From a virus: a DNA stretch of 62,958 nucleotides. The notes under the pieces are model-generated. The model had not been told where the DNA came from. It saw only the letters and a program-made list of their open reading frames with translations, and searched no databases. How positions within the stretch are numbered: the first letter of the stretch is position 1; the number at the start of each line of letters is the position of its first letter. Both the position numbers and the translations under genes were made by a program. The DNA lies in the IMG/VR virus record IMGVR_UViG_3300044648_000169, positions 1 to 62,958 of that record. One strand, 5' to 3'. Below are positions 1 to 62,958 of this stretch, one piece after another.

Positions 1-2
1 TG

Positions 3-155
3 GCTTCGTGCCCCGAGCTGACGCCCTTGGCCGATCCGAGCTTCGGGGCGACAACCCTGAAGCTGGTGGAAGTGGCGGGGCAGTACCTTGAATGCCGCAC
101 CGCGGCGCTCGCGGGCCCGCGCGGCGGCCTCGACGGCGGAAGGCTCGACCACTGA
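3..155 (+). CDS. o-spanin (Rz1)-like protein, 3' fragment
   Basis: The reading frame is open from the window edge to a TGA at 153-155. Its visible N-terminal residues, ASCPELTPLADPSFG, are typical of the mature part of Rz1/LysC-type outer-membrane spanins: a cysteine, then a proline-rich stretch. A spanin bridges inner and outer membrane in the last step of phage lysis. The 5' end, including any signal peptide, is outside the window. It lies outside the left att repeat, so it belongs to flanking DNA, perhaps an older phage remnant. The identification rests on sequence style only. Confidence 0.45.
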   Translation, partial: ASCPELTPLADPSFGATTLKLVEVAGQYLECRTAALAGPRGGLDGGRLDH

Positions 156-339
156 GCATTACCGCACGGCGCTGCGCAAGGGCTGGCGCCTCACGGAATG
201 CGAACTTGAGAACGCCTGGGCCGCAGCAAAGATCGTGTGGTCAACCCAGGGCCTGGAGGGTGGCTCGGAGCGCTACTACGCGCTGGCGCGGATCCTCGAA
301 GACCGCTTGATGGAGAAGTGGCGGCTGCGGCACACGTAG
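88..339 (+). CDS. small unknown protein beside the attachment site
   Basis: This is an 83-residue frame with a TTG start that overlaps the spanin fragment. Its first 20 residues are low-complexity, so the true start may be later. The rest (HYRTALRKGWRLTECELENA and onward) looks like a helical folded protein. No family is recognised. Its TAG stop at 337-339 is immediately followed by the att repeat at 340, so the prophage sits directly behind this gene without breaking it. Confidence 0.45.
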   Translation: MNAAPRRSRARAAASTAEGSTTEHYRTALRKGWRLTECELENAWAAAKIVWSTQGLEGGSERYYALARILEDRLMEKWRLRHT

Positions 340-425
340 GGTGAGGGCGGCCGGTGCTGAATTCCGGCATTTGGCGTGCACTCCACACCGGCATCCTTCG
401 ATGGAACAAGGGCCAGAACATCCAG
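340..425 (+). repeat. left attachment-site repeat (attL core)
   Basis: These 86 bases recur exactly at 62873-62958. The position just before the repeat differs (g at 339, t at 62872). The right copy runs into the window end, so 86 bp is a minimum. The segment contains a 7-bp inverted repeat, GCCGGTG at 350-356 and CACCGGC at 386-392, and two CCGGCA hexamers. With an integrase gene 85 bp from the other copy, the natural reading is the att core of a tyrosine recombinase. Confidence 0.8.
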
Positions 426-487
426 GCGGTCTTTCTCCGCAGCCCTTCTCAGTCCGGTCGCGCATCAGCCTGCGCATTCACCCTCAC
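341..487 (+). repeat. structured repeat, copy A, overlapping attL
   Basis: The arms pair as GTGAGGG (341-347) with CCCTCAC (481-487) and GCTGA (356-360) with TCAGC (465-469). A second element with the same arms occurs at 564-649. The outer pair differs between copies in a compensating way (G-C here, T-A there), which suggests that folding matters. Function is unknown; a recombination-site accessory structure or a structured RNA is possible. Confidence 0.5.
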
Positions 488-563
488 GGCTGCGGCCCGG
501 CACGGGGCTCCGGCTATCCCGGCTGTTGTTGCAGTGAGCGCAAACGAGCCGCATGCGTGAAGG

Positions 564-649
564 TTGAGGGCGGCCGGAGCTGATCCCGGCGTGTGACTGC
601 ATTGCTCTGCACGGCTTGCTGCGCATCAGCCTGCGCGATTCACCCTCAA
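564..649 (+). repeat. structured repeat, copy B
   Basis: The arms are TTGAGGG (564-570) with CCCTCAA (643-649) and GCTGAT (579-584) with ATCAGC (625-630). The flanking cores GAGGGCGGCCGG and GCGCATCAGCCTGCGC are shared with copy A, while the interior is unrelated and shorter. Confidence 0.5.
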
Positions 650-731
650 GTCTGCCGCCAGACTCCATCCTCGGGCGCTTGGCAGCGCGTCGAGGCGTTT
701 GGTGCAACTCGGCGCCAGCGGCAGACTTGAG
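645..731. repeat. 14-bp perfect inverted repeat
   Basis: CTCAAGTCTGCCGC at 645-658 is matched by its reverse complement at 718-731, giving a 14-bp stem over a 59-base loop. It follows copy B directly and shares its right arm, so the region forms a chain of alternative hairpins. Confidence 0.6.
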
Positions 732-929
732 AGGGCCGCTTACGCCGGCCAGTCGGGGAACCTTCAGAGACGTCTTGTATGTTTCGCGCGCCGCTTGGTC
801 ATCTTTCCCGTTGCTCCAACTATCGGATTGAACCGGACCCCTGTCGGGGGTCGTGTCTCAGCTCTTCCACCACGTCGCTTTCGTCTCCGCGCGCCGCGAT
901 TGTCACACCGCGTGCCGCGTGCGTAAAGC
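732..929. other. non-coding stretch between attL and the leftward terminator
   Basis: No convincing gene is seen from the attL repeat to about 929. Short frames here are proline- and arginine-rich shadows. Besides the inverted repeats listed separately, a small hairpin (GACCCC 836-841 with GGGGTC 847-852) is visible. The segment may hold integrase arm sites or host sequence. Confidence 0.5.
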
Positions 930-957
930 AAAAAGGGCAGCTGATCAAGCTGCCCTT
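930..957 (-). terminator. intrinsic terminator of the leftward operon
   Basis: AAGGGCAGCT (933-942) pairs with AGCTGCCCTT (948-957) over a 5-base loop. The A-run at 930-934 becomes a U-run on the minus-strand transcript. It lies about 95 bases after the last minus-strand gene, as expected for the end of the early leftward transcript. Confidence 0.85.
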
Positions 958-1052
958 CTGCCGCTGGTCTGGCCACGTCAACCCTTTCGGCCAGTCGTCT
1001 CCGGGTTACCAGCGTCTGCGCATGCCTCATTATGCCGCAAAGTTAATAGTCT

Positions 1053-1265
1053 TTACCAGACCCTGAGCCAGCGCCACGCGACCTGCAGCCAAAGCCACGG
1101 GTGCATCAGCGGCGTGCCGGCCATCCAGGCGGGAATCGTCCCCTCGATGACGGTGACGTCCAGGCCGTCCCCGATCCAGTCTGGCAGGTGGGCCGGGTCG
1201 CCCTTGAACGAGAAGGCCCAGGTGTGATGCTTGCCGCGCACGACGACGGTCATGGGTTGCTTCAT
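1053..1265 (-). CDS. small unknown protein, last gene of the leftward operon
   Basis: A 70-residue protein beginning MKQPMTVVVRGKHHTWAFSF and rich in tryptophan. No family is recognised. A GGAAAG sequence lies upstream of the ATG at 1265; the in-frame ATG at 1253 is an alternative. The compact beta-like N-terminal half resembles small phage accessory proteins. Confidence 0.55.
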   Translation of the reverse strand: MKQPMTVVVRGKHHTWAFSFKGDPAHLPDWIGDGLDVTVIEGTIPAWMAGTPLMHPWLWLQVAWRWLRVW

Positions 1266-1299
1266 GCTTCGCTTTCCGGGGTCGACTGGGCCAGTTTCA

Positions 1300-1617
1300 T
1301 CACATTCCCCTGTCAGGAAGCTTCCGCGCTTGCCTGATGCTAGAAACAGCGGACTCGCGGTAGTAGGCGAGATCCTCTGCGTTCTTGTGCCCAGGCAGCC
1401 AATGCATCACGGCATCGTCTGGGCAGGATCCGAAGCACGCCAGGCAGAAGGCGCCCAAGCCGCCCTCAACCCATGCCTGCATCGTCTCGTTGTTGTGAGC
1501 GTGGACCATCTCGCCACACGCCTCGCAATTGATGTCTTCGTGCGCCAGTGGGTGATCCTCCGGCAAGCAGTCCTCGATGCCGGCGTGAAGAATCGGTTCT
1601 CGTGCGTAGTCGGTCAT
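1300..1617 (-). CDS. unknown cysteine/histidine-rich protein
   Basis: A 105-residue protein with CEACGEMVHAH and later CLACFGSC, which could bind one zinc ion. It has a strong ribosome site (AGGAGAGGGG) two bases before its ATG. The ATG overlaps the stop of the upstream gene, so the two are translationally coupled. Confidence 0.6.
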   Translation of the reverse strand: MTDYAREPILHAGIEDCLPEDHPLAHEDINCEACGEMVHAHNNETMQAWVEGGLGAFCLACFGSCPDDAVMHWLPGHKNAEDLAYYRESAVSSIRQARKLPDRGM

Positions 1618-1847
1618 CGCCCCTCTCCTTGATCTGGTGCTGGGGATGGATGGGAGGCTGCTGTCAACTCATAGAGGATGGCAGCGCGCAGGGCGGCTCT
1701 CGATGACTTAAGCCACCTCATCGCTGGGGCTGCGTGGCTGGCAGCGCGCAGAATTCCGAACTCCACAGCGGCTGACGCCTTCTCGATGTCGTCGACCATG
1801 CGCATGAGTTCTTCGGTCTTCGCGGCCGGGGTCATTTGGCCGTCCAT
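1614..1847 (-). CDS. small helical unknown protein
   Basis: A 77-residue protein starting MDGQMTPAAKTEELMRMVDD. It is predicted to be mostly alpha-helical and alanine-rich. The chosen ATG overlaps the stop of the gene before it (ATGA arrangement). A longer in-frame extension exists but would run into the upstream gene. No function can be assigned. Confidence 0.6.
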   Translation of the reverse strand: MDGQMTPAAKTEELMRMVDDIEKASAAVEFGILRAASHAAPAMRWLKSSRAALRAAILYELTAASHPSPAPDQGEGR

Positions 1848-2230
1848 CACTGCTCCTTCCCTGCTGTCGCAGGCGGCTCGTCGTCGGCCGGCTTCTGCGG
1901 CCACCACTTCGACTCGCCAACAACGCGAATCGTCGGGCGGTACATGCCGCCAGATAGCGCAGCGCTCATCACCTCGTTGCGGATGCGCTCGCCATCCTCG
2001 GCTGAGGCGTCAACCGGCGCGCTGAAGTCCATGCCCCAACCGCTGTTGGCGCGCTCAATCGGCTGCCACGCTCCCCGCGCCTCATCCAGAGCTTTGGCTA
2101 TGGCGGTGCGCAGGGCGGTGCGGGCTCGTTCCATCTCTTCTTCGGCCTCGGCGCCTTTCAGCACCCAGTCCGTTTGCGCGATGGCAAAGTCGCTCGCCAG
2201 CCGCATCAGTTCGTCAAGGTGGTTGGTCAT
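1847..2230 (-). CDS. unknown phage protein
   Basis: A 127-residue acidic protein with an N-terminal helical half (MTNHLDELMRLASDFAIAQ) and a C-terminal half ending in lysine, glutamate and proline residues. It overlaps its neighbours by 1-4 bases on both sides. No family is recognised. Confidence 0.65.
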   Translation of the reverse strand: MTNHLDELMRLASDFAIAQTDWVLKGAEAEEEMERARTALRTAIAKALDEARGAWQPIERANSGWGMDFSAPVDASAEDGERIRNEVMSAALSGGMYRPTIRVVGESKWWPQKPADDEPPATAGKEQ

Positions 2231-2646
2231 GGGTGGTCCTCGTCGTACTGCTCATCGGTGCTGAAGCTGTAGCTAACTCGCGTGCTCACCGAGAAGTCCC
2301 CGTCGCACTGAGGGCACGTCACCTCGTGTTCGCCTTCCTCGTACAGGCGCCACCACTCGTTCTCGCTGACGTCGCACACTTCGCCGCAGTGCGGACACTT
2401 CGGCTGGTCGGCGCCCCAGTAGCCATCAGGCGCGTAGCCTTCGGCCTCTTTGGCCTGCTTCAGGGCAGCGAACTTTTCCATCTTCTCGGTGGGCGCCATT
2501 TGGTTGTCGTCCTCATCCTCGTCAGCGTGGTCGTCCAGGTCGAACACTTCGCCACAGGCGGCGCAGCGCTGCATGCGGTCGTCGCCCGGGTCGTCCTCGT
2601 CATCGAACTGATACACGGTCTTGCAGCCGCAAGCAGGGCACGCCAT
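2227..2646 (-). CDS. zinc-ribbon protein
   Basis: A 139-residue protein with three CxxC-type knuckle groups: CPACGC at the N-terminus, CAACGEVF around residue 28, and CPHCGEVC plus CPQCDGDF in the C-terminal half. An aspartate/glutamate-rich linker separates them. Such proteins bind zinc and often contact nucleic acid or protein partners. The ATG overlaps the stop of the upstream reading frame. Confidence 0.7.
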   Translation of the reverse strand: MACPACGCKTVYQFDDEDDPGDDRMQRCAACGEVFDLDDHADEDEDDNQMAPTEKMEKFAALKQAKEAEGYAPDGYWGADQPKCPHCGEVCDVSENEWWRLYEEGEHEVTCPQCDGDFSVSTRVSYSFSTDEQYDEDHP

Positions 2647-2940
2647 CACACCCCCTCCCTGGCGTCGGCAAGAGATGCGCGGGGCTGCTGCCCCTCCGCG
2701 TCGGTCCTGATGGCGGCGGCGAGTTCTTTCCGGCCTTGCGGGCCGAGCCAATGCGGAAAGGACTCGACCCACCTGCGCCGCGCGTTCCACAGCGGCAGCC
2801 ACTTCGGCGGCGAGCTGGGCGGCGGTGTAGAGCGAAGTCCGCGGCAGTCCGCCAGACATGGGCGCGTCCATGGTTGGATATGGGTACTGCGCATGGACGA
2901 TCCACGCCACCGGCTCGCAACTCGGCTTCCACTCAGCCAT
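2646..2940 (-). pseudogene. frameshifted small phage gene
   Basis: The first half, from the ATG at 2940, reads MAEWKPSCEPVAWIVHAQYP and on through YTAAQLAAEVAAAVERA. This is a pattern common in small phage proteins that begin with a 'PVAW' segment. Near 2775-2800 this frame turns into arginine-rich nonsense. A second frame then reads sensibly (WVESFPHWLGPQGRKELAAA) to a TGA at 2646-2648 that overlaps the next start. The simplest reading is one gene broken by a single-base frameshift, either a true mutation or a sequencing error. Confidence 0.5.
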
Positions 2941-3793
2941 TGCTCGCCTCCCCCTCGCTGCCGGCATGGCGAATGCCGAGCCATGCTGCATTCAGCTTTG
3001 ACTCAAGGTGGGCGCGCATACGGGCAAGACCCTCTTGGTTCATATGCCCCTCGCCTACGATGTCCCCGATGATCGACAACAGTTCGTTGTAGTCCGCCAA
3101 CCCCTCCCCCGCTCCACGCTGTGCCTGCCCTGCGGCCTCCACAACACCATCAATGGCCGCTACCGCCCCGCGCCGTGCTCGCCCGTCAGCGACGGGCCCC
3201 AGAAGCGCCTCACGAGCTTGGAACAGTGCTTTGTACCCACCGGCGGGAAGGGCGCCCCACTGCTTGTTGTCGCGGGCCCAGCGGAGCAGAGCGTTCACAT
3301 TGAGGGGCTGCCCTGCGGCTTGCTGGGGGGTGGCAACGCAACGACCTTCAATCTCGCAAGACATTGCATCCGGGCACGTTCCGTGAACCGAGCACTTCGG
3401 CCCCACCGCCTCGGCTTGCGCCCGCTGTGCTGGGGGATGGGAGGCTGCGACTTCGCGCCCCTTCCGGTCAGAGGCGATGAACTTGGCCGCCGCCCGGTAG
3501 CAGGCATTCCAGCCGTCGCGCCAGTCAGGTGGCACATGGGATGCGTCCGGGTGGAACGGCGCGAACTCGTTGCCGACCTTCCAATCCTGCCCCGCCGCTG
3601 GCTCATCGGGGGCGGGCTGAATGGTGCAGTACCGATAGTCCGTGTCGCGGCAGGCGCCTGGGGTGTCGCAGCGGTCGCAATACTTGCGTGGCGCCCCTTG
3701 AGCGGGCTCGGGGGCGGGCTGGGCGCGGAGGGCGGCAGGGGCCTGCTGTCTCGCGTGCTTAAAAAGCGCCTTCAATTGCTCGTTGATGCTCAC
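2933..3793 (-). CDS. unknown phage protein with cysteine clusters
   Basis: A 286-residue protein from a GTG start (VSINEQLKALFKHARQQ) preceded by an AGGAG ribosome site. An N-terminal helix is followed by alanine/proline-rich linkers and two cysteine groups (CDRCDTPGAC; CSVHGTCPDAMSCEIEGRC). The C-terminal half is helical. Linker-rich phage proteins of this build are common in leftward operons. No specific role can be given. Confidence 0.6.
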   Translation of the reverse strand: MSINEQLKALFKHARQQAPAALRAQPAPEPAQGAPRKYCDRCDTPGACRDTDYRYCTIQPAPDEPAAGQDWKVGNEFAPFHPDASHVPPDWRDGWNACYRAAAKFIASDRKGREVAASHPPAQRAQAEAVGPKCSVHGTCPDAMSCEIEGRCVATPQQAAGQPLNVNALLRWARDNKQWGALPAGGYKALFQAREALLGPVADGRARRGAVAAIDGVVEAAGQAQRGAGEGLADYNELLSIIGDIVGEGHMNQEGLARMRAHLESKLNAAWLGIRHAGSEGEASNG

Positions 3794-4020
3794 GTCTGGC
3801 TCCTGGGTTCTGGGCGAGTGCAATCAGTGCAGTGCTCTGGCGGGTTACTGTCGGTGCCGCCACAATAGGCACACACGAACTTTTCTCGCATCTTTTGGTG
3901 CTGCGCGCAGAGGTTTGACGCCACGGTTTGGCGCCGCCCACAACGGGCTTCACTCCGGTCACGAAGGGTGATGGTCCACTCACACCGCGTTTCGTCTGGC
4001 GCGTCGATGAACCGGCTCAC
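3790..4020 (-). CDS. small zinc-binding unknown protein
   Basis: A 76-residue protein starting at GTG (VSRFIDAPDETRCEWTITL). Its cysteines and histidines (CGRR, NLCAQH, CAYCGGTD, EHCTDCTRP) suggest one or two zinc sites. The start lies in a 16-base sequence repeated exactly at the start of the next gene. Its GTG overlaps the preceding stop. Confidence 0.6.
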   Translation of the reverse strand: MSRFIDAPDETRCEWTITLRDRSEARCGRRQTVASNLCAQHQKMREKFVCAYCGGTDSNPPEHCTDCTRPEPRSQT

Positions 4021-4571
4021 GTCTGGCTCCCTTCGGCGGGTGGGTGGGGGAGGGCGGCGCGGGCTTGCCAGACGAACCACGCCAACGACGTTTCCGCTTC
4101 GCGGTAGTCGCCGCTCCTGCCTCGGGTCAGGAGCCATCGCAACTCGTCCAAGCGTTCTTCGTCGCCGTGGTTGCGGTCGAGCCACCACGCCTCAAACGCC
4201 TCTCGCTCCCCCTGCGCTGGCGGCTCCTGGGAGAGGGCGCGCACATGACCGCGACAGTCTTCGAGGATCGCCCTAGCAAACTGCCGCCATCCCCACGCCT
4301 TGCAGAAGCCTCGGATGCCTTCTGGCATGCCCTTCACCACCAAGTCGGCGATGTGGTCGATGCGCTCGTCCGTCAGCTCGGCCGGCCCTGCAACTTCTGG
4401 CTCGCGGGCTAGGGTGGCGATCAACTCTTCGACAACGCCGAACTTCTTCACCAGCGCGTCGCGGACGTCGAACGATTCTTCAGGCGCCAAGCGTGCCCCG
4501 AGTTCGGCGCAAATGTCGTTCAGCGCCTCTTTCGCCGCCTCCGCTGCGGCTCGCAGGGTGTCGTGGGTCAT
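4017..4571 (-). CDS. unknown phage protein
   Basis: A 184-residue protein. The N-terminal half is helical; the C-terminal part (EAFEAWWLDRNHGDEERLDE and, further on, AWFVWQARAAL) matches a motif I know from many small phage proteins of unknown role. Overlaps of 4 bases with both neighbours tie it into the operon. Confidence 0.65.
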   Translation of the reverse strand: MTHDTLRAAAEAAKEALNDICAELGARLAPEESFDVRDALVKKFGVVEELIATLAREPEVAGPAELTDERIDHIADLVVKGMPEGIRGFCKAWGWRQFARAILEDCRGHVRALSQEPPAQGEREAFEAWWLDRNHGDEERLDELRWLLTRGRSGDYREAETSLAWFVWQARAALPHPPAEGSQT

Positions 4572-4819
4572 TGCTGCGGCTCCAGTTCGGGCCCGAGTGG
4601 CATGCAGCCTTCTTCGGGGTAGTCGGCCATGTAGGCGACGTGCTTGGTGAAGATGCGGCGGCCGGTCTCTTCGTCTTTGGTGCCGTCCTCCGGGCAGACG
4701 GCGATGACCACTTCAGCCTCTAGATCGTCGCCTTCGGGCAGGCTGTTCTGGTGAAGCGTGAGCCCGGCGAATCCGGCGAGGTCGATGATCTCGGCAATGG
4801 TCAGTTGAATCGCGCTCAT
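4568..4819 (-). CDS. small acidic unknown protein
   Basis: An 83-residue protein, MSAIQLTIAEIIDLAGFAGL onward, acidic at the C-terminus. It is coupled to its neighbours by 4-base overlaps. The central strand-rich stretch (AEVVIAVCPEDGTKDEETG) looks like a small folded domain. No family is recognised. Confidence 0.6.
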   Translation of the reverse strand: MSAIQLTIAEIIDLAGFAGLTLHQNSLPEGDDLEAEVVIAVCPEDGTKDEETGRRIFTKHVAYMADYPEEGCMPLGPELEPQQ

Positions 4820-5058
4820 TGCTTCACTCCATGCTTGGTAAGGGCGGCGCGGGCAAGGTTTCCTATGCGCGGCAGTTCAAGCCAGTCATCTGGCGTGGTC
4901 AGCCTCTCAATCGCCTGCAACGCTTCGCTCAGCGCCACAATGGCCTCGTGCTGGCGGCGGAGTTCGGCGGCGGCTTCGAGCCTCGCGCCAGGCCGGCTCG
5001 GCCATGGCCCTAAAAGGTCATCCGCCAACACCAGCGCCCTGGGCTTTGCTTCACTCAT
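4816..5058 (-). CDS. small helical unknown protein
   Basis: An 80-residue protein starting MSEAKPRALVLADDLLGPWP, largely helical. The ATG at 5058 lies inside the end of the upstream gene, which stops at 5051. A longer in-frame extension would run deep into that gene and is unlikely. Confidence 0.55.
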   Translation of the reverse strand: MSEAKPRALVLADDLLGPWPSRPGARLEAAAELRRQHEAIVALSEALQAIERLTTPDDWLELPRIGNLARAALTKHGVKQ

Positions 5059-5563
5059 GGTGGGCTCCTGTGGCGCGGGCGGCTCCAGATCCACCGCACG
5101 TCTCGCATGTCTGATAGCCGCCGCTGAATTGGCCACCGACAGTCCCCTCCCCATGGCAGTCGGGGCACTTCCCCTTGTCAATCCAGGCCTGGCGCTCAGC
5201 GATGTAGTCGGCGAGGAAACTGCGGGCCGCCGCTTCGGACGTCTTTTCCCGCTTCGGCGCGGCCGGCTGCTTGTCGGCGCCTTTGGGGTTCATCGCTGAA
5301 TCGATGGCGGCGCGGGCCTGCTGAACCTCAAGGTGGCTGTCATCACCACCAGAGCACCCGGCGAAGCGGAGAAGGCTCTCCAGCGCTTCACGCAACCTCG
5401 CCGCATCCATCCTCATCCGCTCCAGCTCTGCCTCAAGCGGGGCGAGGGCTGCGCGGGCGTAGGCGTGCATCTGTTCGGCGGTGAACACGTCGTACAAGTG
5501 GTCGTCAGCGTGGGTGCAGTACGAGTCGCACTCCGGCAGCGGCGGCAGTTCTGTCTTGGTCAT
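5051..5563 (-). CDS. DnaJ-type zinc-finger domain protein, first gene of a small-gene operon
   Basis: A 170-residue protein. It contains an N-terminal cysteine/histidine segment (CDSYCTHADDHLYDVF), a central coiled helix and, near the C-terminus, CPDCHGEGTVGG plus CETCGGSGAA. The last pair is the CxxCxGxG repeat of the DnaJ central zinc finger, without a J domain. It is the first gene after the regulatory gap at 5564-5641, so it probably heads the transcript running down to the terminator at 930. Confidence 0.65.
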   Translation of the reverse strand: MTKTELPPLPECDSYCTHADDHLYDVFTAEQMHAYARAALAPLEAELERMRMDAARLREALESLLRFAGCSGGDDSHLEVQQARAAIDSAMNPKGADKQPAAPKREKTSEAAARSFLADYIAERQAWIDKGKCPDCHGEGTVGGQFSGGYQTCETCGGSGAARATGAHHE

Positions 5564-5590
5564 GTGGGGGTGTCCTGTCTGCGATTTATG

Positions 5591-5632
5591 GTAGCACCGA
5601 TAATGCCGAATCATCAAGACTTTTCGTGCTAC
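5591..5632. promoter_or_regulatory. divergent promoter region with inverted repeat
   Basis: GTAGCAC at 5591-5597 is repeated inverted as GTGCTAC at 5626-5632. The pair sits in the gap between the leftward gene starting at 5563 and the rightward small gene starting at 5648. A possible leftward promoter is TTGATG with TACCAT inside the repeat. The spacing suits a dimeric or tetrameric regulator, perhaps the small protein encoded to the right. Confidence 0.5.
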
Positions 5633-5647
5633 TGATAAGATGTGTGC

Positions 5648-5830
5648 ATGGAAGAGAAGAAGTCCCGCGGCAGGCCCCCTGCGCCGCCCGATGAAAAGCT
5701 GGTGTTGCGGTCCATCCGGCTCACCCGGCCGCACTGGGCCAAGATCGACGCTGCCGGCATGGAAGCCTTCCGTGAGTACATCGCGCGCTGGCGGCCGAAG
5801 CCAAAGGATCAGGCGTCTTCCAAGAAGTAG
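5648..5830 (+). CDS. small basic ribbon-helix-helix-like protein
   Basis: A 60-residue protein, MEEKKSRGRPPAPPDEKLVL then RSIRLTRPHWAKIDAAGMEA. A strand (VLRSIRLT) followed by two helices fits an Arc/MetJ-type DNA-binding fold. It is the only rightward gene within the leftward early region. It lies next to an inverted repeat, so autoregulation and control of the divergent operon are plausible. A GTG at 5642 is an alternative start. Its 3' end overlaps the J-domain gene on the other strand by 22 bases. Confidence 0.6.
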   Translation: MEEKKSRGRPPAPPDEKLVLRSIRLTRPHWAKIDAAGMEAFREYIARWRPKPKDQASSKK

Positions 5831-6402
5831 CGCGACGTGAACATCGGCCGCGTCTTGGCCACCGGCGGATCGCTCTCGTACTCGTCCACCAACTCCTGCG
5901 CCCTGGCCATCACCTTCAGCGCCATCTCCATGCGCTCGATGGTCTTGTTCAAGCCACGGATGCGGTCTTCGATGAGCCCGTCCACAGCGCTGGGCTTTCC
6001 GTCCTTGCGGCGGATCTTCTTCAGCCGGCGGGTGAGCTTGGCCACGTTGTTGGTGGCGAGCTTGCGGTGAGCGGCCTGCTCTGCTTGCTGGTGGGCCAGG
6101 ACGCGGCGCACGGCACCCAGCATGTCGTCGTCTTCGCCGGTGACCGCCCGGCTGAACAGTTCCATCACCATGCCGCCGGCCTGCTGCTCGATCGTCGGCG
6201 CTGGCTTGTCGTCGCCGGTGGCGTCATAGCGGGCCCTGCTTTCCGGGTCGCCGAGCACCTGCATGGCGCGGTTCAGGGCCTGCTGGGCTTCGTCGCTGCC
6301 GCCCTTGTCGGGATGCGCGGCAGAGCTGGCTTTGCGGTAGGCCTTCTTGATGGTGTCAGCGTCAGCATCGGACGGCACACCGAGGGTGTCGTAGTGGGTC
6401 AT
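5809..6402 (-). CDS. J-domain (DnaJ-like) co-chaperone
   Basis: A 197-residue protein. Residues 1-60 form a J domain: HYDTLGVPSDADADTIKKAY, then HPDKGGSDEA with the key HPD triad, and a helix ending in ARYDATGDD. J domains stimulate the ATPase of Hsp70. The C-terminal two thirds are helical and basic and do not match the rest of DnaJ. Phages use such proteins to recruit DnaK for replication or assembly; the role here is inferred. It is the last gene of the replication operon. Confidence 0.85.
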   Translation of the reverse strand: MTHYDTLGVPSDADADTIKKAYRKASSAAHPDKGGSDEAQQALNRAMQVLGDPESRARYDATGDDKPAPTIEQQAGGMVMELFSRAVTGEDDDMLGAVRRVLAHQQAEQAAHRKLATNNVAKLTRRLKKIRRKDGKPSAVDGLIEDRIRGLNKTIERMEMALKVMARAQELVDEYESDPPVAKTRPMFTSRYFLEDA

Positions 6403-6659
6403 GCTGGCACTCCTTCGGGCTTGCCGGCCCAGGTCAGCGTTTCGTCTTCGCCGTCGTTGTCGCGGATTGGGCGGAGTTCGTAGTCGTAGGTCCACGGTTC
6501 CCAACAAGGGCCGACCGCAGTCACGCCGGGGTGGCCGTGGTAGCGAATAACCCATGTCCCAGGCCGGTGCGCTTGACCCAGGACCAATACGATGCGGCCG
6601 ATGTTTTCTGGGTTGTCGGCAGCTACGACCACCGCCAGATCGCCAGGCTTGCAGTTCAT
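6399..6659 (-). CDS. unknown SH3-like phage protein
   Basis: An 86-residue protein, MNCKPGDLAVVVAADNPENI onward, ending in a segment with LRPIRDNDGEDETL. This layout (KPGDLA, then GR-V-V, then LRPIRD) recurs in many phage genomes and resembles a small SH3-like barrel. Function is unknown. It overlaps the J-domain gene by 4 bases. Confidence 0.7.
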   Translation of the reverse strand: MNCKPGDLAVVVAADNPENIGRIVLVLGQAHRPGTWVIRYHGHPGVTAVGPCWEPWTYDYELRPIRDNDGEDETLTWAGKPEGVPA

Positions 6660-6841
6660 GCCTTCGCCCCCCTCGCCCACTGCCGCACCTGGCTGGCGTC
6701 CCACTTCCGGTTTCGCCGGCTGTAGTTCACGACCGGCTGCGGGAAGCCGGGCTGCTTGGTCAGCCGGTCAGTGACGTGCTTGCGGCCCACGCCCAGGAAG
6801 GTAGCGATGTGCTCGGTGGTCCACTTTTCGTTGTCGATCAT
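6656..6841 (-). CDS. small helix-turn-helix protein (AlpA/excisionase-like)
   Basis: A 61-residue protein: WTTEHIATFLGVGRKHVTDR, then PGFPQPVVNYSRRNRKWDAS and QVRQW. This is the winged-helix pattern of MerR/AlpA-type small regulators: helix-turn-helix, a wing with PQP, then a final helix beginning W-S-QV-W. It could act as excisionase or regulator. It is far from the integrase gene, so the excisionase role is only a possibility. Confidence 0.75.
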   Translation of the reverse strand: MIDNEKWTTEHIATFLGVGRKHVTDRLTKQPGFPQPVVNYSRRNRKWDASQVRQWARGAKA

Positions 6842-6849
6842 GGTGCTGC

Positions 6850-7422
6850 TCACTTCAAACGCTCCCCGCGCGAAAGCGCGGTTTTCATGTCTTGCTCGAT
6901 CCGGTCCATCAGGCGGTCGAACTCCGAGGCCAGCCAGCGCGCGGCCTGCCAGTGCGGGCCGGCGAGGTTGTCCAGTGGCGTGCGCCCTTCCCCGCCGCAT
7001 GGCTTGCACGGGCGCGCGCTGGTGACCTGGGCGCCGGGGTAGACCAACTCCACCTTGCGGCCCTGGCAGTGCGGGCAGACCTTGCGCAGCCACCAGCGCA
7101 GCGTCACGTTGCAGGTCTGCAGCAGGTCACGGCGGGTGATGCGGCGGTCGATGTCCCCTCCCCTGCGGCAGGACTCGCTGCGCACCCAGCGATAGGCGTA
7201 CTCGGCCATCACCGGCAGATTGGCGGTGTCGCCCGTCACCAGCATCCGGTAGAGCATCAGCGCCTGGCGTCCCTTCTCGTCGGCGCGTGCGGCGTAGCCG
7301 GCGGCCAGGAGGAAATCGGCGTCGCGTCGGCCTTCATCCAGCGACAGGCGGCTGGGGCGAAGGTCGCTGCTGCGGGTCGCTTGCGCGTACCTCTCGAGCA
7401 GGGTGGCTTTGTCGTCGCTCAC
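6850..7422 (-). CDS. zinc-finger protein, possible late antiterminator
   Basis: A 190-residue basic protein with CPHCQGRK and, about 20 residues later, CKPCGGEGRT, a zinc-finger of the DnaJ-like CxxCxG type. It follows NinG and two small genes, roughly where lambdoid phages carry the antiterminator Q, several of which have a zinc finger. I see no direct sequence match to Q, so that role is a positional guess. Confidence 0.5.
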   Translation of the reverse strand: MSDDKATLLERYAQATRSSDLRPSRLSLDEGRRDADFLLAAGYAARADEKGRQALMLYRMLVTGDTANLPVMAEYAYRWVRSESCRRGGDIDRRITRRDLLQTCNVTLRWWLRKVCPHCQGRKVELVYPGAQVTSARPCKPCGGEGRTPLDNLAGPHWQAARWLASEFDRLMDRIEQDMKTALSRGERLK

Positions 7423-7589
7423 GGTGCGGCATCCTTGTTTTGCGGGTCTTGCGGTTGCAGGCTCTTCAACCGGTCCGCCTCGGCCTTCAGTTGCCCGATC
7501 ACCTGGTGCTGCATCGTTGCGGTCTCGTGGGCCTTGCGCAGTTCGTTGGCGAGGTAGGCCAGGGTTTGCAGGAGGTCAGGTTGGTTCAT
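7419..7589 (-). CDS. small coiled-coil protein
   Basis: A 56-residue protein, MNQPDLLQTLAYLANELRKA onward, almost entirely helical with heptad-like leucines. It overlaps its neighbours by 4 bases on both sides. No function is known. Confidence 0.6.
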   Translation of the reverse strand: MNQPDLLQTLAYLANELRKAHETATMQHQVIGQLKAEADRLKSLQPQDPQNKDAAP

Positions 7590-7843
7590 GCCGTCCCCGT
7601 GTGGCGCTCGACGTACTCGTGCTGTAGCCAGGCGAGTGACCCGAGCATTTCGTACACGTTGTCGTGGTGGTCGGCCCAGGTGGTGAACCGGCTGGCTCCG
7701 CCGTCCCCATAGCCGGCGCCGATGAAGGACTGCAGCCGGCCCGCCTTTGCGAAAGCCAGCAAGTCCTCCAGGCTTTGGATGAGCGCGGCGTTCGGCGCGT
7801 CGGCCTCCGGCACCACCGCCCCGTTGATGGCAACCACCTTCAT
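7586..7843 (-). CDS. unknown phage protein
   Basis: An 85-residue protein, MKVVAINGAVVPEADAPNAA onward. It has a strand-like N-terminus and then helices. No family is recognised. Start and stop both overlap neighbours, so it belongs to the replication operon. Confidence 0.6.
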   Translation of the reverse strand: MKVVAINGAVVPEADAPNAALIQSLEDLLAFAKAGRLQSFIGAGYGDGGASRFTTWADHHDNVYEMLGSLAWLQHEYVERHTGTA

Positions 7844-8424
7844 GCCTTCTCCAGTTCCCGGCGCTTGGCCGCAAAGGTCCGCTTGATTTCCTTGAGGTCG
7901 TCCACGCTGTAGTGCCGTGGCGCTTGGTCGGACTCCAAGGCTTCGACGGCTTCGAGGCCGATGCGGGCGATGAGGCCAAGTCGGTAATCGACGGCCCGGC
8001 CGGCGCCCCACCGGTTGCACTGCTTTCGCTGGCCGTGGGCATTGGTCTCCACGAAGCGCAAGCCAGGCGCGCTGCCGACGCTGCGGTAGTGGCCGCAGTC
8101 GAACTTGCCTCCCACGTCGCCTGCGCTCAACGGCTGGCCGCAGCAGATGCAAGGCTTGCCGGCATCGCGGGCGCGGATGTAGGCGTTGAACTCGCGCTGA
8201 GCGGCCTTGATGTAGTCGCTGCGCGTGAGCAACTTCGCCTTGCGCTCGCGCAGCGCCTTGCGCTCCAGCACCTGCTGCCGCTTCTCTTCCTTGGCCCGCT
8301 CGGACTTGGCCAGGGACAGGGCGCAATCCACGCCGCAAACCTTGACCATGCTGTTGCGCGGCCAGAAAGGATTGCGGCAAACCTTGCAGGTCTTGTCTTT
8401 GAGCGGCTTGCGTTCGAGGGTCAT
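7840..8424 (-). CDS. ninG: NinG-like recombination protein
   Basis: A 194-residue protein matching the NinG/Rap family of lambdoid phages. It has an N-terminal zinc knuckle (CKVCRNPFWPRNS, CGVDCALSLA), a long basic helix, and a second zinc site CICCGQPL with DCGHYRSVGSAPGLRF. That last stretch is highly typical of NinG. Lambda Rap is a structure-specific endonuclease acting on recombination intermediates. The position downstream of the replication genes matches the lambda nin region. Confidence 0.92.
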   Translation of the reverse strand: MTLERKPLKDKTCKVCRNPFWPRNSMVKVCGVDCALSLAKSERAKEEKRQQVLERKALRERKAKLLTRSDYIKAAQREFNAYIRARDAGKPCICCGQPLSAGDVGGKFDCGHYRSVGSAPGLRFVETNAHGQRKQCNRWGAGRAVDYRLGLIARIGLEAVEALESDQAPRHYSVDDLKEIKRTFAAKRRELEKA

Positions 8425-8945
8425 TCCTTGAACCCCTCGAAGATCGTTTCGATCATCTCGGTGCGCAGGCGCGGCGAGAGTTGCGGCCACAGCACCTTCT
8501 GCGCGTGGTCCTCGCGCAGGAACGCCACAGCGCTTTCGTGGAAGCGGTCGAATTCCTCCTGCTCGCACTGCGCGTAGCTGATGGACTTCGGCACAGGCAC
8601 CACCCCGCCCTTCGGGCCCGGGTACCAGTCGACGAAGCCTGCCCCCACCTTCAGCCAGGTGCGGAAGTCCTCGAACCGCTGGAAGCGCTCCTGCGACTCG
8701 AAGACCGCTTGCTCGAGCGCCATGTGCTTGCGGTGCACCACGCCGATGCGGTCGCGGTGGGTCTTGATCTCCACCATCTCGCCCGGCTCGGCGCGGTTGA
8801 AAAACCAGTTCATCAGCCGGCGCCAGCTTTTCTGGTCCCGCTCGCCCAGGCCGTCGATGGCACCAAACAGCACGCGGCGCGCGGCTTCCTTGTCGGCATC
8901 GCTGATGGCTTCACGGTGCTTGCGCACCAGCACGATGTCGGTCAT
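8421..8945 (-). CDS. DUF1367-like phage protein
   Basis: A 174-residue protein, MTDIVLVRKHREAISDADKE onward, with MNWFFNRAEPG, then VEIKTHRDRIGVVHRKHM and an HESAVAFLREDHAQ tail. The pattern matches DUF1367 proteins of lambdoid phages, which lie beside ninG and other nin genes. Their biochemical role is not known. It overlaps ninG by 4 bases. Confidence 0.75.
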   Translation of the reverse strand: MTDIVLVRKHREAISDADKEAARRVLFGAIDGLGERDQKSWRRLMNWFFNRAEPGEMVEIKTHRDRIGVVHRKHMALEQAVFESQERFQRFEDFRTWLKVGAGFVDWYPGPKGGVVPVPKSISYAQCEQEEFDRFHESAVAFLREDHAQKVLWPQLSPRLRTEMIETIFEGFKE

Positions 8946-9670
8946 GCCGCCAGCCCCAGCGCCCACACCGAGTTCATCGGCAGGTGCGGCGATGCTTCCG
9001 CCCAGCACTTCTTCTGCCGGATCAGGTGGACCATCGAGACACTGAGGCCCACGCGTTTGGCTTCGTCCTCGGCCTTCAGCGTCGATGCGCGAATCTCGCG
9101 CGCCTTGTCCATGTCCATCCGGGTCGACACGGCGCGCCGGCCGGCGATGCGCGCGGCATTGGCGGCCGGTGTGGAATAGACGCCCTCGGCGGCCAGCTTG
9201 CGCGCCAGGTTCTTGCGGCTCATGGCCGTGAGGTGCTTCAGGCAGGCCGGGTTGCGGCACGCGGGCGTCAGCAGGTAGCCATTCGGCGGCTCCGGGTTGC
9301 CGGCCAGGGACCAAACCAGCCGGCGCAGGTTGCGCGTCTTGCCGTCGTGGTGGGCGTAGGGGATGCCGTTGCTGTTGACGCACCCAACCCACAGCAGGCA
9401 GTTGCCCTCTTCCTCGCAGCGGCTGAAGATCATCCGCATGTCAAGCGTCAGGCGCTTCAGGGTTGGTGGCTGGTCTTGCGGCACCTGGTTGCCGTCCGCG
9501 CGCCAGGCGGCGAACGCCATCAAACTCGACGGCAGGCCCGCGCGCCGAAGTGATGCGCGCACCGCGGTCGGCGTCACCCCGTGGCGGCGGGCAATGGCTT
9601 TGGTCGAATGACCCGCTGCAAACGCGCGCAGGTAGTCGTGGTTGGTGCCGGTGCTCTTGCGCGCGGACAT
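8942..9670 (-). CDS. HNH-type endonuclease-like protein with two HTH segments
   Basis: A 242-residue protein from the ATG at 9670, chosen because AGGAG lies 6 bases upstream. Residues near 15-45 form a helix-turn-helix (STKAIARRHGVTPTAVRASL). The centre has NCLLWVG, then a YAHHDGKTRNLRRLVW stretch and CRNPACLKHL, a zinc-containing HNH-like fold seen in phage homing-type nucleases. A second helix-turn-helix (EDEAKRVGLSVSMVHLIRQ) follows. It could be a mobile nuclease or a DNA-binding replication accessory. Confidence 0.7.
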   Translation of the reverse strand: MSARKSTGTNHDYLRAFAAGHSTKAIARRHGVTPTAVRASLRRAGLPSSLMAFAAWRADGNQVPQDQPPTLKRLTLDMRMIFSRCEEEGNCLLWVGCVNSNGIPYAHHDGKTRNLRRLVWSLAGNPEPPNGYLLTPACRNPACLKHLTAMSRKNLARKLAAEGVYSTPAANAARIAGRRAVSTRMDMDKAREIRASTLKAEDEAKRVGLSVSMVHLIRQKKCWAEASPHLPMNSVWALGLAA

Positions 9671-10635
9671 CAAATGCTCCTGTGCGGCCATGCGCCGAGG
9701 TTCATGGCCGACGCGCCGGCAGCCGGCAGGTACTGCTGGCTCTCCGCGTCAAACCACAGGGCGAAGCGCCCCTCCCATTCGCCGTTGCGCTGCTTGCAGC
9801 AGATGAGGCGCGCGTCAGGCTCGTCGGCCGCAACCGCCTTGCCCACCGCTTGGTCGGCCTCCTTCTTCTTGTTCCGCCACACCAGCAGGATGTTGTCCAC
9901 CTGGTCAGCAATGGCGCCGGTGCCCTTCACGTCTGACTTGTCTGGCTGGTCGCCCTCGTGGCCCAGCTTGCGCAGGTGGTGCACGACGTGCACGTGCATG
10001 CCGGTGTCGCGGGCGATCGAAGTTGCCTCGTCGATGAATGCCTTCTGGCCGTTGTAGTCGTCCTCGCCGGCCACGCACTTCATCAGGCTGTCCAGCACGA
10101 ACTGCTTGATGCGCAACTCGACGGCGCAATAGCGCATCACGCCCAGGATCACGTCGCGCTTGACGGTGCCTTGCTGGTCGTACAGCCAGAGTTTGTTCTG
10201 GGTGAAGACGTCGAACTGCTCATAGAGGTCGCGGTAGACGGCCTGCACCTCGGCGTCCTGCATCCAGTCCCCGGCGGGCCGCTGGCCAGACCACTGCCGC
10301 GCCATGCGCTCGATGGTCTTGCGGGGCTTCATTTCGAAGCTGGCGATTGCGCAGCGTTCCTCCTGCGCAATGAGCGACAGCGAGGCCAGGCCGGTCATCA
10401 GCGACTTGCCATGGCCGTTCACGCCGGCCCACAGCGTCACCTCGCCGGGGCGGAAGGCGAACAGCGGGTGCGACTTCTCCCACGGCAGGTAGGCCTTCGG
10501 CTCGTAGACCTGCTTGCCGAGGTCGTCGATCAATTGGCGAACCCACTCCCCGGCTGGGCGCACCTTCGTGCTCGCCTCGGTCTGCTGCAGGTACGCGGCG
10601 AAGTCCATCTCGTCCGCGTGAATCACTTGGGCCAT
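9670..10635 (-). CDS. DnaB-like replicative helicase / RecA-fold ATPase
   Basis: A 321-residue protein. Walker A is AGVNGHGKS near residue 70, and Walker B is QFVLDSLMKC near 170. These are followed by HVHVVHHLRK and SDVKGTGAIADQVDNILLVW, the typical H3/H4 motifs of the DnaB C-terminal domain. The usual N-terminal DnaB domain is missing, so it is a short helicase or loader-like ATPase. It probably unwinds DNA at the phage origin with the O-like protein encoded upstream. Confidence 0.88.
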   Translation of the reverse strand: MAQVIHADEMDFAAYLQQTEASTKVRPAGEWVRQLIDDLGKQVYEPKAYLPWEKSHPLFAFRPGEVTLWAGVNGHGKSLMTGLASLSLIAQEERCAIASFEMKPRKTIERMARQWSGQRPAGDWMQDAEVQAVYRDLYEQFDVFTQNKLWLYDQQGTVKRDVILGVMRYCAVELRIKQFVLDSLMKCVAGEDDYNGQKAFIDEATSIARDTGMHVHVVHHLRKLGHEGDQPDKSDVKGTGAIADQVDNILLVWRNKKKEADQAVGKAVAADEPDARLICCKQRNGEWEGRFALWFDAESQQYLPAAGASAMNLGAWPHRSI

Positions 10636-10982
10636 GTCATCACTCCATCCGTGTCGAACATCTGCGCGTGCTCCCATTCCTCGCCGCGCCGTTGAAAAAC
10701 CGATCCCACCACCCGGCTGGCCCCGGCTGCCTCGCAGGCGTCGACCACGGTGGACACCCGGCCAGCATCGAGCCCGTGCACGATCACCAGCAGCCCCACC
10801 ACGCAGCGCAGGTCAAGCGGCTGGACGGCTTCGTCCGCCCCGATGTGCAGGTGGGCCATGCCGACGCCCAGCGAGTGCCAGCAGGCGTGCAGCCGGTTCG
10901 GCTCGCCATCGGTGTCGATCTGCACGGCCAGCGGCACCTGGCGGCGCAGGCGCATGGCGATCAATGCGTCATGTCCCCGCAT
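10623..10982 (-). CDS. unknown protein between the replication genes
   Basis: A 119-residue protein, MRGHDALIAMRLRRQVPLAV onward, strand-rich. Its start overlaps the stop of the O-like gene and its 3' end overlaps the helicase start by 13 bases. No family is recognised. Genes in this position often modulate helicase loading, but nothing in the sequence proves it. Confidence 0.6.
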   Translation of the reverse strand: MRGHDALIAMRLRRQVPLAVQIDTDGEPNRLHACWHSLGVGMAHLHIGADEAVQPLDLRCVVGLLVIVHGLDAGRVSTVVDACEAAGASRVVGSVFQRRGEEWEHAQMFDTDGVMTWPK

Positions 10983-11779
10983 CACACGTCCCCCGCAAGG
11001 GCGAAGGCGGGCACGTCGGCCGGCGGCCCATCGCGCCAGCGCTCCCCGTTGAGGTAGGTCAGCGGCGCCGGTTCGAAGCCATCGCGCCAGGACCGGGTGG
11101 ACTTGCTGGCTTCGACGTGGGCCACGATGCGCTCCACCTCGCGGCCGAAGTTGCAGCGGCGCCACTTGGCCGCGCACTTCTTCCGGTCCTGCTTCCGGGC
11201 GGATCCGGGCCATGCGGTCCAGAATTCAGGAAAGCCCTGAGGGTCCGGAGTCTTCTCCGCGTCTGCGTCAGCAGACGAAGCCGTAGGCTTCTTCTTATCT
11301 GGTGCTTGGTGCTTGGTGGCGAACTCACCCATTACTTCGGCGGGAGTCACTTGCGTGTCACGCGTGACATCCGCGCTACCCGATTCGTGTTCGGCGGTCT
11401 TCGCGCGGTTCCTGGCGGTTCTCGCGGCGTCCTTCGCGCGCTTCTGCATCATCGCCAGGACGCGGGCCGCCACGGTGTCGTGGTACAGGCGCCCGTCGCT
11501 CGCCAGCCACCAGCCGCGCATGAGCACGGCGCGGTGCTTTGAGAAGACTTCGGGCTCCATGTCGAGGATGAGCGCCAGCAGCTCGTCATCGTCCGGCAGC
11601 GATCCGCAAGGGGTCTGCTCCCAAGACTCGGACCACAGCAGCAGGAGGTGAGCGCGCACGAAGCCCGTCCTGGCGCGAAGCCAGGTGTCGGACTTCTTCA
11701 CCTGCTCCATGTTCACCTCGAAGCGCCAACCCTTGGCCATGGTGTCGGCGGGGTATGGGGGCGGGAGAAGGTCGCTCAT
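10982..11779 (-). CDS. phage replication protein O-like (DUF1376-like N-terminus)
   Basis: A 265-residue protein. The N-terminal 100 residues (WRFEVNMEQVKKSDTWLRAR, then LLWSESWEQTPCGSLPDDDE) match the winged-helix domain of phage replication initiators related to DUF1376. A charged, low-complexity linker follows. The C-terminal segment FPEFWTAWPGSARKQDRKKC resembles the DnaT/O tail that recruits helicase. It probably binds the phage origin and loads the ATPase encoded next. Confidence 0.8.
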   Translation of the reverse strand: MSDLLPPPYPADTMAKGWRFEVNMEQVKKSDTWLRARTGFVRAHLLLLWSESWEQTPCGSLPDDDELLALILDMEPEVFSKHRAVLMRGWWLASDGRLYHDTVAARVLAMMQKRAKDAARTARNRAKTAEHESGSADVTRDTQVTPAEVMGEFATKHQAPDKKKPTASSADADAEKTPDPQGFPEFWTAWPGSARKQDRKKCAAKWRRCNFGREVERIVAHVEASKSTRSWRDGFEPAPLTYLNGERWRDGPPADVPAFALAGDV

Positions 11780-12099
11780 GCTGCAACCGCCTCCTGGGCT
11801 GGCTCGACCGGCGCCCATACGCGCTGCCGCGGGCGCGGTGCGTCCTTCGCGGGGCGAACCTGCTTCAAACGTCCCTCGGCCCACCCTCGGCCCAGCTCGG
11901 TCAACGACCACACGTTGCGGTGGCCGCGGCTGTCCCGGCGCTTGTTCACCAGGCCGAGCCTGAACGCGCTGGACAGAGCGATGCATGCAGCCTGTGGATC
12001 GAACGTCATGCGCCCACCGACCACACGACGGACGTCGCAGGCCAAGGCCTCGCCGCCGAGTTGGTGCAGCGCGCGGGCAGCCACCTTCCATCCAGCCAT
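11776..12099 (-). CDS. winged-helix-like unknown protein
   Basis: A 107-residue protein. Its first 75 residues (VAARALHQLGGEALACDVRR, then LSSAFRLGLVNKRRDSRGHR) look like a winged helix, followed by a basic proline-rich tail. It overlaps the O-like gene by 4 bases. It may regulate the operon or assist initiation; this is inference. Confidence 0.6.
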   Translation of the reverse strand: MAGWKVAARALHQLGGEALACDVRRVVGGRMTFDPQAACIALSSAFRLGLVNKRRDSRGHRNVWSLTELGRGWAEGRLKQVRPAKDAPRPRQRVWAPVEPAQEAVAA

Positions 12100-12260
12100 C
12101 AAAGACACTCCCCACACTTCCGGCCGCGGGCGGCCTTCTTCCAGCCGACAGCCAGCGGCTTGTTTTGACGGCAGTAGGCGCAGCGGAAGGTGTGTGACAA
12201 GGGCCGCGTGTCCGACTGCCCCTGCTCGGCGGCCGATCGCTTGGAGCGGACTGCGCTCAT
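12099..12260 (-). CDS. 53-residue zinc-ribbon protein
   Basis: A short gene from the ATG at 12260 to the TGA at 12099-12101, starting MSAVRSKRSAAEQGQSDTRP. It carries CAYC and CGEC pairs separated by a basic stretch, so one zinc ribbon is likely. Start and stop overlap both neighbours (ATGA), which supports it as a real gene despite its size. Confidence 0.65.
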   Translation of the reverse strand: MSAVRSKRSAAEQGQSDTRPLSHTFRCAYCRQNKPLAVGWKKAARGRKCGECL

Positions 12261-12445
12261 GCCTGCCCCTTGAACCACCCCGGCACACAGGCGCCGCGGG
12301 CATCAGCGTCAGCCTGGAAGCCGACAGTGCATTCAGAACAGGGGTTGACCGACCGGCACCGGGCTAGGCGCTGAGCCTCCACGCGGTTGGCCATTGCCTC
12401 GGCCGCCACGCCCGACAGATACGTGATCCAAGAGGTCTTGTTCAT
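12257..12445 (-). CDS. small cysteine-containing unknown protein
   Basis: A 62-residue protein, MNKTSWITYLSGVAAEAMAN onward, with an N-terminal helix and three cysteines near CRSVNPCSECTV. It ends 4 bases inside the next gene. An 88-base gap separates it from the upstream gene, in which I see no clear element. Confidence 0.55.
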   Translation of the reverse strand: MNKTSWITYLSGVAAEAMANRVEAQRLARCRSVNPCSECTVGFQADADARGACVPGWFKGQA

Positions 12446-12533
12446 GCAGGGAGGGACCGATTGATTGAGTTGGTCGAGGACCAATGCCCACCGGGCAGGC
12501 CTCGCGTTTGCCACACCGAGTCGTGAGCCCACA

Positions 12534-12914
12534 TCAGCGCCCACCCATCGAGGGCGGATTCCCACCCAACAGCGAGCCAACACGCCGAATACGATCCGCA
12601 TTCGAGTTGGCCATCGCGTCGCTACCCCAGGCCACGCACTCCACCAACGTCCTAACAAACTCAGTGAGGGACATGCCATGACTGGCCGCGATCGCGTTAA
12701 CCACTGCCTTGGTCTCACTGTGAAGCGGGATGCGGCTCAGCTCATCGTCAAATTTCCCGCCGGGGGCCGTCCTCCCGCTCCGACTGAAAAGCGCATTGCC
12801 CCCGTTGAGGAATGGGCCGCCGAGTCCGTTCGACGTGTCTGGATCAAGGCCGCCAAGGCCGGCGCGGTCGAACTCCTGCTCGTTGCACGCGGTTTGATCT
12901 GATGCGGTCACCAT
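12534..12914 (-). CDS. possible regulatory protein with a ribbon-helix-helix-like C-terminus
   Basis: A 126-residue protein, MVTASDQTACNEQEFDRAGL onward. The N-terminal half is glycine-rich and disordered-looking. The second half (RIPLHSETKAVVNAIAASHG, then MSLTEFVRTLVECVAWGSD) has the strand-helix-helix feel of a small DNA-binding domain. It occupies the place of cII in lambdoid genomes, second after the cro-like gene. A cII role is a guess. Confidence 0.55.
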   Translation of the reverse strand: MVTASDQTACNEQEFDRAGLGGLDPDTSNGLGGPFLNGGNALFSRSGRTAPGGKFDDELSRIPLHSETKAVVNAIAASHGMSLTEFVRTLVECVAWGSDAMANSNADRIRRVGSLLGGNPPSMGGR

Positions 12915-13030
12915 GCCGCCCTCCCGTTGAAAACACGGGCCTGGACCCGAAGGCCCAGGCCGCGCAAAGCCGCCTCGAGAGCGGCAGGGAGGAGTCGCAC
13001 GAAGAAACCGGGGAATTGGATGGGGCGCAT
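12908..13030 (-). CDS. 40-residue unknown protein
   Basis: A short frame beginning MRPIQFPGFFVRLLPAALEA, hydrophobic then basic. It starts directly after the TAG of the cro-like gene, and its TGA overlaps the next ATG, so it fits the operon exactly. The tight packing is the main evidence. Function is unknown. Confidence 0.5.
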   Translation of the reverse strand: MRPIQFPGFFVRLLPAALEAALRGLGLRVQARVFNGRAAW

Positions 13031-13309
13031 CTAGGCCTCCAAAGCGGCGCGTTGCTTCTTGGCCCTCACAGCTTTTGGTGCGCCCGGCGCGCTGGCCAGT
13101 TCGGGCCAGATGGTTCGCCAGTCTTGTGGGCGCAGATCCCACCGCATCACCGCCCCGCCTGTCGCGGCCTCAATGGCCGAGCACCGACTTGCGGGCGCCG
13201 GCCTGGTGCCTGCAGCGATCTGGCTCAAGAATGACGACGGGATGCCAACCGCCGCTGCGAGGTCTTTCGCTCGCCCCTTCTGCTTTGCACACCAAGTCTG
13301 TAAGTCCAT
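13031..13309 (-). CDS. Cro/YdaS-type repressor
   Basis: A 92-residue protein. DLQTWCAKQKGRAKDLAAAV followed by IPSSFLSQIAAGTRPAPASR is a helix-turn-helix of the YdaS/Cro family. CSAIEAATGGAVMRWDLRPQ and the tryptophan after it complete the family pattern. It diverges from the CI-like gene and would repress the repressor promoter during lytic growth. The ATG lies just 6 bases after a likely -10 element and has no ribosome site, so the mRNA may be leaderless. Confidence 0.85.
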   Translation of the reverse strand: MDLQTWCAKQKGRAKDLAAAVGIPSSFLSQIAAGTRPAPASRCSAIEAATGGAVMRWDLRPQDWRTIWPELASAPGAPKAVRAKKQRAALEA

Positions 13310-13314
13310 GTATA

Positions 13315-13352
13315 GACTTTAGCATTGCAAAGTTTTCGATGCAAGCATTGCT
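13315..13352 (-). promoter_or_regulatory. leftward early promoter with repressor operators
   Basis: On the minus strand the sequence runs TTGCAT, 17 bases, TAAAGT, with a TGC just before the -10. The promoter spans AGCAATGCTTGC and ACTTTGCAATGCTAAA, whose half-sites are inverted relative to each other (GCATTGC and GCAATGC). An almost identical 38-base element lies at 16407-16444 facing right. By analogy this is the pR-type promoter bound by CI and Cro. Confidence 0.75.
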
Positions 13353-13377
13353 TCGTGCCGAAATCGACACTCAAGCG

Positions 13378-13980
13378 ATGCATATCGGGGAGCGGCTTAG
13401 AACGCTGGTCAAGGAGCGAGGGGTGGCGGTGAAGGCGTTGGCCTTGCACTGCGGCGTCACTACTGGCGCGGTCTCCAACTGGTTCCGCACCGGGCGGATT
13501 ACGAAGGAAAACCTGCTCGCTGCGGCCGAGTTCCTGGGGACCACAGCCGACGAGGTGATCTCAGGCGCCGCGCTTGATCGGTCGGCGCCCCAGGCGATGG
13601 CATCGCCCGCGTCAGCGCTCAACCTGCTCGCGCGAGCGTTGGCGGGGTTGCCCCGACTAGAGCGGCTTCAACTGGCCACGCTGCTTCCGTTGCTGGCAAC
13701 TGAGCCTGAGACCAGCCGGCAGACCATGCAGGCGATCCTGCGGCTGTTGGGGGCCGACCCCGTGGCCGCCGATGAGGTGGCGCGGGTGGACTTCAGTGAA
13801 CTTGCGCTGGACCTTGCAGAAAAGCTGGACGCCATTCCAGAGGGGCGGCGAGTTCGGGCGCACCGCGCTGCAAGCGTGGCGCTGTCACTGCAGGAGTTTC
13901 CCGACTCTGGCGATGCCACAGGCGACCGGCCCCCACCGCCAGGGCCGCGGCCTGGCTCGGGCTCGCGCAAACCGCGCTGA
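13378..13980 (+). CDS. CI-like XRE-family phage repressor
   Basis: A protein of 200 residues from the ATG at 13378. An ATG at 13339 would add 13 residues but lies inside the operator. The XRE helix-turn-helix is at residues 1-60: MHIGERLRTLVKERGVAVKA, then GVTTGAVSNWFRTGRITKEN. Behind it is a helical region probably used for dimerisation. No LexA/S24 protease domain is present, so induction would not use RecA-driven self-cleavage. It should maintain lysogeny by binding the two similar operators. The last 188 bases are overlapped by an opposite-strand gene. Confidence 0.82.
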   Translation: MHIGERLRTLVKERGVAVKALALHCGVTTGAVSNWFRTGRITKENLLAAAEFLGTTADEVISGAALDRSAPQAMASPASALNLLARALAGLPRLERLQLATLLPLLATEPETSRQTMQAILRLLGADPVAADEVARVDFSELALDLAEKLDAIPEGRRVRAHRAASVALSLQEFPDSGDATGDRPPPPGPRPGSGSRKPR

Positions 13981-14293
13981 GTAGCCCGGCTTGGGCCAGT
14001 GGGGCGATCACGCTGCTCACCTCATCCAACGGCTGCTGGTCGACCAGGAGCACCGCCGGTCGACCGCCGGCCTGGGTCGCCCACGCCTCCAGCAGGAATC
14101 GCACGTCCCCGGGACAGAGTTGGAGCGCATGGCCGGCGTCAACCAGCAGGCACTCAGGCGGGCCGATCAAAAGGGCCCGTGAAATCGCCCGCTCAATTTC
14201 CGCCTCACAAATGCCCTGCTTCAGCGTGATGCGAACAACATCACGATATGGCTGATCGACCGTCCAAGCGTTTGATGGCGCGGTTCGTGGCAT
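13793..14293 (-). CDS. unknown protein, possible STAS-like domain, convergent with the repressor
   Basis: A 166-residue protein from the ATG at 14293, which has AGGGGG 5 bases upstream. Residues 20-125 (VVRITLKQGICEAEIERAIS, LLVDAGHALQLCPGDVRFLL, GGRPAVLLVDQQPLDEV) read like alternating strands and helices similar to STAS or receiver folds. The C-terminal third is low-complexity and lies antisense to the end of the repressor gene. It shares a 72-base control region with the first luxR gene, which runs the other way. Function is unknown. Confidence 0.55.
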   Translation of the reverse strand: MPRTAPSNAWTVDQPYRDVVRITLKQGICEAEIERAISRALLIGPPECLLVDAGHALQLCPGDVRFLLEAWATQAGGRPAVLLVDQQPLDEVSSVIAPLAQAGLLSAVCASPSQAAALAVGAGRLWHRQSRETPAVTAPRLQRGAPELAAPLEWRPAFLQGPAQVH

Positions 14294-14365
14294 CAATTCC
14301 CCCTAGTGCTTTCCTGCACATTTTGCGGGGGCGGAAACACTTTGACACCTAGCAGAATTGCCGTC
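14294..14365. promoter_or_regulatory. divergent control region between the STAS-like and first luxR genes
   Basis: This 72-base gap contains an imperfect inverted repeat, AGTGCTTTCC (14305-14314) with GGAAACACT (14333-14341), and a TTGACA at 14342-14347. The TTGACA lacks a good -10 at normal distance, so I do not call a firm promoter. The inverted repeat may be a regulator site controlling both genes. Confidence 0.4.
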
Positions 14366-15115
14366 ATGAAATCCCTACGTGATGTCTTGATCTCGGAGGC
14401 TTTGGGCGGCCTGGGTAGCGCTCAGACGGCGCCGGAGTTCGGCGCCCTCGCGGAAAAGCTCACAGAGGGTTTCGGCATGGATCGGTACATCGTGATCGAC
14501 GTGCGTAACGGCACCCTGGCGGGGCTGCACCACAACGCGCCTGCCCACTTGAGCGCCGACATCGAAAACCTTGCCACCGCGGATTCGGACCCGATCCTCG
14601 GGAAGGCCCGAGTTTCGCGGATGCCATTTGCATGGGGTCGCGGCGACGGCGGCCCCTGGCGCGAGGCATATGGCAGCTTGGGGTATCACTCGGGAATCGC
14701 GGGCGTGACCTGGGACGGCGTGGGCTCCGGTGTCATCGCCCTGTTCTCTTCGGAGGCTGATGGCCTGCCGGAGGAAATTATCGGCTCGCTGCTCGGCTTC
14801 GTGGTGTTGGCGGCCGTGACGATGAGCACGCCGCTGCGCCGTTTGGCGCCCAGACCGCTGGCCGAATGCCCTTTCACGGCGCGCGAACTGGACTGCCTGC
14901 GCTACGCGCTGGCCGGTAAGTCGTCAAAGGAAACGGCGCGCTCGCTGGGCATTGGCGCGCGGACCGTGAACCAATACCTCGAACGAGCGCGCACCAGGCT
15001 CCAGGTCAAGACCACCTACGCCGCTGCCACGATAGCGCTGCGGCGTGGGTGGATCGACATGCAGGAAGCGTCGGAGCTGGCCGGCTTAGTTCCCGCCGCC
15101 ACCGGTGCGCGGTAG
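14366..15115 (+). CDS. LuxR-type quorum-sensing regulator (first)
   Basis: A 249-residue protein with the layout of LuxR family receptors. Residues 1-160 form an autoinducer-binding domain, with the family's DP pair (SDPIL) and a later tryptophan (MPFAWG) kept. The tryptophan and tyrosine that usually contact the acyl-homoserine lactone appear replaced by leucine and isoleucine in PAHLSADIE. The C-terminal LuxR helix-turn-helix is clear: FTARELDCLRYALAGKSSKE, then IGARTVNQYLERARTRLQVK. No luxI-type synthase is in the window, so it would sense host or foreign signals. It sits inside the immunity region, so it may bias lysis or lysogeny. Confidence 0.88.
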   Translation: MKSLRDVLISEALGGLGSAQTAPEFGALAEKLTEGFGMDRYIVIDVRNGTLAGLHHNAPAHLSADIENLATADSDPILGKARVSRMPFAWGRGDGGPWREAYGSLGYHSGIAGVTWDGVGSGVIALFSSEADGLPEEIIGSLLGFVVLAAVTMSTPLRRLAPRPLAECPFTARELDCLRYALAGKSSKETARSLGIGARTVNQYLERARTRLQVKTTYAAATIALRRGWIDMQEASELAGLVPAATGAR

Positions 15116-15169
15116 GTCGGCCGGGTTGTAGTCGCGGATGCCAAGCAGTGCCAGCAGGAAATCAAACAT
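15086..15169 (-). CDS. 27-codon small ORF downstream of a palindromic operator
   Basis: The frame runs from the ATG at 15169 to the TAA at 15086-15088, reading MFDFLLALLGIRDYNPADLP and a short glycine tail. A GGAG ribosome site lies 7 bases before the ATG. The N-terminal ten residues are hydrophobic. It overlaps the 3' end of the first luxR gene in antisense. A perfect 15-bp palindrome lies about 79 bases upstream. The arrangement matches known phage transcription factor-small protein modules, but the product itself is unproven. Confidence 0.5.
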   Translation of the reverse strand: MFDFLLALLGIRDYNPADLPRTGGGGN

Positions 15170-15221
15170 GGGTGGACTCCACAGAGGGTTGCGGTCAAAT
15201 CGACCGCTGTCCACTTTGAAG

Positions 15222-15283
15222 TCCCTAGCACGTTTCGCCTAGCTGCAAAACCTGTCAGGTTTACCGTCAGTGACAACTGAGGT
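15222..15283 (-). promoter_or_regulatory. palindromic operator and candidate promoter of the small ORF
   Basis: A perfect palindrome, AAACCTGTCAGGTTT, lies at 15248-15262. Next to it, at 15263-15283, is an imperfect dyad with TCAGT and ACTGA half-sites. LuxR proteins bind CTG-N-CAG-type dyads. On the minus strand the palindrome abuts TTGCAG, followed by a weak -10 (TAGGGA, 15222-15227). The palindrome would then be centred about 40 bases upstream of transcription start, where LuxR-type activators bind. A hairpin (GCGGTC with GACCGC, 15191-15207) lies in the leader. Confidence 0.5.
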
Positions 15284-15287
15284 AGGC

Positions 15288-16004
15288 CTAGTCGATCAAG
15301 CCCCCTTGAATACAAGTGAGCACCGCGCCTTGCACGGAGCTGGCGCCCAGTTTGCGCGCAGCGCTGCGCTGCCGCCGGGCCACCTCTGGCTGGCTGATGA
15401 CCATGCGCTGACCCACCTGCCAGGCGGTGTACCCGTCCTTGGCCCAGCGCAGGCTTTCGAGTTCGCCGGCATCCAAGACCGGGCTACCTGCCGGGGTCGG
15501 GGTAGAAATCCGCTGCAGCGCTGACTGCGCGTGCAGCGTGACCATCTGCACGGCCGCCTGCAGGCGCATGCGGACCACCGGGTCGATCGGCAGCGCGTCC
15601 GGGCGATCGAAGCCCAGCAAGAACTGCTCGAGGTGGCTGGGCTCGTGCACGCTGCACGCTACCCCGCAGCGGTAGCCGAACGACGCCTGCAGATCCCATA
15701 GATCCACCGCGCCCGCTTCGACGTAGGTGGACTGGTCATACAGCACGGGGACGATGTTGGAGCGCAGAGCCCGGATGACCGGATCACGCAGGGCATCGCT
15801 CAGCGACTGCTGTGCCACGACATAGGCATCTGGGGTGTTGCCAACCCCGAGCATCCAGGCATTCGCGGATCCCATGGCGCCGCGGATCAGCACCGCCGAG
15901 AACAGGCCGAAGCCCAGCTCGTGTGCTGCTGACGTCAGGCGGGACCGCAGGGTGTCGACGTCCGGCGACAGTCCTAGATCCAGGAGTTGCTGCTGAGAGA
16001 GCAT
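15288..16004 (-). CDS. LuxR-type quorum-sensing regulator (second)
   Basis: A 238-residue protein, weakly similar in layout to the first LuxR. The sensor domain keeps an RDPV motif (SDALRDPVIRALRSNIVPVL), and the pocket tryptophans appear replaced by tyrosines (NTPDAYVVAQ, PVLYDQSTY). The C-terminal DNA-binding domain (AGELESLRWAKDGYTAWQVG, then VARRQRSAARKLGASSVQGA) is recognisable but diverged. It follows the KTSC gene by 6 bases, so they are probably co-transcribed. It converges on the first luxR gene with the small ORF between them. Confidence 0.82.
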   Translation of the reverse strand: MLSQQQLLDLGLSPDVDTLRSRLTSAAHELGFGLFSAVLIRGAMGSANAWMLGVGNTPDAYVVAQQSLSDALRDPVIRALRSNIVPVLYDQSTYVEAGAVDLWDLQASFGYRCGVACSVHEPSHLEQFLLGFDRPDALPIDPVVRMRLQAAVQMVTLHAQSALQRISTPTPAGSPVLDAGELESLRWAKDGYTAWQVGQRMVISQPEVARRQRSAARKLGASSVQGAVLTCIQGGLID

Positions 16005-16010
16005 GGACCG

Positions 16011-16343
16011 CTATTGCGACGGAGTCCCGCCCTGTCTGCAATCGTAGTTGCCCTTGATGTTGGCGAGGTAGTAGCGCCCTAGGGACGGCGATGAACGCCA
16101 CGCCGCCACGGTCTCTGGCGGCATGCGGCAGTAGTGATACCAAGTGCCCTTGAGGTTCACCAGCAGGTAGCGGTCCGACAGCTTCCAGCAGGTACGCCAG
16201 ACCAGCGAGCTGGGTTGCTCCACGCAGTTGAAGCCCTTCAGGTCGACCTCGCCGTGGTACTTCACGAAAACCGTCTCGGCCGACGCGCCCATAGGCGCCA
16301 ACGCGAGCGCGGCCAGCATCACTTTCGTTCTCAGTGGTCCCAT
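16011..16343 (-). CDS. secreted KTSC-domain protein
   Basis: A 110-residue protein. Residues 1-22 are a signal peptide ending ASA. The mature part (ETVFVKYHGEVDLKGFNCVE, then CWKLSDRYLLVNLKGTWYHY, YYLANIKGNYDCR) matches the KTSC domain with its repeated NLKG/NIKG strands. Such proteins are found in phage and bacterial genomes and may act in the cell envelope; no activity is established. It has a strong ribosome site (AGGGAGGGG). It is transcribed away from the rightward operator, a position like that of lysogenic conversion genes. Confidence 0.75.
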   Translation of the reverse strand: MGPLRTKVMLAALALAPMGASAETVFVKYHGEVDLKGFNCVEQPSSLVWRTCWKLSDRYLLVNLKGTWYHYCRMPPETVAAWRSSPSLGRYYLANIKGNYDCRQGGTPSQ

Positions 16344-16406
16344 AGCCCCTCCCTGGGTTCGCTCGATTCTTCCGGCCTAAGGGTAAGCCTGCACGGATTT
16401 TTGTTC

Positions 16407-16444
16407 AGCAATGCTTGCCATCAATACTTTGCATTGCTAAACTC
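16407..16444 (+). promoter_or_regulatory. rightward early promoter with repressor operators
   Basis: TTGCCA (16415-16420), 17 bases, then TAAACT (16438-16443) preceded by TGC, a good sigma-70 promoter with extended -10. It is embedded in AGCAATGCTTGC and ACTTTGCATTGCTAAA, almost the same as the leftward promoter at 13315-13352. By analogy it is the pL-type promoter driving the recombination operon and bound by the same repressor. Confidence 0.78.
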
Positions 16445-16498
16445 TCTTCCGTCGCACCCAACTTCCCCGCCGGGGATGGTGCGATGGGAGCAAGGGTC

Positions 16499-16708
16499 AT
16501 GCAGCACCACGCCTACACGCCATGGGAAGTGCAGATGCTCACCAGGGCGCAGCCGAGGCGCTTCCATGTTGCGCGGCAGGTCGAGGACGGAACGTGGTCC
16601 TCGCCGCACTGGGAGCAGATGCCGGCGGCCGATGGTGGCATCGCCAGGTTTGAAACCGCCGAAGAGGCCCGCGCTGCCATCGCCGCGGATGCCGGGGTCG
16701 CCGCATGA
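16499..16708 (+). CDS. small unknown protein, first gene of the rightward early operon
   Basis: A 69-residue protein, MQHHAYTPWEVQMLTRAQPR onward. The ATG at 16499 is chosen because GGGAG lies 9 bases upstream; a start at 16481 is possible. It has a strand-rich middle and a helical alanine-rich tail. No family is recognised. It is about 50 bases after the likely transcription start. Confidence 0.55.
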   Translation: MQHHAYTPWEVQMLTRAQPRRFHVARQVEDGTWSSPHWEQMPAADGGIARFETAEEARAAIAADAGVAA

Positions 16709-16962
16709 CCTCCCTCCACATCAACGGCACCGAGTACCGCAAGGGCGAGCCTCCAGCGATCGGCTGGTGGCCGACCCTCACCGGTGAATCGGAGTTCCCC
16801 CTGATCCGCTGGTGGAACGGGATGTGTTGGTCGGTGGGCGCGAACGAAAAGCACGACAAGCACTACGCCGAGCGCTGCGCCCGCAGTCCCGCGCCGGTGC
16901 CAGACCGGCAGATCCACTGGGCCGACCGCCCGGCGCACTGGCCGGAATGGAGCCGCACGTGA
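16705..16962 (+). CDS. small tryptophan-rich unknown protein
   Basis: An 85-residue protein, MTSLHINGTEYRKGEPPAIG onward, with many tryptophans (GWWPTL, IRWWNGMCW). It resembles small phage proteins with a compact beta fold. Its start overlaps the preceding stop by 4 bases. Function is unknown. Confidence 0.6.
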   Translation: MTSLHINGTEYRKGEPPAIGWWPTLTGESEFPLIRWWNGMCWSVGANEKHDKHYAERCARSPAPVPDRQIHWADRPAHWPEWSRT

Positions 16963-17084
16963 AGCGCCTGCTCGGTTCCATCCTGCTGTCGTTCGTGCTC
17001 GGCAGCGTCGGCGCCCTGGTGCTCACCCGCTGGGCCGAGTGCTTCGACTGGGACCGGGCATGCCTGATCGAAGGCCCGCAATGA
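16959..17084 (+). CDS. 41-residue membrane protein
   Basis: From a GTG start: MKRLLGSILLSFVLGSVGAL, one transmembrane helix, then a short acidic tail with two cysteines. Start and stop overlap both neighbours. Small membrane proteins in early phage operons often act on the host envelope or in superinfection exclusion; nothing specific is visible. Confidence 0.55.
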   Translation: MKRLLGSILLSFVLGSVGALVLTRWAECFDWDRACLIEGPQ

Positions 17085-17206
17085 CCCTCATCTGCCTCGC
17101 CGCCATTGCGGCCAACAGCCCAGGCCTGTGCCCCCTGTTGGCGGCATGGCAGGCGTGGGAAGAACAAACCCCGTTCACGTGGCTGACGCCACAACAAGGA
17201 GAGTGA
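17081..17206 (+). CDS. 41-residue unknown protein
   Basis: MTLICLAAIAANSPGLCPLL onward. The hydrophobic N-terminus could be a membrane anchor or signal. It overlaps the previous gene by 4 bases and ends 2 bases before the next start. Evidence is mainly the tight packing. Confidence 0.45.
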   Translation: MTLICLAAIAANSPGLCPLLAAWQAWEEQTPFTWLTPQQGE

Positions 17207-17208
17207 CC

Positions 17209-17934
17209 ATGGACGCGATAGACCCCCTGGCCGCCGCCGACGCGAGTTCGGCGGAAGGGCTGGTGATGTTCAGCGACTTTGCCTCGGACGACCCGCTGGC
17301 CAACTCGTTCGAACTGAAGTTCGGTGATGGCGAATTCGACTGCAGCGGCAGCAAAGCACTGCTGGCCCTCCGCGCATGCTTCCCGGCCCAAAACTGGGGC
17401 GCGCTCATCCTCCAGCGGTGCCTCATCTCCAACCCCACCGCTTCAGCGCTGCTCAATGAAGACGTGCTGAAGATCCGCCGCGTGATCGTTGAGGACTGGT
17501 GCGATGTCTTTGTGCGCGGGCCGCACATCCTGGACGTGATCCGCATTGACGCCGGCATCTACTCCGTCGATGGTTTCGCCAAGCTCGCGCGCTTCGCGTC
17601 GGCGCGCATCACGCTCGCCGACGAGGGACTGGCCGCACTGCAAGACGACCTCGCCGAGGCGCAGCGCCGCTTTGGTGCCGACCGCCTGAACAGCGCGGGC
17701 CATGCCATCGGCGCACTGGCTGGGCAGGAGTGGACGGCTGAAACCATCGCCGCCGCTGTTGCTCACCTCGAAATGCTGGAGCGCGATGGGCCGCCCTCAC
17801 GCGCGCCGCGCTGGCACATCGGCCCGTTCAGCGCCAGCGACTTCAACCTCCTCCCGGACCGCCCGGCCCCCGCCGGCATCGCCTCCTGTGCCTCGATGAC
17901 CCACAAGCTGGGCGGCTGGGGGGTGCAGTCATGA
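17209..17934 (+). CDS. unknown early protein
   Basis: A 241-residue protein with a good ribosome site (AGGAGAG). Its N-terminal 60 residues are acidic (MDAIDPLAAADASSAEGLVM). The middle (IVEDWCDVFVRGPHILDVIR and helices after it) looks like a folded helical domain. Its C-terminal tail is proline-rich. No family is recognised. Confidence 0.6.
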   Translation: MDAIDPLAAADASSAEGLVMFSDFASDDPLANSFELKFGDGEFDCSGSKALLALRACFPAQNWGALILQRCLISNPTASALLNEDVLKIRRVIVEDWCDVFVRGPHILDVIRIDAGIYSVDGFAKLARFASARITLADEGLAALQDDLAEAQRRFGADRLNSAGHAIGALAGQEWTAETIAAAVAHLEMLERDGPPSRAPRWHIGPFSASDFNLLPDRPAPAGIASCASMTHKLGGWGVQS

Positions 17935-18158
17935 ACACCACCGAAACCATCGAACTCCTGCGCGAAGCCTCGAAGTTCGTCCAGGCCCAGGTCCGCACCT
18001 ACATCGGCGACGAGGGCGAGCCCACCGAGTATTCGGAGTGGGACGTGGAAGCGCACGAACTGGCCTGCAAGCTGGCCTGCGAGGCCGACCGCCTGGAGCG
18101 CGAGGCCATCCCCGAACAGACGGTGCATGCCGTTCAACCGGTGCGGATGGCGGCATGA
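17931..18158 (+). CDS. small acidic helical protein
   Basis: A 75-residue protein, MNTTETIELLREASKFVQAQ onward, with an acidic centre and a helical second half. It overlaps both neighbours by 4 bases. Function is unknown. Confidence 0.55.
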   Translation: MNTTETIELLREASKFVQAQVRTYIGDEGEPTEYSEWDVEAHELACKLACEADRLEREAIPEQTVHAVQPVRMAA

Positions 18159-18400
18159 ACCGCGTCCTCGCCTTCCTGCTGCACTGGCTGCGCACGGGCC
18201 TGCTGACCGCGATCCTGGCGGTGCTGTTCGCCTACACGATCGGCAGCGCCCGGGCCTGCGAGGAAGTCCCGGCCTTCTGCCCATTCCAGGGCACGACCGA
18301 CCCCGCGCCGCGCGATCAGGGGTCGCGCATGGCAACGGACACATCTCAACGCAAAGCGAAGGACCCGGCGGATAGTGCACCGCCGGTTTCCAAGGAGTAG
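18155..18400 (+). CDS. small membrane protein
   Basis: An 81-residue protein. Residues 1-30 (MNRVLAFLLHWLRTGLLTAI onward) form one transmembrane helix or signal anchor, followed by a hydrophilic tail with two cysteines (CEEVPAFC). It may sit in the inner membrane with a periplasmic tail. No family is recognised. Confidence 0.5.
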   Translation: MNRVLAFLLHWLRTGLLTAILAVLFAYTIGSARACEEVPAFCPFQGTTDPAPRDQGSRMATDTSQRKAKDPADSAPPVSKE

Positions 18401-18405
18401 TACCC

Positions 18406-18768
18406 ATGGGCAACGTCTTCAGCATCACCCGGCCTCTGCGCGAGGAAGACCTGGACGAACGCCTGCGCCTGCTGGGCGTCGAGCCCCGGGCCGCCGCGCT
18501 CTACGTCACCGGCCACGGCGACCTGTCGCTGAAAGAGGCTGAAGACCTGGTGGCTGACGACCTCGCCATTGCCCAAGCCTTCACCGGTCACTACGGACTC
18601 GGCTGCATGGAGTCCGCCACCTTCGACGCCATGGACGCCGCGATGGCTGCTGGCCTGACGTGCGCCGACATCGACGTGGATTTCCACGAACCCATCTTCG
18701 TGTCCAACGGGCTGCTGGCACGTGCCGGCAGGGCCTGGGATGCCTTCATGCGCTGGGTGCGCTCCTGA
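18406..18768 (+). CDS. unknown early protein
   Basis: A 120-residue acidic protein, MGNVFSITRPLREEDLDERL onward, with GGAG 10 bases before the ATG. It is mostly helical. It lies just before recT. No domain is recognised. Confidence 0.55.
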   Translation: MGNVFSITRPLREEDLDERLRLLGVEPRAAALYVTGHGDLSLKEAEDLVADDLAIAQAFTGHYGLGCMESATFDAMDAAMAAGLTCADIDVDFHEPIFVSNGLLARAGRAWDAFMRWVRS

Positions 18769-18804
18769 CGCGCCTGAGCCCCGACTGACCAACTGGAGCA
18801 AAAC

Positions 18805-19593
18805 GTGAACGCTGTAGTGGAGAGAAGCGGATACGAGCTGGGCCACCAACAGGCCTTTAGCTTGGCGCCGCGCAACCTGGAAGAGGCCTTCCGCCTTGCC
18901 GACATGCTGGCCGATTCCGACCTGGTACCCAAGGACTTCAAAGGCAAGCCGGGCAACGTGATGATCGCCATGCAGTGGGGCATGGAGGTGGGGCTGAAGC
19001 CGTTGCAGGCCCTGCAAAACATCGCGGTCATCAACGGCCGGCCCTCGATGTGGGGTGACGCGGTGCTGGCCATCGTCCGCGCCTCGCCTCTGTGTGAGTA
19101 CGTGCTGGAAGAAGAGGACGGCAGCGGCACGGCCATCTGCCGCGCCAAGCGCCGTGGCGAGCCTGAGCAGGTCCGCACCTTCTCCAACAGCGACGCCAAG
19201 ACCGCCGGCCTGCAGGGCAAGTCAGGCCCGTGGACCACCAACCCCAAGCGCATGAAGCAGATGCGCGCCCGGTCGTTCGCCCTACGCGACGTCTTCGCCG
19301 ACGTGCTCAAGGGCATGGATGTGACCGAGGTGGTGATGGACCTGCCGCCGCTGGACCAGCCGGCTGCGCAGAAGCCCGCCGCAACGCCGGTGCCCGACGC
19401 CCTGCTGCACCAGGCGCAGGAAGCCGCCGGCAAGGGCGAGGCCGCCTACCAGGCGTTCTGGCAGGCCATCGGCAAGGACAGCCGGCACCTGCTGGGCGCA
19501 CACCACGCCGACCTCAAGCTGAAGGCGCAGCAGGCCGACGCCGCGCGCACGGTGGAGGCCGACCAACAACCCGCAGCAGGAGAGCAGCAATGA
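18805..19593 (+). CDS. recT: RecT-family single-strand annealing protein
   Basis: A 262-residue protein with a GTG start and GGAG upstream. The RecT core is plain: KGKPGNVMIAMQWGMEVGLK, then ALQNIAVINGRPSMWGDAVL, then KTAGLQGKSGPWTTNPKRMK and RARSFALRDVF. RecT proteins coat and anneal single strands during phage recombination. The exonuclease partner follows with a 4-base overlap. The C-terminal tail is low-complexity. Confidence 0.93.
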   Translation: MNAVVERSGYELGHQQAFSLAPRNLEEAFRLADMLADSDLVPKDFKGKPGNVMIAMQWGMEVGLKPLQALQNIAVINGRPSMWGDAVLAIVRASPLCEYVLEEEDGSGTAICRAKRRGEPEQVRTFSNSDAKTAGLQGKSGPWTTNPKRMKQMRARSFALRDVFADVLKGMDVTEVVMDLPPLDQPAAQKPAATPVPDALLHQAQEAAGKGEAAYQAFWQAIGKDSRHLLGAHHADLKLKAQQADAARTVEADQQPAAGEQQ

Positions 19594-20297
19594 TCCAGTT
19601 CGACGAATCCCCCCAGGGCAGCGAGGCGTGGCTGGCCGCGCGCCGTGGTGCGATCACCGGCAGCCGGGCCAAGGACACGCGCGCCTTCAAGAAGAACGGC
19701 GAATCGACCTCGGAGCGGCTGGCCTACGCCATGGACAAGGCCCGCGAGCGCCTGGGCGGCATGGCGGCGCCGGTGTTCCAGAACGCCGCCATGCGGATCG
19801 GCACCACCGAGGAACCAGAGGCCCGCAAGCGCTACGAGTTCGACACCGGCTACCTCGTGCGTGAAGTCGGCTTCGCCTACACCGAAGATCACAAGTTCGG
19901 CTGCAGCGTGGACGGCCTCATCGGCGATGACGGGGTGTGGGAGTGCAAGACGATGGTCAGCAGCAACACGCTGTTCAAGGCCATGGTCGATGGCGACATC
20001 AGCGACTATCGCGACCAATGCCTGTTCGCAATGTGGCTGCTGAACCGCAAGTGGGTCGACCTCACGCTGTGGTGCCCGGACCTCCAGGCCCTGCACGTCA
20101 TCCGCATCCAGCGCGACGAGGACGAGATCCAGAAGCTGGAAGACGACCTCGTGACCTTCGAGCGGCTGGTGAGCGGCTACGAATCGGCGCTGCGGGCCAA
20201 GTTGTCGCCGCCGGCCGACCCGCCCTGGCAAACCGAGGCCCCTTCCCCCACCACCCAGGCCCAGCCCCTTCCGGCTGGTGCGGAGCTTTTCGCATGA
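19590..20297 (+). CDS. YqaJ-type viral exonuclease (RecE/lambda-exo partner of RecT)
   Basis: A 235-residue protein of the YqaJ nuclease family, fold of the PD-(D/E)XK enzymes. SEAWLAARRGAITGSRAKDT is the N-terminal motif. GTTEEPEARKRYE, GCSVDGLIGDDGVWECKTMV (with D..ExK) and FAMWLLNRKWVDLTLW carry the active site and core. It degrades one strand of duplex ends to feed RecT. Confidence 0.93.
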   Translation: MIQFDESPQGSEAWLAARRGAITGSRAKDTRAFKKNGESTSERLAYAMDKARERLGGMAAPVFQNAAMRIGTTEEPEARKRYEFDTGYLVREVGFAYTEDHKFGCSVDGLIGDDGVWECKTMVSSNTLFKAMVDGDISDYRDQCLFAMWLLNRKWVDLTLWCPDLQALHVIRIQRDEDEIQKLEDDLVTFERLVSGYESALRAKLSPPADPPWQTEAPSPTTQAQPLPAGAELFA

Positions 20298-20635
20298 ACC
20301 AACTGTCCTGGTTTCTGTACTTTGCCGATGTGGTCAGCGGCCTCGGGCTAACGCTGGGCATGCTCAGTTTCGTTTGCCTCTTCGCTGGCTTGGTTTGGCT
20401 CGCGATCCGCGTTGAGACGGAGCAAGCGCGCCCGTTGATTCTTCCGATACGGTTGCTCATTGCCGCCTTCCCGGTCGGACTCCTGTTGGCCAACGTGATT
20501 CCTGGCAAGAACACCATGTACGCCATCGCGGCGTCGGAGCTGGGCGAGCAGGTGGTGACGTCCGACACCGGCAAGAAGGTCGCTTCCGCCCTTGAGGCAT
20601 GGCTTGACAAGCAACTGGAAGGGGTGGGGAAATGA
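20294..20635 (+). CDS. membrane protein in the recombination operon
   Basis: A 113-residue protein with two likely transmembrane helices, around residues 10-35 (VVSGLGLTLGMLSFVCLFAG) and 50-65, and a helical hydrophilic tail. It sits between the exonuclease and the DUF1351-like gene with 4-base overlaps. Membrane proteins here are unusual; the function is unknown. Confidence 0.6.
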   Translation: MNQLSWFLYFADVVSGLGLTLGMLSFVCLFAGLVWLAIRVETEQARPLILPIRLLIAAFPVGLLLANVIPGKNTMYAIAASELGEQVVTSDTGKKVASALEAWLDKQLEGVGK

Positions 20636-21912
20636 GCGAAGTCGCCGAAGCCCCCGAAGTCCTTGACCACGCGGAAGTCAAGGACGGCAAACCCATCGTG
20701 GCCTACAGCCGCACCGAGGTGGCGCTGGCGGACCTGACCGCGCGCTACAAGGGCGCCACCTTCGACCTGACCACGACGAAGGGCGACAAGGCGGCCCGGG
20801 CAGCGCGGCATGAGTTGGTGACGCTGCGCACCGCGCTGGAGAAGAAGCGCAAGGAGTTCAAAGCCCCGGCCCTGGAGTTCGGCAGGCTGATCGACGCCGA
20901 GGCCAAGCGCATCGAGGCCCAGGTACTGGCGCTGGAAGGCCCGATCGACGCCCAGATCAAGGCCGACGAGGAACGCCGCGAGCGCGAGGCCGAAGCCAAG
21001 CGCCAGGCCGAAGCCGCCCGGGTGCAGAAGCACCGGGACGCCATCGCCGCCATTCGGGCCTACATCGGCTTCGCCAAGGGCCTGCCGGCCGCCCGCATCC
21101 AACTCGGCATCGACCGCCTGGAGCCGATGCTTGTCGCCGAGCCCGAGGAATTCGCACCCGAGTACGAGGCAGCGAAGGCCGAAACCCTCGCCACCCTGCG
21201 CACCATGCACGCAGAAGCGGCGGCCCGAGAGGCCGAAGCCGCCCGCCTGGAAGCCCAGCGCGCCGAGCAAGCCCGCATCGCGGCCGAGCAGGCAGCAGAA
21301 GCCAAGCGGATCGCCGACGAGAAGGCCGAGCTTGCGCGGCAGCGGGCGGAACTGGAGGCGCAGCAGGCGGCCATTGCGGCGGCGGCCGAGGACGCGACGG
21401 GCGCGCGCTTGCAGGCCGCAGCGGCAAGCCAGTTTGAGGCCAATCAGCAAGCGATCGCCTGGGCACAGCAGAAGGCGGTCAACGCGGCGCCTGGTGAGTC
21501 AGGGTGGGGCAGCGTGCGCAACTTCAGCCCATCCCCGCACGCCCTGCAGCAAGGCTTCCCCTGCGACACCGCCCCGTTCGCCAGCACGCTGACCAAGGCG
21601 ATCCAGTCTGCACAGACCGAGCGCGCCAGCAGCGCCGCATGGCTGAAGCAGGCCAACGAGTGCTTCGCCGAGGTGGCGCACCAAAGCGAAAACTACGAGC
21701 CCGGCTTGAAGGGTTGGCGCCTTGATGGAGACGGCGCGCTGAGCGTTGTGATTGGCCCCGACATCGAAGACCTCTGCCACGCCCTCCTTGACCACATCGC
21801 CAAGGCCTGGGGCAACCGTTTCCCCACCCAGCCCCACATGGCCCCGGCCTGGTGGGCAGACCTGAGAGCCAAGTCCGACGCGCTGAAGGCGCTGCTGGAC
21901 GACGAGGCTTGA
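20632..21912 (+). CDS. DUF1351-like recombination-associated coiled-coil protein
   Basis: A 426-residue protein. Residues 20-130 (ADLTARYKGATFDLTTTKGD, then LRTALEKKRKEFKAPALEFG) match the DUF1351 pattern of proteins next to phage recT/exonuclease pairs. A long charged coiled coil rich in alanine, glutamate and arginine covers about residues 110-270. The C-terminal 130 residues look globular and may be phage-specific. Its role is unknown but is tied to recombination by position. Confidence 0.75.
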   Translation: MSEVAEAPEVLDHAEVKDGKPIVAYSRTEVALADLTARYKGATFDLTTTKGDKAARAARHELVTLRTALEKKRKEFKAPALEFGRLIDAEAKRIEAQVLALEGPIDAQIKADEERREREAEAKRQAEAARVQKHRDAIAAIRAYIGFAKGLPAARIQLGIDRLEPMLVAEPEEFAPEYEAAKAETLATLRTMHAEAAAREAEAARLEAQRAEQARIAAEQAAEAKRIADEKAELARQRAELEAQQAAIAAAAEDATGARLQAAAASQFEANQQAIAWAQQKAVNAAPGESGWGSVRNFSPSPHALQQGFPCDTAPFASTLTKAIQSAQTERASSAAWLKQANECFAEVAHQSENYEPGLKGWRLDGDGALSVVIGPDIEDLCHALLDHIAKAWGNRFPTQPHMAPAWWADLRAKSDALKALLDDEA

Positions 21913-21933
21913 GCACCAACTGAAGGAACGACC

Positions 21934-22467
21934 ATGGGACTTGACGTTACCGCCTACAAGGGCCTGAAGAAGCTTGACGCCGTGTTTGATGCCGGCGGCG
22001 AACCCATCGACCCAGTGACGCGAGAGCCACTGGACAACGTGATGATCGCGTTCGACAACGGGGACTTTCCTGGTCGGGCGGCTGGACTGGAAGACCGCGG
22101 CGTCTACAGCTACGAAGATGCCGAAGGGTTCTGGTCGGGCGGGTACGGACGCTACAACCACTGGCGCGAAGGACTGGCGAAGCTGGCCGGCTACCCACTG
22201 ACCGAATACCAGGGCAGTTTCGGTGGAGCCCAGAAGGCGCATGCCGCCGCCTGCTGGCAGGGCGCCGCCGGCCCCTTCTCAGAACTCATCAACTTCACCG
22301 ACTGTGACGGGACCATCGGCCCCGAGGTGGCCGCCAAGCTGGCGCGCGACTTCGCGGAATGGGACGAGCGCGCACAAGCCATCGGCGGCGAGTGGTACGA
22401 GGCCTACGCCGAGTGGCGCAGTTGCTTCGAGTTCGCCGCTCACACGGGCGCCGTGCGATTTCACTGA
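21934..22467 (+). CDS. conserved phage protein, unknown role
   Basis: A 177-residue protein. The opening MGLDVTAYKGLKKLDAVFDA and the later SYEDAEGFWSGGYGRYNHWR are familiar from unknown phage proteins. The aromatic-rich sequence with NFTDCDGTIGPEVAAKLARD suggests a compact globular enzyme-like fold, but no active site can be named. Confidence 0.65.
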   Translation: MGLDVTAYKGLKKLDAVFDAGGEPIDPVTREPLDNVMIAFDNGDFPGRAAGLEDRGVYSYEDAEGFWSGGYGRYNHWREGLAKLAGYPLTEYQGSFGGAQKAHAAACWQGAAGPFSELINFTDCDGTIGPEVAAKLARDFAEWDERAQAIGGEWYEAYAEWRSCFEFAAHTGAVRFH

Positions 22468-22582
22468 TCCCCCGGGCCACCGGCAGTCGCTTTCGCGCTG
22501 GGCGGGTTCGCTCACCCGTAGCTCCACCAACATCCCAGCGGCTCGCGTTTCCCGGTGGCCCACCTTCTACTGAAAGGCTGAC

Positions 22583-23203
22583 ATGACCGAATCGACCAAG
22601 CGGAAGACGCTGATGGATCTGCACCGCGCCGCACTCGACGCGCATGTGGCGTACCTCATGGAGTCAGGGACCGAAGAGGCAGCGCAGGAAGCCAGCCGCA
22701 AGTTTGAATCGGCGCTGGAAGGGGCGGTGTTGGTGTCAGAGGAATACGACCGGCTGATTCGTCACATGGATGCAGGCGGCGATTTCTACGCTTTCCAGAT
22801 GTTGATGCACCAGGAGTTTCAAGCCGCCGGGCGTGTCGCTGCATCAGGCAAGCCATCCCTGGAAGCACTGCTGGATCGGTTCTCGGGCTGGGACGGGCCG
22901 GAGGCTCATGGGCCAACCGAGCCACGCGCCATGACGCGAGAAATGGCAGAACGCGCCCAGGCGATGAGTGACCCGATGCACACGCACGCCGCCGCGCCAG
23001 ACTGCTCTCCCAACGTGCTGGCCGGCGATGGACGAATCCACGGTCTGAGCATCACGCCGGGGCCGCCTGGTAACTACCTGCGCTACCAGTGCGACCGCTG
23101 CGGGAACATCGTGCTGGAAGGCGACGGATTCGTGGCGGCGCTCGCCAAGTCGTTCACATGCAAGTGCGGCGGCAGGCCTGTGCTGCTCAACGAGAAGGAC
23201 TGA
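22583..23203 (+). CDS. unknown protein with a C-terminal zinc ribbon
   Basis: A 206-residue protein. The N-terminal 120 residues are helical (MTESTKRKTLMDLHRAALDA). The C-terminus carries CDRCGNIV and CKCGGR, a zinc ribbon, after a linker. AAAGG precedes the ATG. It may bind nucleic acid; no family is recognised. Confidence 0.6.
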   Translation: MTESTKRKTLMDLHRAALDAHVAYLMESGTEEAAQEASRKFESALEGAVLVSEEYDRLIRHMDAGGDFYAFQMLMHQEFQAAGRVAASGKPSLEALLDRFSGWDGPEAHGPTEPRAMTREMAERAQAMSDPMHTHAAAPDCSPNVLAGDGRIHGLSITPGPPGNYLRYQCDRCGNIVLEGDGFVAALAKSFTCKCGGRPVLLNEKD

Positions 23204-23204
23204 T

Positions 23205-23411
23205 ATGACCAACACACCGAAGTGCGACACGCCCGACCAGTGCCGAATCCAAGACGACGGCCCGAGTTGGACCACCTGCGTCTACTACCCGCCGGTTCTA
23301 GACGGCCACGGCAACAACCTGAACCCGGACGGCAACAGCCACCATCATCCAGTGCAGTGCAGCACCTGCGGGCGCAAGTGGGACGCGGGCGCACCGGAAT
23401 CGAAGGCCTGA
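23205..23411 (+). CDS. small cysteine-containing protein
   Basis: A 68-residue protein, MTNTPKCDTPDQCRIQDDGP onward, with CSTCGRKW near its end. The cysteines could bind zinc. It starts 1 base after the previous stop. Function is unknown. Confidence 0.5.
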   Translation: MTNTPKCDTPDQCRIQDDGPSWTTCVYYPPVLDGHGNNLNPDGNSHHHPVQCSTCGRKWDAGAPESKA

Positions 23412-23412
23412 C

Positions 23413-23652
23413 ATGAGCGCCCAGCCCCCCACCACCGAAGAGAAGATCGTCCAGCTCATCGACGAGTTGAACGACCTGTGCGACCTCTGGCGCAAGCACC
23501 GCTGCCGCGCGGTGACGCCCACCAGCATCCAGGTTGCCATCATCAACCTGGCGCACGACCTCTCGGCGCTGGAGGGGCTGCGGCGCCACTCCATCGGCTG
23601 CTGCCGGCCGGACGACACCGACACGCTTTTGTCAGAGGGAATGCGGCGTTAG
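23413..23652 (+). CDS. small helical protein, last of the early operon
   Basis: A 79-residue protein, MSAQPPTTEEKIVQLIDELN onward, largely helical with a few cysteines. It ends about 200 bases before the lysis genes. Function is unknown. Confidence 0.5.
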   Translation: MSAQPPTTEEKIVQLIDELNDLCDLWRKHRCRAVTPTSIQVAIINLAHDLSALEGLRRHSIGCCRPDDTDTLLSEGMRR

Positions 23653-23807
23653 GAGGTATTGAGCAACGCAGCGCGGCTGTAAACTGTCTTTACTTTCCGT
23701 TGCCATCCGCTGCATAATCCAACGCAGCACAAAGCCGCCGGACAGAAAGCACCGGCCAATAGAAACAGAGCGACCCTTTCCGTGATGGAAAGGTGTCACT
23801 GCACCAG
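23653..23807 (+). promoter_or_regulatory. gap before the lysis genes, possible late promoter
   Basis: Between the early operon and the holin gene lies a gene-free stretch. A CATAAT (23713-23718) could be a -10 but lacks a good -35. A hairpin (CCTTTCC with GGAAAGG, 23775-23793) follows. This is where a late promoter and antiterminator-sensitive leader would be expected; the identification is weak. Confidence 0.35.
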
Positions 23808-23840
23808 AAGCCCGCCAGCACCCGCTCGGCGGGCTTTTTC
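23808..23840 (+). terminator. intrinsic terminator before the late genes
   Basis: AGCCCGCC (23809-23816) pairs with GGCGGGCT (23828-23835), followed by TTTTT. It ends the early rightward transcript, and late expression would have to read through it or start beyond it. Confidence 0.88.
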
Positions 23841-23853
23841 GTTGGGAGCCCCG

Positions 23854-24264
23854 ATGAACCGACTGCTGGCCGCCATCGTGGCTTTCTTCCCTGTCATGGG
23901 CCACGCGGCCGACGCCTCTTCACTCGATGTGGCGCTGCGCCAGTACGGCTTCATGCTGAGCGTTGCACTCCTGGGGGGCCTTGTGTCGTGGATTCACAAA
24001 GTCCGCACCGGCAAGGCGCGGGCCTACAACGTGATGGGCCTGATCGGCGAGTTGGCCACCAGCGCCTTCGCCGGCCTGATCGCCTACTGGCTGTGCCAAT
24101 GGGCCAACACCCCCGAGCCGCTGATGGCGGCCCTGGTCGGGGTGTCGGGGCACATGGGCACGCGGGCGATCGACAAATTCGAGGGCTGGGCGGAAAACCG
24201 CTTCGGCTCCCTGGTTGGGGCAGACATGCCGCCGCCAGTCGACACACAGGAGAAGGCCCCGTGA
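23854..24264 (+). CDS. phage holin-like membrane protein
   Basis: A 136-residue protein. An N-terminal segment (MNRLLAAIVAFFPVMGHAAD) resembles a signal. Two or three membrane segments follow (FMLSVALLGGLVSWI, LATSAFAGLIAYWLCQW, and a weaker LMAALVGVSGHMG). Position directly before the lysozyme, with a 4-base overlap, marks it as the holin that permeabilises the inner membrane. Size and layout fit holins of beta- and gammaproteobacterial phages. Confidence 0.75.
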   Translation: MNRLLAAIVAFFPVMGHAADASSLDVALRQYGFMLSVALLGGLVSWIHKVRTGKARAYNVMGLIGELATSAFAGLIAYWLCQWANTPEPLMAALVGVSGHMGTRAIDKFEGWAENRFGSLVGADMPPPVDTQEKAP

Positions 24265-24701
24265 CCGACAACCTCAAGCGCCAGTTGAAGGGTGACGAGG
24301 GCGTGAAGCGCTCGGCCTACCAGGACCACCTGGGCTTTTGGACTGTGGGCGTGGGCCGGCTGATCGACGCGCGCAAGGGTGGCGGCCTGCGGCCGGTGGA
24401 GATCGACTTCCTCCTGCAGAACGACATCGAGGACCGCATCAACGCCCTGAAGGCGAAGCTGCCCTGGTTCTTCACCTTGGACGAGGCCCGACAGGGGGTG
24501 CTGCTGAACATGGCATTCCAGCTGGGCACCGATGGCCTGATGGCCTTCGCCAACACCCTGAAGCTGGTGGCCGCGGGCAAGTACGCCGAGGCGGCCGACA
24601 ACATGCTGCTGAGCCTGTGGGCCAGGCAAACCCCGGCCCGCGCCAAGCGCCTGGCCGAACAGATGCGAACCGGCGAGTGGCAGTACGCCCCGGGCGCATG
24701 A
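24261..24701 (+). CDS. T4-type phage lysozyme (endolysin)
   Basis: A 146-residue protein of glycoside hydrolase family 24. The catalytic triad pattern is visible: glutamate in GDEGVK, aspartate in YQDHLGFWTVGVGRLID, and the threonine of WTVGVG. LNMAFQLGTDGLMAFANTLK and WARQTPARAKRLAEQMRTGE complete the fold. It cleaves the glycan strands of peptidoglycan. There is no signal peptide, so it depends on the holin for release. Confidence 0.93.
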   Translation: MTDNLKRQLKGDEGVKRSAYQDHLGFWTVGVGRLIDARKGGGLRPVEIDFLLQNDIEDRINALKAKLPWFFTLDEARQGVLLNMAFQLGTDGLMAFANTLKLVAAGKYAEAADNMLLSLWARQTPARAKRLAEQMRTGEWQYAPGA

Positions 24702-24702
24702 C

Positions 24703-24873
24703 ATGGACCAACCCCCACCCGTGTGGCTGGTGGTCCCCGGCAGAGGCCAGCCTGCGGCCTTCGTAGACCACGGCCGGGCCATCGACTACGCGGCCAAGTG
24801 CCATGGCGTGCTGGTGCCCTACGGGCCCCTGGCGCCTGTTCCCCCGATCAACCCCGCCCCGGTTGGGCGGTAG
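24703..24873 (+). CDS. 56-residue unknown protein in the lysis cassette
   Basis: MDQPPPVWLVVPGRGQPAAF onward, strand-rich and proline-rich at the end. It starts 1 base after the lysozyme stop. Unknown function; small genes here are common in phage lysis cassettes. Confidence 0.5.
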   Translation: MDQPPPVWLVVPGRGQPAAFVDHGRAIDYAAKCHGVLVPYGPLAPVPPINPAPVGR

Positions 24874-24881
24874 GAGCGCAG

Positions 24882-25088
24882 ATGCTTGACGCCGATCCGG
24901 CCAAGTTGGTCAAGACGGGCAAGGTGACGATCGACGCCACCGGCGTGACTGTGGAGGGGTTCAAGGGCGAGAACGCGAGCTGCCGTGACGTGGCCGCGCT
25001 TGCCGCGCTGTGGGCCATTGGTGAACTGCAGCGCGAACTGCTGGCCACGATGCAGCGGCCCGGCGGCGGAAAGATCGGGGTGGGTTGA
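24882..25088 (+). CDS. small unknown protein
   Basis: A 68-residue protein, MLDADPAKLVKTGKVTIDAT onward. A strand-rich N-terminal half is followed by a helix (AALAALWAIGELQRELLA). The ATG has GGAG 7 bases upstream. It overlaps the next gene by 1 base. No family is recognised. Confidence 0.55.
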   Translation: MLDADPAKLVKTGKVTIDATGVTVEGFKGENASCRDVAALAALWAIGELQRELLATMQRPGGGKIGVG

Positions 25089-25300
25089 TGCTGAGCCTGA
25101 TCGCCCGCATCCGCCCGGACGTGATCCGCATCCCCCTGCTGACGCTGGCGATGCCGCTGCACGTCCTGCACTACCTGCTGTGCGGCCTGCTGCCGGTGAA
25201 GTGGGGCGGACACCCTGACAAGTCCCGCCTGTTCGAGGCCGACCACTACCGCCTGCTGTGGTCCATCTACCTGGCGGTCTGCGCCGGGCCGCTGCGGTGA
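25088..25300 (+). CDS. small membrane-associated protein
   Basis: A 70-residue protein, MLSLIARIRPDVIRIPLLTL onward. It has one or two hydrophobic stretches (LPLHV-type and LLWSIYLAVCAG). It lies between lysozyme and spanin genes. It could be a second holin or antiholin; this is only positional. Confidence 0.5.
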   Translation: MLSLIARIRPDVIRIPLLTLAMPLHVLHYLLCGLLPVKWGGHPDKSRLFEADHYRLLWSIYLAVCAGPLR

Positions 25301-25737
25301 ACCTGACGCTGATGGTTGGCGCTGGCGCGCTGGTCAGCGGATTCCTCGCAGGCAGCTTCTGGGTCAACGCCCAATGGGACCGCGAGAAGCTGGCCCAGAC
25401 CGAGCAACTGGCCGCGGCGCAAGCCAAGGCGATGGAAGACAGCCGCCGGGTGGCTGTGGCGCAACGCGCGAAGGACAACGCCTATGAAGTCCAGATCCGT
25501 GGCATTGGTGGCCGCCTCGCTGATGCTCTTGAGCGCCTGCGCAAGCGCCCCGAGCGTTTGCCCGAGCCCGCCCGAGCCGCCTGCGCCGGTGCCACTGGGT
25601 CCGAGCTTTCAGGACGAGATGCAGCGTTTCTTGAACGGCTCGCTGCCCGAGCAGATGAGCTACGAGCTGCGCTTGCCCGCTGCCAGGGAAACCAGATCGA
25701 GGGACAGCCTCAACCGACAGGACAGGTGACACCATGA
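25297..25737 (+). CDS. Rz-like inner-membrane spanin
   Basis: A 146-residue protein from a GTG. An N-terminal membrane anchor (LTLMVGAGALVSGFLAGSFW) is followed by a long helical periplasmic region with coiled-coil character (TEQLAAAQAKAMEDSRRVAV) and a proline/glutamine-rich end. This is the i-spanin layout. The partner gene is nested inside it in another frame. Together they fuse the two membranes at the end of lysis. Confidence 0.85.
   Translation: MNLTLMVGAGALVSGFLAGSFWVNAQWDREKLAQTEQLAAAQAKAMEDSRRVAVAQRAKDNAYEVQIRGIGGRLADALERLRKRPERLPEPARAACAGATGSELSGRDAAFLERLAARADELRAALARCQGNQIEGQPQPTGQVTP
25484..25729 (+). CDS. Rz1-like outer-membrane lipoprotein spanin, nested in Rz
   Basis: An 81-residue protein from the ATG at 25484, wholly inside the Rz gene in a different frame. 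A signal sequence with lipobox (MKSRSVALVAASLMLLSACA) gives a lipidated cysteine. A proline-rich stretch (CPSPPEPPAPVPLG) follows, the hallmark of Rz1. It is anchored to the outer membrane and binds Rz across the periplasm. Confidence 0.88.
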   Translation: MKSRSVALVAASLMLLSACASAPSVCPSPPEPPAPVPLGPSFQDEMQRFLNGSLPEQMSYELRLPAARETRSRDSLNRQDR

Positions 25738-25916
25738 AATTCCAGGTCTACCGCCCTGCCGGCGAAGCCAAGTGGGTTGACGACGAGGGCCGGCGCTGGG
25801 TCGGCTTCGAGACCATCAAGCCCGTGGGCATCATCGAGGCCGCCGATTTCCAGCAGGCCTTTGCCCAGGCCAAGTCCTGGCGCGACCCGGCTCCAATCCT
25901 GGAGCCCGTGGCGTGA
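25734..25916 (+). CDS. 60-residue unknown protein
   Basis: MKFQVYRPAGEAKWVDDEGR onward. A strand-rich start and helical end are visible, with no known family. It overlaps the end of Rz by 4 bases. Confidence 0.55.
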   Translation: MKFQVYRPAGEAKWVDDEGRRWVGFETIKPVGIIEAADFQQAFAQAKSWRDPAPILEPVA

Positions 25917-26191
25917 CCACTGCCAACCCGCCGCCTATCGTGATGGTGGAGTGGGAAGACGCCAAGGTCGTGGACCAAGGCGCCGTGTGGGTCGAGAACG
26001 AGCCAGCGGACTACGCGCCGCACCTGGTCACCTCGGTGGGCTTCCTGGTGCTTGACGCACCCGAAGGCATCCAGCTCACCCAGGCCTGGAACCCGAAACT
26101 CATCGCGGCGCGCGACCAAATTCCCCGCGCGATGATCCGCAGCATCACAGCGCTGGGGCCGGCGCAGCGGGGCCGCGGGAGCAAAGCGTGA
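25913..26191 (+). CDS. unknown late-operon protein
   Basis: A 92-residue protein from a GTG, MTTANPPPIVMVEWEDAKVV onward. It resembles small phage proteins next to terminase genes in its DAKVVDQGAVWVENEPAD pattern. It overlaps both neighbours by 4 bases. Confidence 0.55.
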   Translation: MTTANPPPIVMVEWEDAKVVDQGAVWVENEPADYAPHLVTSVGFLVLDAPEGIQLTQAWNPKLIAARDQIPRAMIRSITALGPAQRGRGSKA

Positions 26192-27363
26192 CCCCCGACG
26201 AGATTCGGGAGCTTCGCACCTGGGCCACGGTGCGGCAACTGGAGTACCTGGAGGCGATCGAGAAGCACGGCAGCGCCCGCAAGGCGGCCAAGGCCCTGGG
26301 GGTGGCGCGCAACGCGGTGGACGGCTCAATGGCACTGCTGCGCACGAAGGCCGCGCGCCAGGGCTACAGCCCCCAGCACATGATGACCAAGACGGTCCCC
26401 GAGGGCTTCCACCTCAAGGGCACGTCAACCCTGGTCAACAGCGAGGGCAAGCTGGTCCAGCAGTGGGTCAAAACCAGCATCGACCACGAGCGCCAGGCCG
26501 AGATGCTGCGCGAGGCGGTGAAGGCGCTGGCCGAGGACGTGCGGGGAATGGCCCCGATCACCCCCGCGCCGGCGCAGAACCTGCCCGACCTGCTGGCCGT
26601 CTACCCGTTCGGCGATCCGCACTTCGGCATGTACGCCTGGGCGGCCGAGACCGGCGAGGACTTCGACTTGGCCATCGCCCGCCGGCTGACCATGGGTGCC
26701 GTGGACCGCCTGGTGGGATCGGCGCCGCCTGCAGAGACCGCCATCGTGCTGCCGCTGGGCGACGTGCTGCACATGGACGACCAGACCAACCAGACCCCGG
26801 CCCACAGGCACCAGCTCGACGCCGATGGCCGCTTTGTCAAGGTGCTGCAGGTGTGCATCCACACCTACCGCCACGTCGTCCTGCGCTGCCTGGAGAAGCA
26901 CAAGAAGGTGGTGGTCCGCTTCGTGTCGGGTAACCACGACCCGCACGCGGTGTGGTCCCTGGCCTTCACGATCGCGGCCTATTTCGAGAACGACCCCCGG
27001 GTGGAGGTGGACCTGAGCCCGTCCAAGCACTGGTTCTACCGCTTCGGCAAGGTGCTGATCGGCGCCACGCACGGCGACACCGCGAAGGTGGACAAGCTGC
27101 TGGGCGTGATGGCCGCCGACCGGGCCGAAGACTGGGGCCTGACCCGCCACCGCTACTGGTACCTCGGCCACGTGCACCACCAGTCGGTGCATGAGCTGGC
27201 AGGAGTGACCTGCGAATCCTTCCGCACCCTGGCCGCCAAGGACGCCTACGCCCACTCCTACGGGTACCGCGCCGGCCGGGACATGCGGTTGATCGTCCAC
27301 CACTCGGAGCACGGCGAGATCGAGCGCCATCGCTGTGACGTGGGCATGTTGGAGACCACATGA
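26188..27363 (+). CDS. HTH-metallophosphoesterase fusion
   Basis: A 391-residue protein from a GTG. Residues 10-60 form a helix-turn-helix (RQLEYLEAIEKHGSARKAAK, then LGVARNAVDGSM). From about residue 135 comes a calcineurin-type phosphoesterase: GDPHFG, GDVLHMDDQ, GNHDPHAVW, GATHGD and GHVHHQ. These supply the two-metal active site. Such fusions sit near phage terminase genes and may process DNA ends or nucleotides, but the substrate is not known. Confidence 0.85.
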   Translation: MTPDEIRELRTWATVRQLEYLEAIEKHGSARKAAKALGVARNAVDGSMALLRTKAARQGYSPQHMMTKTVPEGFHLKGTSTLVNSEGKLVQQWVKTSIDHERQAEMLREAVKALAEDVRGMAPITPAPAQNLPDLLAVYPFGDPHFGMYAWAAETGEDFDLAIARRLTMGAVDRLVGSAPPAETAIVLPLGDVLHMDDQTNQTPAHRHQLDADGRFVKVLQVCIHTYRHVVLRCLEKHKKVVVRFVSGNHDPHAVWSLAFTIAAYFENDPRVEVDLSPSKHWFYRFGKVLIGATHGDTAKVDKLLGVMAADRAEDWGLTRHRYWYLGHVHHQSVHELAGVTCESFRTLAAKDAYAHSYGYRAGRDMRLIVHHSEHGEIERHRCDVGMLETT

Positions 27364-27707
27364 CCGAATCTGACCCTCACGGGCTCGACGCCCACGCGCC
27401 CGGCGCCAAGCTGGACGCGGGCAAGCCCATGCCCTGGCTGTGCATCGCGGGCTTCTCCCGCGCGCTGCAGGCCGTCACCGACGTGACCACGAAGGGCGCG
27501 CGCAAGTACACCCCCAACGGCTGGGCCAGCGTCGCAGAGGGCGAGGCCCGCTACATGGAAGCCTTCGGCCGCCACATGCTGGCCTTCGGCCGCGGTGAGC
27601 AGATCGACACCGACACCGGCTGCCTGCACAAGGCCCAGATGATCTGGAACCTGATGGCCAGCCTTGAACTGGAATTGCGCACCGCCGAAGGCTGGAGCCC
27701 CAAGTGA
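27360..27707 (+). CDS. dATP/dGTP diphosphohydrolase-like protein (DUF5664)
   Basis: A 115-residue protein, about the size of the DUF5664 domain: GAKLDAGKPMPWLCIAGFSR, ARKYTPNGWASV, then RYMEAFGRHMLAFGRGEQID and HKAQMIWNLMASLELEL. The helical bundle with conserved E/H/N residues resembles all-alpha NTP pyrophosphohydrolases. Relatives hydrolyse dATP and dGTP. No PurZ-like adenylosuccinate synthetase is present, so base replacement in the genome is unlikely. Confidence 0.75.
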   Translation: MTESDPHGLDAHAPGAKLDAGKPMPWLCIAGFSRALQAVTDVTTKGARKYTPNGWASVAEGEARYMEAFGRHMLAFGRGEQIDTDTGCLHKAQMIWNLMASLELELRTAEGWSPK

Positions 27708-27928
27708 ACCAAGACCACGACCACATCCAGCACCCCCGCCTCGGCCAGGTGCCCACCAACGGCAACCGCTTCACCGCGATCATGGAGGCCGCCGCCAAGC
27801 TGCACACCCAGCAGCTCACCACCCGCATCGGCCAGGCCCTGGAATCCCGTCTGAACACCCGCATGGCACTTCGCTCGGTGCCCAGCAACCAGTGGCTGCT
27901 TGTGGGTGAGGAAGTGCAGGAGGCTTGA
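27704..27928 (+). CDS. small unknown protein before terminase
   Basis: A 74-residue protein from a GTG, MNQDHDHIQHPRLGQVPTNG onward, with a helical centre. It overlaps the previous gene by 4 bases. The AGGAGG near its end is the ribosome site for the terminase small subunit. Confidence 0.55.
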   Translation: MNQDHDHIQHPRLGQVPTNGNRFTAIMEAAAKLHTQQLTTRIGQALESRLNTRMALRSVPSNQWLLVGEEVQEA

Positions 27929-27930
27929 CG

Positions 27931-28443
27931 GTGGGCGCAAAGCTGACGGCGAAGCAGGATGCCTTCGTCCGCGAGTACCTGATTGACCTGAACGCAACGC
28001 AGGCCGCAGTCCGGGCCGGCTACAGCGCGAAGACCGCCTTGCAGCAGGGCCCGCGGCTGTTGGGAAATGTTGGGGTGGCTGCCGCGATTGCTGCGGCGCA
28101 GCAGGTGCGCTCGGCGCGAACCGAAATCACCCAGGACCGGGTGCTGAAGGAAATCGCCCGCGTGGCCTTTGGTGACCCGCGCGACGTGATGACGTGGGGC
28201 CCCGGCGGCGTGACGCTGAAGGACTCGGCCACGCTGACCGACGACCAGGCGATGCAGGTGTCCGAGGTGAGCGAGACGATCGGCGCCACTGGCGGCGGCT
28301 CGCTGAAGCTCAAGAAGCACGACAAGGTGAAGGCGCTCGAACTGCTTGGCCGCCACCTTGGGATGTTCACGGACAAGACCGAGTTGAGCGGCGCCGAGGG
28401 TGGCCCGCTGACCGTCGTTGTCCGCAAGTTTGGCGAGACCTGA
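27931..28443 (+). CDS. terminase small subunit
   Basis: A 170-residue protein from the GTG at 27931, with AGGAGG 7 bases upstream. KLTAKQDAFVREYLIDLNAT, then AAVRAGYSAKTALQQGPRLL is the N-terminal helix-turn-helix of the Terminase_2 family. It recognises the packaging site and directs the large subunit. A 71-base gap separates it from the large subunit gene. Confidence 0.88.
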   Translation: MGAKLTAKQDAFVREYLIDLNATQAAVRAGYSAKTALQQGPRLLGNVGVAAAIAAAQQVRSARTEITQDRVLKEIARVAFGDPRDVMTWGPGGVTLKDSATLTDDQAMQVSEVSETIGATGGGSLKLKKHDKVKALELLGRHLGMFTDKTELSGAEGGPLTVVVRKFGET

Positions 28444-28514
28444 ATTCAGATTGGCTGAACGGACGGCTCGCAAAACGCGGGCTCAGACCGGCCGGCCTTC
28501 AAGCGGATTGAACG

Positions 28515-29852
28515 ATGACTGAACTGGTGCTGCCGAACAACTGGGTTCCGCGGCAGTACCAGCTACCGGCGTGGAAGAAGCTCGAAAGCGGGGTGAAGCG
28601 CGCCCTGCTGCTGTGGCACAGGCGGGCCGGAAAGGACGACGTTTGCTTGCACTGGGCCGCCACGCAGGCCATGCAGCGGGTGGGCAACTACTGGCACATG
28701 CTGCCCGAGTACGCCCAGGCCCGCAAAAGCGTGTGGGAGGCGGTGAACCCGCGCACAGGCATCCGGCGGATCGATGAAGCGTTCCCCGACGCCATCTGCG
28801 AGACCAAGCGCTCGCAGGACATGTTCATCCGCTTCCGCAACGGCTCCACCTGGCAGCTCGTGGGGTCCGACCGCTACAACAGCCTGGTGGGCTCGCCTCC
28901 CATCGGGGTGACGGCTTCCGAGTGGGCGCTGGCCGACCCGAGCGCGTGGGCCTACCTGCGGCCCATCCTGCTGGACAACGGCGGGTGGGCGGTGTTCATC
29001 ACGACGGTGCGCGGCAAGAACCACGTGCACCGCATGTACGAGGCGCACAAGAACGACCCGGACTGGTTCGTGGAGCGGCTGCCGGCGACGCTGACGGGCG
29101 CGATGACGCCCGAGGCGCTGGACAAGGAGCGCTTGGAGTACCAGGCGGAATACGGCCCCGAGGACGGGGATGCGCTGTTTGCGCAGGAGTACCTGTGCGA
29201 CTGGGACGCGGCGATCGTCGGCAGCTACTACGGCCGGCTGATGCGCGATGCCGAGGGCGGTGGGCGGATTCGCTCGGTGCCCTACGACCCCATGGCGCTG
29301 GTGCACACGTCCTGGGACCTGGGCCTGACCGACATGACGGCCATCTGGTTCTTCCAGATCGTCGGGCAAGAGATCCACATCATCGACTACCTGGAGAACA
29401 GCGGTCAGCCGCTGGCCTGGTACGCCGGTGAGTTGCACAAGAAGCCCTACGCCTATGGCGAGCACATCCTGCCGCACGACGCCGAGGCCAAGGAACTGCA
29501 GACCAACCGCAGCCGCACCGAGACCCTGCGCGGCTTGAACCTGAACGTGCGGGTGCTGAAAGCCCAAGGCGCCGAGCGCGTGCTGGTGGCCGATGGCATT
29601 AACGCGGTGCGGACGATCCTGCCGCGCTGCTACTTCGACGCGCAGAAGTGCGCCAAGGGCATCGACGCCCTCAAGGCCTACCGGCGCGAGTGGGACGAGA
29701 AGCTGAAGACCTTTCACGACCGGCCCGTGCACGACTGGGCCAGCCACCCGGCGGACTCGTTCCGCTATCTCGCGCTCGGACTCGACGCGGTGCCTGGCGC
29801 CCACGTGGTGGCCGACGCCGGCGCCTTCCGGCACCGCAAACGCTACTCCTGA
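28515..29852 (+). CDS. terminase large subunit
   Basis: A 445-residue protein. The ATPase domain has a Walker A-like loop, HRRAGKDD, near residue 37 and an acidic Walker B region, PIGVTASEWALAD. The nuclease domain carries SWDLGLTDMTAIWFFQ, HIIDYLENSG and DWASHPADSFRY, whose aspartates bind metal. It cuts and packages the DNA into the prohead. Confidence 0.92.
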   Translation: MTELVLPNNWVPRQYQLPAWKKLESGVKRALLLWHRRAGKDDVCLHWAATQAMQRVGNYWHMLPEYAQARKSVWEAVNPRTGIRRIDEAFPDAICETKRSQDMFIRFRNGSTWQLVGSDRYNSLVGSPPIGVTASEWALADPSAWAYLRPILLDNGGWAVFITTVRGKNHVHRMYEAHKNDPDWFVERLPATLTGAMTPEALDKERLEYQAEYGPEDGDALFAQEYLCDWDAAIVGSYYGRLMRDAEGGGRIRSVPYDPMALVHTSWDLGLTDMTAIWFFQIVGQEIHIIDYLENSGQPLAWYAGELHKKPYAYGEHILPHDAEAKELQTNRSRTETLRGLNLNVRVLKAQGAERVLVADGINAVRTILPRCYFDAQKCAKGIDALKAYRREWDEKLKTFHDRPVHDWASHPADSFRYLALGLDAVPGAHVVADAGAFRHRKRYS

Positions 29853-29863
29853 AGGGGTTGACC

Positions 29864-30151
29864 ATGAAACACATCACCGGCCTGGCGCTGGCGGCTCTGC
29901 TCTGCGCGCCCGCCCAGGCAGCACTCGTGGGGGTAGTTCAAGGCGAGGGTGGCCAGTTCATCGAGCTGACCAACGACAAGGGGCTGTGCCTCGGCCCTGC
30001 CCAGCAGGCCACGCACCACGACCCCATCAAGAAGCTGTCGGTGATCGGCTGCTGGACGGTCCAGGCCGGCGGGGTGTTCTCCATCGCCTTCCTGGACGGC
30101 GACGTGGTGGTGCTGCCCATCAACTCCATCCAACTGCCCAAGAGCATCTGA
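29864..30151 (+). CDS. small secreted or periplasmic protein between terminase and portal
   Basis: A 95-residue protein. Residues 1-19 are a signal peptide (MKHITGLALAALLCAPAQA). The mature part is strand-rich with two cysteines (LTNDKGLCLGPAQ, VIGCWTV). An exported protein amid head genes is odd and suggests a moron-type gene acting on the host envelope. Function is unknown. Confidence 0.6.
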   Translation: MKHITGLALAALLCAPAQAALVGVVQGEGGQFIELTNDKGLCLGPAQQATHHDPIKKLSVIGCWTVQAGGVFSIAFLDGDVVVLPINSIQLPKSI

Positions 30152-30170
30152 GCCTCGGAAACCACAGCCC

Positions 30171-32246
30171 ATGACCAATCCCGACAGCCGCGACCAGGCC
30201 GCCCGAGCCGGCGGCATGCCATTGGTCGAGCTTGAGCGCCTGCTGGGCGACATGGAAAACGAGCCCACGTGGCGCCCGCAGTCGGACAAGTGCGCCGACT
30301 ACTACGACCACAAGCAGAGCAGCGCCGCGCGCCTGCAGCAGGCGATCGAGACCGGTGAGCCCATGGTGACGGTCAACCTGATCCAGCGGACCATCAACGG
30401 CGCCCTGGGCCAGGAGGCCAAGAGCCGCCTGAACTGGAAGGTGAGCCCGGACAGCGACGCCTTCAGCGACGTCGCCTCGGTGCTCAACGAGAAGCTGCAC
30501 GAGGCGCAGCGCGAGGCCCGCATAGACATGGCCATCAGCGAGGCCTACAGCTCCATGCTGCGCACGGGCATCGGCTGGGTGGAGGTGATGCGGTCGTCCG
30601 ACCCCCTGTCCTACCCCTACCGGGTGCAGGCCGTGCACCGCAACGAGGTGTGGTGGGACTGGCGCGCGAAGAACGCTGACCTGTCGGACGCCGAATGGAT
30701 GGTGCGCCAGCGTTGGGCTGACCTGGCCGAGGTGCAGGTGCGCCTCCCCAAGTTCCGGGAACTGCTGGAGATAGGCTGCCACTCGGGCCCGATCGCCGAC
30801 GCCATGGCGCGGACCATCCTGACCAGTTCGGGGCAATTCGAGGACATCCATTCGACCCGACGCAGTTTCAGCCGGGCGCAGGAGGAATGGCTCGACAACA
30901 GCCTGCGCAAGCGGGTGCGGCTGTACTCCGTCTACTACAAGCAGCACCGCGAGGTGATCGCGATGGTGTCTGGCACCAAGCGCATCCACTTCAACCCGAA
31001 GAACCCCTTCCACGTCGCCCTGGTGATGAAGGGCGGCGCCAAGCTCATGAAGGGCCCGAGCTACGTGATGCGCCGGGCGATGTTCGCCGGCCCGTTCCGC
31101 CTGTACGACGACGCCCTGCCCGGCCGGCACTTCCCGCTGATCCCGTTCATCTGCTACCGCGCAGACGACGACAACAGCCCCTACGGCCTGGTGCACGGGA
31201 TGATCGAGCCGCAGGACGAATACAACCAGCGCCGCTCGCGCCTGCTGTGGCTGCTGAAGGCCAAGCAAATCTTCGTCGACAACGACGCGCTGGACACGAA
31301 CTACAACAACCTGGCCGATCTGGCGCGCGAGGCGATGCGCCCGGATGCCATGTTCGTGCTGAACAAGACGCGCCAGGGCGGCGCCAACGCCCTGCGCATC
31401 GAGATGAACCCCCAACTCGGCGCCGAGCAGGCGACCGTGATGGAGGACGCCAAGGTGCTGATCCAGGACGTGCCGGGCCTCTACAGCCCGCAGTTCGGCA
31501 GCAGCCGGGTGGGCGCGGAGTCGGGCATCGCCCTGGCCAACCTCACCGAGATGTCGACCGCCAGCCTGGGCGAGACCAGCGACAACTACCGCACCAGCCG
31601 CCAACTGGTGGGCGACGCGGTGGTGTGCGAGATCACCCAGGACCACATGCAGCCGGACATGCCGGTGAAGGTCGGCAGCGGGCGCAAGCAGCGCACCGTG
31701 GTGCTGAACACCCACGACCAGACGGGCCTGCCGATCAACACGGTCGAGGACGCGCAGGTCAAGACGGCGCTGGGCGACGTGCCGAGCACGCCGGCCTACA
31801 AGCAGCAGCAGCAGGTGCTGCTGGGCCAGACGCTGCAATCGTCGGCTGGCGATCCCCATGCGCTGGCGGTCCTGCTGCCCGCGCTGCTGGAGTCCAGCGA
31901 CCTGGAGCACCGCCACGAGTACGCCAAGTGGATCCGCCAGCAGAAGGGCGTGCCCGAGCCTGGCGACATGGCCGACGAGAAGCAGGAAGCGGCGATCGAG
32001 GAACAGCGCATGCAGCAGCAGGCCAAGGTCGCCGCCATGCAAGAGCGTGACGCGAACGCCGAGATCACCAAGAAGGAAGCCGACGCCGCCCTGGCCGCTG
32101 CCAAGCAGGCCCTGACGCAGATGCAGACCCTGTTGGCCCAGGCCCAGGCGATGAAGACCGCGGCCGAAGCCGAGGCGATCGCCACCCAACCCAGCGAGGA
32201 CGAGCTGATCTCGGCCGCGCTCACCAAGGCAGCGCAGGCCGCCTGA
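30171..32246 (+). CDS. P22-type portal protein
   Basis: A 691-residue protein. The N-terminal half matches P22-like portals: CADYYDHKQ, EPMVTVNLIQRTINGALGQE, VEVMRSSDPLSYPYRVQAVH and FVDNDALD. The last 130 residues are an alanine/glutamine-rich coiled coil resembling the P22 portal barrel. Twelve copies would form the DNA channel at one capsid vertex. The size is usual for the family. Confidence 0.9.
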   Translation: MTNPDSRDQAARAGGMPLVELERLLGDMENEPTWRPQSDKCADYYDHKQSSAARLQQAIETGEPMVTVNLIQRTINGALGQEAKSRLNWKVSPDSDAFSDVASVLNEKLHEAQREARIDMAISEAYSSMLRTGIGWVEVMRSSDPLSYPYRVQAVHRNEVWWDWRAKNADLSDAEWMVRQRWADLAEVQVRLPKFRELLEIGCHSGPIADAMARTILTSSGQFEDIHSTRRSFSRAQEEWLDNSLRKRVRLYSVYYKQHREVIAMVSGTKRIHFNPKNPFHVALVMKGGAKLMKGPSYVMRRAMFAGPFRLYDDALPGRHFPLIPFICYRADDDNSPYGLVHGMIEPQDEYNQRRSRLLWLLKAKQIFVDNDALDTNYNNLADLAREAMRPDAMFVLNKTRQGGANALRIEMNPQLGAEQATVMEDAKVLIQDVPGLYSPQFGSSRVGAESGIALANLTEMSTASLGETSDNYRTSRQLVGDAVVCEITQDHMQPDMPVKVGSGRKQRTVVLNTHDQTGLPINTVEDAQVKTALGDVPSTPAYKQQQQVLLGQTLQSSAGDPHALAVLLPALLESSDLEHRHEYAKWIRQQKGVPEPGDMADEKQEAAIEEQRMQQQAKVAAMQERDANAEITKKEADAALAAAKQALTQMQTLLAQAQAMKTAAEAEAIATQPSEDELISAALTKAAQAA

Positions 32247-32311
32247 TTCGATTCTCGCCACCGGGCGCCGGCCCTGGTGGATGAGTAGATGCCGGCACCA
32301 CCCCCAAGAGA

Positions 32312-32342
32312 GGCCCGTTCGGAGCGATCCGCGCGGGCTTTT
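32312..32342 (+). terminator. possible weak terminator between portal and scaffold
   Basis: GCCCG (32313-32317) pairs with CGGGC (32334-32338), followed by TTTT. The 5-bp stem over a long loop is weak, so partial termination or processing is likely. Confidence 0.45.
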
Positions 32343-32377
32343 CGCATTTCGCACCTCAGCGACACAGAGGAAGGCAG

Positions 32378-33412
32378 ATGACCGACAAGACGATCGAACG
32401 ACTCGCATCGCTCGAAGGCAACCAGGACTACACGGACCCCGAAGTTTGGCGCGCGATCCTCGCGGAGCCGGCCCCGGAGCCAGCAGCCCCCCAGCCCCAA
32501 GCGACCCAGGGCGAAACCGCCACCCCGGCCACCGAAGCACCTGCTGCACCCGCAGCGGAGCCGGCAGCCGCAACCCCGGCCCCGCCGGCGGCGGACAGCA
32601 GCGCGGCGCCCGCCGCTGCCGAGACGAAGACCGACGAAGCGGTGGATGGCGTGCTGACGCGCGACGGCAAACGGGTCATCCCGTATGACGTGCTCGCCGA
32701 GGCCCGCAAGACGTCGCAGGCCCACGCCGAGCGCGCGAAGCAGCTGGAAGAGACCCAGCGCGTGCTGCAGGACCGCATCGCGGCCATGGAGGCAGGCAAG
32801 AAGGACGAGCAACCGGCTCCCGAGGTGTTCTCAAAGGACCGCATCGACGCGGTTCGAGACGACATGCCCGAGATGGCCGAGTTGATGGAGAGCCAGAACC
32901 GCCTCGCGCGGGAACTGGCCGAGGCCAAGAGCGCAGCAGCCGCTGCTGTGCCGGCGCCTCAACCAGACCCGGACCTGAAGGCCAACATCCAGGCCGCGAT
33001 CGACGACCGCCCGCTGCTGGCCAAGTGGCAAGCCAAGGGCGGCATTGCGTGGCAACGCGCCGTCGAACTCGACAAGGGCCTGCGCAGCGATCCGGCCTGG
33101 GCTTCCAAGTCCATCGCCGAGCAGTTTGCGCACGTGGAGCGCCTGGTCGCCGACGAACTCGGCGTTGACGTGCCCACGCAAGCCGCGGCCCCTGCGCCCG
33201 CACCCATCCCGGCGCCCGCTGCCGCGCCGAAACCGAACGCCCCCACCGTCCCGGTGGCCGAGGCCCCTCACCCCACCGTGTCCGACTTCAACGGATCTGC
33301 GCCCGTCACTGGCGCCGACCCGCTGGCAGGGCTCGCGGTGGGCGCGCAGGTGGACAAGGCCATGTCGATGTCCGTCGAGGACATCTACCGGATGGCGGGG
33401 ATTCAGCACTGA
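32378..33412 (+). CDS. scaffolding protein-like
   Basis: A 344-residue protein. Low-complexity alanine/proline-rich stretches (residues 25-85 and 265-290) flank a charged helical core (RKTSQAHAERAKQLEETQRV). A short conserved end follows, MSMSVEDIYRMAGIQH. Composition and position between portal and capsid are typical of podovirus scaffolding proteins, which shape the prohead and then leave. Confidence 0.72.
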   Translation: MTDKTIERLASLEGNQDYTDPEVWRAILAEPAPEPAAPQPQATQGETATPATEAPAAPAAEPAAATPAPPAADSSAAPAAAETKTDEAVDGVLTRDGKRVIPYDVLAEARKTSQAHAERAKQLEETQRVLQDRIAAMEAGKKDEQPAPEVFSKDRIDAVRDDMPEMAELMESQNRLARELAEAKSAAAAAVPAPQPDPDLKANIQAAIDDRPLLAKWQAKGGIAWQRAVELDKGLRSDPAWASKSIAEQFAHVERLVADELGVDVPTQAAAPAPAPIPAPAAAPKPNAPTVPVAEAPHPTVSDFNGSAPVTGADPLAGLAVGAQVDKAMSMSVEDIYRMAGIQH

Positions 33413-33434
33413 TCCCTGATCCAAGAGGTTTGAA

Positions 33435-34751
33435 ATGACCACCGTTGTTCAAGACACCAGCAACTACGCACTGGTGAAGGAGAGCGTCGCTCTCACCGCC
33501 GTTGCCATCAAGGCGCCCACCGACCTGACGCCGCTGATCGGCAAGGCCCCGACACAATCGGGCGCCGAGTCCATCGTCAAGCAGCAGTCCAGCCCGGGCC
33601 TGCCCGGCGTGCTGGTCACCGACCTGTCGGCCAAGAAGGCCGGCACGCAAGTGACCATCGAGGCCTACGACACCCTGGGTGGCGACCCCATCATGGGCGA
33701 CCAGATGCGCGAGGGCCGCGGCGAGAACGTCGACATCAGCTCGATGGACGCCAAGATCGACCTGGCCTCGAAGGTCATCAACGCCGTCCCCGGCACGATG
33801 ATCGACCAGCGCACGAAGATCAACCTGCGCTCGATGGCCATGGCCCAGCTCATGGGCTACTTCCCGCGCCTGCTGTGGAACCGCACCCTGGTTCACCTGG
33901 CCGGCGCCCGCGGCGAGCAGACCGGCAAGTCCTGGCACATCAAGACCGTGGCGCAGTCGGATGCGTCCTCGTTCGCATCGAAGATGGTCAACCCGGTTCT
34001 GGCTCCGACCTACAACCGGCACTACGTCATCAACGGCACGGACCTGGTGCAAGGCGGCGCGCAACTGGCCTCGATCGACTCCACCGACGTGTGGAGCCTG
34101 TCGGTGATCGATGCGCTGGTCGAGCTGATCGACTCGCTGGAGTTCAAGCTGCAGCCCGTGCGCCTGCCCGGCGACCCGGCGGCGAACTTCTCGCCGATCA
34201 AGGGCGTGCTGTACCTGGACCCGATCGCGTACTCGATGCTCAAGCGCGACACCACGAGCGGCCACAACATCCGCGCGTGGCAGGCCGCCGCGATGGAGCG
34301 GGCCAACCTCATGGGCGGCGCTGCGAAGCACCCGCTGTTCATGGGTGAGGTGCTGATGTGGAACGGCATCGTGATCCGCCCGATGGAGCACTCGATCTAC
34401 TTCAGCGCCGGCTCCACCACGAAGCACATCACCTCGGCCAACCGCTACACGGCCACCGAGACCGACGTGACCGTGAACGGCTCGCTGACGGCCGGCTACC
34501 GCGTGTCGCGCGGCATCCTGATGGGCGCCCAGGCGTTCGCCGTGATGCAGGGCAACAACACGTCCAGCGGCACCACCGCATCGTTCAAGGAGCGTACCTA
34601 CGACTACGACTCCAAGCACGAGGCGATGGGCGAGTGGATGGGCGGCGAGTGCAAGTTGCGCTTCAGCTTCCGCGACGCCAACGGCAACCTGGAGCCCACC
34701 GACCACGGCGTCATGGTCATCGACGCGGCTGTCCGCGCTGTCGGCCAGTAA
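33435..34751 (+). CDS. major capsid protein, DUF4043/N4-gp56-like
   Basis: A 438-residue protein. Segments such as KKAGTQVTIEAYDTLGGDPI, GRGENVDISSMDAKIDLASK, FLW-like PRLLWNRTLVHLAGARGEQT and RYTATETDVTVNGSLTAGYR match the DUF4043 phage capsid family. This family forms the icosahedral shell of several podoviruses. The ribosome site and position after the scaffold support this. Confidence 0.88.
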   Translation: MTTVVQDTSNYALVKESVALTAVAIKAPTDLTPLIGKAPTQSGAESIVKQQSSPGLPGVLVTDLSAKKAGTQVTIEAYDTLGGDPIMGDQMREGRGENVDISSMDAKIDLASKVINAVPGTMIDQRTKINLRSMAMAQLMGYFPRLLWNRTLVHLAGARGEQTGKSWHIKTVAQSDASSFASKMVNPVLAPTYNRHYVINGTDLVQGGAQLASIDSTDVWSLSVIDALVELIDSLEFKLQPVRLPGDPAANFSPIKGVLYLDPIAYSMLKRDTTSGHNIRAWQAAAMERANLMGGAAKHPLFMGEVLMWNGIVIRPMEHSIYFSAGSTTKHITSANRYTATETDVTVNGSLTAGYRVSRGILMGAQAFAVMQGNNTSSGTTASFKERTYDYDSKHEAMGEWMGGECKLRFSFRDANGNLEPTDHGVMVIDAAVRAVGQ

Positions 34752-34758
34752 GCCTTTG

Positions 34759-34779
34759 CCCGAGGGGTTCTCCCTCGGG
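34759..34779 (+). terminator. hairpin after the capsid gene
   Basis: CCCGAGGG (34759-34766) pairs with CCCTCGGG (34772-34779) over a short loop. No U-run follows, so it may stabilise the capsid mRNA 3' end rather than terminate. Confidence 0.5.
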
Positions 34780-34812
34780 TGATCCCACGATTCATTTCAA
34801 GAGGTATTCACC

Positions 34813-35259
34813 ATGGCCACCTACAAGGGCGTGCAAGATTCGCGCGCCAAGCATTCCACCGCAGCCTGGGGCAATCGCTGGGGCGACAGCAACAAGGTCA
34901 CCCCGACCGCCACCCTGGTCTCGGGCGACGTCGTTGTGCTGATGGAAGTCCCGGCGGGCACCCGCCTGGAAACCCTGCGCTACTACAGCGGCGACTTCGA
35001 TTCGGCGACCGCGCTGGTGTACGACCTGGGCTACCGCACCAAGCTGCCCGGCGGCACCCAAACGTCGGCGGCGTACTTCGCTGATGACGCCACGGGCCTG
35101 CGCGCCGCGACGACCACCTGGCAGGAGTTGGTGTTCGAGCCCGTGCAGTTCAACGAGCCGGTGGAGATCATCCTGACCTGCGTGACCGCTCCGACCAGCA
35201 CCTCTGGCTCGCCGAGCATCAGCGTTCAGGCCAGCGGCGCCGTCGTCGGCATCTCCTAA
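34813..35259 (+). CDS. head decoration or capsid-associated protein
   Basis: A 148-residue protein, MATYKGVQDSRAKHSTAAWG onward, strand-rich, ending SISVQASGAVVGIS. It directly follows the capsid gene and resembles small capsid-decorating or minor head proteins in composition. No firm family match. Confidence 0.6.
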   Translation: MATYKGVQDSRAKHSTAAWGNRWGDSNKVTPTATLVSGDVVVLMEVPAGTRLETLRYYSGDFDSATALVYDLGYRTKLPGGTQTSAAYFADDATGLRAATTTWQELVFEPVQFNEPVEIILTCVTAPTSTSGSPSISVQASGAVVGIS

Positions 35260-35279
35260 CCCCTCTTCGCAGAGGCATT

Positions 35280-35311
35280 GCCCCCGGCGCTTCACGGCCC
35301 GGGGGCTTTTT
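35280..35311 (+). terminator. intrinsic terminator
   Basis: GCCCCCGG (35280-35287) pairs with CCGGGGGC (35299-35306), followed by a T-run. It separates capsid genes from downstream genes. Confidence 0.88.
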
Positions 35312-35325
35312 CTTGGAGGGCACCC

Positions 35326-35811
35326 ATGCCTGACATCAAGTACGTCGGCCACAAGGACCGCAAGGTCGACAACGTGGCCTGGACTGGGCTGACGTGGACG
35401 CCCGGCCAAGTTCACACGGTTGCGAACGTCGAGACCTGCCAGAAGCTGCTCAAGCACAGCGACTGCTGGGCGCTGGATGACACGGCGGAGCGCGAGGCCG
35501 AGGCCCGCCTGCTCGCCGAACAGGCCGCCGCTGCCGCCGCAGCGCAGGCCGAGGCCGAGCGCGTCGAAGCCGGGCGCATGGCGGCCGAAGCTGCGGAAGC
35601 CGCAAAGCAGGAAGAGGCCCGGCGCGCTGAACAAGAGGCGGCCGAGCGCGCCGCAGCGAAGGTGTCCGACGTGGTGGACGAGCCCAGGGCTGTCGACCCC
35701 GAGGACATGACACGCGAGCAACTGATGGACGCGCTCACCGCGCGAGGCATCGAGTTCCACCCCAACACCGGCGACAAGAAGTTGCGCGCCAAGTTGATCG
35801 AAGGGGCCTGA
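35326..35811 (+). CDS. coiled-coil protein with HeH/LEM-like C-terminus
   Basis: A 161-residue protein. A short N-terminal domain (DIKYVGHKDRKVDNVAWTGL) is followed by an alanine/glutamate-rich coiled coil and a C-terminal MTREQLMDALTARGIEFHPN then KKLRAKLIEG. The last part is a HeH/LEM-like module seen in phage head-completion proteins. It may join head and tail. Confidence 0.65.
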   Translation: MPDIKYVGHKDRKVDNVAWTGLTWTPGQVHTVANVETCQKLLKHSDCWALDDTAEREAEARLLAEQAAAAAAAQAEAERVEAGRMAAEAAEAAKQEEARRAEQEAAERAAAKVSDVVDEPRAVDPEDMTREQLMDALTARGIEFHPNTGDKKLRAKLIEGA

Positions 35812-35812
35812 C

Positions 35813-36070
35813 ATGGCCAAGGACCGCTTCCCCAATGAACTCGCCCGCAAGCCCTACTGGCCCTCGCACGAGTTCTACGAAGTCACCCCGCACGACACCA
35901 ATGCACTGGACCCGCGCCCGTGCTACCTGCGGGCCAACACCGCCGGGGTGCTGCGCATGAAGACCGCGACCAGCGACATCACCATCGACGTGGTGGCTGG
36001 CGAACTCATCGATGCGCGGCCAACGATCGTGCACACCGACACGACGGCCGAGATTCACGCCTTCTGGTGA
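35813..36070 (+). CDS. small unknown structural-region protein
   Basis: An 85-residue protein, MAKDRFPNELARKPYWPSHE onward, with a strand-rich C-terminal half. It starts 1 base after the upstream stop. Likely a minor head or tail part; no family is recognised. Confidence 0.55.
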   Translation: MAKDRFPNELARKPYWPSHEFYEVTPHDTNALDPRPCYLRANTAGVLRMKTATSDITIDVVAGELIDARPTIVHTDTTAEIHAFW

Positions 36071-36074
36071 GCCG

Positions 36075-36512
36075 ATGAAACTCATCTTCACCCGCTCGCC
36101 AAGCTTCGCTGGCCACCTGATCCGCGCCTTTGAGGGCGGCGACTGGGACCACGTGGGCATCGTGGACGATGAACACGTCATTGAAGCCACCGTTTGGCAC
36201 GGCGTGCGCCGCCGCACCTTGGCTTCCATGCGCGCTGGCACCCGGCACGAGCTGGTGGAGGTGGCCTGTGATCCTCGCCTGGAGTCCGCGGCCCTGGCCT
36301 GGGCGCGTGGCCAGGTCGGCAAGCCCTACGACTTCGGCGCTGTGGTCGGTTTCCTGTTCTGGCGCAGCACCTGGGCCCGGCAAGGCGCCTGGTACTGCAG
36401 CGAGGCCGCCGCCTACTTCGCGGTGCTGTGCGGGCTGACGCTCGCCGGCAACCACCGGCGCATCGGCGTTCGCCTGATGCACGCCCTTTCCCATGCGTGG
36501 GGCCCCAAATGA
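36075..36512 (+). CDS. permuted papain-like hydrolase (YiiX/C92-like)
   Basis: A 145-residue protein. GGDWDHVGIVDDEHVIEATV carries the histidine and GAWYCSEAAAYFAV the catalytic-type cysteine of permuted NlpC/P60-related amidases, with QVGKPYDFGAVVGFLFW between. Such proteins cleave amide bonds in peptidoglycan or lipids. Its place just before a tail-spike gene suggests a virion-associated enzyme helping DNA entry. Confidence 0.72.
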   Translation: MKLIFTRSPSFAGHLIRAFEGGDWDHVGIVDDEHVIEATVWHGVRRRTLASMRAGTRHELVEVACDPRLESAALAWARGQVGKPYDFGAVVGFLFWRSTWARQGAWYCSEAAAYFAVLCGLTLAGNHRRIGVRLMHALSHAWGPK

Positions 36513-39500
36513 TCGGACACCGGCGCAAGGCGCGGTTGAACTGGCTGCTGCGGCAGCTCGGTGGCGGGGGCGGGGTCACGGGCGTGCGGCCCGTCATCAG
36601 CGGGAAAGAGATCCTCGACGAGAACGGCCAGGCCCTGACCATCCGCGGCATCAACCAGGGCACCTGGGGTGAGAACTTCGAGGTTGACGCGGACGACATC
36701 CAGGCGTTGGGTGCCAACTGCATCCGCACGGTGTTCCGCTGGTGGGGCCTGTATGGCGGCGCCGGCACCGACAGCCGCGACGATGGGGCCGCCAACTACA
36801 TCGACGCCGCCAACCTGGCGCAGCAACTGCAGGAGATTCAGTGGGCGACTGAACGCGGCATGTGGGTCATCGTCGCGTTCGATAGCAACTGCGGACAGAA
36901 CGGCCTGCAAAACGTCGACACCGAGGCCTACTGCGACCCGGGCGGCGCGTACCCCACCGAGGGGCGCAACTTCTTCAGCGACCTGACCACGCGCGAGTTC
37001 TTCAAGACGGCGTGGAAAGCGCTCGCGCTCGCCCTGGCGAGTACCCCGCGCATCCTCGCATTCGAGCTGCTGCCGGAGCCGCTGGAGGGCCGCGATTCAA
37101 CCTACGCGGACGACGTGCGCGACTTCTACCGCGACGTGATCGCCGCGATTCGCACGGTCGACACCGAGACGCCATTCCTGATCGGCTCGCGCGACGCCTA
37201 CAACATCACCCTGGCCGACGAGGCATGGCTGAGCGAGCGCACGGACGTGATCTACACCGGCAACATCCTGTCCGGGAAGATGACGGACGTGGTGGATCTG
37301 CCCGGCTACATCAAGGCCCTCACCGACATGCGCGACACGCGCAACGTGCCGGTGCTGGTGCAGCAGGTTGGCCGTGAGACGAGCGCCGACACGACGCTGA
37401 TGCACCTCAACGGCGGGCTGTCTGCCCTCAATGCCAACGGCGTGCATTGGACCTACTGGCAGTGGCACCAGAACACGACGAACCCTGACACCTACGCCCT
37501 GAACTACAAGGACGGCGTGGGTGGCTGGGTGCCAAAGACCGCCGAGATTGCGCGCGTCTCCTACTACTGCGGGCAGACCTATGCGGCGCTTGAGGCTGCT
37601 GCGCAGGCTGCTGCCACCGCCGCTGGCGGCTCGCTGTACTACGTCAAGCCCGACTTCTCTAACATCACCCAGGACTCGGCCGGCGCCACGCCGGTGACGG
37701 CGGTGGGTCAGCCGATCGGGCGCATTGCTCCGGTGGTTGGCTCAGCCGGGAACATCGCGCAAGCCACGGGGGCGGCCCGTCCTCTGCTGGGGCTGGTGAC
37801 AGCCACCGGCCGCCATGCAATGGTGTTCGACGGGTCGGACGACTACCTGCAGTTCGCCTCGATGTACTGGGCGTCTGGTGACGACACGACGGTCATCGCC
37901 TCGGGCATCCCAGCGGAGACGGCGACGAACCGGGTGTTCCTGCACTGCGGCGCGGGCACGGCCAACGCGCGGTATCCGTACCTGGGGCTGACCGCTGGCG
38001 ACGTGGGAACGGCCTCATGGCGCGGCGACGACACGACCATGCGCCAGATCGACGGCGCGCTGAACCTGAGCGACCGGCCGATCGTGCTGTCGGGCACCAA
38101 GATCGGGGCTGACAAAAAGCTGTTCACGAACGGCGTGCAAGAGGGCTCGACCAACACCGATGCGGTGGACGCCATCGCGTCACTCACCCGCATCCGCGTC
38201 GGCTCGGCCAGCACGACGACGGGCTATTTCAGCGGCCCGATCACGATGCTGTTCGTCGGCAAGACGGTGACGGACGGCCAGCGCCGGGACATCGAGCGCT
38301 TCGGCGCCTACCTGGCTGGCGCGGCTTACGCTGAGGTGGCAGCACCAGAAGCTGAAACCGTCCAGTCGCTGGGTATGTTTGGCGGCCAGTTCAAGGTCGA
38401 AGACACCGACATGGAGGTGCCGTTCCTTGACCTGATGGACCGGGCCCGCACGGTCGGCATCCTGTCCGCCGGCTACGGGAACTACGGGTTCGGGCCGCTG
38501 CGCGTGCAGAGCCTGGTCCGCTCGAGCAACGTGGTCACCGTCACGCTCGCGGATGCGCCTGGCCACGCGGCCGGCAGTTTCACGGCGATCACGGGTCAAC
38601 CCTTGACCCTGCACTGCATCACCGATCCCACGTTTGATGCGGAGGGCGTGCAGGTCACGGTGGCCAGTCAGACCAGCTTCACGTACCCCAACACCGGTTC
38701 TGATGGCGCAGCCAACATTGGCGGCCCCAGTGATGTCGCTGCCGCGCTGCTGGCGCGCGTGCAGCTCGGCGCAAGCGGGCACCCGATCGAAGACCACCGG
38801 GTCATCCTCACCAACCCGCAGGGCGGCACCACGCCGGACATCGCAGGCACGTACACGGTCACGTTCACCGGCACGCCGCCGGGCAGCGTGAGCTTCACCG
38901 GCTGCACGACGAGCGGCTACAGCGCAGGCGCCGCAAGCTTCAACATCACCGTCGCCGATCCGGCCATCCTGACGCTGGAAATGAACAGCGTCCCGACGAA
39001 CAACAGCTACCGCAACCCACGCATCATCCCGGTTGGCGAGGACCAGACAGGCGCCACGAAGTTGCGGCCGGACTTCGCAACCCACTGCGGCCGCGGCAAG
39101 GTCACCCGCTGGATGGACGCCTGGAAGACGAACGACAACCCGGTTCACAAGTCCTGGGCCCAGCGCCCGCTCATCAACCTTGGCACGGGCCTGCCGGCCG
39201 AGGTGGTCATTGACGCCTGCAACGAGGTGGAGCATCACTCGTGGTTCTGCCTGCCGGCGTTCGCCGCCGACGACTACGTGACGGGCCTGGCCACGCTGGC
39301 GAAAACCAGGCTTTCGGCTGCGCTCGACGCAATCTACGAGTACACGAACGAGCCGTGGAACCCCAGTTTCCAGCAGTACAACTGGCTGGCGGCAATGTCG
39401 AAGAAGGAAGTGGCTGGCATCTACCACGGCACCTACGGCTACAGCGAGATCGCGTCCCTGTCGAAGGCCGGCGGCACCGCCACGGTCGTTCTGGACCATC

Positions 39501-40792
39501 CGCTGCCAGCCGATTTCGTGACGGGCCTGCACATCGACGCCGTGATGACGGATGCCGACTTCGACGCGAGCGACGTGGCGATCACGGTCACGGGGGCGGA
39601 CACGTTCACGTACCCGGTGTCGGCCGGCACCGAGTCGGCGTCGAGCCTGAACGGTGCCATCTTTGGCAACCTGGCGAGCACGCTGCTGTCGGGTGGCATG
39701 CGCAACCTGGAGCGGATCCGCGCCCGCATGCTGGGCAAGGTGATCTACGACCAGTCGCAGCTCATCAAGACCGTCTATGACGGTGTGCTGAACGGACGCG
39801 CCAAGGTGGTGCTGATGTGGCAGTGCACGACGCATGGCTACGGTCAGGTGATCCGCGACACCCTTGAATGGCTGGTGGCCCAGTACGGGCCGCTGGCCGA
39901 CTGGTGTTACGCGATCGGCGGGGCCCCTTACCCACGGTGCAGCGGCACGACGTCAACAGACTTGGCGGATGCCTCCATCGCCGAGATGGACGACCTGTAC
40001 GCACCCTCTCTGCACTCAATCCGCTACCTGGCCAACCAGCACGGGGTCAAGGTGTGGTGCTACGAGGGCGGGGTCGACATGGTGAACGTGAACGTGGCGC
40101 GCACCGACGCAATGTTCACCTCGTCTGAGATGCGCCGCGCGCAGGAGCACTGCGTTCGCAAGGTCTTCAGTTCAGGCGCCGACCTCCTGGTGGGCTACAC
40201 GACGGGACAGCGTGAAGTCGGCAACCAGGGCAGTTTCTCCTGGGGCCTGGGCGAGTCGATCGCCGATCTGCTGCCGATCGGTACCGCCACGGCGCCGAAG
40301 GCCCAGGGCCTGGACGACGTTCTCCTGCTGCCTCCGCCAGCCATCGATGACCCCAGCCAACTGCCTGGCACCGTGCCGTTCATCGACATCGGCACGAGCG
40401 TCATGGCGTCGGACGACCAGTCAGCCGACGGCGCCGACGGCTTCAATCTCATCAACGGCATGGCCTGCTTCAAGTCGGCCGATTCGTACTGCGAAAAGAT
40501 GTTCTGGGCCGACACGGCTGGGACCAAGAACATCACCATCTACGGCAAGCACAGCGGCCAATTCGGCAGCGTCAACAACGCCGTTCGCATCTACCTGGAC
40601 GGCGTGCTGAAGGGGACGCACGCCCTGTTCGACGACAACACCGACGCCTTCACCGGCCCCGCGGGCGGCTCGGCGAGCCCGACGACGTTCGCGCTCACCG
40701 ACGTGGTTGAGGGCTGGAACGTGCTGCACCTGCGCGGCCCCGCCGGCGCGCAGCCTGACCGCATCGGTGTCAGCCGAGTCACAGCCCCCTAA
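36509..40792 (+). CDS. large multidomain tail-fibre/spike protein with glycoside-hydrolase-like domains
   Basis: A 1427-residue protein starting at the ATG at 36509 that overlaps the previous gene. Residues 30-350 resemble a GH5-type barrel: ILDENGQALTIRGINQGTWG, FELLPEPLEG with a candidate acid residue, and VLVQQVGRETS. About 380-605 reads as a LamG/concanavalin-like domain (HAMVFDGSDDYLQFASMYWA). A second hydrolase-like region has IYEYTNEPWNPSFQQYNWL near 940. The C-terminus looks carbohydrate-binding (NITIYGKHSGQFGSVNN). It probably binds and trims host surface sugars. Confidence 0.72.
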   Translation: MIGHRRKARLNWLLRQLGGGGGVTGVRPVISGKEILDENGQALTIRGINQGTWGENFEVDADDIQALGANCIRTVFRWWGLYGGAGTDSRDDGAANYIDAANLAQQLQEIQWATERGMWVIVAFDSNCGQNGLQNVDTEAYCDPGGAYPTEGRNFFSDLTTREFFKTAWKALALALASTPRILAFELLPEPLEGRDSTYADDVRDFYRDVIAAIRTVDTETPFLIGSRDAYNITLADEAWLSERTDVIYTGNILSGKMTDVVDLPGYIKALTDMRDTRNVPVLVQQVGRETSADTTLMHLNGGLSALNANGVHWTYWQWHQNTTNPDTYALNYKDGVGGWVPKTAEIARVSYYCGQTYAALEAAAQAAATAAGGSLYYVKPDFSNITQDSAGATPVTAVGQPIGRIAPVVGSAGNIAQATGAARPLLGLVTATGRHAMVFDGSDDYLQFASMYWASGDDTTVIASGIPAETATNRVFLHCGAGTANARYPYLGLTAGDVGTASWRGDDTTMRQIDGALNLSDRPIVLSGTKIGADKKLFTNGVQEGSTNTDAVDAIASLTRIRVGSASTTTGYFSGPITMLFVGKTVTDGQRRDIERFGAYLAGAAYAEVAAPEAETVQSLGMFGGQFKVEDTDMEVPFLDLMDRARTVGILSAGYGNYGFGPLRVQSLVRSSNVVTVTLADAPGHAAGSFTAITGQPLTLHCITDPTFDAEGVQVTVASQTSFTYPNTGSDGAANIGGPSDVAAALLARVQLGASGHPIEDHRVILTNPQGGTTPDIAGTYTVTFTGTPPGSVSFTGCTTSGYSAGAASFNITVADPAILTLEMNSVPTNNSYRNPRIIPVGEDQTGATKLRPDFATHCGRGKVTRWMDAWKTNDNPVHKSWAQRPLINLGTGLPAEVVIDACNEVEHHSWFCLPAFAADDYVTGLATLAKTRLSAALDAIYEYTNEPWNPSFQQYNWLAAMSKKEVAGIYHGTYGYSEIASLSKAGGTATVVLDHPLPADFVTGLHIDAVMTDADFDASDVAITVTGADTFTYPVSAGTESASSLNGAIFGNLASTLLSGGMRNLERIRARMLGKVIYDQSQLIKTVYDGVLNGRAKVVLMWQCTTHGYGQVIRDTLEWLVAQYGPLADWCYAIGGAPYPRCSGTTSTDLADASIAEMDDLYAPSLHSIRYLANQHGVKVWCYEGGVDMVNVNVARTDAMFTSSEMRRAQEHCVRKVFSSGADLLVGYTTGQREVGNQGSFSWGLGESIADLLPIGTATAPKAQGLDDVLLLPPPAIDDPSQLPGTVPFIDIGTSVMASDDQSADGADGFNLINGMACFKSADSYCEKMFWADTAGTKNITIYGKHSGQFGSVNNAVRIYLDGVLKGTHALFDDNTDAFTGPAGGSASPTTFALTDVVEGWNVLHLRGPAGAQPDRIGVSRVTAP

Positions 40793-40812
40793 CCCACACC
40801 TCTACCGCAACC

Positions 40813-40839
40813 GAGCCCGCCACTGAGCGGGCTTTTTTC
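40813..40839 (+). terminator. intrinsic terminator after the large tail fibre
   Basis: GCCCGC (40815-40820) pairs with GCGGGC (40827-40832) and is followed by six T residues. It isolates the fibre gene from the next appendage gene. Confidence 0.88.
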
Positions 40840-40852
40840 ATTGGGGCATCAC

Positions 40853-42481
40853 ATGCCGAGTCGAATCAGTTACCTGCAGGTCACCTTCACGCAGGACTAC
40901 GCCAATGGCCTGGAGGTGATCCCCACAGGCACGGTCTGCAGCCTCCCAGAGGACGTCGCGCGAGGGTTGGCGTCTGCGCGTTTTGCCACGATCGACGGGC
41001 CCGGCTCGGAAGACGACCGCCTGACCCGCTCGTCCAGCAGTTCGAACCCTTACGCCTTCAGCCCGTCGACCGACCCGGACACGATCGGCGCAGCGGCCAC
41101 GGGCGTGGGCACGCACACGGGCAGCCAGCCATGGGGCGCCGGCCGCGCGCTGAGCCTGGCGCCTGGCTTGTACGAGCGCACCGAGACGCTGCTGCTGTCG
41201 GTCAACCACACGCTGGAAGCGCCGTCCGGTTCGGCCTCGGCGCTGATTCGCTACACCGGCTACCCGGAAGAGGGCGCCCCGGAGCCTGGCGGCCCCAGCG
41301 GCGTCATCACCATCGCTGGCGATCGGCTGTTCAACAACAGCTTTGTCGGCCGCGGCGAGATGCGGCACCTGGAGATCGACGGCAACGCCATCGGCAACGC
41401 CCTGGCGCCGTTCGACATGACGTACCCGGTGCACGGGTTCTACGCGCCCGAGACCGAGAACGGGATCATCCAGTCGATCGACTACTGCCGGGCCAGCCGA
41501 TGCGCCGGTGACGGCTGGCACATCGTCGGGCGCGACCAGTTGATCTCGCGCCGCATGAAGGCTGGGAATAACCGCGGCTGGGGCATCTACCTCAAGGACG
41601 TTGGCGACTCCAAGTTGTGGGGCACGGGCTCCAGCGGCGGCTCGGGCGACAACCGCGGCGTGGAGTACCACTCCACCGGCGGCGCCCTGTGCGTGGACCA
41701 CTGCGCCACGTTCAGCATGTCGCAGTTCGACCTGTTCGTGGACGAGGACACCTTCGCCGGTGACTTCGTGGTCAAGCTGCTCAACCAGACGAACGCCCGC
41801 TTCATCGCCGGCGAAATGTCTGGCCGCGTGGGCATCCTCGGCCGCAACTACCAGTCTGGCGGCAACGAGTTCGAGATCAACGGCTGCACCTTCGAGAACG
41901 TGCTGTTCAAGTGGACCGGCCTCGCTCGCTCGTGGACCTTCGAGGGCACGACGGTCTCCTGCTACATCTTCATCAAGGACGCGGATGGGGTGGTGTTCAT
42001 CAACCCCAAGTTCGGCGGGCTGGACCCCGACGACGTGGACGAGATGGCATCGCGGCCGGACTACCTCTGGCAGTTCGACTCGGACACCGACGACGCGCAC
42101 CGTGGCTACGCTCGGGTCATCGGTGGCGGCGGCACGGCGCTGCGCCGCTCGCGCCTGGGTGACTCGAAGGCTCCGGCCGTCCCGTTCAAGAAGAACCTGA
42201 GCAACGCCAACCACCTGCTGGAACTCGACTTCCGCCCGGGCGAGTTGGTGGAGATGGCCTGGGACGACAGCAACCCGCCGCTGAACTTCGTCAAGGCCGC
42301 CGCCTACGGCAGCACAACCGGTGCTTCCTACAACACCGCCGACTACCCCATCGGGGCCTGCCTGGCGAACTGGCACGACCCGGCATTTGCGCTGGACACC
42401 GCCGGTGCCACTTTCACGGTGGGGATCTCCCCGCGCCCATCGCCTGCCGGCAAGGCCTTCGCCATGCAAGTTTGGCTCTAA
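40853..42481 (+). CDS. tail-spike-like protein with beta-helix character
   Basis: A 542-residue protein, MPSRISYLQVTFTQDYANGL onward. The N-terminal 60 residues may attach to the virion. The middle (GRGEMRHLEIDGNAIGNALA, then QFDLFVDEDTFAGDFVVKLL, FEINGCTFENVLFKWTG) has the short strand repeats of a right-handed parallel beta-helix. The C-terminus is probably a trimerisation or receptor domain. It is likely a host-polysaccharide-binding spike. Confidence 0.65.
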   Translation: MPSRISYLQVTFTQDYANGLEVIPTGTVCSLPEDVARGLASARFATIDGPGSEDDRLTRSSSSSNPYAFSPSTDPDTIGAAATGVGTHTGSQPWGAGRALSLAPGLYERTETLLLSVNHTLEAPSGSASALIRYTGYPEEGAPEPGGPSGVITIAGDRLFNNSFVGRGEMRHLEIDGNAIGNALAPFDMTYPVHGFYAPETENGIIQSIDYCRASRCAGDGWHIVGRDQLISRRMKAGNNRGWGIYLKDVGDSKLWGTGSSGGSGDNRGVEYHSTGGALCVDHCATFSMSQFDLFVDEDTFAGDFVVKLLNQTNARFIAGEMSGRVGILGRNYQSGGNEFEINGCTFENVLFKWTGLARSWTFEGTTVSCYIFIKDADGVVFINPKFGGLDPDDVDEMASRPDYLWQFDSDTDDAHRGYARVIGGGGTALRRSRLGDSKAPAVPFKKNLSNANHLLELDFRPGELVEMAWDDSNPPLNFVKAAAYGSTTGASYNTADYPIGACLANWHDPAFALDTAGATFTVGISPRPSPAGKAFAMQVWL

Positions 42482-42493
42482 AGGAGAACGACC

Positions 42494-43114
42494 ATGGCTG
42501 TCCTTCAAATCATGCACGCGCGGCCCTACGGCACCTACGCCGAGATGATCGCGTACACCGGCCCCAAAGGTCGTGGCAACGAGTTCCTGGTGACCGACTA
42601 CGGGGTCGGCGCCGGGTTGATCTTCGAGTGGAACGGCTCGGCCTGGGTGCTGCCTGGGCGTATCCAGGTTGTTGCGCGCACGGCCACTCCGGTCGCAGCG
42701 TCTGGCACCTCTGAAACCTTGCTGTTCACGGCGAACTACCCGCCGCTCGGCATCAGTGATGGCGGCATGTTGCGGTTCGGGGTGAATTTCACCAACCCGG
42801 GGAACACCAACCTCAAGACTGTCACGACGAAGCTTGCCGGCACCGCAATCTGGACCCAGGGATACAACAACGCGAACCACGTCGGCCTGACCCACGACGT
42901 TCCGTTCCGCAACCGCGGGGCCACGAACTCACAGGTCAGCGGGCACAACAACGCGAACGTCTACGGCACCGGCCCGAGCCAGCTCAGCACGTCCACGATC
43001 CAGACCAACGTTGCCACTGCACTGACGCTGCACGGCACCAAGGCAGTCAGCGGCGACACGCTGGAAATGGAATTCGCTGACGCCCTGGTGTGGGGTGGAA
43101 CGGCACTGCCATGA
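42494..43114 (+). CDS. tail-appendage protein
   Basis: A 206-residue, strand-rich protein. The N-terminus (MAVLQIMHARPYGTYAEMIA) with VTDYGVGAGLIFEWNGSAWV resembles phage appendage proteins with a small N-terminal adaptor. The rest (FTNPGNTNLKTVTTKLAGTA) looks like a jelly-roll receptor-binding tip. It follows the spike gene by 12 bases and ends at a terminator. Confidence 0.55.
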   Translation: MAVLQIMHARPYGTYAEMIAYTGPKGRGNEFLVTDYGVGAGLIFEWNGSAWVLPGRIQVVARTATPVAASGTSETLLFTANYPPLGISDGGMLRFGVNFTNPGNTNLKTVTTKLAGTAIWTQGYNNANHVGLTHDVPFRNRGATNSQVSGHNNANVYGTGPSQLSTSTIQTNVATALTLHGTKAVSGDTLEMEFADALVWGGTALP

Positions 43115-43139
43115 CCTTTTCACTCGCCACACACACCAC

Positions 43140-43162
43140 AGCCGCCTTCGGGCGGCTTTTTC
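43140..43162 (+). terminator. intrinsic terminator after the appendage genes
   Basis: AGCCGCC (43140-43146) pairs with GGCGGCT (43151-43157) over a TTCG loop and is followed by T residues. Confidence 0.88.
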
Positions 43163-43176
43163 ATTGAGGAACGCCG

Positions 43177-43854
43177 ATGGGAACCCTGACGGGCATGAAC
43201 ATCGCCGACCGAGCGTGGACCAAGGTCAACGAGGCGACGGGGGGTGCGGCGACGCGCTGGACCTCTGCCGAGGCGCTCATGTGGCTGAACGACGCCGAGC
43301 GCGCCATCGTGACGCTGCTGCCGCGCGCCAACACGTTGCGCGCCACGCCCAGCGCTGAATCAGGTCCGCGCCAGACGCTGGCCGGCCTGGGGCTGACCAC
43401 CGGCTTTCAGGTCACCAACGTGCTGGCGAACTACAACGCCGCCGGCACCGTCCGCGGGCGGCCGATCACCAAGACCGACCGCATCCACCTGGACGAGATG
43501 CGCCCGGGCTGGCAGGCCGAGGCGGCGAGCGAGGCCATCCATTGGCTCGATGACCCGAGCGACCCCAAGACCTTCTACCTGTGGCCGTGCACCACCGGGA
43601 AGGTCGAAGTGCTCTACGCAGCGTTGCCGGCCGCCCTGGGCGCGCTGAGCAGCACTTTCACGATCGGCGATGAGTACGCCGACGCCCTGCAGTTCTACCT
43701 GCTGGCGTCCTTCACCTCGAAGGACTCCACCTACACCAAGTCCCCGCAGCTCGCGGCCACCTACGGGCAGATGTTCATGTCCGCGCTGGGCATGCGCGGC
43801 CAGTCCATCACCGGCAATTCACAACTCGGCGATGCCCGGGCGAAAGGCGCTTGA
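43177..43854 (+). CDS. phage adaptor / head-tail connector protein
   Basis: A 225-residue protein. NIADRAWTKVNEATGGAATR, WTSAEALMWLNDAERAIVTL and later WLWPCT-like FYLWPCTTGKVEVLYAALPA match the phage adaptor family (DUF6682-type) found beside tail genes of podoviruses. It probably sits between portal and tail tube. Confidence 0.75.
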   Translation: MGTLTGMNIADRAWTKVNEATGGAATRWTSAEALMWLNDAERAIVTLLPRANTLRATPSAESGPRQTLAGLGLTTGFQVTNVLANYNAAGTVRGRPITKTDRIHLDEMRPGWQAEAASEAIHWLDDPSDPKTFYLWPCTTGKVEVLYAALPAALGALSSTFTIGDEYADALQFYLLASFTSKDSTYTKSPQLAATYGQMFMSALGMRGQSITGNSQLGDARAKGA

Positions 43855-43856
43855 CC

Positions 43857-45860
43857 ATGTACCTCTATCGCGACGTCCTGCAAGACCGTGCCGGCAATTC
43901 GCACACCGGCAGCGTGACCGTCACCAAGGCGGGCACCACCACAGCGGCGAAGCTCTACGCCGACTACCAGGGTGCAACAGCCCTCGTGAGCAACACGGTC
44001 ACCACCAACAGCGACGGCGAGTTCTGGTTCTACCTGGGCAATGGCGCCTATGACCTGACCATCACCGTCAACGGCATCACGGAAGTCCTGGAAGACCTGG
44101 TGATCGGCGACGTGAACGTCATCGACCTGATGAAGTTTGGGGCGCGCGGCAACGGGGTTGCTGCTGACTACACCGCCATCCAGGACGCCATCGAAGAGGC
44201 TGAGAGCCGGATCGGATCCAACGCCTACAACGAGGTGGGCGTGCAACTCGTCGCCCCGCCGGGCCGCTACAACCTCGGGACCAACAAGCTGCTGATCTCG
44301 AAAGGCGGGGTGTCGATCGTCGGGCCCTTCGGCCGCGGCGCGACGTTCATCGGAACCGGCGACTTCATCGAGATCGGTGACCCGACCAACGCCTCCCGCT
44401 CGTACCACAACGGGCTGGCGAACCTCACCCTGTTCAACACCGACCCGTCGAACACGGGCGCCGGGGTCAAGCTCTACCGGTCTGTCTACGCGAAGCTGAC
44501 CGACCTGAACATCGTCAACTTCCGCGTCGGGGTCGACACCGTGCGCGCCAGCACGTCGCGCCTGAACAACCTCACCGTGCTGAACCCGAACCGGACCACC
44601 ACCGGCCTGGCGCTGCTTCGCACCCAGGGGCTGGATGAGACGGGGTTCGATGTGCCGGCGACGTACAGCCCCGGCGGCGGGTTCCACATCACCAACTTCG
44701 AGGGCGCGGGCCGGTCGGCGCTCGCGGACACCACCCACGGCTTCCTGATTCGCAGCTGCGACGGGATGTATGGCAACAACATCCACATCACAGGCTGCGA
44801 GGAAACCTTCGCCGTCAGGCCAGAGGGGAACGCCGCCAACCACGTCATCGTCGACATCAACATGACGAACGTGTATGGAGATGAGCCTTCCGATGCGGCG
44901 GCCAGTTCGAAGCTGTTCGTCCTGGGCGGCAGCGTCTCGCAGTCCATCACCCGAGATGGCGACACGGCCACCTCCCTCTACCGTGGCATTCGCATCGCCA
45001 ACGGCTTGCTGCGCGGCGCGAACGTCGCCGACTACGGCATCTACATCGGTGTGGAAGACCTGGACACCTGGTACGACAACACCGCCAGCGCCCTCCAAGA
45101 CATCAGCTTCAACGACCTGACAGTGCGCGGGTGCGCCATCCGCGGCGTCCATGGGCTCGGCGCCCAGTCTGGGGCCTACGTCGAGCCGCGCAACTTCCGG
45201 TTGAGCTGCATTTTTGAGGACAACAACTCGAGCGGCAACACCACCGGCGCCAGCGACGTGCAACTGTCGATCGGCAGCGGCAGCATCTACAACTGCGACG
45301 TTGGCCCGGCCGCCAACCAAGCCGAGTACGTGTTCCAGATCAACGTGGGCGACCTGGGCGCCACCGACCTGCCGAACGCATCGGTCAGCGTGGTCAACAA
45401 CAACCTGGCCAAGTGCGGCACGCCGTCCATCCGGCACATCACCGTCTCGCGCACCGACACCGGCGCGAAGGTGGTGGAGCGCGGAAACATCCTGCCGGGC
45501 ACGGGGCGCGAGTTCGAGCAGACGTTCGGCGTGACCACCGTTGGGGCCACGACTGCCGACATCTGGAGCTACACGATCCCGCAGGGCACCGGCGGAACCG
45601 TCACGGTCCACCTCCAGGGAACCAACGCCAGCGGCTCGAAGCACTACAGCGCGATCCACCGGGCGCAGTTCCGCCGCAATGCTGGCGCCACGTCGCTGAA
45701 GGGCGCCGCGTTCACGGTCGTTGACTCGTGGGACCCGGACACGTTCCCGACGCCGCCGACGTCAACCCTGGCCACGGATACCGTCAAGTCGACCGTCACG
45801 GGGATCGCCGCCGAGACCATCGACTGGACGGCGCGCGTGAGCATCGACTTCTCACGCTGA
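43857..45860 (+). CDS. pectate-lyase-superfamily tail-spike protein
   Basis: A 667-residue protein from the ATG at 43857 (an in-frame TTG precedes it). After an N-terminal beta domain (TVTKAGTTTAAKLYADYQGA), the segment VIDLMKFGARGNGVAADYTA then IQDAIEEAE is the classical opening of pectate-lyase-3 beta-helix spikes. A long beta-helix with repeated strands follows. The C-terminal 130 residues look like a separate cap. It probably binds or degrades surface polysaccharide. Confidence 0.85.
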   Translation: MYLYRDVLQDRAGNSHTGSVTVTKAGTTTAAKLYADYQGATALVSNTVTTNSDGEFWFYLGNGAYDLTITVNGITEVLEDLVIGDVNVIDLMKFGARGNGVAADYTAIQDAIEEAESRIGSNAYNEVGVQLVAPPGRYNLGTNKLLISKGGVSIVGPFGRGATFIGTGDFIEIGDPTNASRSYHNGLANLTLFNTDPSNTGAGVKLYRSVYAKLTDLNIVNFRVGVDTVRASTSRLNNLTVLNPNRTTTGLALLRTQGLDETGFDVPATYSPGGGFHITNFEGAGRSALADTTHGFLIRSCDGMYGNNIHITGCEETFAVRPEGNAANHVIVDINMTNVYGDEPSDAAASSKLFVLGGSVSQSITRDGDTATSLYRGIRIANGLLRGANVADYGIYIGVEDLDTWYDNTASALQDISFNDLTVRGCAIRGVHGLGAQSGAYVEPRNFRLSCIFEDNNSSGNTTGASDVQLSIGSGSIYNCDVGPAANQAEYVFQINVGDLGATDLPNASVSVVNNNLAKCGTPSIRHITVSRTDTGAKVVERGNILPGTGREFEQTFGVTTVGATTADIWSYTIPQGTGGTVTVHLQGTNASGSKHYSAIHRAQFRRNAGATSLKGAAFTVVDSWDPDTFPTPPTSTLATDTVKSTVTGIAAETIDWTARVSIDFSR

Positions 45861-45870
45861 AGGAACCGCC

Positions 45871-46518
45871 ATGCCGATCATCATCGATGCGGGCTCCACC
45901 GCCGCATGGGCTCTGCTGAACCAGGAAACCATCACGTTCGTGGCGGGCTGCCCGTCTTTCGTGGTGGAAACCGAAGTGAAGGCGGCGGCCCGTGAGTTCC
46001 TTCGCCGGTCCACCGCCTGGCGCGATCGCAAGGTGGACCTGCTGACCACAGTGGCCGACGAGGACGAGTACACCTACGCCCTGCCTGCGAACGCCGAACT
46101 CAACCGGGTCCATGTGGCCTGGAACGGCGCGACCGAGGTGGACGTGCAGGTGCCTGGCGAGGAAGACGACAGCGAGACGACGGACACCGACACCGAGTGG
46201 ATGATCGGCGTCCTCGAAGGCGGCCAGGGGTTCCGCCTGACGCCGGCCGCGGCCACCGCCGGCGTGGCGCTCACGGGCACGGTGTCGTATGTCACCGCCA
46301 CCAACGCCGCTGGCATCCCCCAGTGGATCTACGACGAGTGGCACTACGGCATCGCTTGCGGCGCTGCGGCGCGGCTGCTGAAGCAGGTCAGCCGGCCCTG
46401 GTCCAACCCGCAAGCCTCGGTCATGCTGCAGGAGCAGTTTGAAGTCGCCATCCGCGAGGCGTCCAACCGAGCCGGGCCGGTGACGCGCCGGCCGCTGCGC
46501 GTGAGGCCGGCCCCGTGA
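45871..46518 (+). CDS. tail completion/adaptor protein
   Basis: A 215-residue protein, MPIIIDAGSTAAWALLNQET onward. REFLRRSTAWRDRKVDLLTT, YALPANAELNRVHVAW and WIYDEWHYGIACGAAARLLK resemble podovirus adaptor-type proteins. It overlaps the next gene by 4 bases. Confidence 0.6.
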   Translation: MPIIIDAGSTAAWALLNQETITFVAGCPSFVVETEVKAAAREFLRRSTAWRDRKVDLLTTVADEDEYTYALPANAELNRVHVAWNGATEVDVQVPGEEDDSETTDTDTEWMIGVLEGGQGFRLTPAAATAGVALTGTVSYVTATNAAGIPQWIYDEWHYGIACGAAARLLKQVSRPWSNPQASVMLQEQFEVAIREASNRAGPVTRRPLRVRPAP

Positions 46519-48131
46519 GCATCATCCTCGCCCTGCAGCAGTTCATCGGCGCCAACAGCCAGGCGAACCCCAAGCAGTTGCCGGCCGGCGTGGGCATCAC
46601 CGCCCGCAACCTGGACACCTCACACGGTGACTTTCGGGGGCTCAAGGCGGCCGACACGTGCCACACGCTCACCGGCCTTGGATCACAGCAGATCAGCCTG
46701 TACCGCTTCGGCCGCGACACGCCGAGCGACACCCAATACTGGCTTACCGCCAGCATTGACCAGGACTGGATGCGTTCGCTGATCGCCCTGGACACCACCG
46801 AGCGCACCTACTGGACCGATGGCGTCAAGCCGCGCTACACCGACAACACCCTGATCGGATCGCCGCCCTACCCCACGGGTTCGGTGACCCTGGGCGTGCC
46901 GGCGCCGGACGCCGCCATGTCGGCGACGCTGGCGGTGGCCGGGACCGGCCCGGACGAGACCCGCATTTACCTGGACACGTTCATGCGCGCCAACGGCGAC
47001 GAGAGCGCGCCCAACGCCCAGACGGTCAGCATCACGGTCAAGGGTGGATCGACTGTCACGCTCAACGGCTTCGATTCGGTGCCCGCGGGCTCGCACGGCA
47101 TCACCAAGCGTCGGATCTACGTGTCCACCGGGGGCGACTTCCAACGGGTGGCCGAGATCACCAGCGCCACGGCGTCGACCGTGGACAGCGGCACCCGCGG
47201 CGCGATCCTGCAGACCGGCGGCTCAACCACCAAGCCCGCATGGCTGGAGCCGCCAGATGCCCTCATCGGGTTGACCGCGCTGTGGGGCGGGATGGCTGGC
47301 GGGTTCGTGGGCAAGAGCTACCGGACCTGCGTGCCAGGCTTCGTCCACGCCTGGCCCATCGAGTACGAGGGCATCGTGCCAGACACCATCGTGGGCTCCG
47401 CCGTCTTCGGCACGCAATGGGTGTTGACCACGACCGGCACGCCCTACGTGGTCACCGGCTCCACGCCGGCCAGCATGCGGCACCAGCAGGTCTACTTCGA
47501 GCAGGCCTGCGTTTCCAAGCGCTCCACGGTCAGCGTCAAGCACGGTGTGTGCTGGGCCTCCAAAGAGGGGCTGTGCTACTACGGATCGAACGGCCCCCCC
47601 CGCATCCTCACTGAGGGCTTCATCAGCCTGTCCGAGTGGCAAGCGCTCGACCCCACCTCGATCATCGGCGCCTTCTGGAAGGGCTGGTACATCGGCTTCT
47701 ACTACAACGGCGTCGATCGCAAGGGGTTCATGGTCAACACCGTGAACCCCACCGCCGTGATCTGGTTGGACCAGGGCGCGTTCGGGGTCTTCTCGGACTC
47801 CATCAGCGGCAACCTGTACCTGCTGAGCACGTCGTTCGCCATCCGCAAGTGGTATTCGGGCGGCCTGCTGTCGGCGACCTTCCGCACCGGCACCACCAGG
47901 GCGAAGGTGGAGAGCAACCCAAGCGTGGCGCTGGTGGTGGGGACCGACTACACCAGTGCGAGCCTGAAGCTCTACGCTGACGGCAGCCTCAAGCACACCA
48001 GGACGCTGACCAGCCGCGAACCGTTCCGGCTGCCTGGCGGGTACGTGGCGCGCGACTTCGCCGTTGAGCTGGCCGGCACCGGCCCGATCGAGGGCGCAAT
48101 CGTGGCGGATGAGATGGTGGATCTGCCATGA
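46515..48131 (+). CDS. tail tube/nozzle-like protein
   Basis: A 538-residue protein from a GTG. The sequence is strand-rich with repeating segments such as RTYWTDGVKPRYTDNTLIGS and TQWVLTTTGTPYVVTGSTPA. It resembles beta-propeller-like nozzle proteins of podoviruses (role similar to P22 gp10 or T7 gp12). No single diagnostic motif is visible. Confidence 0.6.
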   Translation: MSIILALQQFIGANSQANPKQLPAGVGITARNLDTSHGDFRGLKAADTCHTLTGLGSQQISLYRFGRDTPSDTQYWLTASIDQDWMRSLIALDTTERTYWTDGVKPRYTDNTLIGSPPYPTGSVTLGVPAPDAAMSATLAVAGTGPDETRIYLDTFMRANGDESAPNAQTVSITVKGGSTVTLNGFDSVPAGSHGITKRRIYVSTGGDFQRVAEITSATASTVDSGTRGAILQTGGSTTKPAWLEPPDALIGLTALWGGMAGGFVGKSYRTCVPGFVHAWPIEYEGIVPDTIVGSAVFGTQWVLTTTGTPYVVTGSTPASMRHQQVYFEQACVSKRSTVSVKHGVCWASKEGLCYYGSNGPPRILTEGFISLSEWQALDPTSIIGAFWKGWYIGFYYNGVDRKGFMVNTVNPTAVIWLDQGAFGVFSDSISGNLYLLSTSFAIRKWYSGGLLSATFRTGTTRAKVESNPSVALVVGTDYTSASLKLYADGSLKHTRTLTSREPFRLPGGYVARDFAVELAGTGPIEGAIVADEMVDLP

Positions 48132-49561
48132 CCACCTCCTATGCCCCAACGATCCCGGACGTCACCCCCTACGCCGGGCTGGACGAGATCCGCGCCGCGA
48201 CCATTGCGCTCAAGAGCTACGTCGACGCCCGCGAGCCAGAGCAGGAAGGCGACCCGCTCGACAAGGTGATTACCTGGCGCGACGCGGTGGCCGCAGACCT
48301 GGCTGTCTATGAGCTGGGCTCGCCGGGCGGTGGTGGTCCCGGGGGCGGCATTTTCCGCCCGCCGCCGCGGGGCGGGCTTGGCGGCTGGGACGACCTGACC
48401 CCACCAGATCCCCTGGACAACCTGGTGGTGACCTCGATCCCCACGGGCTTCTTCGTGGAGTTCGACGCGCCCATCTACCGCCAGGGCGGCGGCAACGCCT
48501 ACTCGATCATCTACCAGGCGAACTACAGCGGCGCCGGGCCACTTCCGACGTTCTCCAGTGCGGTGGAAGTCGGGCGGGTCACCGAGCGTGGCGTGATCCT
48601 CGTCCTCTCAGCCGAGCCTGGCGTTCAGGGGCACTTCTGGGCCCAGCCGGTGAGCTTCGCCGAGGACTACAACCGCCTGGCCCCACAGACCACGCCCACC
48701 GGCGGCACGAACGGTGTCAGCGAGGTGGCCGGGCAACTCAGCGACGACCACATCGCCGACCTGAGCGCGGGCAAGTTGACCGCCGGCACCATCGGCGTGA
48801 GCGAGTACATCGAGAGCACCGGCTACGACCCCGGTGTCTACGGCTGGCGGATCGACGGCGACGGCGATGCGTTCTTCAACAACGTCGAGGTGCGCGGCAC
48901 CATCTACGCCACGGCCGGCCTGATCGGCGGCGCGGTGATCGACGCAGATGGCGTGGAGTCCGACAACTACGTGGTGGACACCAGCGGCTGGCGGCTGGAC
49001 AACGACACGGGGACCGCCTACCTCAACGACGTGCAACTGCCGGTCGGCACGGTCACGGAGACCAACAGGGACTATTCGGCGTCGGATGTGATCGCATGGC
49101 CGACTGCCGCGGGCCTGTGGGATCCCTACCCAAAGAGCGGCGCGGGCATCGTGGGTGTCGACCACGTGCGCAACACCGGCGTGTTGGTGATTCGCGCTGA
49201 CGTGACCCTGAACATGCAGCTCGCCACCGCTGGCGTGGAGGCCATTCGCGCGAAGGTCGGGATCGGCTGGAAGCCAACCGCCGCATCCCCGGACACGGAC
49301 TACGTGCCGATCCGCATCAGCGATGTGGTGGTGGCTGCCGTCAAAAGCAGCGCCACCGCCCGCACCAGCTCCGTGCCGGTGACCCTGAACTACCAGTTCT
49401 CGGTCGGCGAACTCACCCAGGGTACGAGCTACTACTTCTGCTTGAACCTCACCGACGTGGAAGCCTTGGACGCGGCCGGCGCGACGGTGGCGGTCACGGC
49501 CGGGGCAGACAACCAGATCCTGACCTCTGCCTTCATCGGCACCATCGAGAACAAGGTGTAA
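48128..49561 (+). CDS. phage tail-tip-like protein (J C-terminal/DUF1983-like)
   Basis: A 477-residue protein. After a glycine/proline-rich linker near residues 65-85, it has a fibronectin-like beta domain (LVVTSIPTGFFVEFDAPIYR). The segment ADLSAGKLTAGTIGVSEYIE, then WRIDGDGDAFFNNVEVRGTI is the repeat-like motif of the C-terminus of phage tip-attachment proteins. The end is a beta-sandwich. It probably contacts the receptor. Confidence 0.65.
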   Translation: MTTSYAPTIPDVTPYAGLDEIRAATIALKSYVDAREPEQEGDPLDKVITWRDAVAADLAVYELGSPGGGGPGGGIFRPPPRGGLGGWDDLTPPDPLDNLVVTSIPTGFFVEFDAPIYRQGGGNAYSIIYQANYSGAGPLPTFSSAVEVGRVTERGVILVLSAEPGVQGHFWAQPVSFAEDYNRLAPQTTPTGGTNGVSEVAGQLSDDHIADLSAGKLTAGTIGVSEYIESTGYDPGVYGWRIDGDGDAFFNNVEVRGTIYATAGLIGGAVIDADGVESDNYVVDTSGWRLDNDTGTAYLNDVQLPVGTVTETNRDYSASDVIAWPTAAGLWDPYPKSGAGIVGVDHVRNTGVLVIRADVTLNMQLATAGVEAIRAKVGIGWKPTAASPDTDYVPIRISDVVVAAVKSSATARTSSVPVTLNYQFSVGELTQGTSYYFCLNLTDVEALDAAGATVAVTAGADNQILTSAFIGTIENKV

Positions 49562-49564
49562 AGC

Positions 49565-49967
49565 ATGGACATCCTCGCCGCCGCCTTGGTCACTGGCATC
49601 CACCTGGTCAGCGTCCACTCCGAGCCCACCTACCCATGCGGGGAGACCGAGTGCTCCTACAACAACACCAACCCTGGGCTGTACCTGGTGATGCCCAGCG
49701 GCCTGACCGCAGGGGGTCTATCACAACAGCTACCGACAGGTCTCGGCCTACGCCGGCTGGACGTGGCAGACCGCCGATGGTCGCTTCGGCCTGACCGCGG
49801 GCGCAGCGGTGGGCTACCGGCACGCAACGCTGATGCCGATGCTGACGCCATCGGTTCGATTCGACCTGTCCGACCGCTGGGCCATTCGGCTGTCGGCGAT
49901 CCCCAAGCCGAAGTGGCCGCCCGAGGCGGCGGTGCTGCACCTGTCGCTCGAATACCGGCCAAAGTGA
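49565..49967 (+). pseudogene. outer-membrane-like small phage protein, frameshifted at a G-run
   Basis: The first frame reads MDILAAALVTGIHLVSVHSE through NNTNPGLYLVMPSGLTAG, then loses sense. In another frame the text continues VYHNSYRQVSAYAGWTWQTA to LHLSLEYRPK before a TGA at 49965-49967. The break lies at GGGGG (49712-49716); one G fewer would join both halves into a 133-residue protein. The pattern resembles a family of small phage or host beta-rich proteins. Mutation, sequencing error or programmed frameshift are all possible. Confidence 0.7.
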
Positions 49968-50053
49968 TACGCAAGGATGCGTTGAGCGGCGTTCGTTGAA
50001 CCGGTCGGTTAGGCCTGTGCAAGTGCGGGCGGGTTGTGGCTGAAGATGCGCGC

Positions 50054-50476
50054 ATGCGAATCGACGTTTCACAGAGCCCGGCACTTTTTGCGCTGGCCAG
50101 TGAACGACTCGGCGGCCACTACCGCGCCGAGTTGAACCACAAGCTCATCAGCGTCATCAGCCCGGCCGGCGTGCTCGCGCAAGCGGTGTTCACCGGCATC
50201 GCGCCGCAGATCAAGGCCGAACTGACGATGTGGGCGCGCCCCGATCGCGGGCTGGCCGGGAGGCTGTTCCTGCGCACGGTGTTCAACGTGGTCTTCCAGC
50301 AGTGGAAGTGCAAACGGCTGCACGCGGTCACCCGCGAATCGAACCTGCCGGCGCAGCGCGCGCTGAACGATGCCGGGTTCCTGCACGAGGCCACCCTGCG
50401 GGCGTGGTTCGGGGCCGAGGACGGAATGATGTTTCGCATGTTGGCCACGGAATGCCAGTGGCTCTCGAAGGAGTAG
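50054..50476 (+). CDS. GNAT-family acetyltransferase-like protein
   Basis: A 140-residue protein from the ATG at 50054. KAELTMWARPDRGLAGRLFL matches the region where GNAT enzymes bind acetyl-CoA. CKRLHAVTRESNLPAQRALN and GFLHEATLRAWF match the C-terminal motif (N-PAQRALNDAGF). It lies among structural genes, so it may modify a virion or host protein. Substrate unknown. Confidence 0.72.
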   Translation: MRIDVSQSPALFALASERLGGHYRAELNHKLISVISPAGVLAQAVFTGIAPQIKAELTMWARPDRGLAGRLFLRTVFNVVFQQWKCKRLHAVTRESNLPAQRALNDAGFLHEATLRAWFGAEDGMMFRMLATECQWLSKE

Positions 50477-50479
50477 AAG

Positions 50480-51550
50480 ATGGACGTTGACGCACCCAGC
50501 CCAGATCCCGCGATCGGCGAGGCCTCAAAGGAGAGCATCCAGCTTGCACGCGACCAGTTCGCGGCCCAGCAAGCCCTGCTGCAGGAGTTCAAGCCGCTCT
50601 ACATGGACCAGATCGCCCTGGCCCAGAAGCAGCAAGAAACCAACCTCGCGCGCTCCGACCAGGCCTGGAACGACTACCAGACCACCTTCCGACCGCTCGA
50701 GCAGAAGATGGCTTCGACGGTGGCCGGGTACGACACCCAGGACCGCCGCGACCAGGCCGCGAACGAAGCGATGGGAGGCGTGGCCTCGACCTTCGACACC
50801 GCGCGCCAGGGCCTGACCGAAAGCCTGCAAGCTCAAAGTGCTGCTGGCAGTGGCCGCGGGCTGGCGATGGGCAACGTGCTGGCGATCGAGGAAGCCAAGG
50901 CCAAGGCTGGCGCGGGCAACACCGCCCGGCGCAATGTCGAAGCGACGGGCCTGAGCCTGCTGGGCTCGGCGACGAACTTCGGCCGGGGCCTGACCAACAC
51001 CGGCTTGCAGACGGGCCAGGCCGCCAATGCGAACGGCCAGGGCGTGATGGGCGGGGTGTCGGGGCTGTCGGGCCTGACTGGCGCCGGCTACTCGCAGGCG
51101 CTGCAGGGCTACGGGGTCGGCATCAACGGCCTGCTCGGGCAGTACCAGGCCAGCAACCAATCCACCGGCCAGCAGAACGCCATCTTCGGCGACATCCTGG
51201 GTGCCGGGATGATGGCCTACGGCATGTCGTCCAAGGACTTCAAGGAGACGGACGGCAACAAGGTCAGTGGCAAGAAGGCGCTCGACGGCCTGGCCGCGCT
51301 CGACATTGAGCACTGGACCTACAAGCCCGGCATGGGTGACGGCAAAGCGCACATCGGCGGTTACGCCGAGGACGTGAACCGCGAGTTCGGCGACAAGGCC
51401 GCACCTGGCGGCAAGGTGATCGACATGCAGCGCATGGGCCGCATCAACGCCCAGGCGATCACCGAGTTGGCCAAGGTGATGGACGACCTGGAAGCCGCCG
51501 CTTCCGCAATCGAGAAGCGCCACGGCGCCAAGGGGCGCAAGCATGCCTAA
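50480..51550 (+). CDS. internal or tail protein with S74-like chaperone C-terminus
   Basis: A 356-residue protein with GGAG 7 bases before the ATG. The N-terminal 130 residues form a helical, glutamine-rich region; the middle is glycine-rich (residues 150-240). The C-terminal 110 residues (SSKDFKETDGNKVSGKKALD, then HWTYKPGMGDGKAHIGGYAE and MQRMGRINAQAITEL) match the S74 intramolecular chaperone-peptidase domain of tail fibres and spikes. It may self-cleave after trimer folding. Confidence 0.78.
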   Translation: MDVDAPSPDPAIGEASKESIQLARDQFAAQQALLQEFKPLYMDQIALAQKQQETNLARSDQAWNDYQTTFRPLEQKMASTVAGYDTQDRRDQAANEAMGGVASTFDTARQGLTESLQAQSAAGSGRGLAMGNVLAIEEAKAKAGAGNTARRNVEATGLSLLGSATNFGRGLTNTGLQTGQAANANGQGVMGGVSGLSGLTGAGYSQALQGYGVGINGLLGQYQASNQSTGQQNAIFGDILGAGMMAYGMSSKDFKETDGNKVSGKKALDGLAALDIEHWTYKPGMGDGKAHIGGYAEDVNREFGDKAAPGGKVIDMQRMGRINAQAITELAKVMDDLEAAASAIEKRHGAKGRKHA

Positions 51551-52307
51551 CGCATGGGACAAGTTTTTCGGCAAGCAGTGGGACCAGAACAAGAAGTGGG
51601 ACCCGCTCACGCACGGCCTGCTGGAGGCGGTGGTCAAGCAGGACTCGCACAACATCGCGGCGATCGACCACGGCATCAGCAAGATGTTCGGCGGCGACGG
51701 CTCGACGGTGCTGGGCGATGAGGCCCGCAAGGTGGAGAACGACCCCAAGCGAGGGGTAGGCCGGGCGGCGCTGGTGGCTGGTGCCATCTACGGTGCCGGC
51801 GCCATGGCGGGCAGCGGCGCCGGGGGTGCTGGCGCTGGCACGGGGGCGGGCGCAGGAGCCGGCGGCGCTGGTGCCGGTAGCTCAGGCATTGGCTCGGCCG
51901 GCGCCAGTGGCGCGACCAACGGGGCCTTGATCGACAGCTACCTGGGCACCACCGGCTACGGGGCCAGTTCGGCTGGCGCGGGGGGTGGCGCTGGTGGCGC
52001 GGCCGGCTTCGACTGGACCAAGATGGGCCAGCAGATGCAGGGCATGGGCGACGACGGCCAGGGTGGTGGTGCGGACGACATCACCCAGGTGGACCTCGCC
52101 GCGCTGGCCATGCAGGAGGAAATGCGCCGGCGCGAGCTGGACGCGATGGCCACCAGCAGCAAGAAGGCGAAGACGCCCGGCGGCGGATTGGCGGACCTGT
52201 CCGACCCCATCGACCACACCGGCGCACAGATCGCCGCGATCAAACACCTGGCGGAACGCGCTTCCGCGCTGCGCACGCGCCTGGCTGCGCTCAAGAAAGG
52301 GAAGTGA
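51543..52307 (+). CDS. glycine/alanine-rich internal virion protein
   Basis: A 254-residue protein. The N-terminal 75 residues (MPNAWDKFFGKQWDQNKKWD) are helical. A long glycine/alanine-rich tract runs from about 80 to 165, and the C-terminal part is helical. Low-complexity proteins here are typical of podovirus ejection proteins. It overlaps the previous gene by 8 bases. Confidence 0.6.
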   Translation: MPNAWDKFFGKQWDQNKKWDPLTHGLLEAVVKQDSHNIAAIDHGISKMFGGDGSTVLGDEARKVENDPKRGVGRAALVAGAIYGAGAMAGSGAGGAGAGTGAGAGAGGAGAGSSGIGSAGASGATNGALIDSYLGTTGYGASSAGAGGGAGGAAGFDWTKMGQQMQGMGDDGQGGGADDITQVDLAALAMQEEMRRRELDAMATSSKKAKTPGGGLADLSDPIDHTGAQIAAIKHLAERASALRTRLAALKKGK

Positions 52308-52308
52308 C

Positions 52309-53481
52309 ATGGCACAGCAAGGACTCGGCCTGATGCAGGCCTTGGGCGCCTACCAGCAGGGCCGCGCGTGGCGCGACAACCAGCAGCAGGTGACCCGGCA
52401 GCAGGACCAACTGGCCGAACAGAAGGCCCGCGAGGACAAGATCAAGGCGGCGAACCAGGCCGCGATCGGCTACCTCGATGAAGCCAAGAAGGCGCACGAC
52501 GCCGAGCAGGCCAAAGCCCTCGAAGAGTGGACCCGCACCAAGGGCTCGGGCGAGGGGTTCCAGGCCAAGCCCTGGCAGACCAACGACGCGGTGATGTTCC
52601 GTGCTGCGGCGGCCCGCGGCGACGCGCTGCTGCAGGGCGGGCTGTTCGACGAGTACGCCAAGAACCGGGCAGCCATCATCCCCATGCAGATGCAGGCCCG
52701 CCGGGCGGCCTGGGAGAAGTTCCAGACGGATGGAGACCACGGCGAACTGGGACGCGCCTTCTACGACACGGTGCCCAACGGCCGGCACGTCAAGGCCTAC
52801 GACGTGGCCGAGGCCCCGGGCCCGGACGGCAAGACCAAGGGCAAGAAGCTGCGCTTTCACATGGACGACGGCACCGTGCAGTTCATGGCGCCCGAGCAGG
52901 TGGAGGCCCTGGCCAAGCGGGCAATGACCGACCCGCAGAAGGTCATGGAGAACGAGTTCGCGCTGGACCTGTGGAAGGCCAAGGAGAAGGTGCGCGCCGA
53001 GGGTGACAAGGACGTCAACGCCCACAAGCACGGTCTGTCGATGCTCGAGATTCAGGAGCGCAACAAGGGCACGCAGGCCGTGGCCGAGACACGATCCGAA
53101 GCCACCACCGAGGCGGCCAAGATTCGCGCCAGCGCGAAGGGCAGCAGCGGCAGTGGCGGTGGCAGCAAGGGCTCCAACGTCCAGAGCGTGCAGACCGACA
53201 AGGACGGCTACAAGGTCATCGTCTTCCGCGACGGCACCACCAAGCCGATGAGCATGAACGGCAAGCCAGTGCGCGCGCAGGACTGGTCCAAGCGGGTGGA
53301 CAAGCTCGCCAAGGATTTGGGCAGCACCCTGGGTGGCTTCAAAAAGTCGCCCGAGGAACTGCGCGCCCAGGCCGAGACGATGCTGGCCGGCGAAGCCGCG
53401 CCCACCGAAGACGCCAAGCCGGCCGAAACGCCGAAGCCCACCAACAAGCCGGGCGTGAAGTTCCTCGGCTTCGAGAAGTGA
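52309..53481 (+). CDS. internal virion/ejection protein
   Basis: A 390-residue protein. The N-terminal 100 residues are a glutamine-rich coiled coil (YQQGRAWRDNQQQVTRQQDQ). A central domain has FYDTVPNGRHVKAYDVAEAP and FHMDDGTVQFMAPEQVEALA. The C-terminal end is charged and ends KFLGFEK. Position between other internal proteins and the giant gene suggests ejection into the host with DNA. Confidence 0.6.
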   Translation: MAQQGLGLMQALGAYQQGRAWRDNQQQVTRQQDQLAEQKAREDKIKAANQAAIGYLDEAKKAHDAEQAKALEEWTRTKGSGEGFQAKPWQTNDAVMFRAAAARGDALLQGGLFDEYAKNRAAIIPMQMQARRAAWEKFQTDGDHGELGRAFYDTVPNGRHVKAYDVAEAPGPDGKTKGKKLRFHMDDGTVQFMAPEQVEALAKRAMTDPQKVMENEFALDLWKAKEKVRAEGDKDVNAHKHGLSMLEIQERNKGTQAVAETRSEATTEAAKIRASAKGSSGSGGGSKGSNVQSVQTDKDGYKVIVFRDGTTKPMSMNGKPVRAQDWSKRVDKLAKDLGSTLGGFKKSPEELRAQAETMLAGEAAPTEDAKPAETPKPTNKPGVKFLGFEK

Positions 53482-53484
53482 CCC

Positions 53485-56400
53485 ATGCCGATTGCACGCT
53501 TTGAACTGCCAGACGGTCGCATCGGCCGCTTCGAGGTGCCGGACGGCACGAGCGAGGACGATGCGATCTCCCTGATACAGCAGCACCTGGCCGACAACCC
53601 GGTGGCAGACAAGGCCGCGCGCCCGCTGCCCGAAGGCGTGACGCCATCGGATGCCGGCGCCGGCCGCGGCAGCGTGCGCCCGCACGGCCCGACGCTGCGT
53701 GAACGGCTGTTCGATCCCAGCGTGCGAACCGCCCCGCAGCCTGTCCAGCGCCGCGGCGGCACGCGGTCGGAGGCTCGGCCGTTCGTGGCCACCGGGCGCG
53801 ACACCACGGCAGCCGAAGTAGGCGAGGCCATCGGCGGAACCCTGGCCGGCACAGCGGCCCTGGGCATGGAGAAGGGCCTGGGGGTCATGCTGGACCTGCA
53901 GAACAGCGAAGGCCGCGAGCCCGAGGCGCCGCCGCTGGACAACGCGCTGGAAGAACCGCCCGCCTACCCGCCGAACCAGCAGGAGGCGATTGCCCGGCAG
54001 AGCCTGCGCCCGGAAGTTGCCCAGCGCCGAGCGCGCGAGGCCAGCGCGCCGGCCGAGGCCCGGCCGTTCTCCACCGGCCAGAACATGGCCACCGACGTGC
54101 GCGAGGCCACGCAGAACCCGGTGGCGCGCGGCGTCGCGCAGGGCATTGGAACCATCGGCAAGGTGGGCCCGGGCGCACTGCGCATTGCGGCCGACTTCCT
54201 CGGCTCTGAGGGTCTGGGCGACCTGGCCAAGGCATCCGGCCGCGCCGCGGATGAGTTCTCCGGTGGCGTCACCAGCGATCTCAAGGGCAACGACAAGCTG
54301 GTGGCGCAGATCACCGGCTCCATCGTCAACTCGGCGCCTTCGCTCGCGCTGGGCGTGGTCGGCGGCCCGGCCCTCAAGACCCTCTTTGTCCAGTCCGCCC
54401 TGTCGGAATACAACGCCGGCCGCGATGCCGGGTTCGCGCCGGAAGAATCTCTGATGCGGGCCGGCATCATGGGCTTCGCCGAGGCCATCGGCGAACGCGC
54501 GGGCTTCCCTGAGCAGATCAAGCTGCTGAAGTCCCTGGCCAAGCACGTGCCCACCGATCGCCTATCGAAGGTCTTCGGCGACATGCTGGCCAAGGAGATC
54601 CCGGGCGAACAGTTGACCACCGCCCTGCAATTCATGGCGGACAAGGCGGGCCCGGCGGCGCTGAGCCCGGACGCCACGCTGGCCGACTACCTGGACCAGG
54701 CCGGCGAGACCCTGAAGGTCACCATCGGCCAGACGGCGGTGATGGGCGGCGGCCCGGCGGCGGTCGGCACCACGCGCAACGCGCTGCGCAAGGCGGACGC
54801 CGGTGCCACGTCGGCCGCGCCAGACCCCGCGGTGATCCTGGCCAGCGCCATCGACCAGGCCGCCAACGACTTCGGCCTGAGCCCCAAGGCCACCGCCGCG
54901 CTGCGGGACAAGGCCAACACCATGCCCGCCGAACAGGCCGCGGGCTTCGTGGAGCGCGCGCTGGCCGAGTTCGAGCGCGGCAACCTGGTGCGCAAGCCCG
55001 GCGCGGCGGCCGGCTTCAAGCAGACCCTGAACGACCTGGCCGAGAAGGCGCAGGCCGAAGCCGAGTCCCAACCGGCCGAGCCGGAAGCAGCGCCCGCGCC
55101 CGAAGCCGCACCAGAGCAAACGCGCTTCGACGCTGGCGCCATGCTGGAAGGCGACGACTTCAGCGGACTGGACACCCCGGCGCAAGCCGGCCCGGCAATG
55201 ACCGCCCCGGGTTCAAGTGCGGTCGAAGAAGGAAGCCCCGATGCAGAAGTAGAAGCCATTGATTCGTCGTCGACAGCGGCGCAGGTAGGAGTGCCTGCGT
55301 CGCCCATCGAAGGCGAGCCCATCAATCGCAACTGGTCGGCTTTCACACCCGAATCCGGCAGCCTTGGCATTCCCAGGGAGCAGATGCCCCAGGTGAAGGC
55401 TGAGCACCGAGGCGCGCTCACCAACTTCCTGAACGCCCGCGGCATCACACACGAATCCGGCGAGGTGCCGGCGCATGTGCTGCGCCCGACGCAAGCCGAG
55501 TTCTCGCCCCGCAAGGTCGAGCAGGCCGCCGACTTCACCGGCGGCAACCGGGCCGTGCTGGTGAGCAAGGACGGTTTCATCATCGACGGCACCCACCAGT
55601 GGGCGGCCGCCCGCGAGGCCGGCGCGGCGATCAAGGTGATCCGCTTCGACGCCCCCATTCAAGACCTGCTGCGCCTGGCCCAGCAGTTCCCCAGTTCGTT
55701 CTCATCGGGAGGTGCCAGCCGTGCTGGAAGTGGACCTGGATATGCCGAGCCTGCCGGACCTGCTGGAGCAGGGGCTGCTGACCCAGATGCAGGCGGACGA
55801 ACTGAACCACTGGTTCAAGGCGAGCTGCAACAGCCGGTACCCGCTGGAACTGCCGGAACCCCTGTACCGGGCCCTGCTGTACGCGACGGCGCTGGCGCAG
55901 ATGGACCTGGAGCGGGAAACGATGCACTGACGGTCGGCGCCGCGGTGGAGTTGGGCGGCAAGCCCTACACCGTCAAGGCCAAGAGCCCGAAGGTCATCCG
56001 CCTGACTGGCGAGGACGGCAAGGTCCGGGTCATCAGCAGCGACTCGGCCAACTGGTCGAAGATCAAGCCAGCGACTGCGAAGCCAGCAGCCCCCACCGAA
56101 GAATTCGCCGGCAAGCATGGCGAAGGCATGGCCGAGCACGTCGCCAAGGCCAACGCCATCCGCCTGCGCAAGGAGCGCCCGGACCTTGAATGGACCGTGG
56201 CCGAAGCCGACCCCGCCCGTAACCCCAAACTGAAAGCCGACCGCTATGTCGTTCAGGGCCGCCCGCTTCAACCCCAAGCCCCGGCAGCAGAAGCAGGAGC
56301 GCAGGCGGGAGGCGTGGAGCCGGCAGGATCAGCAGGAGAGGCCGCTGCCGCTTCCGGATCCGCCCAGGTGGAAGCCGATGGGCTGAGGGCGCAGCCGGCG

Positions 56401-59400
56401 CGCAAGACCCCGACCACCGCCCGCAGCAAGGCCCCGAAGGCGAAGAAGGCGCGCAAGGTCATGGACTCCTGGGTGCTGGGCGAGATCGTCCACCGACTGG
56501 GCGGCATCGGGCTGGGCCTGCGGGCGGACCTGTCCAGCAAGGCGCTGCGCGAGCGCACCAACAAGACAACCGGCAAGGTGACCCAGTACACCGCCTGGCG
56601 CGGCGACGGCATGCTGTTCCGCGCCACCGGATCGACCGACCTGACCGAGATTGCGCAGGTGCTGGAAGAGGCCGGGTTCCTGGAGCCCGGGCTGGTGGAG
56701 CGTGACTACCTCGAGGCCACCAGCCGGGTGCAGGACATCATCAAGGCCGAGATCGCCAAGCCCGGCAGCACGCAGGCATTCGGTGCGATCGAGGACCAGG
56801 CGCGCCAGCGCGATGAAGACGCCCGAGCCGAGCACGAGGAACGCGAACAAGCCGAACTGGACGAGTGGCTGCACGGCGAACTCGACATTCAGGCCGCCAA
56901 CCTCCCCGCCGAACCGGAGGCGCACAATACCGCCCTGGAACTGGCCCGCCTTCTGAACGAAGCGGCCGAAGCCGGCGTTGACGTCGACTCACTGAAGGAC
57001 GACTTCTTTGCATCGTCCGATCCCGAATGGAGCCAGGAAGCCTATGACACCCGCCTTGCCCAAACTCTCCGTGACGCTGCCGCCCGAACTCGTGTCGAAG
57101 CTCGACGCGATGACACCGGAACTGCGCGAGCAGACGATCCAGTCAGCCGCCCGGCTGGCGTCGATCAAACTCGGGCGCCGGGTGACGGGGCAAATGGACC
57201 TGACGATGCCATTCGATCCGAAGAAGAAGCCCGCCCAGGGCTGACCCTCGCCGCCGAGACCCCGGCCGACGCTCAGGCCAAGGCCGCCCGCGAAGCCGAA
57301 GCCCTCGCCTCAGAGCGGAAGGCCAAAGACGCCGAGCAGGCGCGGCTGAAGAAGGAAGCCGACGAGCGCGAGGTGCGCGCCCGGGCGGATTCCAGCGTCG
57401 ATGACTTCCAGCTCGGGCAGAGCGCGGATCAGCAGTTGTCGGGGCAGCGGGACATTTTCAGCGCCTCGCCGCCACCCAAGCGCCAAACCAAGGTCACGCC
57501 GCAGGTCCCCAGCGCCAGCCAACTCGCTTCCTTCATTGGCATCGCCGCGGACTCGGCGCAGGCGCTGCGGCGCTCGGATGTTGAACGCGTCTTGCGCGAG
57601 GCGCCGGTGCACTTCCGCGTCGGGCTCGCAGCCCACATCCAAGCCAGGCGGCCGGATCTCACTGACGAGGTGGACGAGGTGCTGGCGGAACTGAACCAAG
57701 CACCGCCGCAAATGAAGCGCGGCACCAGCGCCGGCCTGCCCCTGGCCACCGCCCGCAAGACCATCGCCGCCTTTGAGGCCCAGGGTGTGCGCAAGGTCAA
57801 CCTCGCCGCCACCCTGGCCGACATGCCCCAGGCCCGGCGCGACGCCATCCTGGCGACCGACCCGAGCGGCCGGGTGCGCGGCGCGTACTTCCCTAGCGCC
57901 GATGAGGTGTGGGTGATCGCCGAGAACCTGGGCAGCGAGCGCGAGCTGGTCGACGTGGTGCTGCACGAGTCCTTCCACCGCGGCCTGCACGTCACCTTCG
58001 GCGCCGATGGCGCCAAGCTGCTGCGGCAAATCTACGCCACCAACAAGAGCGTGCGCGTGCTGGCCGACAAGCAGATGGAGCGCTTCGGCCTGAGCAAGGA
58101 AGAGGCGACCAACGAAGCCTTGGCAGACTTGGCCATGACCAACCAGGTGCAGAACCTGAACGGCTGGACCCGGCTGCTGCGCATGATCCAGGCCTGGCTC
58201 GGCAAGATCGGCCAGGCGCTGGGGATCGAGTTGAAGTTCACCGACAAGATGGTGGTGGACCTGATCGCCGGGATGACGCGTGCGGGCCTGCAGCCGAACG
58301 TGGCGCCGGCGCCCGACACCAGCAAGCAGGACCGGGCCGCCGCCATCAGCGAGCAGGTGGCTGAGGGCAAGAGCTTTGCGGAGGCCACCAGCGAGGTGGC
58401 GTTGAGCCGCAAACCCAGCTACACCCCCGAGCAGAAGGCCGCCCTGGGCAAAGCCGGCGTGTCCGGTCCCGTGTCCCTGAAGGGCAAGCTGCAGCGCCAC
58501 TACAGCGCGGCGATGAACCTGCTGGCCGACCGGCACGCGCTGGCGGCCGAAGCGCAGCAGGGCCTGCTGGACCAGTTCACCGGCATCAAGCGTGCCGTGC
58601 AGCGCGACGTGGGCAACCTGCCGGTGGAGCAAGACCCCTACGTGGCGGCCCGGCTCGCCAACGGCGGCGCCTCTTCGGTGATGCGCGCCCTGCTGCTGCA
58701 CGGCCAGGCGAAGTGGGCGGCCAACGGCCAGCACCTCGAGAAGATCGACGGCACCAAGGGCCTGCTGGACATCCTCGCCCCGCTGGGCGACGACCTGAAC
58801 GACTGGTTCGGCTGGATGATCGGCAACCGCGCCGCGCGCCTGATGGGCGAGGGCCGGGAAAACAACTTCACCCCTGCCGACATCAAGGCGCTGCGGTCCC
58901 TGGCCACGCCAGCGAAGAAGGCGGCATTCCAGAAGGCGGCCCTGCAGTACGCCGCCTTCAAGCGCTCGGTGCTCGACGTGGCCCAGGACGCAGGCCTCAT
59001 CAACGCTGAGGCGCGCAAGGCCTGGGACTACGCCGACTACATCCCCTTCTATCGCCAGATCGACGAGAAGTCGACCTTCAGCCCCACCGGGCGCAAGGGC
59101 CTGGCCGGGCAGTCGTCGGGCATCCGCTCGCTCAAGGGTGGCGAGAACGCGCTGAACGACCCGATGGAGAACCTGCTGATGAACTTCAGCCGGTTGATCG
59201 ACGCCAGCCTGAAGAACAACGCCTTGCGCAAGACCGTCGACACCCTGAAGGCGGCCAAGTCCGACGCGGTGGTGAAGATCGGCTACGACATGACGTCGCA
59301 ACTGATCCCGGCCGAGCAGGTGAAGCAGCGGCTGGTGGAGGCGGGAACGCCGCAGCAGATCCTGGACGTGATCCCGCCCGAGGCCTTCGACGGCATGGCC

Positions 59401-61083
59401 AAGATGTGGGCGGTGCAGGCTCCGAGCGACCCGGACGTGATCCGCCTCATGGTCGACGGCAAACCACAGTTCTACCGGGTGGAAGACCCCCTGCTGCTGA
59501 AGGCGCTGACCAGCTTTGTGCCGTTCGACTTCCCCGGCCTTGGAATGATGCGGTGGTTCAAGCGCCTGCTGACCAGCACGGTCACGGCGGCCCCGGACTT
59601 CGTGGCCCGCAACTTCATCCGGGACACGGTGGCGGCGCAGATGATCACCCGCGACGGGTTCAACCCGGGCAAGTCGCTGCAGGGGGTGGCCAAGTCCCTG
59701 CGCGAGAGCGGCGGGTTCGAGCACATGCTGTTCGCCGGCGCGAGCTTCCAAAGCGGCAATGTCAACGCGGCCGACCCAACCGGGACCGGCCGAGCCATCC
59801 GGCGGGCGCTGCGGAAGAAGGGCTTTGACGCCTCGTCCGTCGACGCATTCACGGGCTCGGTCATCGACACCGGCCTGAAATTCTGGGAGAAGTACCGGCA
59901 CTTCAGCGAGGCGATCGAGAACGCCAACCGCGAAGCGGTGTTCGATGCAGCAACCAAGGGCGGCAAGACCGTCACGGCGGCGGCCTTCGAGTCCAAAGAC
60001 CTTATGGATTTCTCGCTGCGCGGCTCGTGGGCGGCCTACCAGATCCTCGCCGACGTGGTGCCGTTCCTGAACGCCCGCGTGCAAGGCCTGTACCGCCTGG
60101 GGCGCTCCGATCCCAAGCGCGTGGTGGTGCTGGGCCTGCTGATGACCGCGGCCACCCTGGCGCTGGCGTGGGCCAACGACGGCAACGACGAGTACGAGGG
60201 CCTGGCAGACTGGGACAAGGACACCTACTGGCACTTCTGGATCGGCGGCGAGCACTTCCGCTTGCCGAAGCCGTTCGAGCTGGGCGTGGTCTTCGCCACC
60301 ATCCCCGAGCGGGTGATGCGCTTCGCGCGTGGCCAGGACGGCGGCGGCAAGACCGCCGGCCGGCTGTGGGCCAACGTGCGCGACCAGTTTGCCTTCGACC
60401 CGGTGCCGCAGATGATCCGCCCGTGGATGAACGTGTGGGCCAACAAGGACACCTTCCGCGGAACCCCCATCGAGGGCATGGCCGACGAAGGCAAGCCGCC
60501 GCACCTGCGTTACTCGGCCAGCACCTCAGAAACCACCCGGGAACTGCTGGACCTGACCAAGCCGGTCACCGACCCGCTGGCCCTGAGCCCGAAGAAGCTG
60601 GAGTACCTGGTGAACGCCTACACCGGCGCCGCCGGCTTCTACGCCCTGGCCCTGTCCGACATTGCCGTACGCGCCATGACCGACGCCCCGCCGCAGCCCG
60701 AGATGCGCGCCGACGACATCCCTGTGGTCAAGGCCTTCTACCGGGTCAACCCGGCACGTGGCACGGTTTGGGAGAGCGACCTGTACGACATGCGCGCGGC
60801 GGCCGAGGAAATCTACCGCGGGGTCAAGGCGCTGGAGCGCGAGGGTGACCTGGAGCGCGCCACCGAACTGACCGAGGACAACTTGGACAAGCTCGGCGCC
60901 CGCACGGTGCTAGACGAGGCCGGCAAGCGCCTGGCGGGGATCAACAAGCAGCGCGACAAAATCTACCGCGACCCGGACATGAGCCCGGCCGAGAAGCGCC
61001 AGCAGCTCGATGAACTGCTGAAGCTCAAAGCCGAGATCGCGCGCAACGCGGTGGAGCACCCGGCCGTGACCGAGGCCTTCTGA
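53485..61083 (+). CDS. giant polyvalent internal virion protein (2532 aa)
   Basis: The N-terminus (MPIARFELPDGRIGRFEVPD, then SEDDAISLIQQHL) is a small domain typical of phage ejected proteins. A ParB-like segment lies near residues 660-730 (FSPRKVEQAADFTGG, VSKDGFIIDGTHQWAAAREA). A zinc metallopeptidase-like HEXXH (LHESFHRGLH) is near 1494, with a downstream glutamate (TNEALADLA) near 1540. Residues from about 2035 (DFVARNFIRDTVAAQMITRD) resemble the LPD38 polyvalent-protein domain. Such proteins enter the host with DNA and counter host functions or aid entry. Two linkers contain nested out-of-frame genes. Confidence 0.85.
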   Translation: MPIARFELPDGRIGRFEVPDGTSEDDAISLIQQHLADNPVADKAARPLPEGVTPSDAGAGRGSVRPHGPTLRERLFDPSVRTAPQPVQRRGGTRSEARPFVATGRDTTAAEVGEAIGGTLAGTAALGMEKGLGVMLDLQNSEGREPEAPPLDNALEEPPAYPPNQQEAIARQSLRPEVAQRRAREASAPAEARPFSTGQNMATDVREATQNPVARGVAQGIGTIGKVGPGALRIAADFLGSEGLGDLAKASGRAADEFSGGVTSDLKGNDKLVAQITGSIVNSAPSLALGVVGGPALKTLFVQSALSEYNAGRDAGFAPEESLMRAGIMGFAEAIGERAGFPEQIKLLKSLAKHVPTDRLSKVFGDMLAKEIPGEQLTTALQFMADKAGPAALSPDATLADYLDQAGETLKVTIGQTAVMGGGPAAVGTTRNALRKADAGATSAAPDPAVILASAIDQAANDFGLSPKATAALRDKANTMPAEQAAGFVERALAEFERGNLVRKPGAAAGFKQTLNDLAEKAQAEAESQPAEPEAAPAPEAAPEQTRFDAGAMLEGDDFSGLDTPAQAGPAMTAPGSSAVEEGSPDAEVEAIDSSSTAAQVGVPASPIEGEPINRNWSAFTPESGSLGIPREQMPQVKAEHRGALTNFLNARGITHESGEVPAHVLRPTQAEFSPRKVEQAADFTGGNRAVLVSKDGFIIDGTHQWAAAREAGAAIKVIRFDAPIQDLLRLAQQFPSSFSSGGASRAGSGPGYAEPAGPAGAGAADPDAGGRTEPLVQGELQQPVPAGTAGTPVPGPAVRDGAGADGPGAGNDALTVGAAVELGGKPYTVKAKSPKVIRLTGEDGKVRVISSDSANWSKIKPATAKPAAPTEEFAGKHGEGMAEHVAKANAIRLRKERPDLEWTVAEADPARNPKLKADRYVVQGRPLQPQAPAAEAGAQAGGVEPAGSAGEAAAASGSAQVEADGLRAQPARKTPTTARSKAPKAKKARKVMDSWVLGEIVHRLGGIGLGLRADLSSKALRERTNKTTGKVTQYTAWRGDGMLFRATGSTDLTEIAQVLEEAGFLEPGLVERDYLEATSRVQDIIKAEIAKPGSTQAFGAIEDQARQRDEDARAEHEEREQAELDEWLHGELDIQAANLPAEPEAHNTALELARLLNEAAEAGVDVDSLKDDFFASSDPEWSQEAYDTRLAQTLRDAAARTRVEARRDDTGTARADDPVSRPAGVDQTRAPGDGANGPDDAIRSEEEARPGLTLAAETPADAQAKAAREAEALASERKAKDAEQARLKKEADEREVRARADSSVDDFQLGQSADQQLSGQRDIFSASPPPKRQTKVTPQVPSASQLASFIGIAADSAQALRRSDVERVLREAPVHFRVGLAAHIQARRPDLTDEVDEVLAELNQAPPQMKRGTSAGLPLATARKTIAAFEAQGVRKVNLAATLADMPQARRDAILATDPSGRVRGAYFPSADEVWVIAENLGSERELVDVVLHESFHRGLHVTFGADGAKLLRQIYATNKSVRVLADKQMERFGLSKEEATNEALADLAMTNQVQNLNGWTRLLRMIQAWLGKIGQALGIELKFTDKMVVDLIAGMTRAGLQPNVAPAPDTSKQDRAAAISEQVAEGKSFAEATSEVALSRKPSYTPEQKAALGKAGVSGPVSLKGKLQRHYSAAMNLLADRHALAAEAQQGLLDQFTGIKRAVQRDVGNLPVEQDPYVAARLANGGASSVMRALLLHGQAKWAANGQHLEKIDGTKGLLDILAPLGDDLNDWFGWMIGNRAARLMGEGRENNFTPADIKALRSLATPAKKAAFQKAALQYAAFKRSVLDVAQDAGLINAEARKAWDYADYIPFYRQIDEKSTFSPTGRKGLAGQSSGIRSLKGGENALNDPMENLLMNFSRLIDASLKNNALRKTVDTLKAAKSDAVVKIGYDMTSQLIPAEQVKQRLVEAGTPQQILDVIPPEAFDGMAKMWAVQAPSDPDVIRLMVDGKPQFYRVEDPLLLKALTSFVPFDFPGLGMMRWFKRLLTSTVTAAPDFVARNFIRDTVAAQMITRDGFNPGKSLQGVAKSLRESGGFEHMLFAGASFQSGNVNAADPTGTGRAIRRALRKKGFDASSVDAFTGSVIDTGLKFWEKYRHFSEAIENANREAVFDAATKGGKTVTAAAFESKDLMDFSLRGSWAAYQILADVVPFLNARVQGLYRLGRSDPKRVVVLGLLMTAATLALAWANDGNDEYEGLADWDKDTYWHFWIGGEHFRLPKPFELGVVFATIPERVMRFARGQDGGGKTAGRLWANVRDQFAFDPVPQMIRPWMNVWANKDTFRGTPIEGMADEGKPPHLRYSASTSETTRELLDLTKPVTDPLALSPKKLEYLVNAYTGAAGFYALALSDIAVRAMTDAPPQPEMRADDIPVVKAFYRVNPARGTVWESDLYDMRAAAEEIYRGVKALEREGDLERATELTEDNLDKLGARTVLDEAGKRLAGINKQRDKIYRDPDMSPAEKRQQLDELLKLKAEIARNAVEHPAVTEAF
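55721..55930 (+). CDS. nested gene 1 within the giant gene (69 aa)
   Basis: From a GTG at 55721 with GGGAGG 8 bases upstream. The product MLEVDLDMPSLPDLLEQGLL, then TQMQADELNHWFKASCNSRY and EPLYRALLYATALAQMDLER looks like a well-folded helical protein. In the giant gene's frame the same DNA encodes a glycine/alanine/proline-rich linker, so coding constraint seems to lie in this frame. The role is unknown. Confidence 0.65.
   Translation: MLEVDLDMPSLPDLLEQGLLTQMQADELNHWFKASCNSRYPLELPEPLYRALLYATALAQMDLERETMH
57044..57244 (+). CDS. nested gene 2 within the giant gene (66 aa)
   Basis: From an ATG at 57044 with AGGAAG 3 bases upstream and GGAG further up. The product MTPALPKLSVTLPPELVSKL, then DAMTPELREQTIQSAARLAS ends in a basic tail (DPKKKPAQG). 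The strand-helix start suggests a ribbon-helix-helix-like domain. The giant frame in this place is a charged low-complexity linker, so this frame probably carries the function. Confidence 0.6.
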   Translation: MTPALPKLSVTLPPELVSKLDAMTPELREQTIQSAARLASIKLGRRVTGQMDLTMPFDPKKKPAQG

Positions 61084-61093
61084 TCCTGGAATG

Positions 61094-61130
61094 AAAAAGC
61101 CGCCTCAGCTTTCGCGGGGCGGCTTGTTCT
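61094..61130. terminator. bidirectional terminator at the end of the late genes
   Basis: AAGCCGCC (61097-61104) pairs with GGCGGCTT (61118-61125). The A-run before the stem gives a U-run on the minus strand, so it best ends the leftward gene at 61203-61421. It also marks the end of the rightward late operon. Confidence 0.75.
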
Positions 61131-61202
61131 GGAGCGGGAACCGAGTTCACACACCAGTCTTTCCACGGACAGGTGAAGGCTAACAGCCCCGGCCCTCTGT
61201 GG

Positions 61203-61421
61203 TCAAGCCAGCCGCTGGACCAGGAAGGTCACGAAGACCGCCGCGGCGCCGAGTCCACCCAGGATCATCAGCGCCGCGGTGAACCGCTCTTCTGCTGCCG
61301 GCGTGATGCCGTTGAACAGGCGGTAGGCGAGGTACATCAGCAGCAGCCCGGCCGGGAGGCCCGGCGTCGCCAGCAGCAGCAGCCCAACCACCATCAGCAC
61401 CAGGCACAGAAGCGATCGCAT
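61203..61421 (-). CDS. 72-residue membrane protein near the integrase
   Basis: MRSLLCLVLMVVGLLLLATP then GLPAGLLLMYLAYRLFNGIT form two hydrophobic helices. A short acidic loop and a third helix (ALMILGGLGAAAVFVTFLVQ) follow. It is transcribed away from the integrase between the late genes and att, a typical place for a gene expressed in the prophage. Superinfection exclusion is possible but only from position and topology. Confidence 0.6.
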   Translation of the reverse strand: MRSLLCLVLMVVGLLLLATPGLPAGLLLMYLAYRLFNGITPAAEERFTAALMILGGLGAAAVFVTFLVQRLA

Positions 61422-61521
61422 GCGGCCGATTGTGGGCCCGCCAGCGCGCGCACTTGCACGCCTCGCGTGGGTGTGAATGCGCCCTGCCCGCGGGTATAGT
61501 GCGGCGTTCGGGGGGATAGAG

Positions 61522-61743
61522 AACCCCGGCAAAACTCCGGCACAGCCCGGGAAATCCATTGCGAATCAACGCCCTGCGGTTCCGGCCTCGGGCACCAGTT
61601 TGAACGTAGCTTTGAGCATTCTTCCCCCGCAGAACACCCCTTTCTCCCTCGTGAAAGGTTCCACGGGAAACCCGCCTCATACCTCGTAACGCCTCCTAGA
61701 ATCTCCGGCGAACTCCGGCAAACCACCGGCAGCAACTCCGGCA
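61522..61743 (+). repeat. cluster of CCGGCA-containing repeats upstream of integrase
   Basis: The 10-base unit AACTCCGGCA occurs exactly at 61533-61542, 61711-61720 and 61734-61743. Imperfect copies lie at 61522-61531, 61701-61710 and 61722-61731. Neighbouring units are spaced 10-13 bases, about one helical turn. CCGGCA also occurs twice in the att core. Likely integrase arm-type binding sites or autoregulatory operators. Confidence 0.65.
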
Positions 61744-61756
61744 GAAGGGGCAAGGG

Positions 61757-62788
61757 ATGGCGAGCTTCAGGAAACGGCCCAGCAAGAAGTGGCCGAGTGG
61801 CGTGCAGGCGACCGTCGACATTGCCGGCGCTGGCGAGGCCAGCGAGACCCTGCCGAACATGCGCGAGGCGCGCATCTGGGCGGCCGAGAAGGAAGCCGAA
61901 CTTCGGGCCGGGCTGTCGGGCGCCTTCCCCAGGAAGACGCTGGGCGACGCCCTGGACCGGTACGAGCGCGAGGTGACGTCCCACAAGCGCGGCAAGCGCT
62001 GGGAGTCCGCCCGCATCGGGCACATGCAGCGCGAATTCCCTGAGCTGTGCGCCAAGGTGCTGCACAAGATGACAGCGGCCGACTGGTCGGCCTGGCGCGA
62101 CGCCCGGCTGCGTGGTGCGGGGAAGCGCCAGGCGGTGTCGAAGGGGACCGTGCAGCGAGAGATCAACCTGTACCGCAACGTCTGGTCGATCGCCGCCAAG
62201 GAATGGCGGTGGTGCGCCGAGCCCTCCCCGTTCCGCTCGATGCGCATGCCCGGCGACAACCCCGCGCGCCAGCGCATGGTGTCCTGGCAAGAAGCTCGAG
62301 CATTGGCCAGGCGGATGGGCTACCGCACCGGCCGCCGGCCCGAGGACAAGTCCGGCGAACTCGCCTACCTGCTGCTGCTGGCGCTGGCCACCGGAATGCG
62401 GACCGGGGAACTGCTGAGCCTCACCGGTGAGACCGTGGACCTGCAGCGCCGGGTGGCGCGGCTGGACGTGCACAAGACGCTGGAGAAGGCCGGCGTGCGC
62501 CACGTGCCCCTGCCCCGCCGCGCGGCCCGCCTGCTGGCGCCGCTGCACCGCGAGGGCCGGCTGTTCACGCTCACCGCGGACTCAGCCGATGCGCTGTTCC
62601 GCAAGTACCGCGACCAGCTCATGATCGATGGGCTGACGTTCCGGGACACCCGGGCGACGGCGCTGACGCTGTTGTCCAGGAGGGTGGATCTGCTGACGCT
62701 GACCAGGATTTCCGGCCACCTCGACCCGCGGCAGATCAGCGAGGTGTACTACCGCGAGCGGGCCGAGGACATTGCCGCGCGGATCTGA
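61757..62788 (+). CDS. int: tyrosine-type phage integrase
   Basis: A 343-residue protein with AAGGGG upstream of the ATG. The N-terminal 60 residues resemble an arm-binding domain, followed by a core-binding helical domain (LGDALDRYEREVTSHKRGKR). The catalytic domain has the first arginine in TGMRTGELLSL, a divergent box II (LTFRDTRATALTLLSRRVD) where the usual HxxR reads FRDTR, and ISGHLDPRQISEVYYRE with histidine and the nucleophilic tyrosine. It recombines the two att repeats; its stop lies 84 bases before the right one. Confidence 0.93.
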   Translation: MASFRKRPSKKWPSGVQATVDIAGAGEASETLPNMREARIWAAEKEAELRAGLSGAFPRKTLGDALDRYEREVTSHKRGKRWESARIGHMQREFPELCAKVLHKMTAADWSAWRDARLRGAGKRQAVSKGTVQREINLYRNVWSIAAKEWRWCAEPSPFRSMRMPGDNPARQRMVSWQEARALARRMGYRTGRRPEDKSGELAYLLLLALATGMRTGELLSLTGETVDLQRRVARLDVHKTLEKAGVRHVPLPRRAARLLAPLHREGRLFTLTADSADALFRKYRDQLMIDGLTFRDTRATALTLLSRRVDLLTLTRISGHLDPRQISEVYYRERAEDIAARI

Positions 62789-62872
62789 CCCAGAAGGATG
62801 CCGGGTCACCCAGCGCGCGTGCGCCGCCGAGGAAATTGGGCACGCCCGGCGCGGCCTCGGCTAGTTACCACT

Positions 62873-62958
62873 GGTGAGGGCGGCCGGTGCTGAATTCCGG
62901 CATTTGGCGTGCACTCCACACCGGCATCCTTCGATGGAACAAGGGCCAGAACATCCAG
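62873..62958 (+). repeat. right attachment-site repeat (attR core)
   Basis: Identical over all 86 visible bases to 340-425, running to the window edge. It lies just beyond the integrase gene, as in many temperate phages. Host sequence to the right is not visible, so the full length of the repeat cannot be given. Confidence 0.8.

Follow-up and report, generated by a model that had tools for sequence, protein, structure and literature searches.

LuxR proteins are the textbook receptors of acyl-homoserine lactones, and to our knowledge the signals that act on most LuxR solos have yet to be identified. In the arbitrium system of Bacillus phages, the receptor AimR is a TPR-type RRNPP protein and the pre-peptide is exported. 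The Rgg-SHP systems of streptococci consist of a receptor and, encoded beside it, a short hydrophobic peptide that lacks a leader and has a conserved C-terminal end, while Qtip of Vibriophage VP882 is an antirepressor. The combination of a double-glycine leader with a C39 exporter is typical of bacteriocins and of peptide pheromones alike. In Aeromonas phages, an XRE-LuxR pair is accompanied by a small ORF in the opposite orientation, the product of which inactivates the repressor (PMC10432266). Here, we analyze a virus record of 62,958 bases, the whole of which is called the window, and compare a module of two LuxR-type genes and a small ORF in its lysogeny region with related loci in other phages and in Burkholderiaceae. 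The presence of a receptor and an often exported peptide in the bacterial relatives suggests Gram-negative peptide signaling that has been borrowed by phages.

The Lysogeny Region of the Window

The window encodes an integrase (61757–62788), a portal, a terminase, a major head protein and a RecT-like annealing protein, and it therefore very likely stems from a temperate phage. Megablast of positions 1–25000 found no DNA similarity to deposited phages, and a kinship with Bcep22-like phages, an idea that came from the JC1 paper, was dropped on this ground. Very long ORFs are present in the late region at 53485–61083 (2532 aa) and 36428–40792 (1454 aa).

A YdaS/Cro-like HTH protein is encoded on the minus strand at 13031–13309 (PF15943, E 4e-11; phrog_35, E 3e-14), followed on the plus strand by a phage repressor of the HTH_3 type at 13339–13980 (PF01381, E 4e-6). 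A domain search of this repressor gave no match to the peptidase S24 self-cleavage domain, which fits, without proving, a control that is independent of DNA damage. Between the repressor and the rightward genes that start near 16415 lie two convergent genes, here called A and B, that together span 14366–16004. An ORF of unassigned family lies between the repressor and B (13793–14296, minus strand) and has a counterpart by position in the related viral contig L003 (7528–8046), and a KTSC-domain protein with a signal-peptide-like start is encoded immediately upstream of A and on the same strand (16011–16343). Tblastn against deposited phages yielded no match for A and only weak matches for B, with less than 40% identity and none spanning 80% of the protein. 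LuxI had no match in the whole record, with a model that does score in other Burkholderiaceae genomes.

A Three-Gene Module in Six Phages and Prophages

Comparison of the window with L003 exposed a third gene in the gap between A and B, on the strand of A, which is absent from the preliminary description of this DNA. This small ORF (15086–15169, minus strand) encodes 27 aa, MFDFLLALLGIRDYNPADLPRTGGGGN, with the tail LPRTGGGGN, and it shares 30 nt at its 3′ end with B. The genes A, small ORF and B and their promoter layout are common to six loci, i.e., the window, three other viral contigs (L003, L004, and L042) and two prophages (L080 and L081) that adjoin repressor-like genes in Burkholderiaceae genomes, so that the convergent pair is conserved and not a one-off. 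The genome searches detected no B-type gene outside the three-gene module; among 401 Burkholderiaceae genomes, such genes are confined to two, exactly those with a prophage A gene and small ORF. A DNA scan with the degenerate codons of the PRTGG tail returned 35 viral stretches, and the matches to this motif were mostly chance-like, the real ones being L014 (the contig of L004) and L042 only. The latter was retrieved by the small-ORF motif alone and then shown to hold both A and B.

The (L)PRTGG tail and a ribosome-binding site are kept in all six loci, with synonymous codon differences in the tail between them. Besides that of the window, the peptides are MVQFFLSLIGVLDLPRTGGGGA (L004), MATLFALIFGTPRTGG (L003), MSIFAALAELFSLPRTGGGGF (L042), MSFISILSFIALALPRTGGGW (L080), and MSFFAAFLEVFSLPRTGGGW (L081). 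The phage peptide has neither a double-glycine leader nor a C39-ABC exporter gene, and an NCBIfam search with it and nine host peptides gave no family at cut-off.

Several elements precede the small ORF. An exact palindrome, GCGGTC-N5-GACCGC (15191–15207), is a putative operator; GGTC-N5/6-GACC occurs just 5′ of the ribosome-binding site, at the same place, in six of six loci, and across the whole window the GGTC palindrome was not above chance when mismatches were allowed. A -10-like hexamer, CAAAGT (15213–15218, minus strand; GATAGT-like elsewhere), is weak when taken alone, and its position is conserved in the alignment, about 37 nt from the center of a lux-box-like dyad in all six loci. 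The dyad itself, CTGACA-N4-TTGCAG (15243–15258, minus strand), is a putative activator site of the small ORF. Each of the six gaps between A and the small ORF contains CTGACA and a second half-site, and three have the perfect form CTGACA-N4-TGACAG. The lux-box pattern across the window was not above chance on its own, and the dyad is taken as meaningful because its position is conserved in six diverged loci. A LuxR protein would bind this dyad, and A or B would control the small ORF, which in all six loci lies beside a transcription factor gene and has its own promoter-like region with the dyad upstream.

Two LuxR-Type Proteins With Complementary Decay

A (15288–16004, minus strand, 238 aa) is a LuxR-type, putative sensor protein with a kept ligand domain and a decayed HTH, and B (14366–15115, plus strand, 249 aa) is a LuxR-type protein with a conserved HTH and a divergent ligand domain. 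The profile search proposed in the preliminary description did match both expected Pfam families, but A exceeds the cut-off for Autoind_bind only (E 6e-13; GerE below it at E 7e-4) and B for GerE only (E 1.9e-11; Autoind_bind below it at E 0.0011). The AlphaFold models of A and B (pLDDT 78 and 69) were matched by Foldseek to SdiA/RhlR/QscR (E about 1e-12) and TraR/QscR (E 3e-10), respectively. What had been said of the general layout, namely a temperate phage with two convergent LuxR-type regulators in its lysogeny region, no synthase gene, and the D-P pair kept in both proteins, is borne out. The altered aromatic pocket residues that had been ascribed to both proteins apply to A, where alignment shows changes at three of six classical pocket residues (TraR W57 to Y, Y61 to Q, and W85 to Y); in B, the equivalent of W85 is apparently retained, judged by eye from the sequence (...FAWGRG...).

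All six phage A proteins keep D70, P71, and G113 (TraR numbering), have Y in place of W57 and W85, and have lost Y61; the full lactone pocket of six residues (W57, Y61, D70, P71, W85, and G113) is thus missing from phage A. The retained D-P pair may leave room for some lactone-like ligand of A. Over the six loci, the ligand domain of A has a mean identity of 51% and its HTH one of 35%, versus 58–71% for the HTH in hosts. The HTH threonine is gone in six of six phage A proteins, and most of the HTH is deleted in L003, the domain being decayed in the other five. In B, the HTH has a mean identity of 51% and the ligand domain one of 24%. The earlier picture of two receptors that each read host signals finds no support, as it stands, in this pattern, in which A keeps the ligand domain and loses the HTH while B does the reverse; judged from their sequences, A and B resemble a single receptor in two halves more than they do two receptors.

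Related Receptors and Peptide Genes in Burkholderiaceae

A search of genome contigs with the A profile gave one named relative, L007 from a Burkholderiaceae MAG, which is followed by a tiny ORF ending LPRGGGF. A-type LuxR-solo receptors are present in 103 of 401 Burkholderiaceae genomes (E 1e-30); class-wide they were found in 1 of 369, the query genome itself. The majority of the A-type host loci inspected have a tiny peptide gene 3′ of the receptor. A peptide ORF led by a Shine-Dalgarno sequence, starting at +40 to +240 and ending P-x-(W or GG), follows 38 of 62 A-type genes, and the same pattern occurs in 2.0% of shuffled sequences and in 2.3% of the regions downstream of other genes, control rates that carry more weight than any P value because the motif was partly learned from the same loci. 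The pattern mostly fails at genes in the interior of tandem luxR arrays and at variants that do not conform to it. In L115, L116, L117, L118, and L119, 3–5 A-type luxR genes are clustered; peptide genes are few there, as a rule a single one that follows an end member.

The host peptides fall into two classes. In class one, a double-glycine leader precedes a short mature part, in most cases with a C-terminal W, for example STPVKGW, VPAPKNTW, TDLPKKVW, APRPMW, and, twice, TPRGGW; exceptions are L095, L099, L101, and L104, in which the sequence extends beyond the motif. Often the mature part is only 6–12 residues long, with a conserved short motif at its end. The peptides of class two lack a leader, typically end LPxxGG, and mostly have a hydrophobic stretch followed by LP[RK]xGG, like the phage peptides. 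Precursors built of repeat units occur at L076:3884–4045 (CTPRGGSW repeats) and in L113 (TPRGGW, two copies).

Genes for an HlyD protein and a C39-peptidase ABC protein lie 3′ of the peptide gene at 19 of 22 double-glycine loci versus 0 of 16 leaderless ones (Fisher P 9e-8, a value that ignores the shared ancestry of the loci). A luxR gene, a double-glycine peptide gene, HlyD and C39-ABC stand in a row in L102:3368–7903, L088, L098, L113, and L115, and the peptides of these loci matched no curated NCBIfam family. ABC-2 type transporter genes, with a possible immunity or extra export function, are found near several double-glycine loci. Most host loci also contain a gene akin to a 150-residue protein that matches DUF4902 (RsaM family), usually below the Pfam cut-off; L102:2839–3291 and its equivalents are such RsaM-like genes near a host A-type luxR.

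A strong LuxI match is lacking in 96 of the 103 host genomes with A-type receptors, and in the remaining seven the listed LuxI is not adjacent to the A-type gene. There was no negative link between A-type receptor and LuxI across genomes (7/103 vs. 22/298, P 1), so LuxI is mostly missing in A-type genomes, yet not specially excluded from them. The solo family, present in roughly one in four of the Burkholderiaceae genomes sampled, is linked with short peptide genes of its own, many of them with exporter genes.

In a tree of 60 A-type proteins, six phage ones included, the phage proteins form one clade (support 100/100) that groups with hosts of leaderless peptides (99/97). This position points to a host receptor-peptide pair as the source, and the module probably descends from a Burkholderiaceae LuxR-type receptor gene followed by a short-peptide gene.

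Possible Functions of the Module

We regard it as slightly on the probable side that the phages captured a LuxR-peptide pair and split the receptor, with A as the sensor, B as the DNA-binding part and the peptide as the ligand of A. The peptide, in place of an acyl-homoserine lactone, is favored as ligand because host relatives of the small ORF are found next to receptors of the A type and, in many cases, an exporter. In this mechanism, A would sense a peptide ending LPRTGGG, of which the phage or related hosts would be the source, and would act on B through an A:B heterodimer or by titration. B, on the lux-box-like dyad, would control the small ORF and so feed back on the signal, and the output would shift the balance against the nearby repressor. 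Since this repressor has no self-cleavage domain, induction would track the peptide level set by neighboring lysogens or hosts, and not DNA damage alone. The gene position indicates that the module probably tunes lysis-lysogeny. The lack of an export leader on the phage peptide would count against the proposed movement between cells.

For the wider family, the chances seem evenly balanced that Burkholderiaceae possess a LuxR quorum sensing in which an often exported peptide replaces LuxI and its lactone, and of which phages captured the leaderless branch with an arbitrium-like use and an A/B split. If the peptide is the ligand, this would be LuxR-based peptide signaling in Gram-negative bacteria, and temperate phages would possess a peptide-operated switch akin to arbitrium; once demonstrated, a peptide ligand would make this a system of a new kind. 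Peptides of this length can be synthesized, which makes the idea directly testable.

The peptide may also be the output of the module, for example a bacteriocin or an antirepressor, in which case it would not be the ligand. A lysis module in which A and/or B respond to a ligand and induce the small ORF as an intracellular antirepressor, the peptide not being a signal, is a tentative alternative that we consider unlikely. It follows the nearest published phage design, that of the Aeromonas phages (PMC10432266), with which the window shares the position in the lysogeny region, and the dyad 5′ of the small ORF and the repressor without S24 agree with it. However, peptides with the same tail occur beside chromosomal A-type receptors, where there is no phage repressor and where one class has a leader and an exporter, and the published small ORFs are without homologs while that of the window has them.

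Much less probable is that the module eavesdrops on the host with two LuxR receptors for acyl-homoserine lactones, the signal assumed in the preliminary description. The LuxR fold and the D-P pair of both proteins speak for it, C4-HSL-binding phage LuxR proteins are on record (PMC6456758), and proteins like the RsaM-type ones encoded near the host receptors also occur in lactone systems. However, A lacks the set of W57, Y61, and W85, the A protein of L003 has no HTH, and the ligand domain of B is poorly conserved. A host lactone as the signal finds no positive support: strong LuxI matches are scarce in A-type host genomes, and at most of the A-type host loci inspected the receptor gene is instead followed by one for a small peptide. 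The conserved small ORF would also be left without explanation.

A bacteriocin-like or membrane-active peptide under LuxR control, exported as a toxin in one host class, is likewise very doubtful, for although such leaders and C39 exporters are usual for bacteriocins (as for pheromones) and the leaderless forms have a hydrophobic N-terminal stretch, the mature parts are often very short with a conserved closing motif, no immunity gene was recognized near the host loci (the ABC-2 transporter genes near some of them aside), and the linkage to a single receptor family is tight.

Comparison With Known Systems

A peptide ligand for a LuxR-type sensor, the reading that we prefer, can be set against several described systems. 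In open-access papers, preprints excluded, we found no description of LuxR proteins with encoded or double-glycine-leader peptides or of the motifs, and that literature likewise yielded no account of the split LuxR pair, of a small ORF with relatives in hosts or of the LuxR-peptide-exporter loci of the hosts. Arbitrium is similar in that, within a lysogeny region, the gene of a short peptide comes after that of the receptor, but A and B both have LuxR folds where an RRNPP/TPR receptor would be expected, and the phage peptide is without a recognized export signal. Rgg-SHP differs in its receptor family and hosts, which are unrelated to those of the window. PipR/OryR LuxR solos resemble the proposed system as peptide-responsive LuxR homologs that require an ABC peptide importer, but the active tripeptide is exogenous and needed at high concentration, and the part of that source drawn on here describes no encoded cognate peptide (PMC4981722). 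In CerM-CerN of Cereibacter sphaeroides, a LuxR homolog without HTH counteracts a full-length partner (PMC11655674); there the interaction is lactone-dependent, whereas in the phage module the HTH has been decayed in five loci and deleted in L003, and antagonism is only putative. The type 6 topology of rsaM and luxR solos, in which an rsaM-type gene adjoins a LuxR solo in opposite orientation, recurs at several host loci, but peptides are not mentioned there (PMC10710839), and the peptide and exporter genes are new here.

Among phages, VqmA-Qtip of VP882 also joins a signal receptor to an adjoining small-protein gene, but DPO is the ligand of VqmA (PMC6456758), and the protein families are unrelated to those of the window. 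The Aeromonas phages Apop and ARM81ld share with the window a temperate-phage LuxR receptor that adjoins a small ORF (PMC6456758; PMC10432266). In them, the LuxR protein controls the small ORF, while that of the window is placed for such control. In place of an XRE-LuxR pair, the window has two LuxR-type proteins of complementary decay: the partner of A is the convergent second LuxR-type gene, and the HTH_3 repressor is separate and on the strand opposite to A. One host protein of the A family shares less than 30% identity with the LuxR protein of ARM81ld, and the small ORF of the window differs in that its tail motif recurs in host peptides. Of the published kinds, the phage LuxR-smORF module (PMC10432266) comes nearest.

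Follow-up and report, generated by a model that had tools for sequence, protein, structure and literature searches.

Described systems closest to the locus

In textbooks, acyl-homoserine lactones (AHLs) are the signals received by LuxR-type proteins, and there are very many LuxR solos for which we know of no ligand. Among peptide-based systems, the arbitrium system of Bacillus phages consists of AimR, a receptor of the RRNPP/TPR type, and AimP, a secreted and re-imported peptide that controls lysogeny. The Rgg/SHP pheromone pairs belong to streptococci, which are Gram-positive hosts, and Aqs1, a folded protein of greater length, inhibits a receptor of the host. LuxR receptors that respond to AHLs have been described in phages (PMC6456758), and AHL-responsive LuxR and LasR receptors and LuxR solos are compared here from PMC10134790. 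Phage lysis modules that pair a transcription factor (TF) with a small ORF (smORF) are also known, namely VqmA-Qtip of VP882 and XRE-LuxR-smORF of Aeromonas; their smORFs encode proteins of 50–60 codons that lack homologs, are counter-oriented to the TF gene, and act on cI (PMC10432266, PMC6456758).

The window (the whole stretch of DNA that was analysed, positions 1-62,958) is the complete IMG/VR virus record IMGVR_UViG_3300044648_000169. Like the TF-smORF modules, its locus has LuxR-type TF genes (luxR1 and luxR2) beside a small ORF in the repressor region of a temperate phage, with a likely sensing input and with a lux-box-like element as TF target site. It differs from them in three ways: a peptide gene of 16–27 codons, whose core is common to chromosomal peptides, follows luxR2; two LuxR proteins appear to divide the sensor and DNA-binding roles; and the small ORF, rather than being divergent from the TF gene, lies 3' of luxR2 on the same strand and is convergent with luxR1 (6/6 loci). 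As in arbitrium, a phage receptor gene is followed by a short peptide gene with a conserved C-terminal core, but the receptor has a LuxR and not an RRNPP/TPR fold, and signal-peptide processing and communication by the phage module would be hypothetical. With Rgg/SHP pairs it shares a very short precursor with a hydrophobic N-terminus and conserved C-terminal residues, encoded beside an intracellular regulator; the receptor families, however, are unrelated, and the hosts of Rgg/SHP are Gram-positive. The autoinducer-binding plus GerE architecture, the lux-box-like target and LasR as the best PDB sequence match of the LuxR2 family recall the AHL receptors, whereas three AHL-contact residues are replaced and a dedicated peptide gene adjoins the receptor gene. 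Aqs1, which binds LasR (structure 6v7w), is likewise a small phage product aimed at a LuxR-type receptor, but the peptide described here is encoded with the phage's own receptor.

Layout of the phage locus

The luxR1 (14366-15115, plus strand) and luxR2 (15288-16004, minus strand) genes are convergent. LuxR1 has an intact GerE DNA-binding domain and a weak sensor domain; LuxR2, a member of a peptide-linked family, has a conserved autoinducer-type sensor domain and a decayed DNA-binding domain. The first-pass annotation had placed a 27-codon ORF with a ribosome site between the two genes, and both are there: the ORF (MFDFLLALLGIRDYNPADLPRTGGGGN; 15086-15169, minus strand) lies 3' of luxR2 on the luxR2 strand, and a GGAG Shine-Dalgarno sequence (15177-15180, minus strand) precedes its ATG by 7 nt. 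The final 30 nt of luxR1, on the opposite strand, lie within the ORF, which ends in the conserved C-terminal core LPRTGGGGN (15089-15115, minus strand). GGAG is paired in a leader RNA hairpin (15174-15224, minus strand; z -3.9).

Upstream of the ORF is a lux-box-like element, TGACGGTAAACCTGACAGGT (15250-15269, minus strand), and a second copy, identical at 15/20 bases, lies at the start of luxR1 (14347-14366, minus strand). The 15-bp palindrome AAACCTG-T-CAGGTTT (15248-15262, no strand), which had been singled out as a site for a LuxR activator, is indeed perfect around one central base, but it is not significant alone because 7-1-7 palindromes are common in the window (11 versus 8.45 in shuffles), and we rejected it as stand-alone evidence. 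What does bear out the idea of a LuxR-type promoter element before the ORF is that the palindrome partly falls in the lux-box-like element, which is shared with homologous peptide ORFs.

A CI-like repressor gene (13378-13980, plus strand) lies near the module; as had been claimed, its product lacks a cleavage domain, Pfam giving an HTH match only and no S24 peptidase. Between this gene and luxR1 is an ORF of 167 aa (13793-14296, minus strand) with zero Pfam matches, and a gene for a KTSC-domain protein (16011-16343, minus strand) is directly upstream of luxR2.

The peptide gene in six phage and prophage loci

Searches of IMG/VR with LuxR2 yielded two further contigs, L002 and L003, and searches with LuxR1 returned the same two. 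In both, luxR2 and luxR1 are convergent and a small ORF occupies the same position (MATLFALIFGTPRTGG and MVQFFLSLIGVLDLPRTGGGGA, respectively). Another locus, L095, emerged independently when only the DNA pattern encoding the C-terminus was used as query, and in it both luxR genes flank MSIFAALAELFSLPRTGGGGF. Searching 399 Burkholderiaceae genomes with LuxR1 gave two more: L098 (MSFISILSFIALALPRTGGGW), classed as a prophage from its layout, and L099 (MSFFAAFLEVFSLPRTGGGW), whose neighbours are phage-like (a ParB-like protein, a DNA primase/helicase, an HNH endonuclease, and a repressor). Conservation in relatives, named in the first-pass annotation as a check on the ORF, was thus found, the same layout and a related peptide being present in five other phage or prophage loci.

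The phage peptides have no leader and consist of a largely hydrophobic stretch of ~10–18 residues followed by (L/T)PRTGG(G)x. PRTGG is fixed in all six loci and third codon positions change. Constraint from LuxR1 on the opposite strand fails to explain this conservation, because LuxR1 tails differ among the loci and the chromosomal relatives have the core without luxR1 overlap. Judged by these comparisons, the 27-codon ORF is a real conserved gene.

An HTH-only phage repressor is also encoded near the module in L003, L095, L098, and L099; in the last three the repressor gene immediately precedes luxR2, with the same orientation, and in L003 and the window it is on the luxR1 side. Because an HTH repressor is encoded in one or other of these positions, a lysis-lysogeny role of the module is likely, which agrees with the first-pass annotation.

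Neither DNA nor LuxR protein comparisons gave a useful relative among the INPHARED phages, and a plasmid search gave only distant LuxR proteins (~30% identity). Searches of PHROGs, Pfam and NCBIfam with the peptides gave no family, the sole match being a weak one, below cut-off, of the outlying L017 peptide to a bacteriocin leader. Three viral matches to the DNA pattern (L093, L106, L107) were discarded as chance, having no LuxR nearby and no plausible gene. L051, a candidate prophage with a truncated LuxR, was rejected: it is surrounded by chromosomal genes, and a frameshift seems to account for the short LuxR. An attenuator leader peptide was rejected for the phages because there is no close same-strand gene downstream.

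A chromosomal family in Burkholderiaceae

Homologs of LuxR2 (E <= 1e-38) occur in 113 of the 399 sampled Burkholderiaceae genomes, and most are followed by a small ORF with a ribosome site. The C-termini of these chromosomal peptides hold a proline-containing core, usually ending in Trp, for instance LPRVGGW, LPRAGW, APKSTW, TPVKGW, or GPNGGW; in the window and in L002, L003, and L095 the peptide has no terminal Trp. When fixed rules were applied, a small ORF ending in PxxxW followed 55/82 family luxR genes versus 6/404 control genes, and three of the six control positives (L009, L042, L082) are these very peptides, reached through a different reading frame. Some precursors repeat the core two to five times: there are five CTPRGGSW-type units in L009, five GPNGGW in L082, and two copies each in L043, L046, L067, and L078. 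At the other extreme of size, the host LuxR proteins closest to the phage LuxR2 clade are paired with just MTSYPRVGW or MICLPRVGW (9 codons) or MLWDIIAEAFAIPRVGW. The phage locus has the features of this family, namely a family LuxR, a lux-box-like element, and a short ORF with a conserved proline-containing C-terminal core.

Several other arrangements were observed in chromosomes. L053, L054, L055, L056, and L057 are tandem arrays in which one peptide gene is surrounded by several members of the LuxR2 family. An unnamed conserved protein of ~130–150 aa with the motif WDW...DP is encoded divergently from luxR in host loci (L005 2980-3426, minus strand; L009 965-1360, minus; L058 4981-5433, minus; L063 9742-10122, plus), and the one member examined has no Pfam match. 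Outlying LuxR relatives in L016 and L017 are followed by double-glycine-type peptides (2512-2631 and 2479-2595, respectively, both plus strand) with the cores TLEAFPIFPR and FPVVPPLGGGG; the pairing may therefore reach beyond the LuxR2 family.

Leaders and exporters

By a simple rule, 50 of 60 precursors have a double-glycine leader. A Peptidase_C39 domain is encoded 0.5–3.9 kb downstream on the same strand, mostly at ~1.7 kb, in 37/47 genomes, and by inspection an HlyD-like gene lies between peptide and C39 in L058 and L060. Five genomes with leaderless peptides (G001, G746, G412, G789, G584) have no C39 at all and two more (G686, G791) have weak remote copies only; G790, which belongs to the genus of G789 and has a peptide with a leader, has C39 adjoining luxR. 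The phage ORF has neither a double-glycine leader nor a neighbouring C39 transporter, whereas most chromosomal relatives have both. Around the phage module, and around those leaderless host loci that were inspected, neither an exporter nor an importer gene turned up. The minimal host genes and this distribution of leaders and exporters therefore indicate that what is conserved of the product is just the core, and that the phages fall in the leaderless branch.

Lux-box-like element and leader RNA

In the chromosomal family, CTGTAAG occurs between luxR and the peptide gene in 51/61 cases (0.6 expected) and TGACAGT in 48 of the same 61 (0.5 expected); together they give a lux-box-like CCTGTAAGAGTTGACAGTTA. 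The phage promoters match its right half: GTAAACCTGACAGG in the window (ORF strand) and GTAAATCTGACAGG in L002, L095, and L099, with one mismatch in L098, while L003 keeps CTGACAG. Upstream of the peptide genes of hosts, L045 and L021 among them, the ribosome site is often separated from a -10-like TGCTGAAAT by a short inverted repeat of the GTGCACG/CGTGCAC type. In each of the six phage loci the leader forms a hairpin in which the ribosome site, or sequence near it, is base-paired (z -2.1 to -5.8); these hairpins could keep peptide output low. An Rfam search of the region gave zero matches.

The two LuxR proteins

The six phage LuxR2 proteins form a single clade (100/100) within the tree of the chromosomal family. 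In the family, LasR Y56 is replaced by T, A, or P (mostly T or A), W60 mostly by Y or F, and S129 by G in nearly all members, so that D73 alone is kept of the AHL-contact set Y56, W60, D73, and S129. P74 and Y93 are also unchanged, and Tyr takes the place of W88 in those four phage proteins that were mapped. A small molecule is a possible ligand of LuxR2, D73 and Y93 of LasR being kept.

The phage LuxR2 proteins pass the Autoind_bind cut-off (30–51 bits) but GerE is below cut-off or absent, with HTH scores of 19.6, 19.6, none, and none versus 48–62 in chromosomal relatives, which have both domains. LuxR1 shows the converse pattern, its HTH scoring 28–44 bits and its sensor match being weak or missing. 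Such a division suggests that one partner senses and the other binds DNA. The structures predicted by AlphaFold for LuxR1 and LuxR2 were of moderate confidence (pLDDT 72 and 75, respectively) and serve for fold assignment only; that of LuxR2 matches SdiA, RhlR, and QscR. The type of peptide core correlates with the sensor domain (r 0.54) and also with the DNA-binding domain (r 0.47). Because the DNA-binding domain correlates nearly as well, the core-sensor correlation may reflect common descent, and we rejected co-variation as proof of binding.

Proposed function and alternatives

We propose that the ORF makes a peptide signal or ligand read by the sensor domain of LuxR2, and that LuxR1 exerts the effect at the lux box, close to the repressor of the phage; we give this somewhat more than an even chance. 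Comparison between loci yields the conserved gene pair with its arrangement, the promoter element, the association of leaders with exporters in hosts, and the domain split. We infer binding of the peptide to LuxR2, a LuxR1-LuxR2 partnership, export and re-uptake, and an effect on the repressor. In host chromosomes the order is a receptor gene, then a lux-box-like promoter, then a precursor with 5–9 conserved C-terminal residues (xPRxGW type). In the phage, the C-terminal core would most likely bind the LuxR2 sensor domain; LuxR2, with its decayed DNA-binding domain, would modulate LuxR1, whose DNA-binding domain is intact, and LuxR1 would act at the lux-box-like elements before the peptide gene and luxR1, forming a feedback circuit. 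Beside a CI-like repressor, such a circuit would bias lysis or lysogeny.

Could the peptide instead inactivate the repressor? The first-pass annotation favoured this Qtip-like role, in which a LuxR-induced small protein binds a non-cleavable repressor, as in VqmA/Qtip or XRE-LuxR/smORF. Such modules exist in other phages (PMC10432266), and here a small ORF with a lux-box-like promoter adjoins an HTH-only repressor. We nevertheless consider the role quite unlikely: the same core follows the same LuxR family in chromosomes with no adjoining phage repressor, and its occurrence there in 9-codon genes and tandem repeats, usually with double-glycine leaders and exporters, fits a LuxR signal or ligand better. 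Furthermore, the repressors vary across the six phages while PRTGG is fixed, the ORF is not counter-oriented to the TF promoter as in the known modules, and the chromosomal family is left unexplained. The phage peptide may have a dual use, as LuxR ligand and as repressor-binding protein. That it is a mimic or decoy, interfering with or eavesdropping on a host LuxR-peptide system and not serving phage LuxR2 as ligand, is an unlikely reading too. G473 and G475 hold both a host-type system and a prophage version, with related cores (APKSGW/APKSTW and PRTGGGW), and LasR-binding phage proteins exist, as the LasR-Aqs1 structure shows, but in 6/6 loci a phage-borne luxR2, from the family of the host receptors, adjoins the peptide gene.

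Double-glycine leaders with C39 exporters are a usual feature of bacteriocins, and the phage forms have hydrophobic N-termini; the peptide could on that account be a bacteriocin-like or membrane-active effector whose gene is switched on by a LuxR sensing AHLs or another small molecule. Cores of 5–9 residues and 9-codon genes, a pocket without Y56, W60, and S129, and a C-terminus that is conserved and hydrophilic make this distinctly improbable. Least credible of all is a functional RNA, either the leader or the overlap antisense to luxR1, with the ORF incidental: strong leader hairpins in 6/6 loci and the overlap with the luxR1 3' end are in its favour, but third codon positions change while PRTGG is fixed, and host peptides have the core without luxR1 overlap.

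A broader scheme can be sketched: Gram-negative peptide quorum sensing in which xPRxGW peptides, made on ribosomes, would be read by receptors of the LuxR fold, with an arbitrium-like phage version that would use PRTGG, a split LuxR1/LuxR2 pair, and lysis/lysogeny control, and possibly cross-talk with the host. We hold this scheme only tentatively, with less than even confidence.

Implications

A search confined to open-access papers found none that deals with encoded peptides as partners of a LuxR family. The family of tiny peptides seen here, each encoded beside the gene for a LuxR-type sensor, occurs in many Burkholderiaceae and at least six phages and is apparently undescribed. Its newness rests on the reading of the peptide as a ligand, which is in our view slightly on the probable side, and not on the peptide as a mere output of an AHL-sensing LuxR. 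Where a LuxR solo has a tiny peptide gene and a lux-box-like element as genetic partners, often together with an exporter for peptides, the pairing suggests a ligand for one large group of solos. Should the proposal hold for the phage form, that form would represent peptide communication in phages of Gram-negative hosts that arose independently of arbitrium, and phages may then sense their surroundings by a ribosomally made peptide instead of the usual small-molecule signal.

Follow-up and report, generated by a model that had tools for sequence, protein, structure and literature searches.

Two small open reading frames lie out of frame inside one giant gene of a viral genome (IMG/VR record IMGVR_UViG_3300044648_000169; the window analyzed here is the whole stretch of 62,958 nucleotides), and the question is whether they are genes or accidents of the composition of the giant gene. 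The giant ORF (positions 53485 to 61083, plus strand, as are the other features below) encodes 2,532 amino acids (aa). Its residues 2235 to 2415 matched the LPD38 domain (E 5e-46; 157.6 bits against a cut-off of 27), indicating that it is a large polyvalent protein. Only LPD38 reached E <= 1 in Pfam, and the C-terminal part matched PHROG 15406, described as DNA methyltransferase (E 3e-47). Helicase and methyltransferase domains as in DarB-like antirestriction proteins were thus not recovered in Pfam, and the gene is described here as polyvalent, with DarB-like relatives. The C-terminal part was not found in plasmids at E 1e-20.

Both small ORFs were confirmed, each at offset +1 relative to the giant ORF and with no stop in the giant frame. 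Gene A (55721 to 55930) starts with GTG, encodes 69 aa, and is preceded by the Shine-Dalgarno (SD) site GGGAGG at 55707 to 55712, 8 nt before the start. Gene B (57044 to 57244) starts with ATG, encodes 66 aa, and follows a purine-rich, ribosome-site-like stretch (57029 to 57039) with GGAG at 57029 to 57032 and AGGAA at 57035 to 57039, of which GGAG was found by the scan. The GC content at codon position 3 of the giant frame fell from about 0.9 to 0.36 over A and 0.49 over B, while the small frames had values of 0.90 and 0.84, respectively. The codon log-odds score was +0.55 for A, against -0.55 for the giant frame, and +0.25 for B, against -0.32. These results indicate that the coding phase switches to the small frame over each ORF. 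A was the best-scoring of the ORFs of at least 50 aa inside the giant gene. B was much weaker, as its ORF from the first start scored +0.118, among several antisense ORFs at about +0.1.

As the preliminary description stated, the giant frame is of low complexity over A and B; it is rich in Gly, Ala, Pro, and Arg. The +1 frame of such a linker in GC-rich DNA often lacks stops and may by accident have a codon-like composition, so that A and B could be chance open frames. The openness of the giant frame over A or B alone was indeed not remarkable (P 0.285 and 0.38), openness of the two frames together being cheap at 67% GC, and the coding score of B is modest. However, the GC content at position 3 of the giant frame collapses only in a few places, and the small frame takes over there. 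In a scan of 41 loci, SD-preceded nested ORFs that outscored their host frame numbered 46 at offset 1 and 0 at offset 2 in 443 kb of giant genes, against 6 in 197 kb of other long genes, 4 of those 6 being members of the same families. Many of the 41 loci had been fetched through a nested protein, so the count for giant genes is partly by selection. In relatives, the same slots hold conserved nested genes, some of them at 40 to 50% GC. Chance is therefore considered an unlikely explanation.

No homologs of A or B were found by single-sequence search in phages or in viral contigs. The nested-ORF scan that found A and B found the same kind of ORF in four relatives, L033, L003, L004, and L034. 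Just before A, a conserved giant-frame domain (55279 to 55686; residues about 599 to 734) is 54.8% identical to Pseudomonas phage F116 and 66% identical to L033; it is ParB-like only by a weak PHROG match (E 0.11). A of the window and A of L033 follow this domain in the same slot and register, are both 69 aa long, and end in His-stop. A hidden Markov model (HMM) of the A family built without the window gave 16 hits at E <= 3.2e-18, although 9 of the 16 were seeds and one locus, L127, is the same phage as the seed L172. The A of the window was not found by this model at E <= 1, and its score was reached by 9 of 5,000 shuffles with nine seeds and by 263 of 5,000 with seven; an E of 2.6e-20 obtained with the window in the seed is circular. 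B occupies the slot of gene C in L033 and L003, where the host junction GLTLxAxTP follows directly after B or C. The conserved giant-frame segment right after B lies at 57245 to 57440, and giant residues 1209 to 1338 are 46.7% identical to L003. The sequence similarity of B to C was weak (103 of 5,000 shuffles). No close relatives were found, and the support for A and B rests on coding phase, register, ribosome sites, and identical slots.

The arrangement is not peculiar to this phage. Giant DarB-like or polyvalent genes of many phages carry conserved nested small genes, which form several families, all at offset 1. Family E was nested in 30 of 30 loci from one viral scan, several of which are near-duplicates, and in the named phages Skulduggery, Parlo, 45A6, D274, 1.232.O, and ZX1. 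Family F was nested in 11 of 11 named phages and 70 of 71 viral loci; the one exception, L142, looks like a decayed remnant. An F search found no Burkholderia phage. Family D was found in L034, L004, and two further loci, L069 and L112, but not in named phages. E was not found in 10, nor A in 12, further genomes or records, and there was no support for D and E being one family.

To study which frame is constrained, substitutions were compared in both frames. For E (18 pairs), omega was 0.47 for the small frame and 1.18 for the host frame, and for F (9 pairs), it was 0.30 and 1.18, respectively. A host-only control (6 pairs) gave the reverse, with 1.05 for the pseudo-small frame and 0.40 for the host. 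This indicates purifying selection on the small protein and none on giant residues in these two families. The preliminary description had proposed nested genes with linkers tolerated by the giant protein, to be rejected if only the giant frame was constrained; for E and F, the outcome was the opposite, and the proposal is supported, strongly so in these relatives. Its term "overprinted," however, suggests that the small genes were written onto the giant one, whereas the substitution pattern says that the small frames are the constrained genes and the giant frame is the passenger. The giant residues are not always free. In the one A group with close relatives (Vibrio), both frames looked constrained (about 0.22), although with only 59 changes and pairs that are not independent, and in D, both frames were about equally conserved (82/116 and 77/115).

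Despite the free evolution of its residues, the giant frame had no stop over 32 E loci, where 172 were expected, or over 70 F loci, where 281 were expected. The Vibrio A genes expect 5.8 to 6.5 stops each, and 0 were present in 6 of 6. This bears on the possibility that the giant ORF is not one protein, its domains being made separately by reinitiation with ordinary small genes between them and an incidentally open frame. In G004, L066, and the Rubrivivax contig, part of the polyvalent domains do lie in separate ORFs, and the giant residues over E and F evolve freely. However, the absence of stops needs selection for read-through, and the DarB-like protein of phage JC1 (gp69, 4,515 aa) is listed among virion proteins by mass spectrometry (PMC9144972). 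Separate production is thus improbable.

SD sites were present at 26 of 31 E starts and 48 of 51 F starts, against 9% of background ATGs. Alternatively, the small frames might be reached by programmed frameshifting from the giant frame, giving a truncated giant protein with the small sequence as its C terminus. In Sinorhizobium phage PBC5, the annotated gene runs into the F frame and ends at the stop of F, and PHROG 938 carries F as its C terminus. In contrast, the families are conserved from a start codon with an SD site, and an in-frame stop lies within 30 codons upstream of the start in 21 of 31 E and 39 of 62 F loci. In 9 of the other 10 named F phages, the annotated giant coding sequence (CDS) passes through at offset 1, and in Itty13, the unannotated giant frame does, so PBC5 may hold a sequence error or a private shift. 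Frameshifting is regarded as very unlikely. The suggestion in the preliminary description that A and B could be expressed at other times than the giant protein is unsupported, as no sigma-70-like promoter was found in 53000 to 58500 (0 found; shuffles, 0.2), and internal ribosome sites on the same message suffice. RNA structure at the two starts was not more stable than in shuffles.

The best explanation, held with good though not full confidence and without expression data or a measure of constraint on A and B themselves, is that A and B are small protein genes nested in the +1 register of a giant, probably virion-borne, polyvalent gene. On this explanation, the giant gene has fixed slots between its domains, each holding one small gene with its own ribosome site, and the giant frame runs through the slot as a linker that must stay open but whose residues matter little. 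The small genes are inferred to be translated by internal initiation on the same late message. One slot swap was seen: ZX1 carries E plus a helicase where SopranoGao and LASTA carry the unrelated F plus a methyltransferase after the same upstream host sequence and GAGG site.

For A, B, D, and E, nothing significant was found in PHROGs, Pfam, or NCBIfam, although not every family was compared with every library. F (residues 2 to 64) showed weak similarity to TnpV (PF14198; E 0.0035), at 17.7 bits, below the curated cut-off of 27. A is predicted to form three helices (pLDDT 71.8). The model of E is all-helical (pLDDT 79.7), with no match at E <= 0.001 in PDB or BFVD and none with a Z of 5 or more among 85 chains compared in a second look, which does not show a new fold. 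E sits before a helicase, F before a methyltransferase, and D before a strawberry-notch-type helicase. Each small, mostly helical protein may be a partner of the giant domain beside it, as a folding or packaging chaperone or as an inhibitor until ejection, but this inference rests on adjacency only and is tentative.

A whole small phage gene nested in another frame of a longer same-strand gene is known from the spanin gene Rz1 within Rz, and the JC1, Parlo, and CSP3 papers call their spanin genes embedded. That case is one small pair of functionally linked genes, whereas here several unrelated small families sit in slots of a giant gene whose frame is a nearly neutral linker. In the description of large polyvalent proteins (Iyer et al. 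2017; PMC5512222), the text examined does not contain the word "overlap," and the passage with "nested" concerns a hairpin fold. None of the papers examined (PMC5512222, PMC10052179, PMC9144972, PMC6606913, PMC10269572, and PMC9024508) describes genes nested in DarB-like or polyvalent genes, but this absence is limited by the incomplete coverage of the literature. In the P1 Dar antirestriction system (DarB with Ulx, DdrA, Hdf, and DarA), a giant virion protein is helped into the capsid by smaller proteins, listed as separate ORFs of that genome, and Ulx is listed as aiding DarB localization (PMC9024508).

The nested genes may supply missing helpers, as no darA homologue was detected in CSP3 or its relatives, although such homologues were stated to likely exist (PMC10269572). 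A more speculative possibility, which we consider doubtful, is that giant DarB-like phage genes are two-frame cassettes in which each enzymatic domain travels with a small partner gene hidden in the +1 frame of the linker before it, the hidden proteins being the missing Dar accessory factors (chaperones, packaging helpers, or inhibitors) of this phage class and the giant frame being under selection mainly to stay open across them. The analysis reveals several conserved gene families for which the named phage records viewed show no separate CDS (in PBC5, the annotated giant CDS itself ends in the F frame), presumably because gene callers keep one frame. It also gives a case in which one frame is selected mainly to lack stops while the other carries the protein information, so the origin of long linkers in giant proteins becomes testable.

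The 62,958-base virus record contains portal, major head and integrase genes. The integrase gene (61757-62788, + strand; PHROG 1, E 1.5e-36) lies just after the giant gene, indicating a temperate phage or prophage. The giant ORF (53485-61083) encodes 2532 aa with an LPD38 domain. The nested genes A (55721-55930, GTG start, 69 aa) and B (57044-57244, ATG start, 66 aa) lie at offset +1 in the giant ORF, each behind a ribosome-site-like stretch. Over both, the periodic GC signature leaves the giant frame (GC3 of 0.36 and 0.49, respectively) and appears in the small frame (0.90 and 0.84, respectively). The codon log-odds agreed with this, with +0.55 for A against -0.55 for the giant frame and +0.25 for B against -0.32, B being the weaker of the two. 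A weak match to the C-terminal half of B was detected in another ORF of the same record (1266-1403, - strand; E 0.003).

Relatives of the giant protein were found in viral contigs (30 loci), genomes (9 loci) and phage records. A scan for nested ORFs picked out A and B in the window and nested ORFs in the relatives L033, L003, L004 and L034. L033 has a 69-aa nested ORF right after the same conserved host domain as in the window, and a second nested ORF, named C, whose slot is that of B. After this slot, the host frame continues with GLTLEAQTPE in L033, GLTLQAQTPE in L003 and GLTLAAETPA in the window. The sequence links of A and B are weak. With a profile HMM built without the window, A was not found at E <= 1; its score was reached by 9 of 5000 shuffles when nine seeds were used and by 263 of 5000 when seven were used, and for B against C the number was 103 of 5000. 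The strong E-value obtained for the window when it was among the seeds is circular. The case for A and B is carried by slot, register, length, coding phase and ribosome sites.

Scans with the nested proteins revealed further members and families. For A, the HMM built without the window gave 16 hits at E <= 3.2e-18, all with an open offset-1 frame of 1013-3855 aa, although 9 of the 16 were seeds and VvAW1 appears twice. For the nested family E, one viral scan gave 30 loci, and in 30 of 30 E lies at offset 1 in a giant open frame, with the GC of E ranging from 0.43 to 0.69; several of these loci are near-duplicates. E is also present in Skulduggery, Parlo, 45A6, D274, 1.232.O and ZX1, always at offset 1, and the records show no CDS for it. 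In the E-carrying loci L077 (9845-10000), L082 (3881-4042) and L083 (9836-10000), a further short nested ORF ends directly before the start of E, giving two nested genes in tandem. The nested family D was found in L034, L004, L069 and L112.

The nested family F lies at offset 1 to a long open frame in 11 of 11 named phages and in 70 of 71 viral loci. The exception, L142, looks like a remnant with a broken host frame. In PBC5, the annotated giant gene (1767-8309) itself runs into the F frame and stops there, and PHROG 938 inherits F as its C-terminus, so that a profile library carries this shift. In Itty13, the record annotates three minus-strand CDS over the giant gene, while the giant frame is open for 4112 codons on the other strand.

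In a scan of 41 loci, nested ORFs that were preceded by an SD site and out-scored the host frame numbered 46 at offset 1 and none at offset 2 in 443 kb of giant genes. Many of these loci had been fetched through a nested protein, so the first number is partly due to selection. Other long genes gave 6 such ORFs in 197 kb, of which 4 were A, C or E in split or cut giants and one was a holin-like ORF. The latter (window 23853-24264, + strand; PHROG 785, E 1e-20) lies in another frame inside the longer ORF 23793-24701, which is probably the false one. The consistent register may be attributed to the way in which the two frames are read. At this offset, the host codon reads small-frame positions 3, 1 and 2, so a host stop needs T at the wobble position of the small gene, which is rare in GC-rich coding DNA. 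This would make read-through cheap at 65-73% GC but not at 40-50%.

To study which frame is under selection, substitutions were counted in both frames. Pooled over 18 E pairs, the rate was 0.173 for changes altering both proteins, 0.366 for those altering only the host and 0.147 for those altering only E, corresponding to an omega of 0.47 for E and 1.18 for the host. For F (9 pairs), the values were 0.30 and 1.18, respectively. In contrast, a control consisting of a host-only stretch 600 nt downstream (6 pairs) gave 1.05 and 0.40. These results indicate that the giant residues over E and F are not visibly constrained. The pairs share sequences and are not independent, however, and the counting was simple (one step, kappa of 2). 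Individual E pairs varied from 0.15 to 1.05 for the small frame and from 0.18 to 1.71 for the host. Two results fit less well: for A in Vibrio phages (6 pairs, 59 changes), both frames were at about 0.22, and for D, in one pair, both frames were similarly conserved.

The giant frame is kept open over the nested genes. Redrawing synonymous codons from the usage of each locus predicted 172 host stops over 32 E loci and 281 over 70 F loci, and none was observed. The loci were found by the small protein and not by the openness of the host frame, but they are related to each other. At the lowest GC, 8.5-13 stops are expected for each E, and 5.8-6.5 for the Vibrio A genes. For A and B of the window, the same test says little (P = 0.285 and 0.38, respectively).

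SD sites stand before 26 of 31 E starts and 48 of 51 F starts, compared with 486 of 5237 background ATGs. Of the 71 F loci, 8 whose match did not begin at the usual position (L142 among them) were left out beforehand, and 12 more were dropped because the match did not begin at ATG or GTG. The preliminary description had suggested that the nested genes could be expressed at other times than the giant protein, but a different timing is not supported.

E directly precedes a helicase segment (TNGTGTGKT-type) in 17 of the 21 loci displayed. Of the others, the motif in L099 is interrupted after GTGK (after position 10367) by sequence unlike the helicase of its relatives, another segment intervenes in L104 and L105 before the same LPLLLP motif, and no helicase appears in the 150 residues shown for L103. 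A Pfam search identified ResIII/Helicase_C_4 after E in ZX1, Eco57I/N6_Mtase after F in SopranoGao and AAA_34/Helicase_C_4 after D in three loci. For A and B of the window, no domain was recognized right after the slot (for B, in the same Pfam search). Interestingly, ZX1 and SopranoGao share the host up to the slot and the GAGG site and then carry different nested genes and different downstream domains. A small gene and the domain after it therefore appear to be exchanged together.

No significant family match was found for A, B, D or E in the libraries searched, although not every family was submitted to every library, and no fold match was found for E in PDB or BFVD. E is predicted to be all-helical (pLDDT 79.7), and A is predicted to form three helices (pLDDT 71.8). 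By adjacency, and because DarB of P1 has helper proteins (PMC9024508), we infer that the nested small proteins may be partners of the giant protein.
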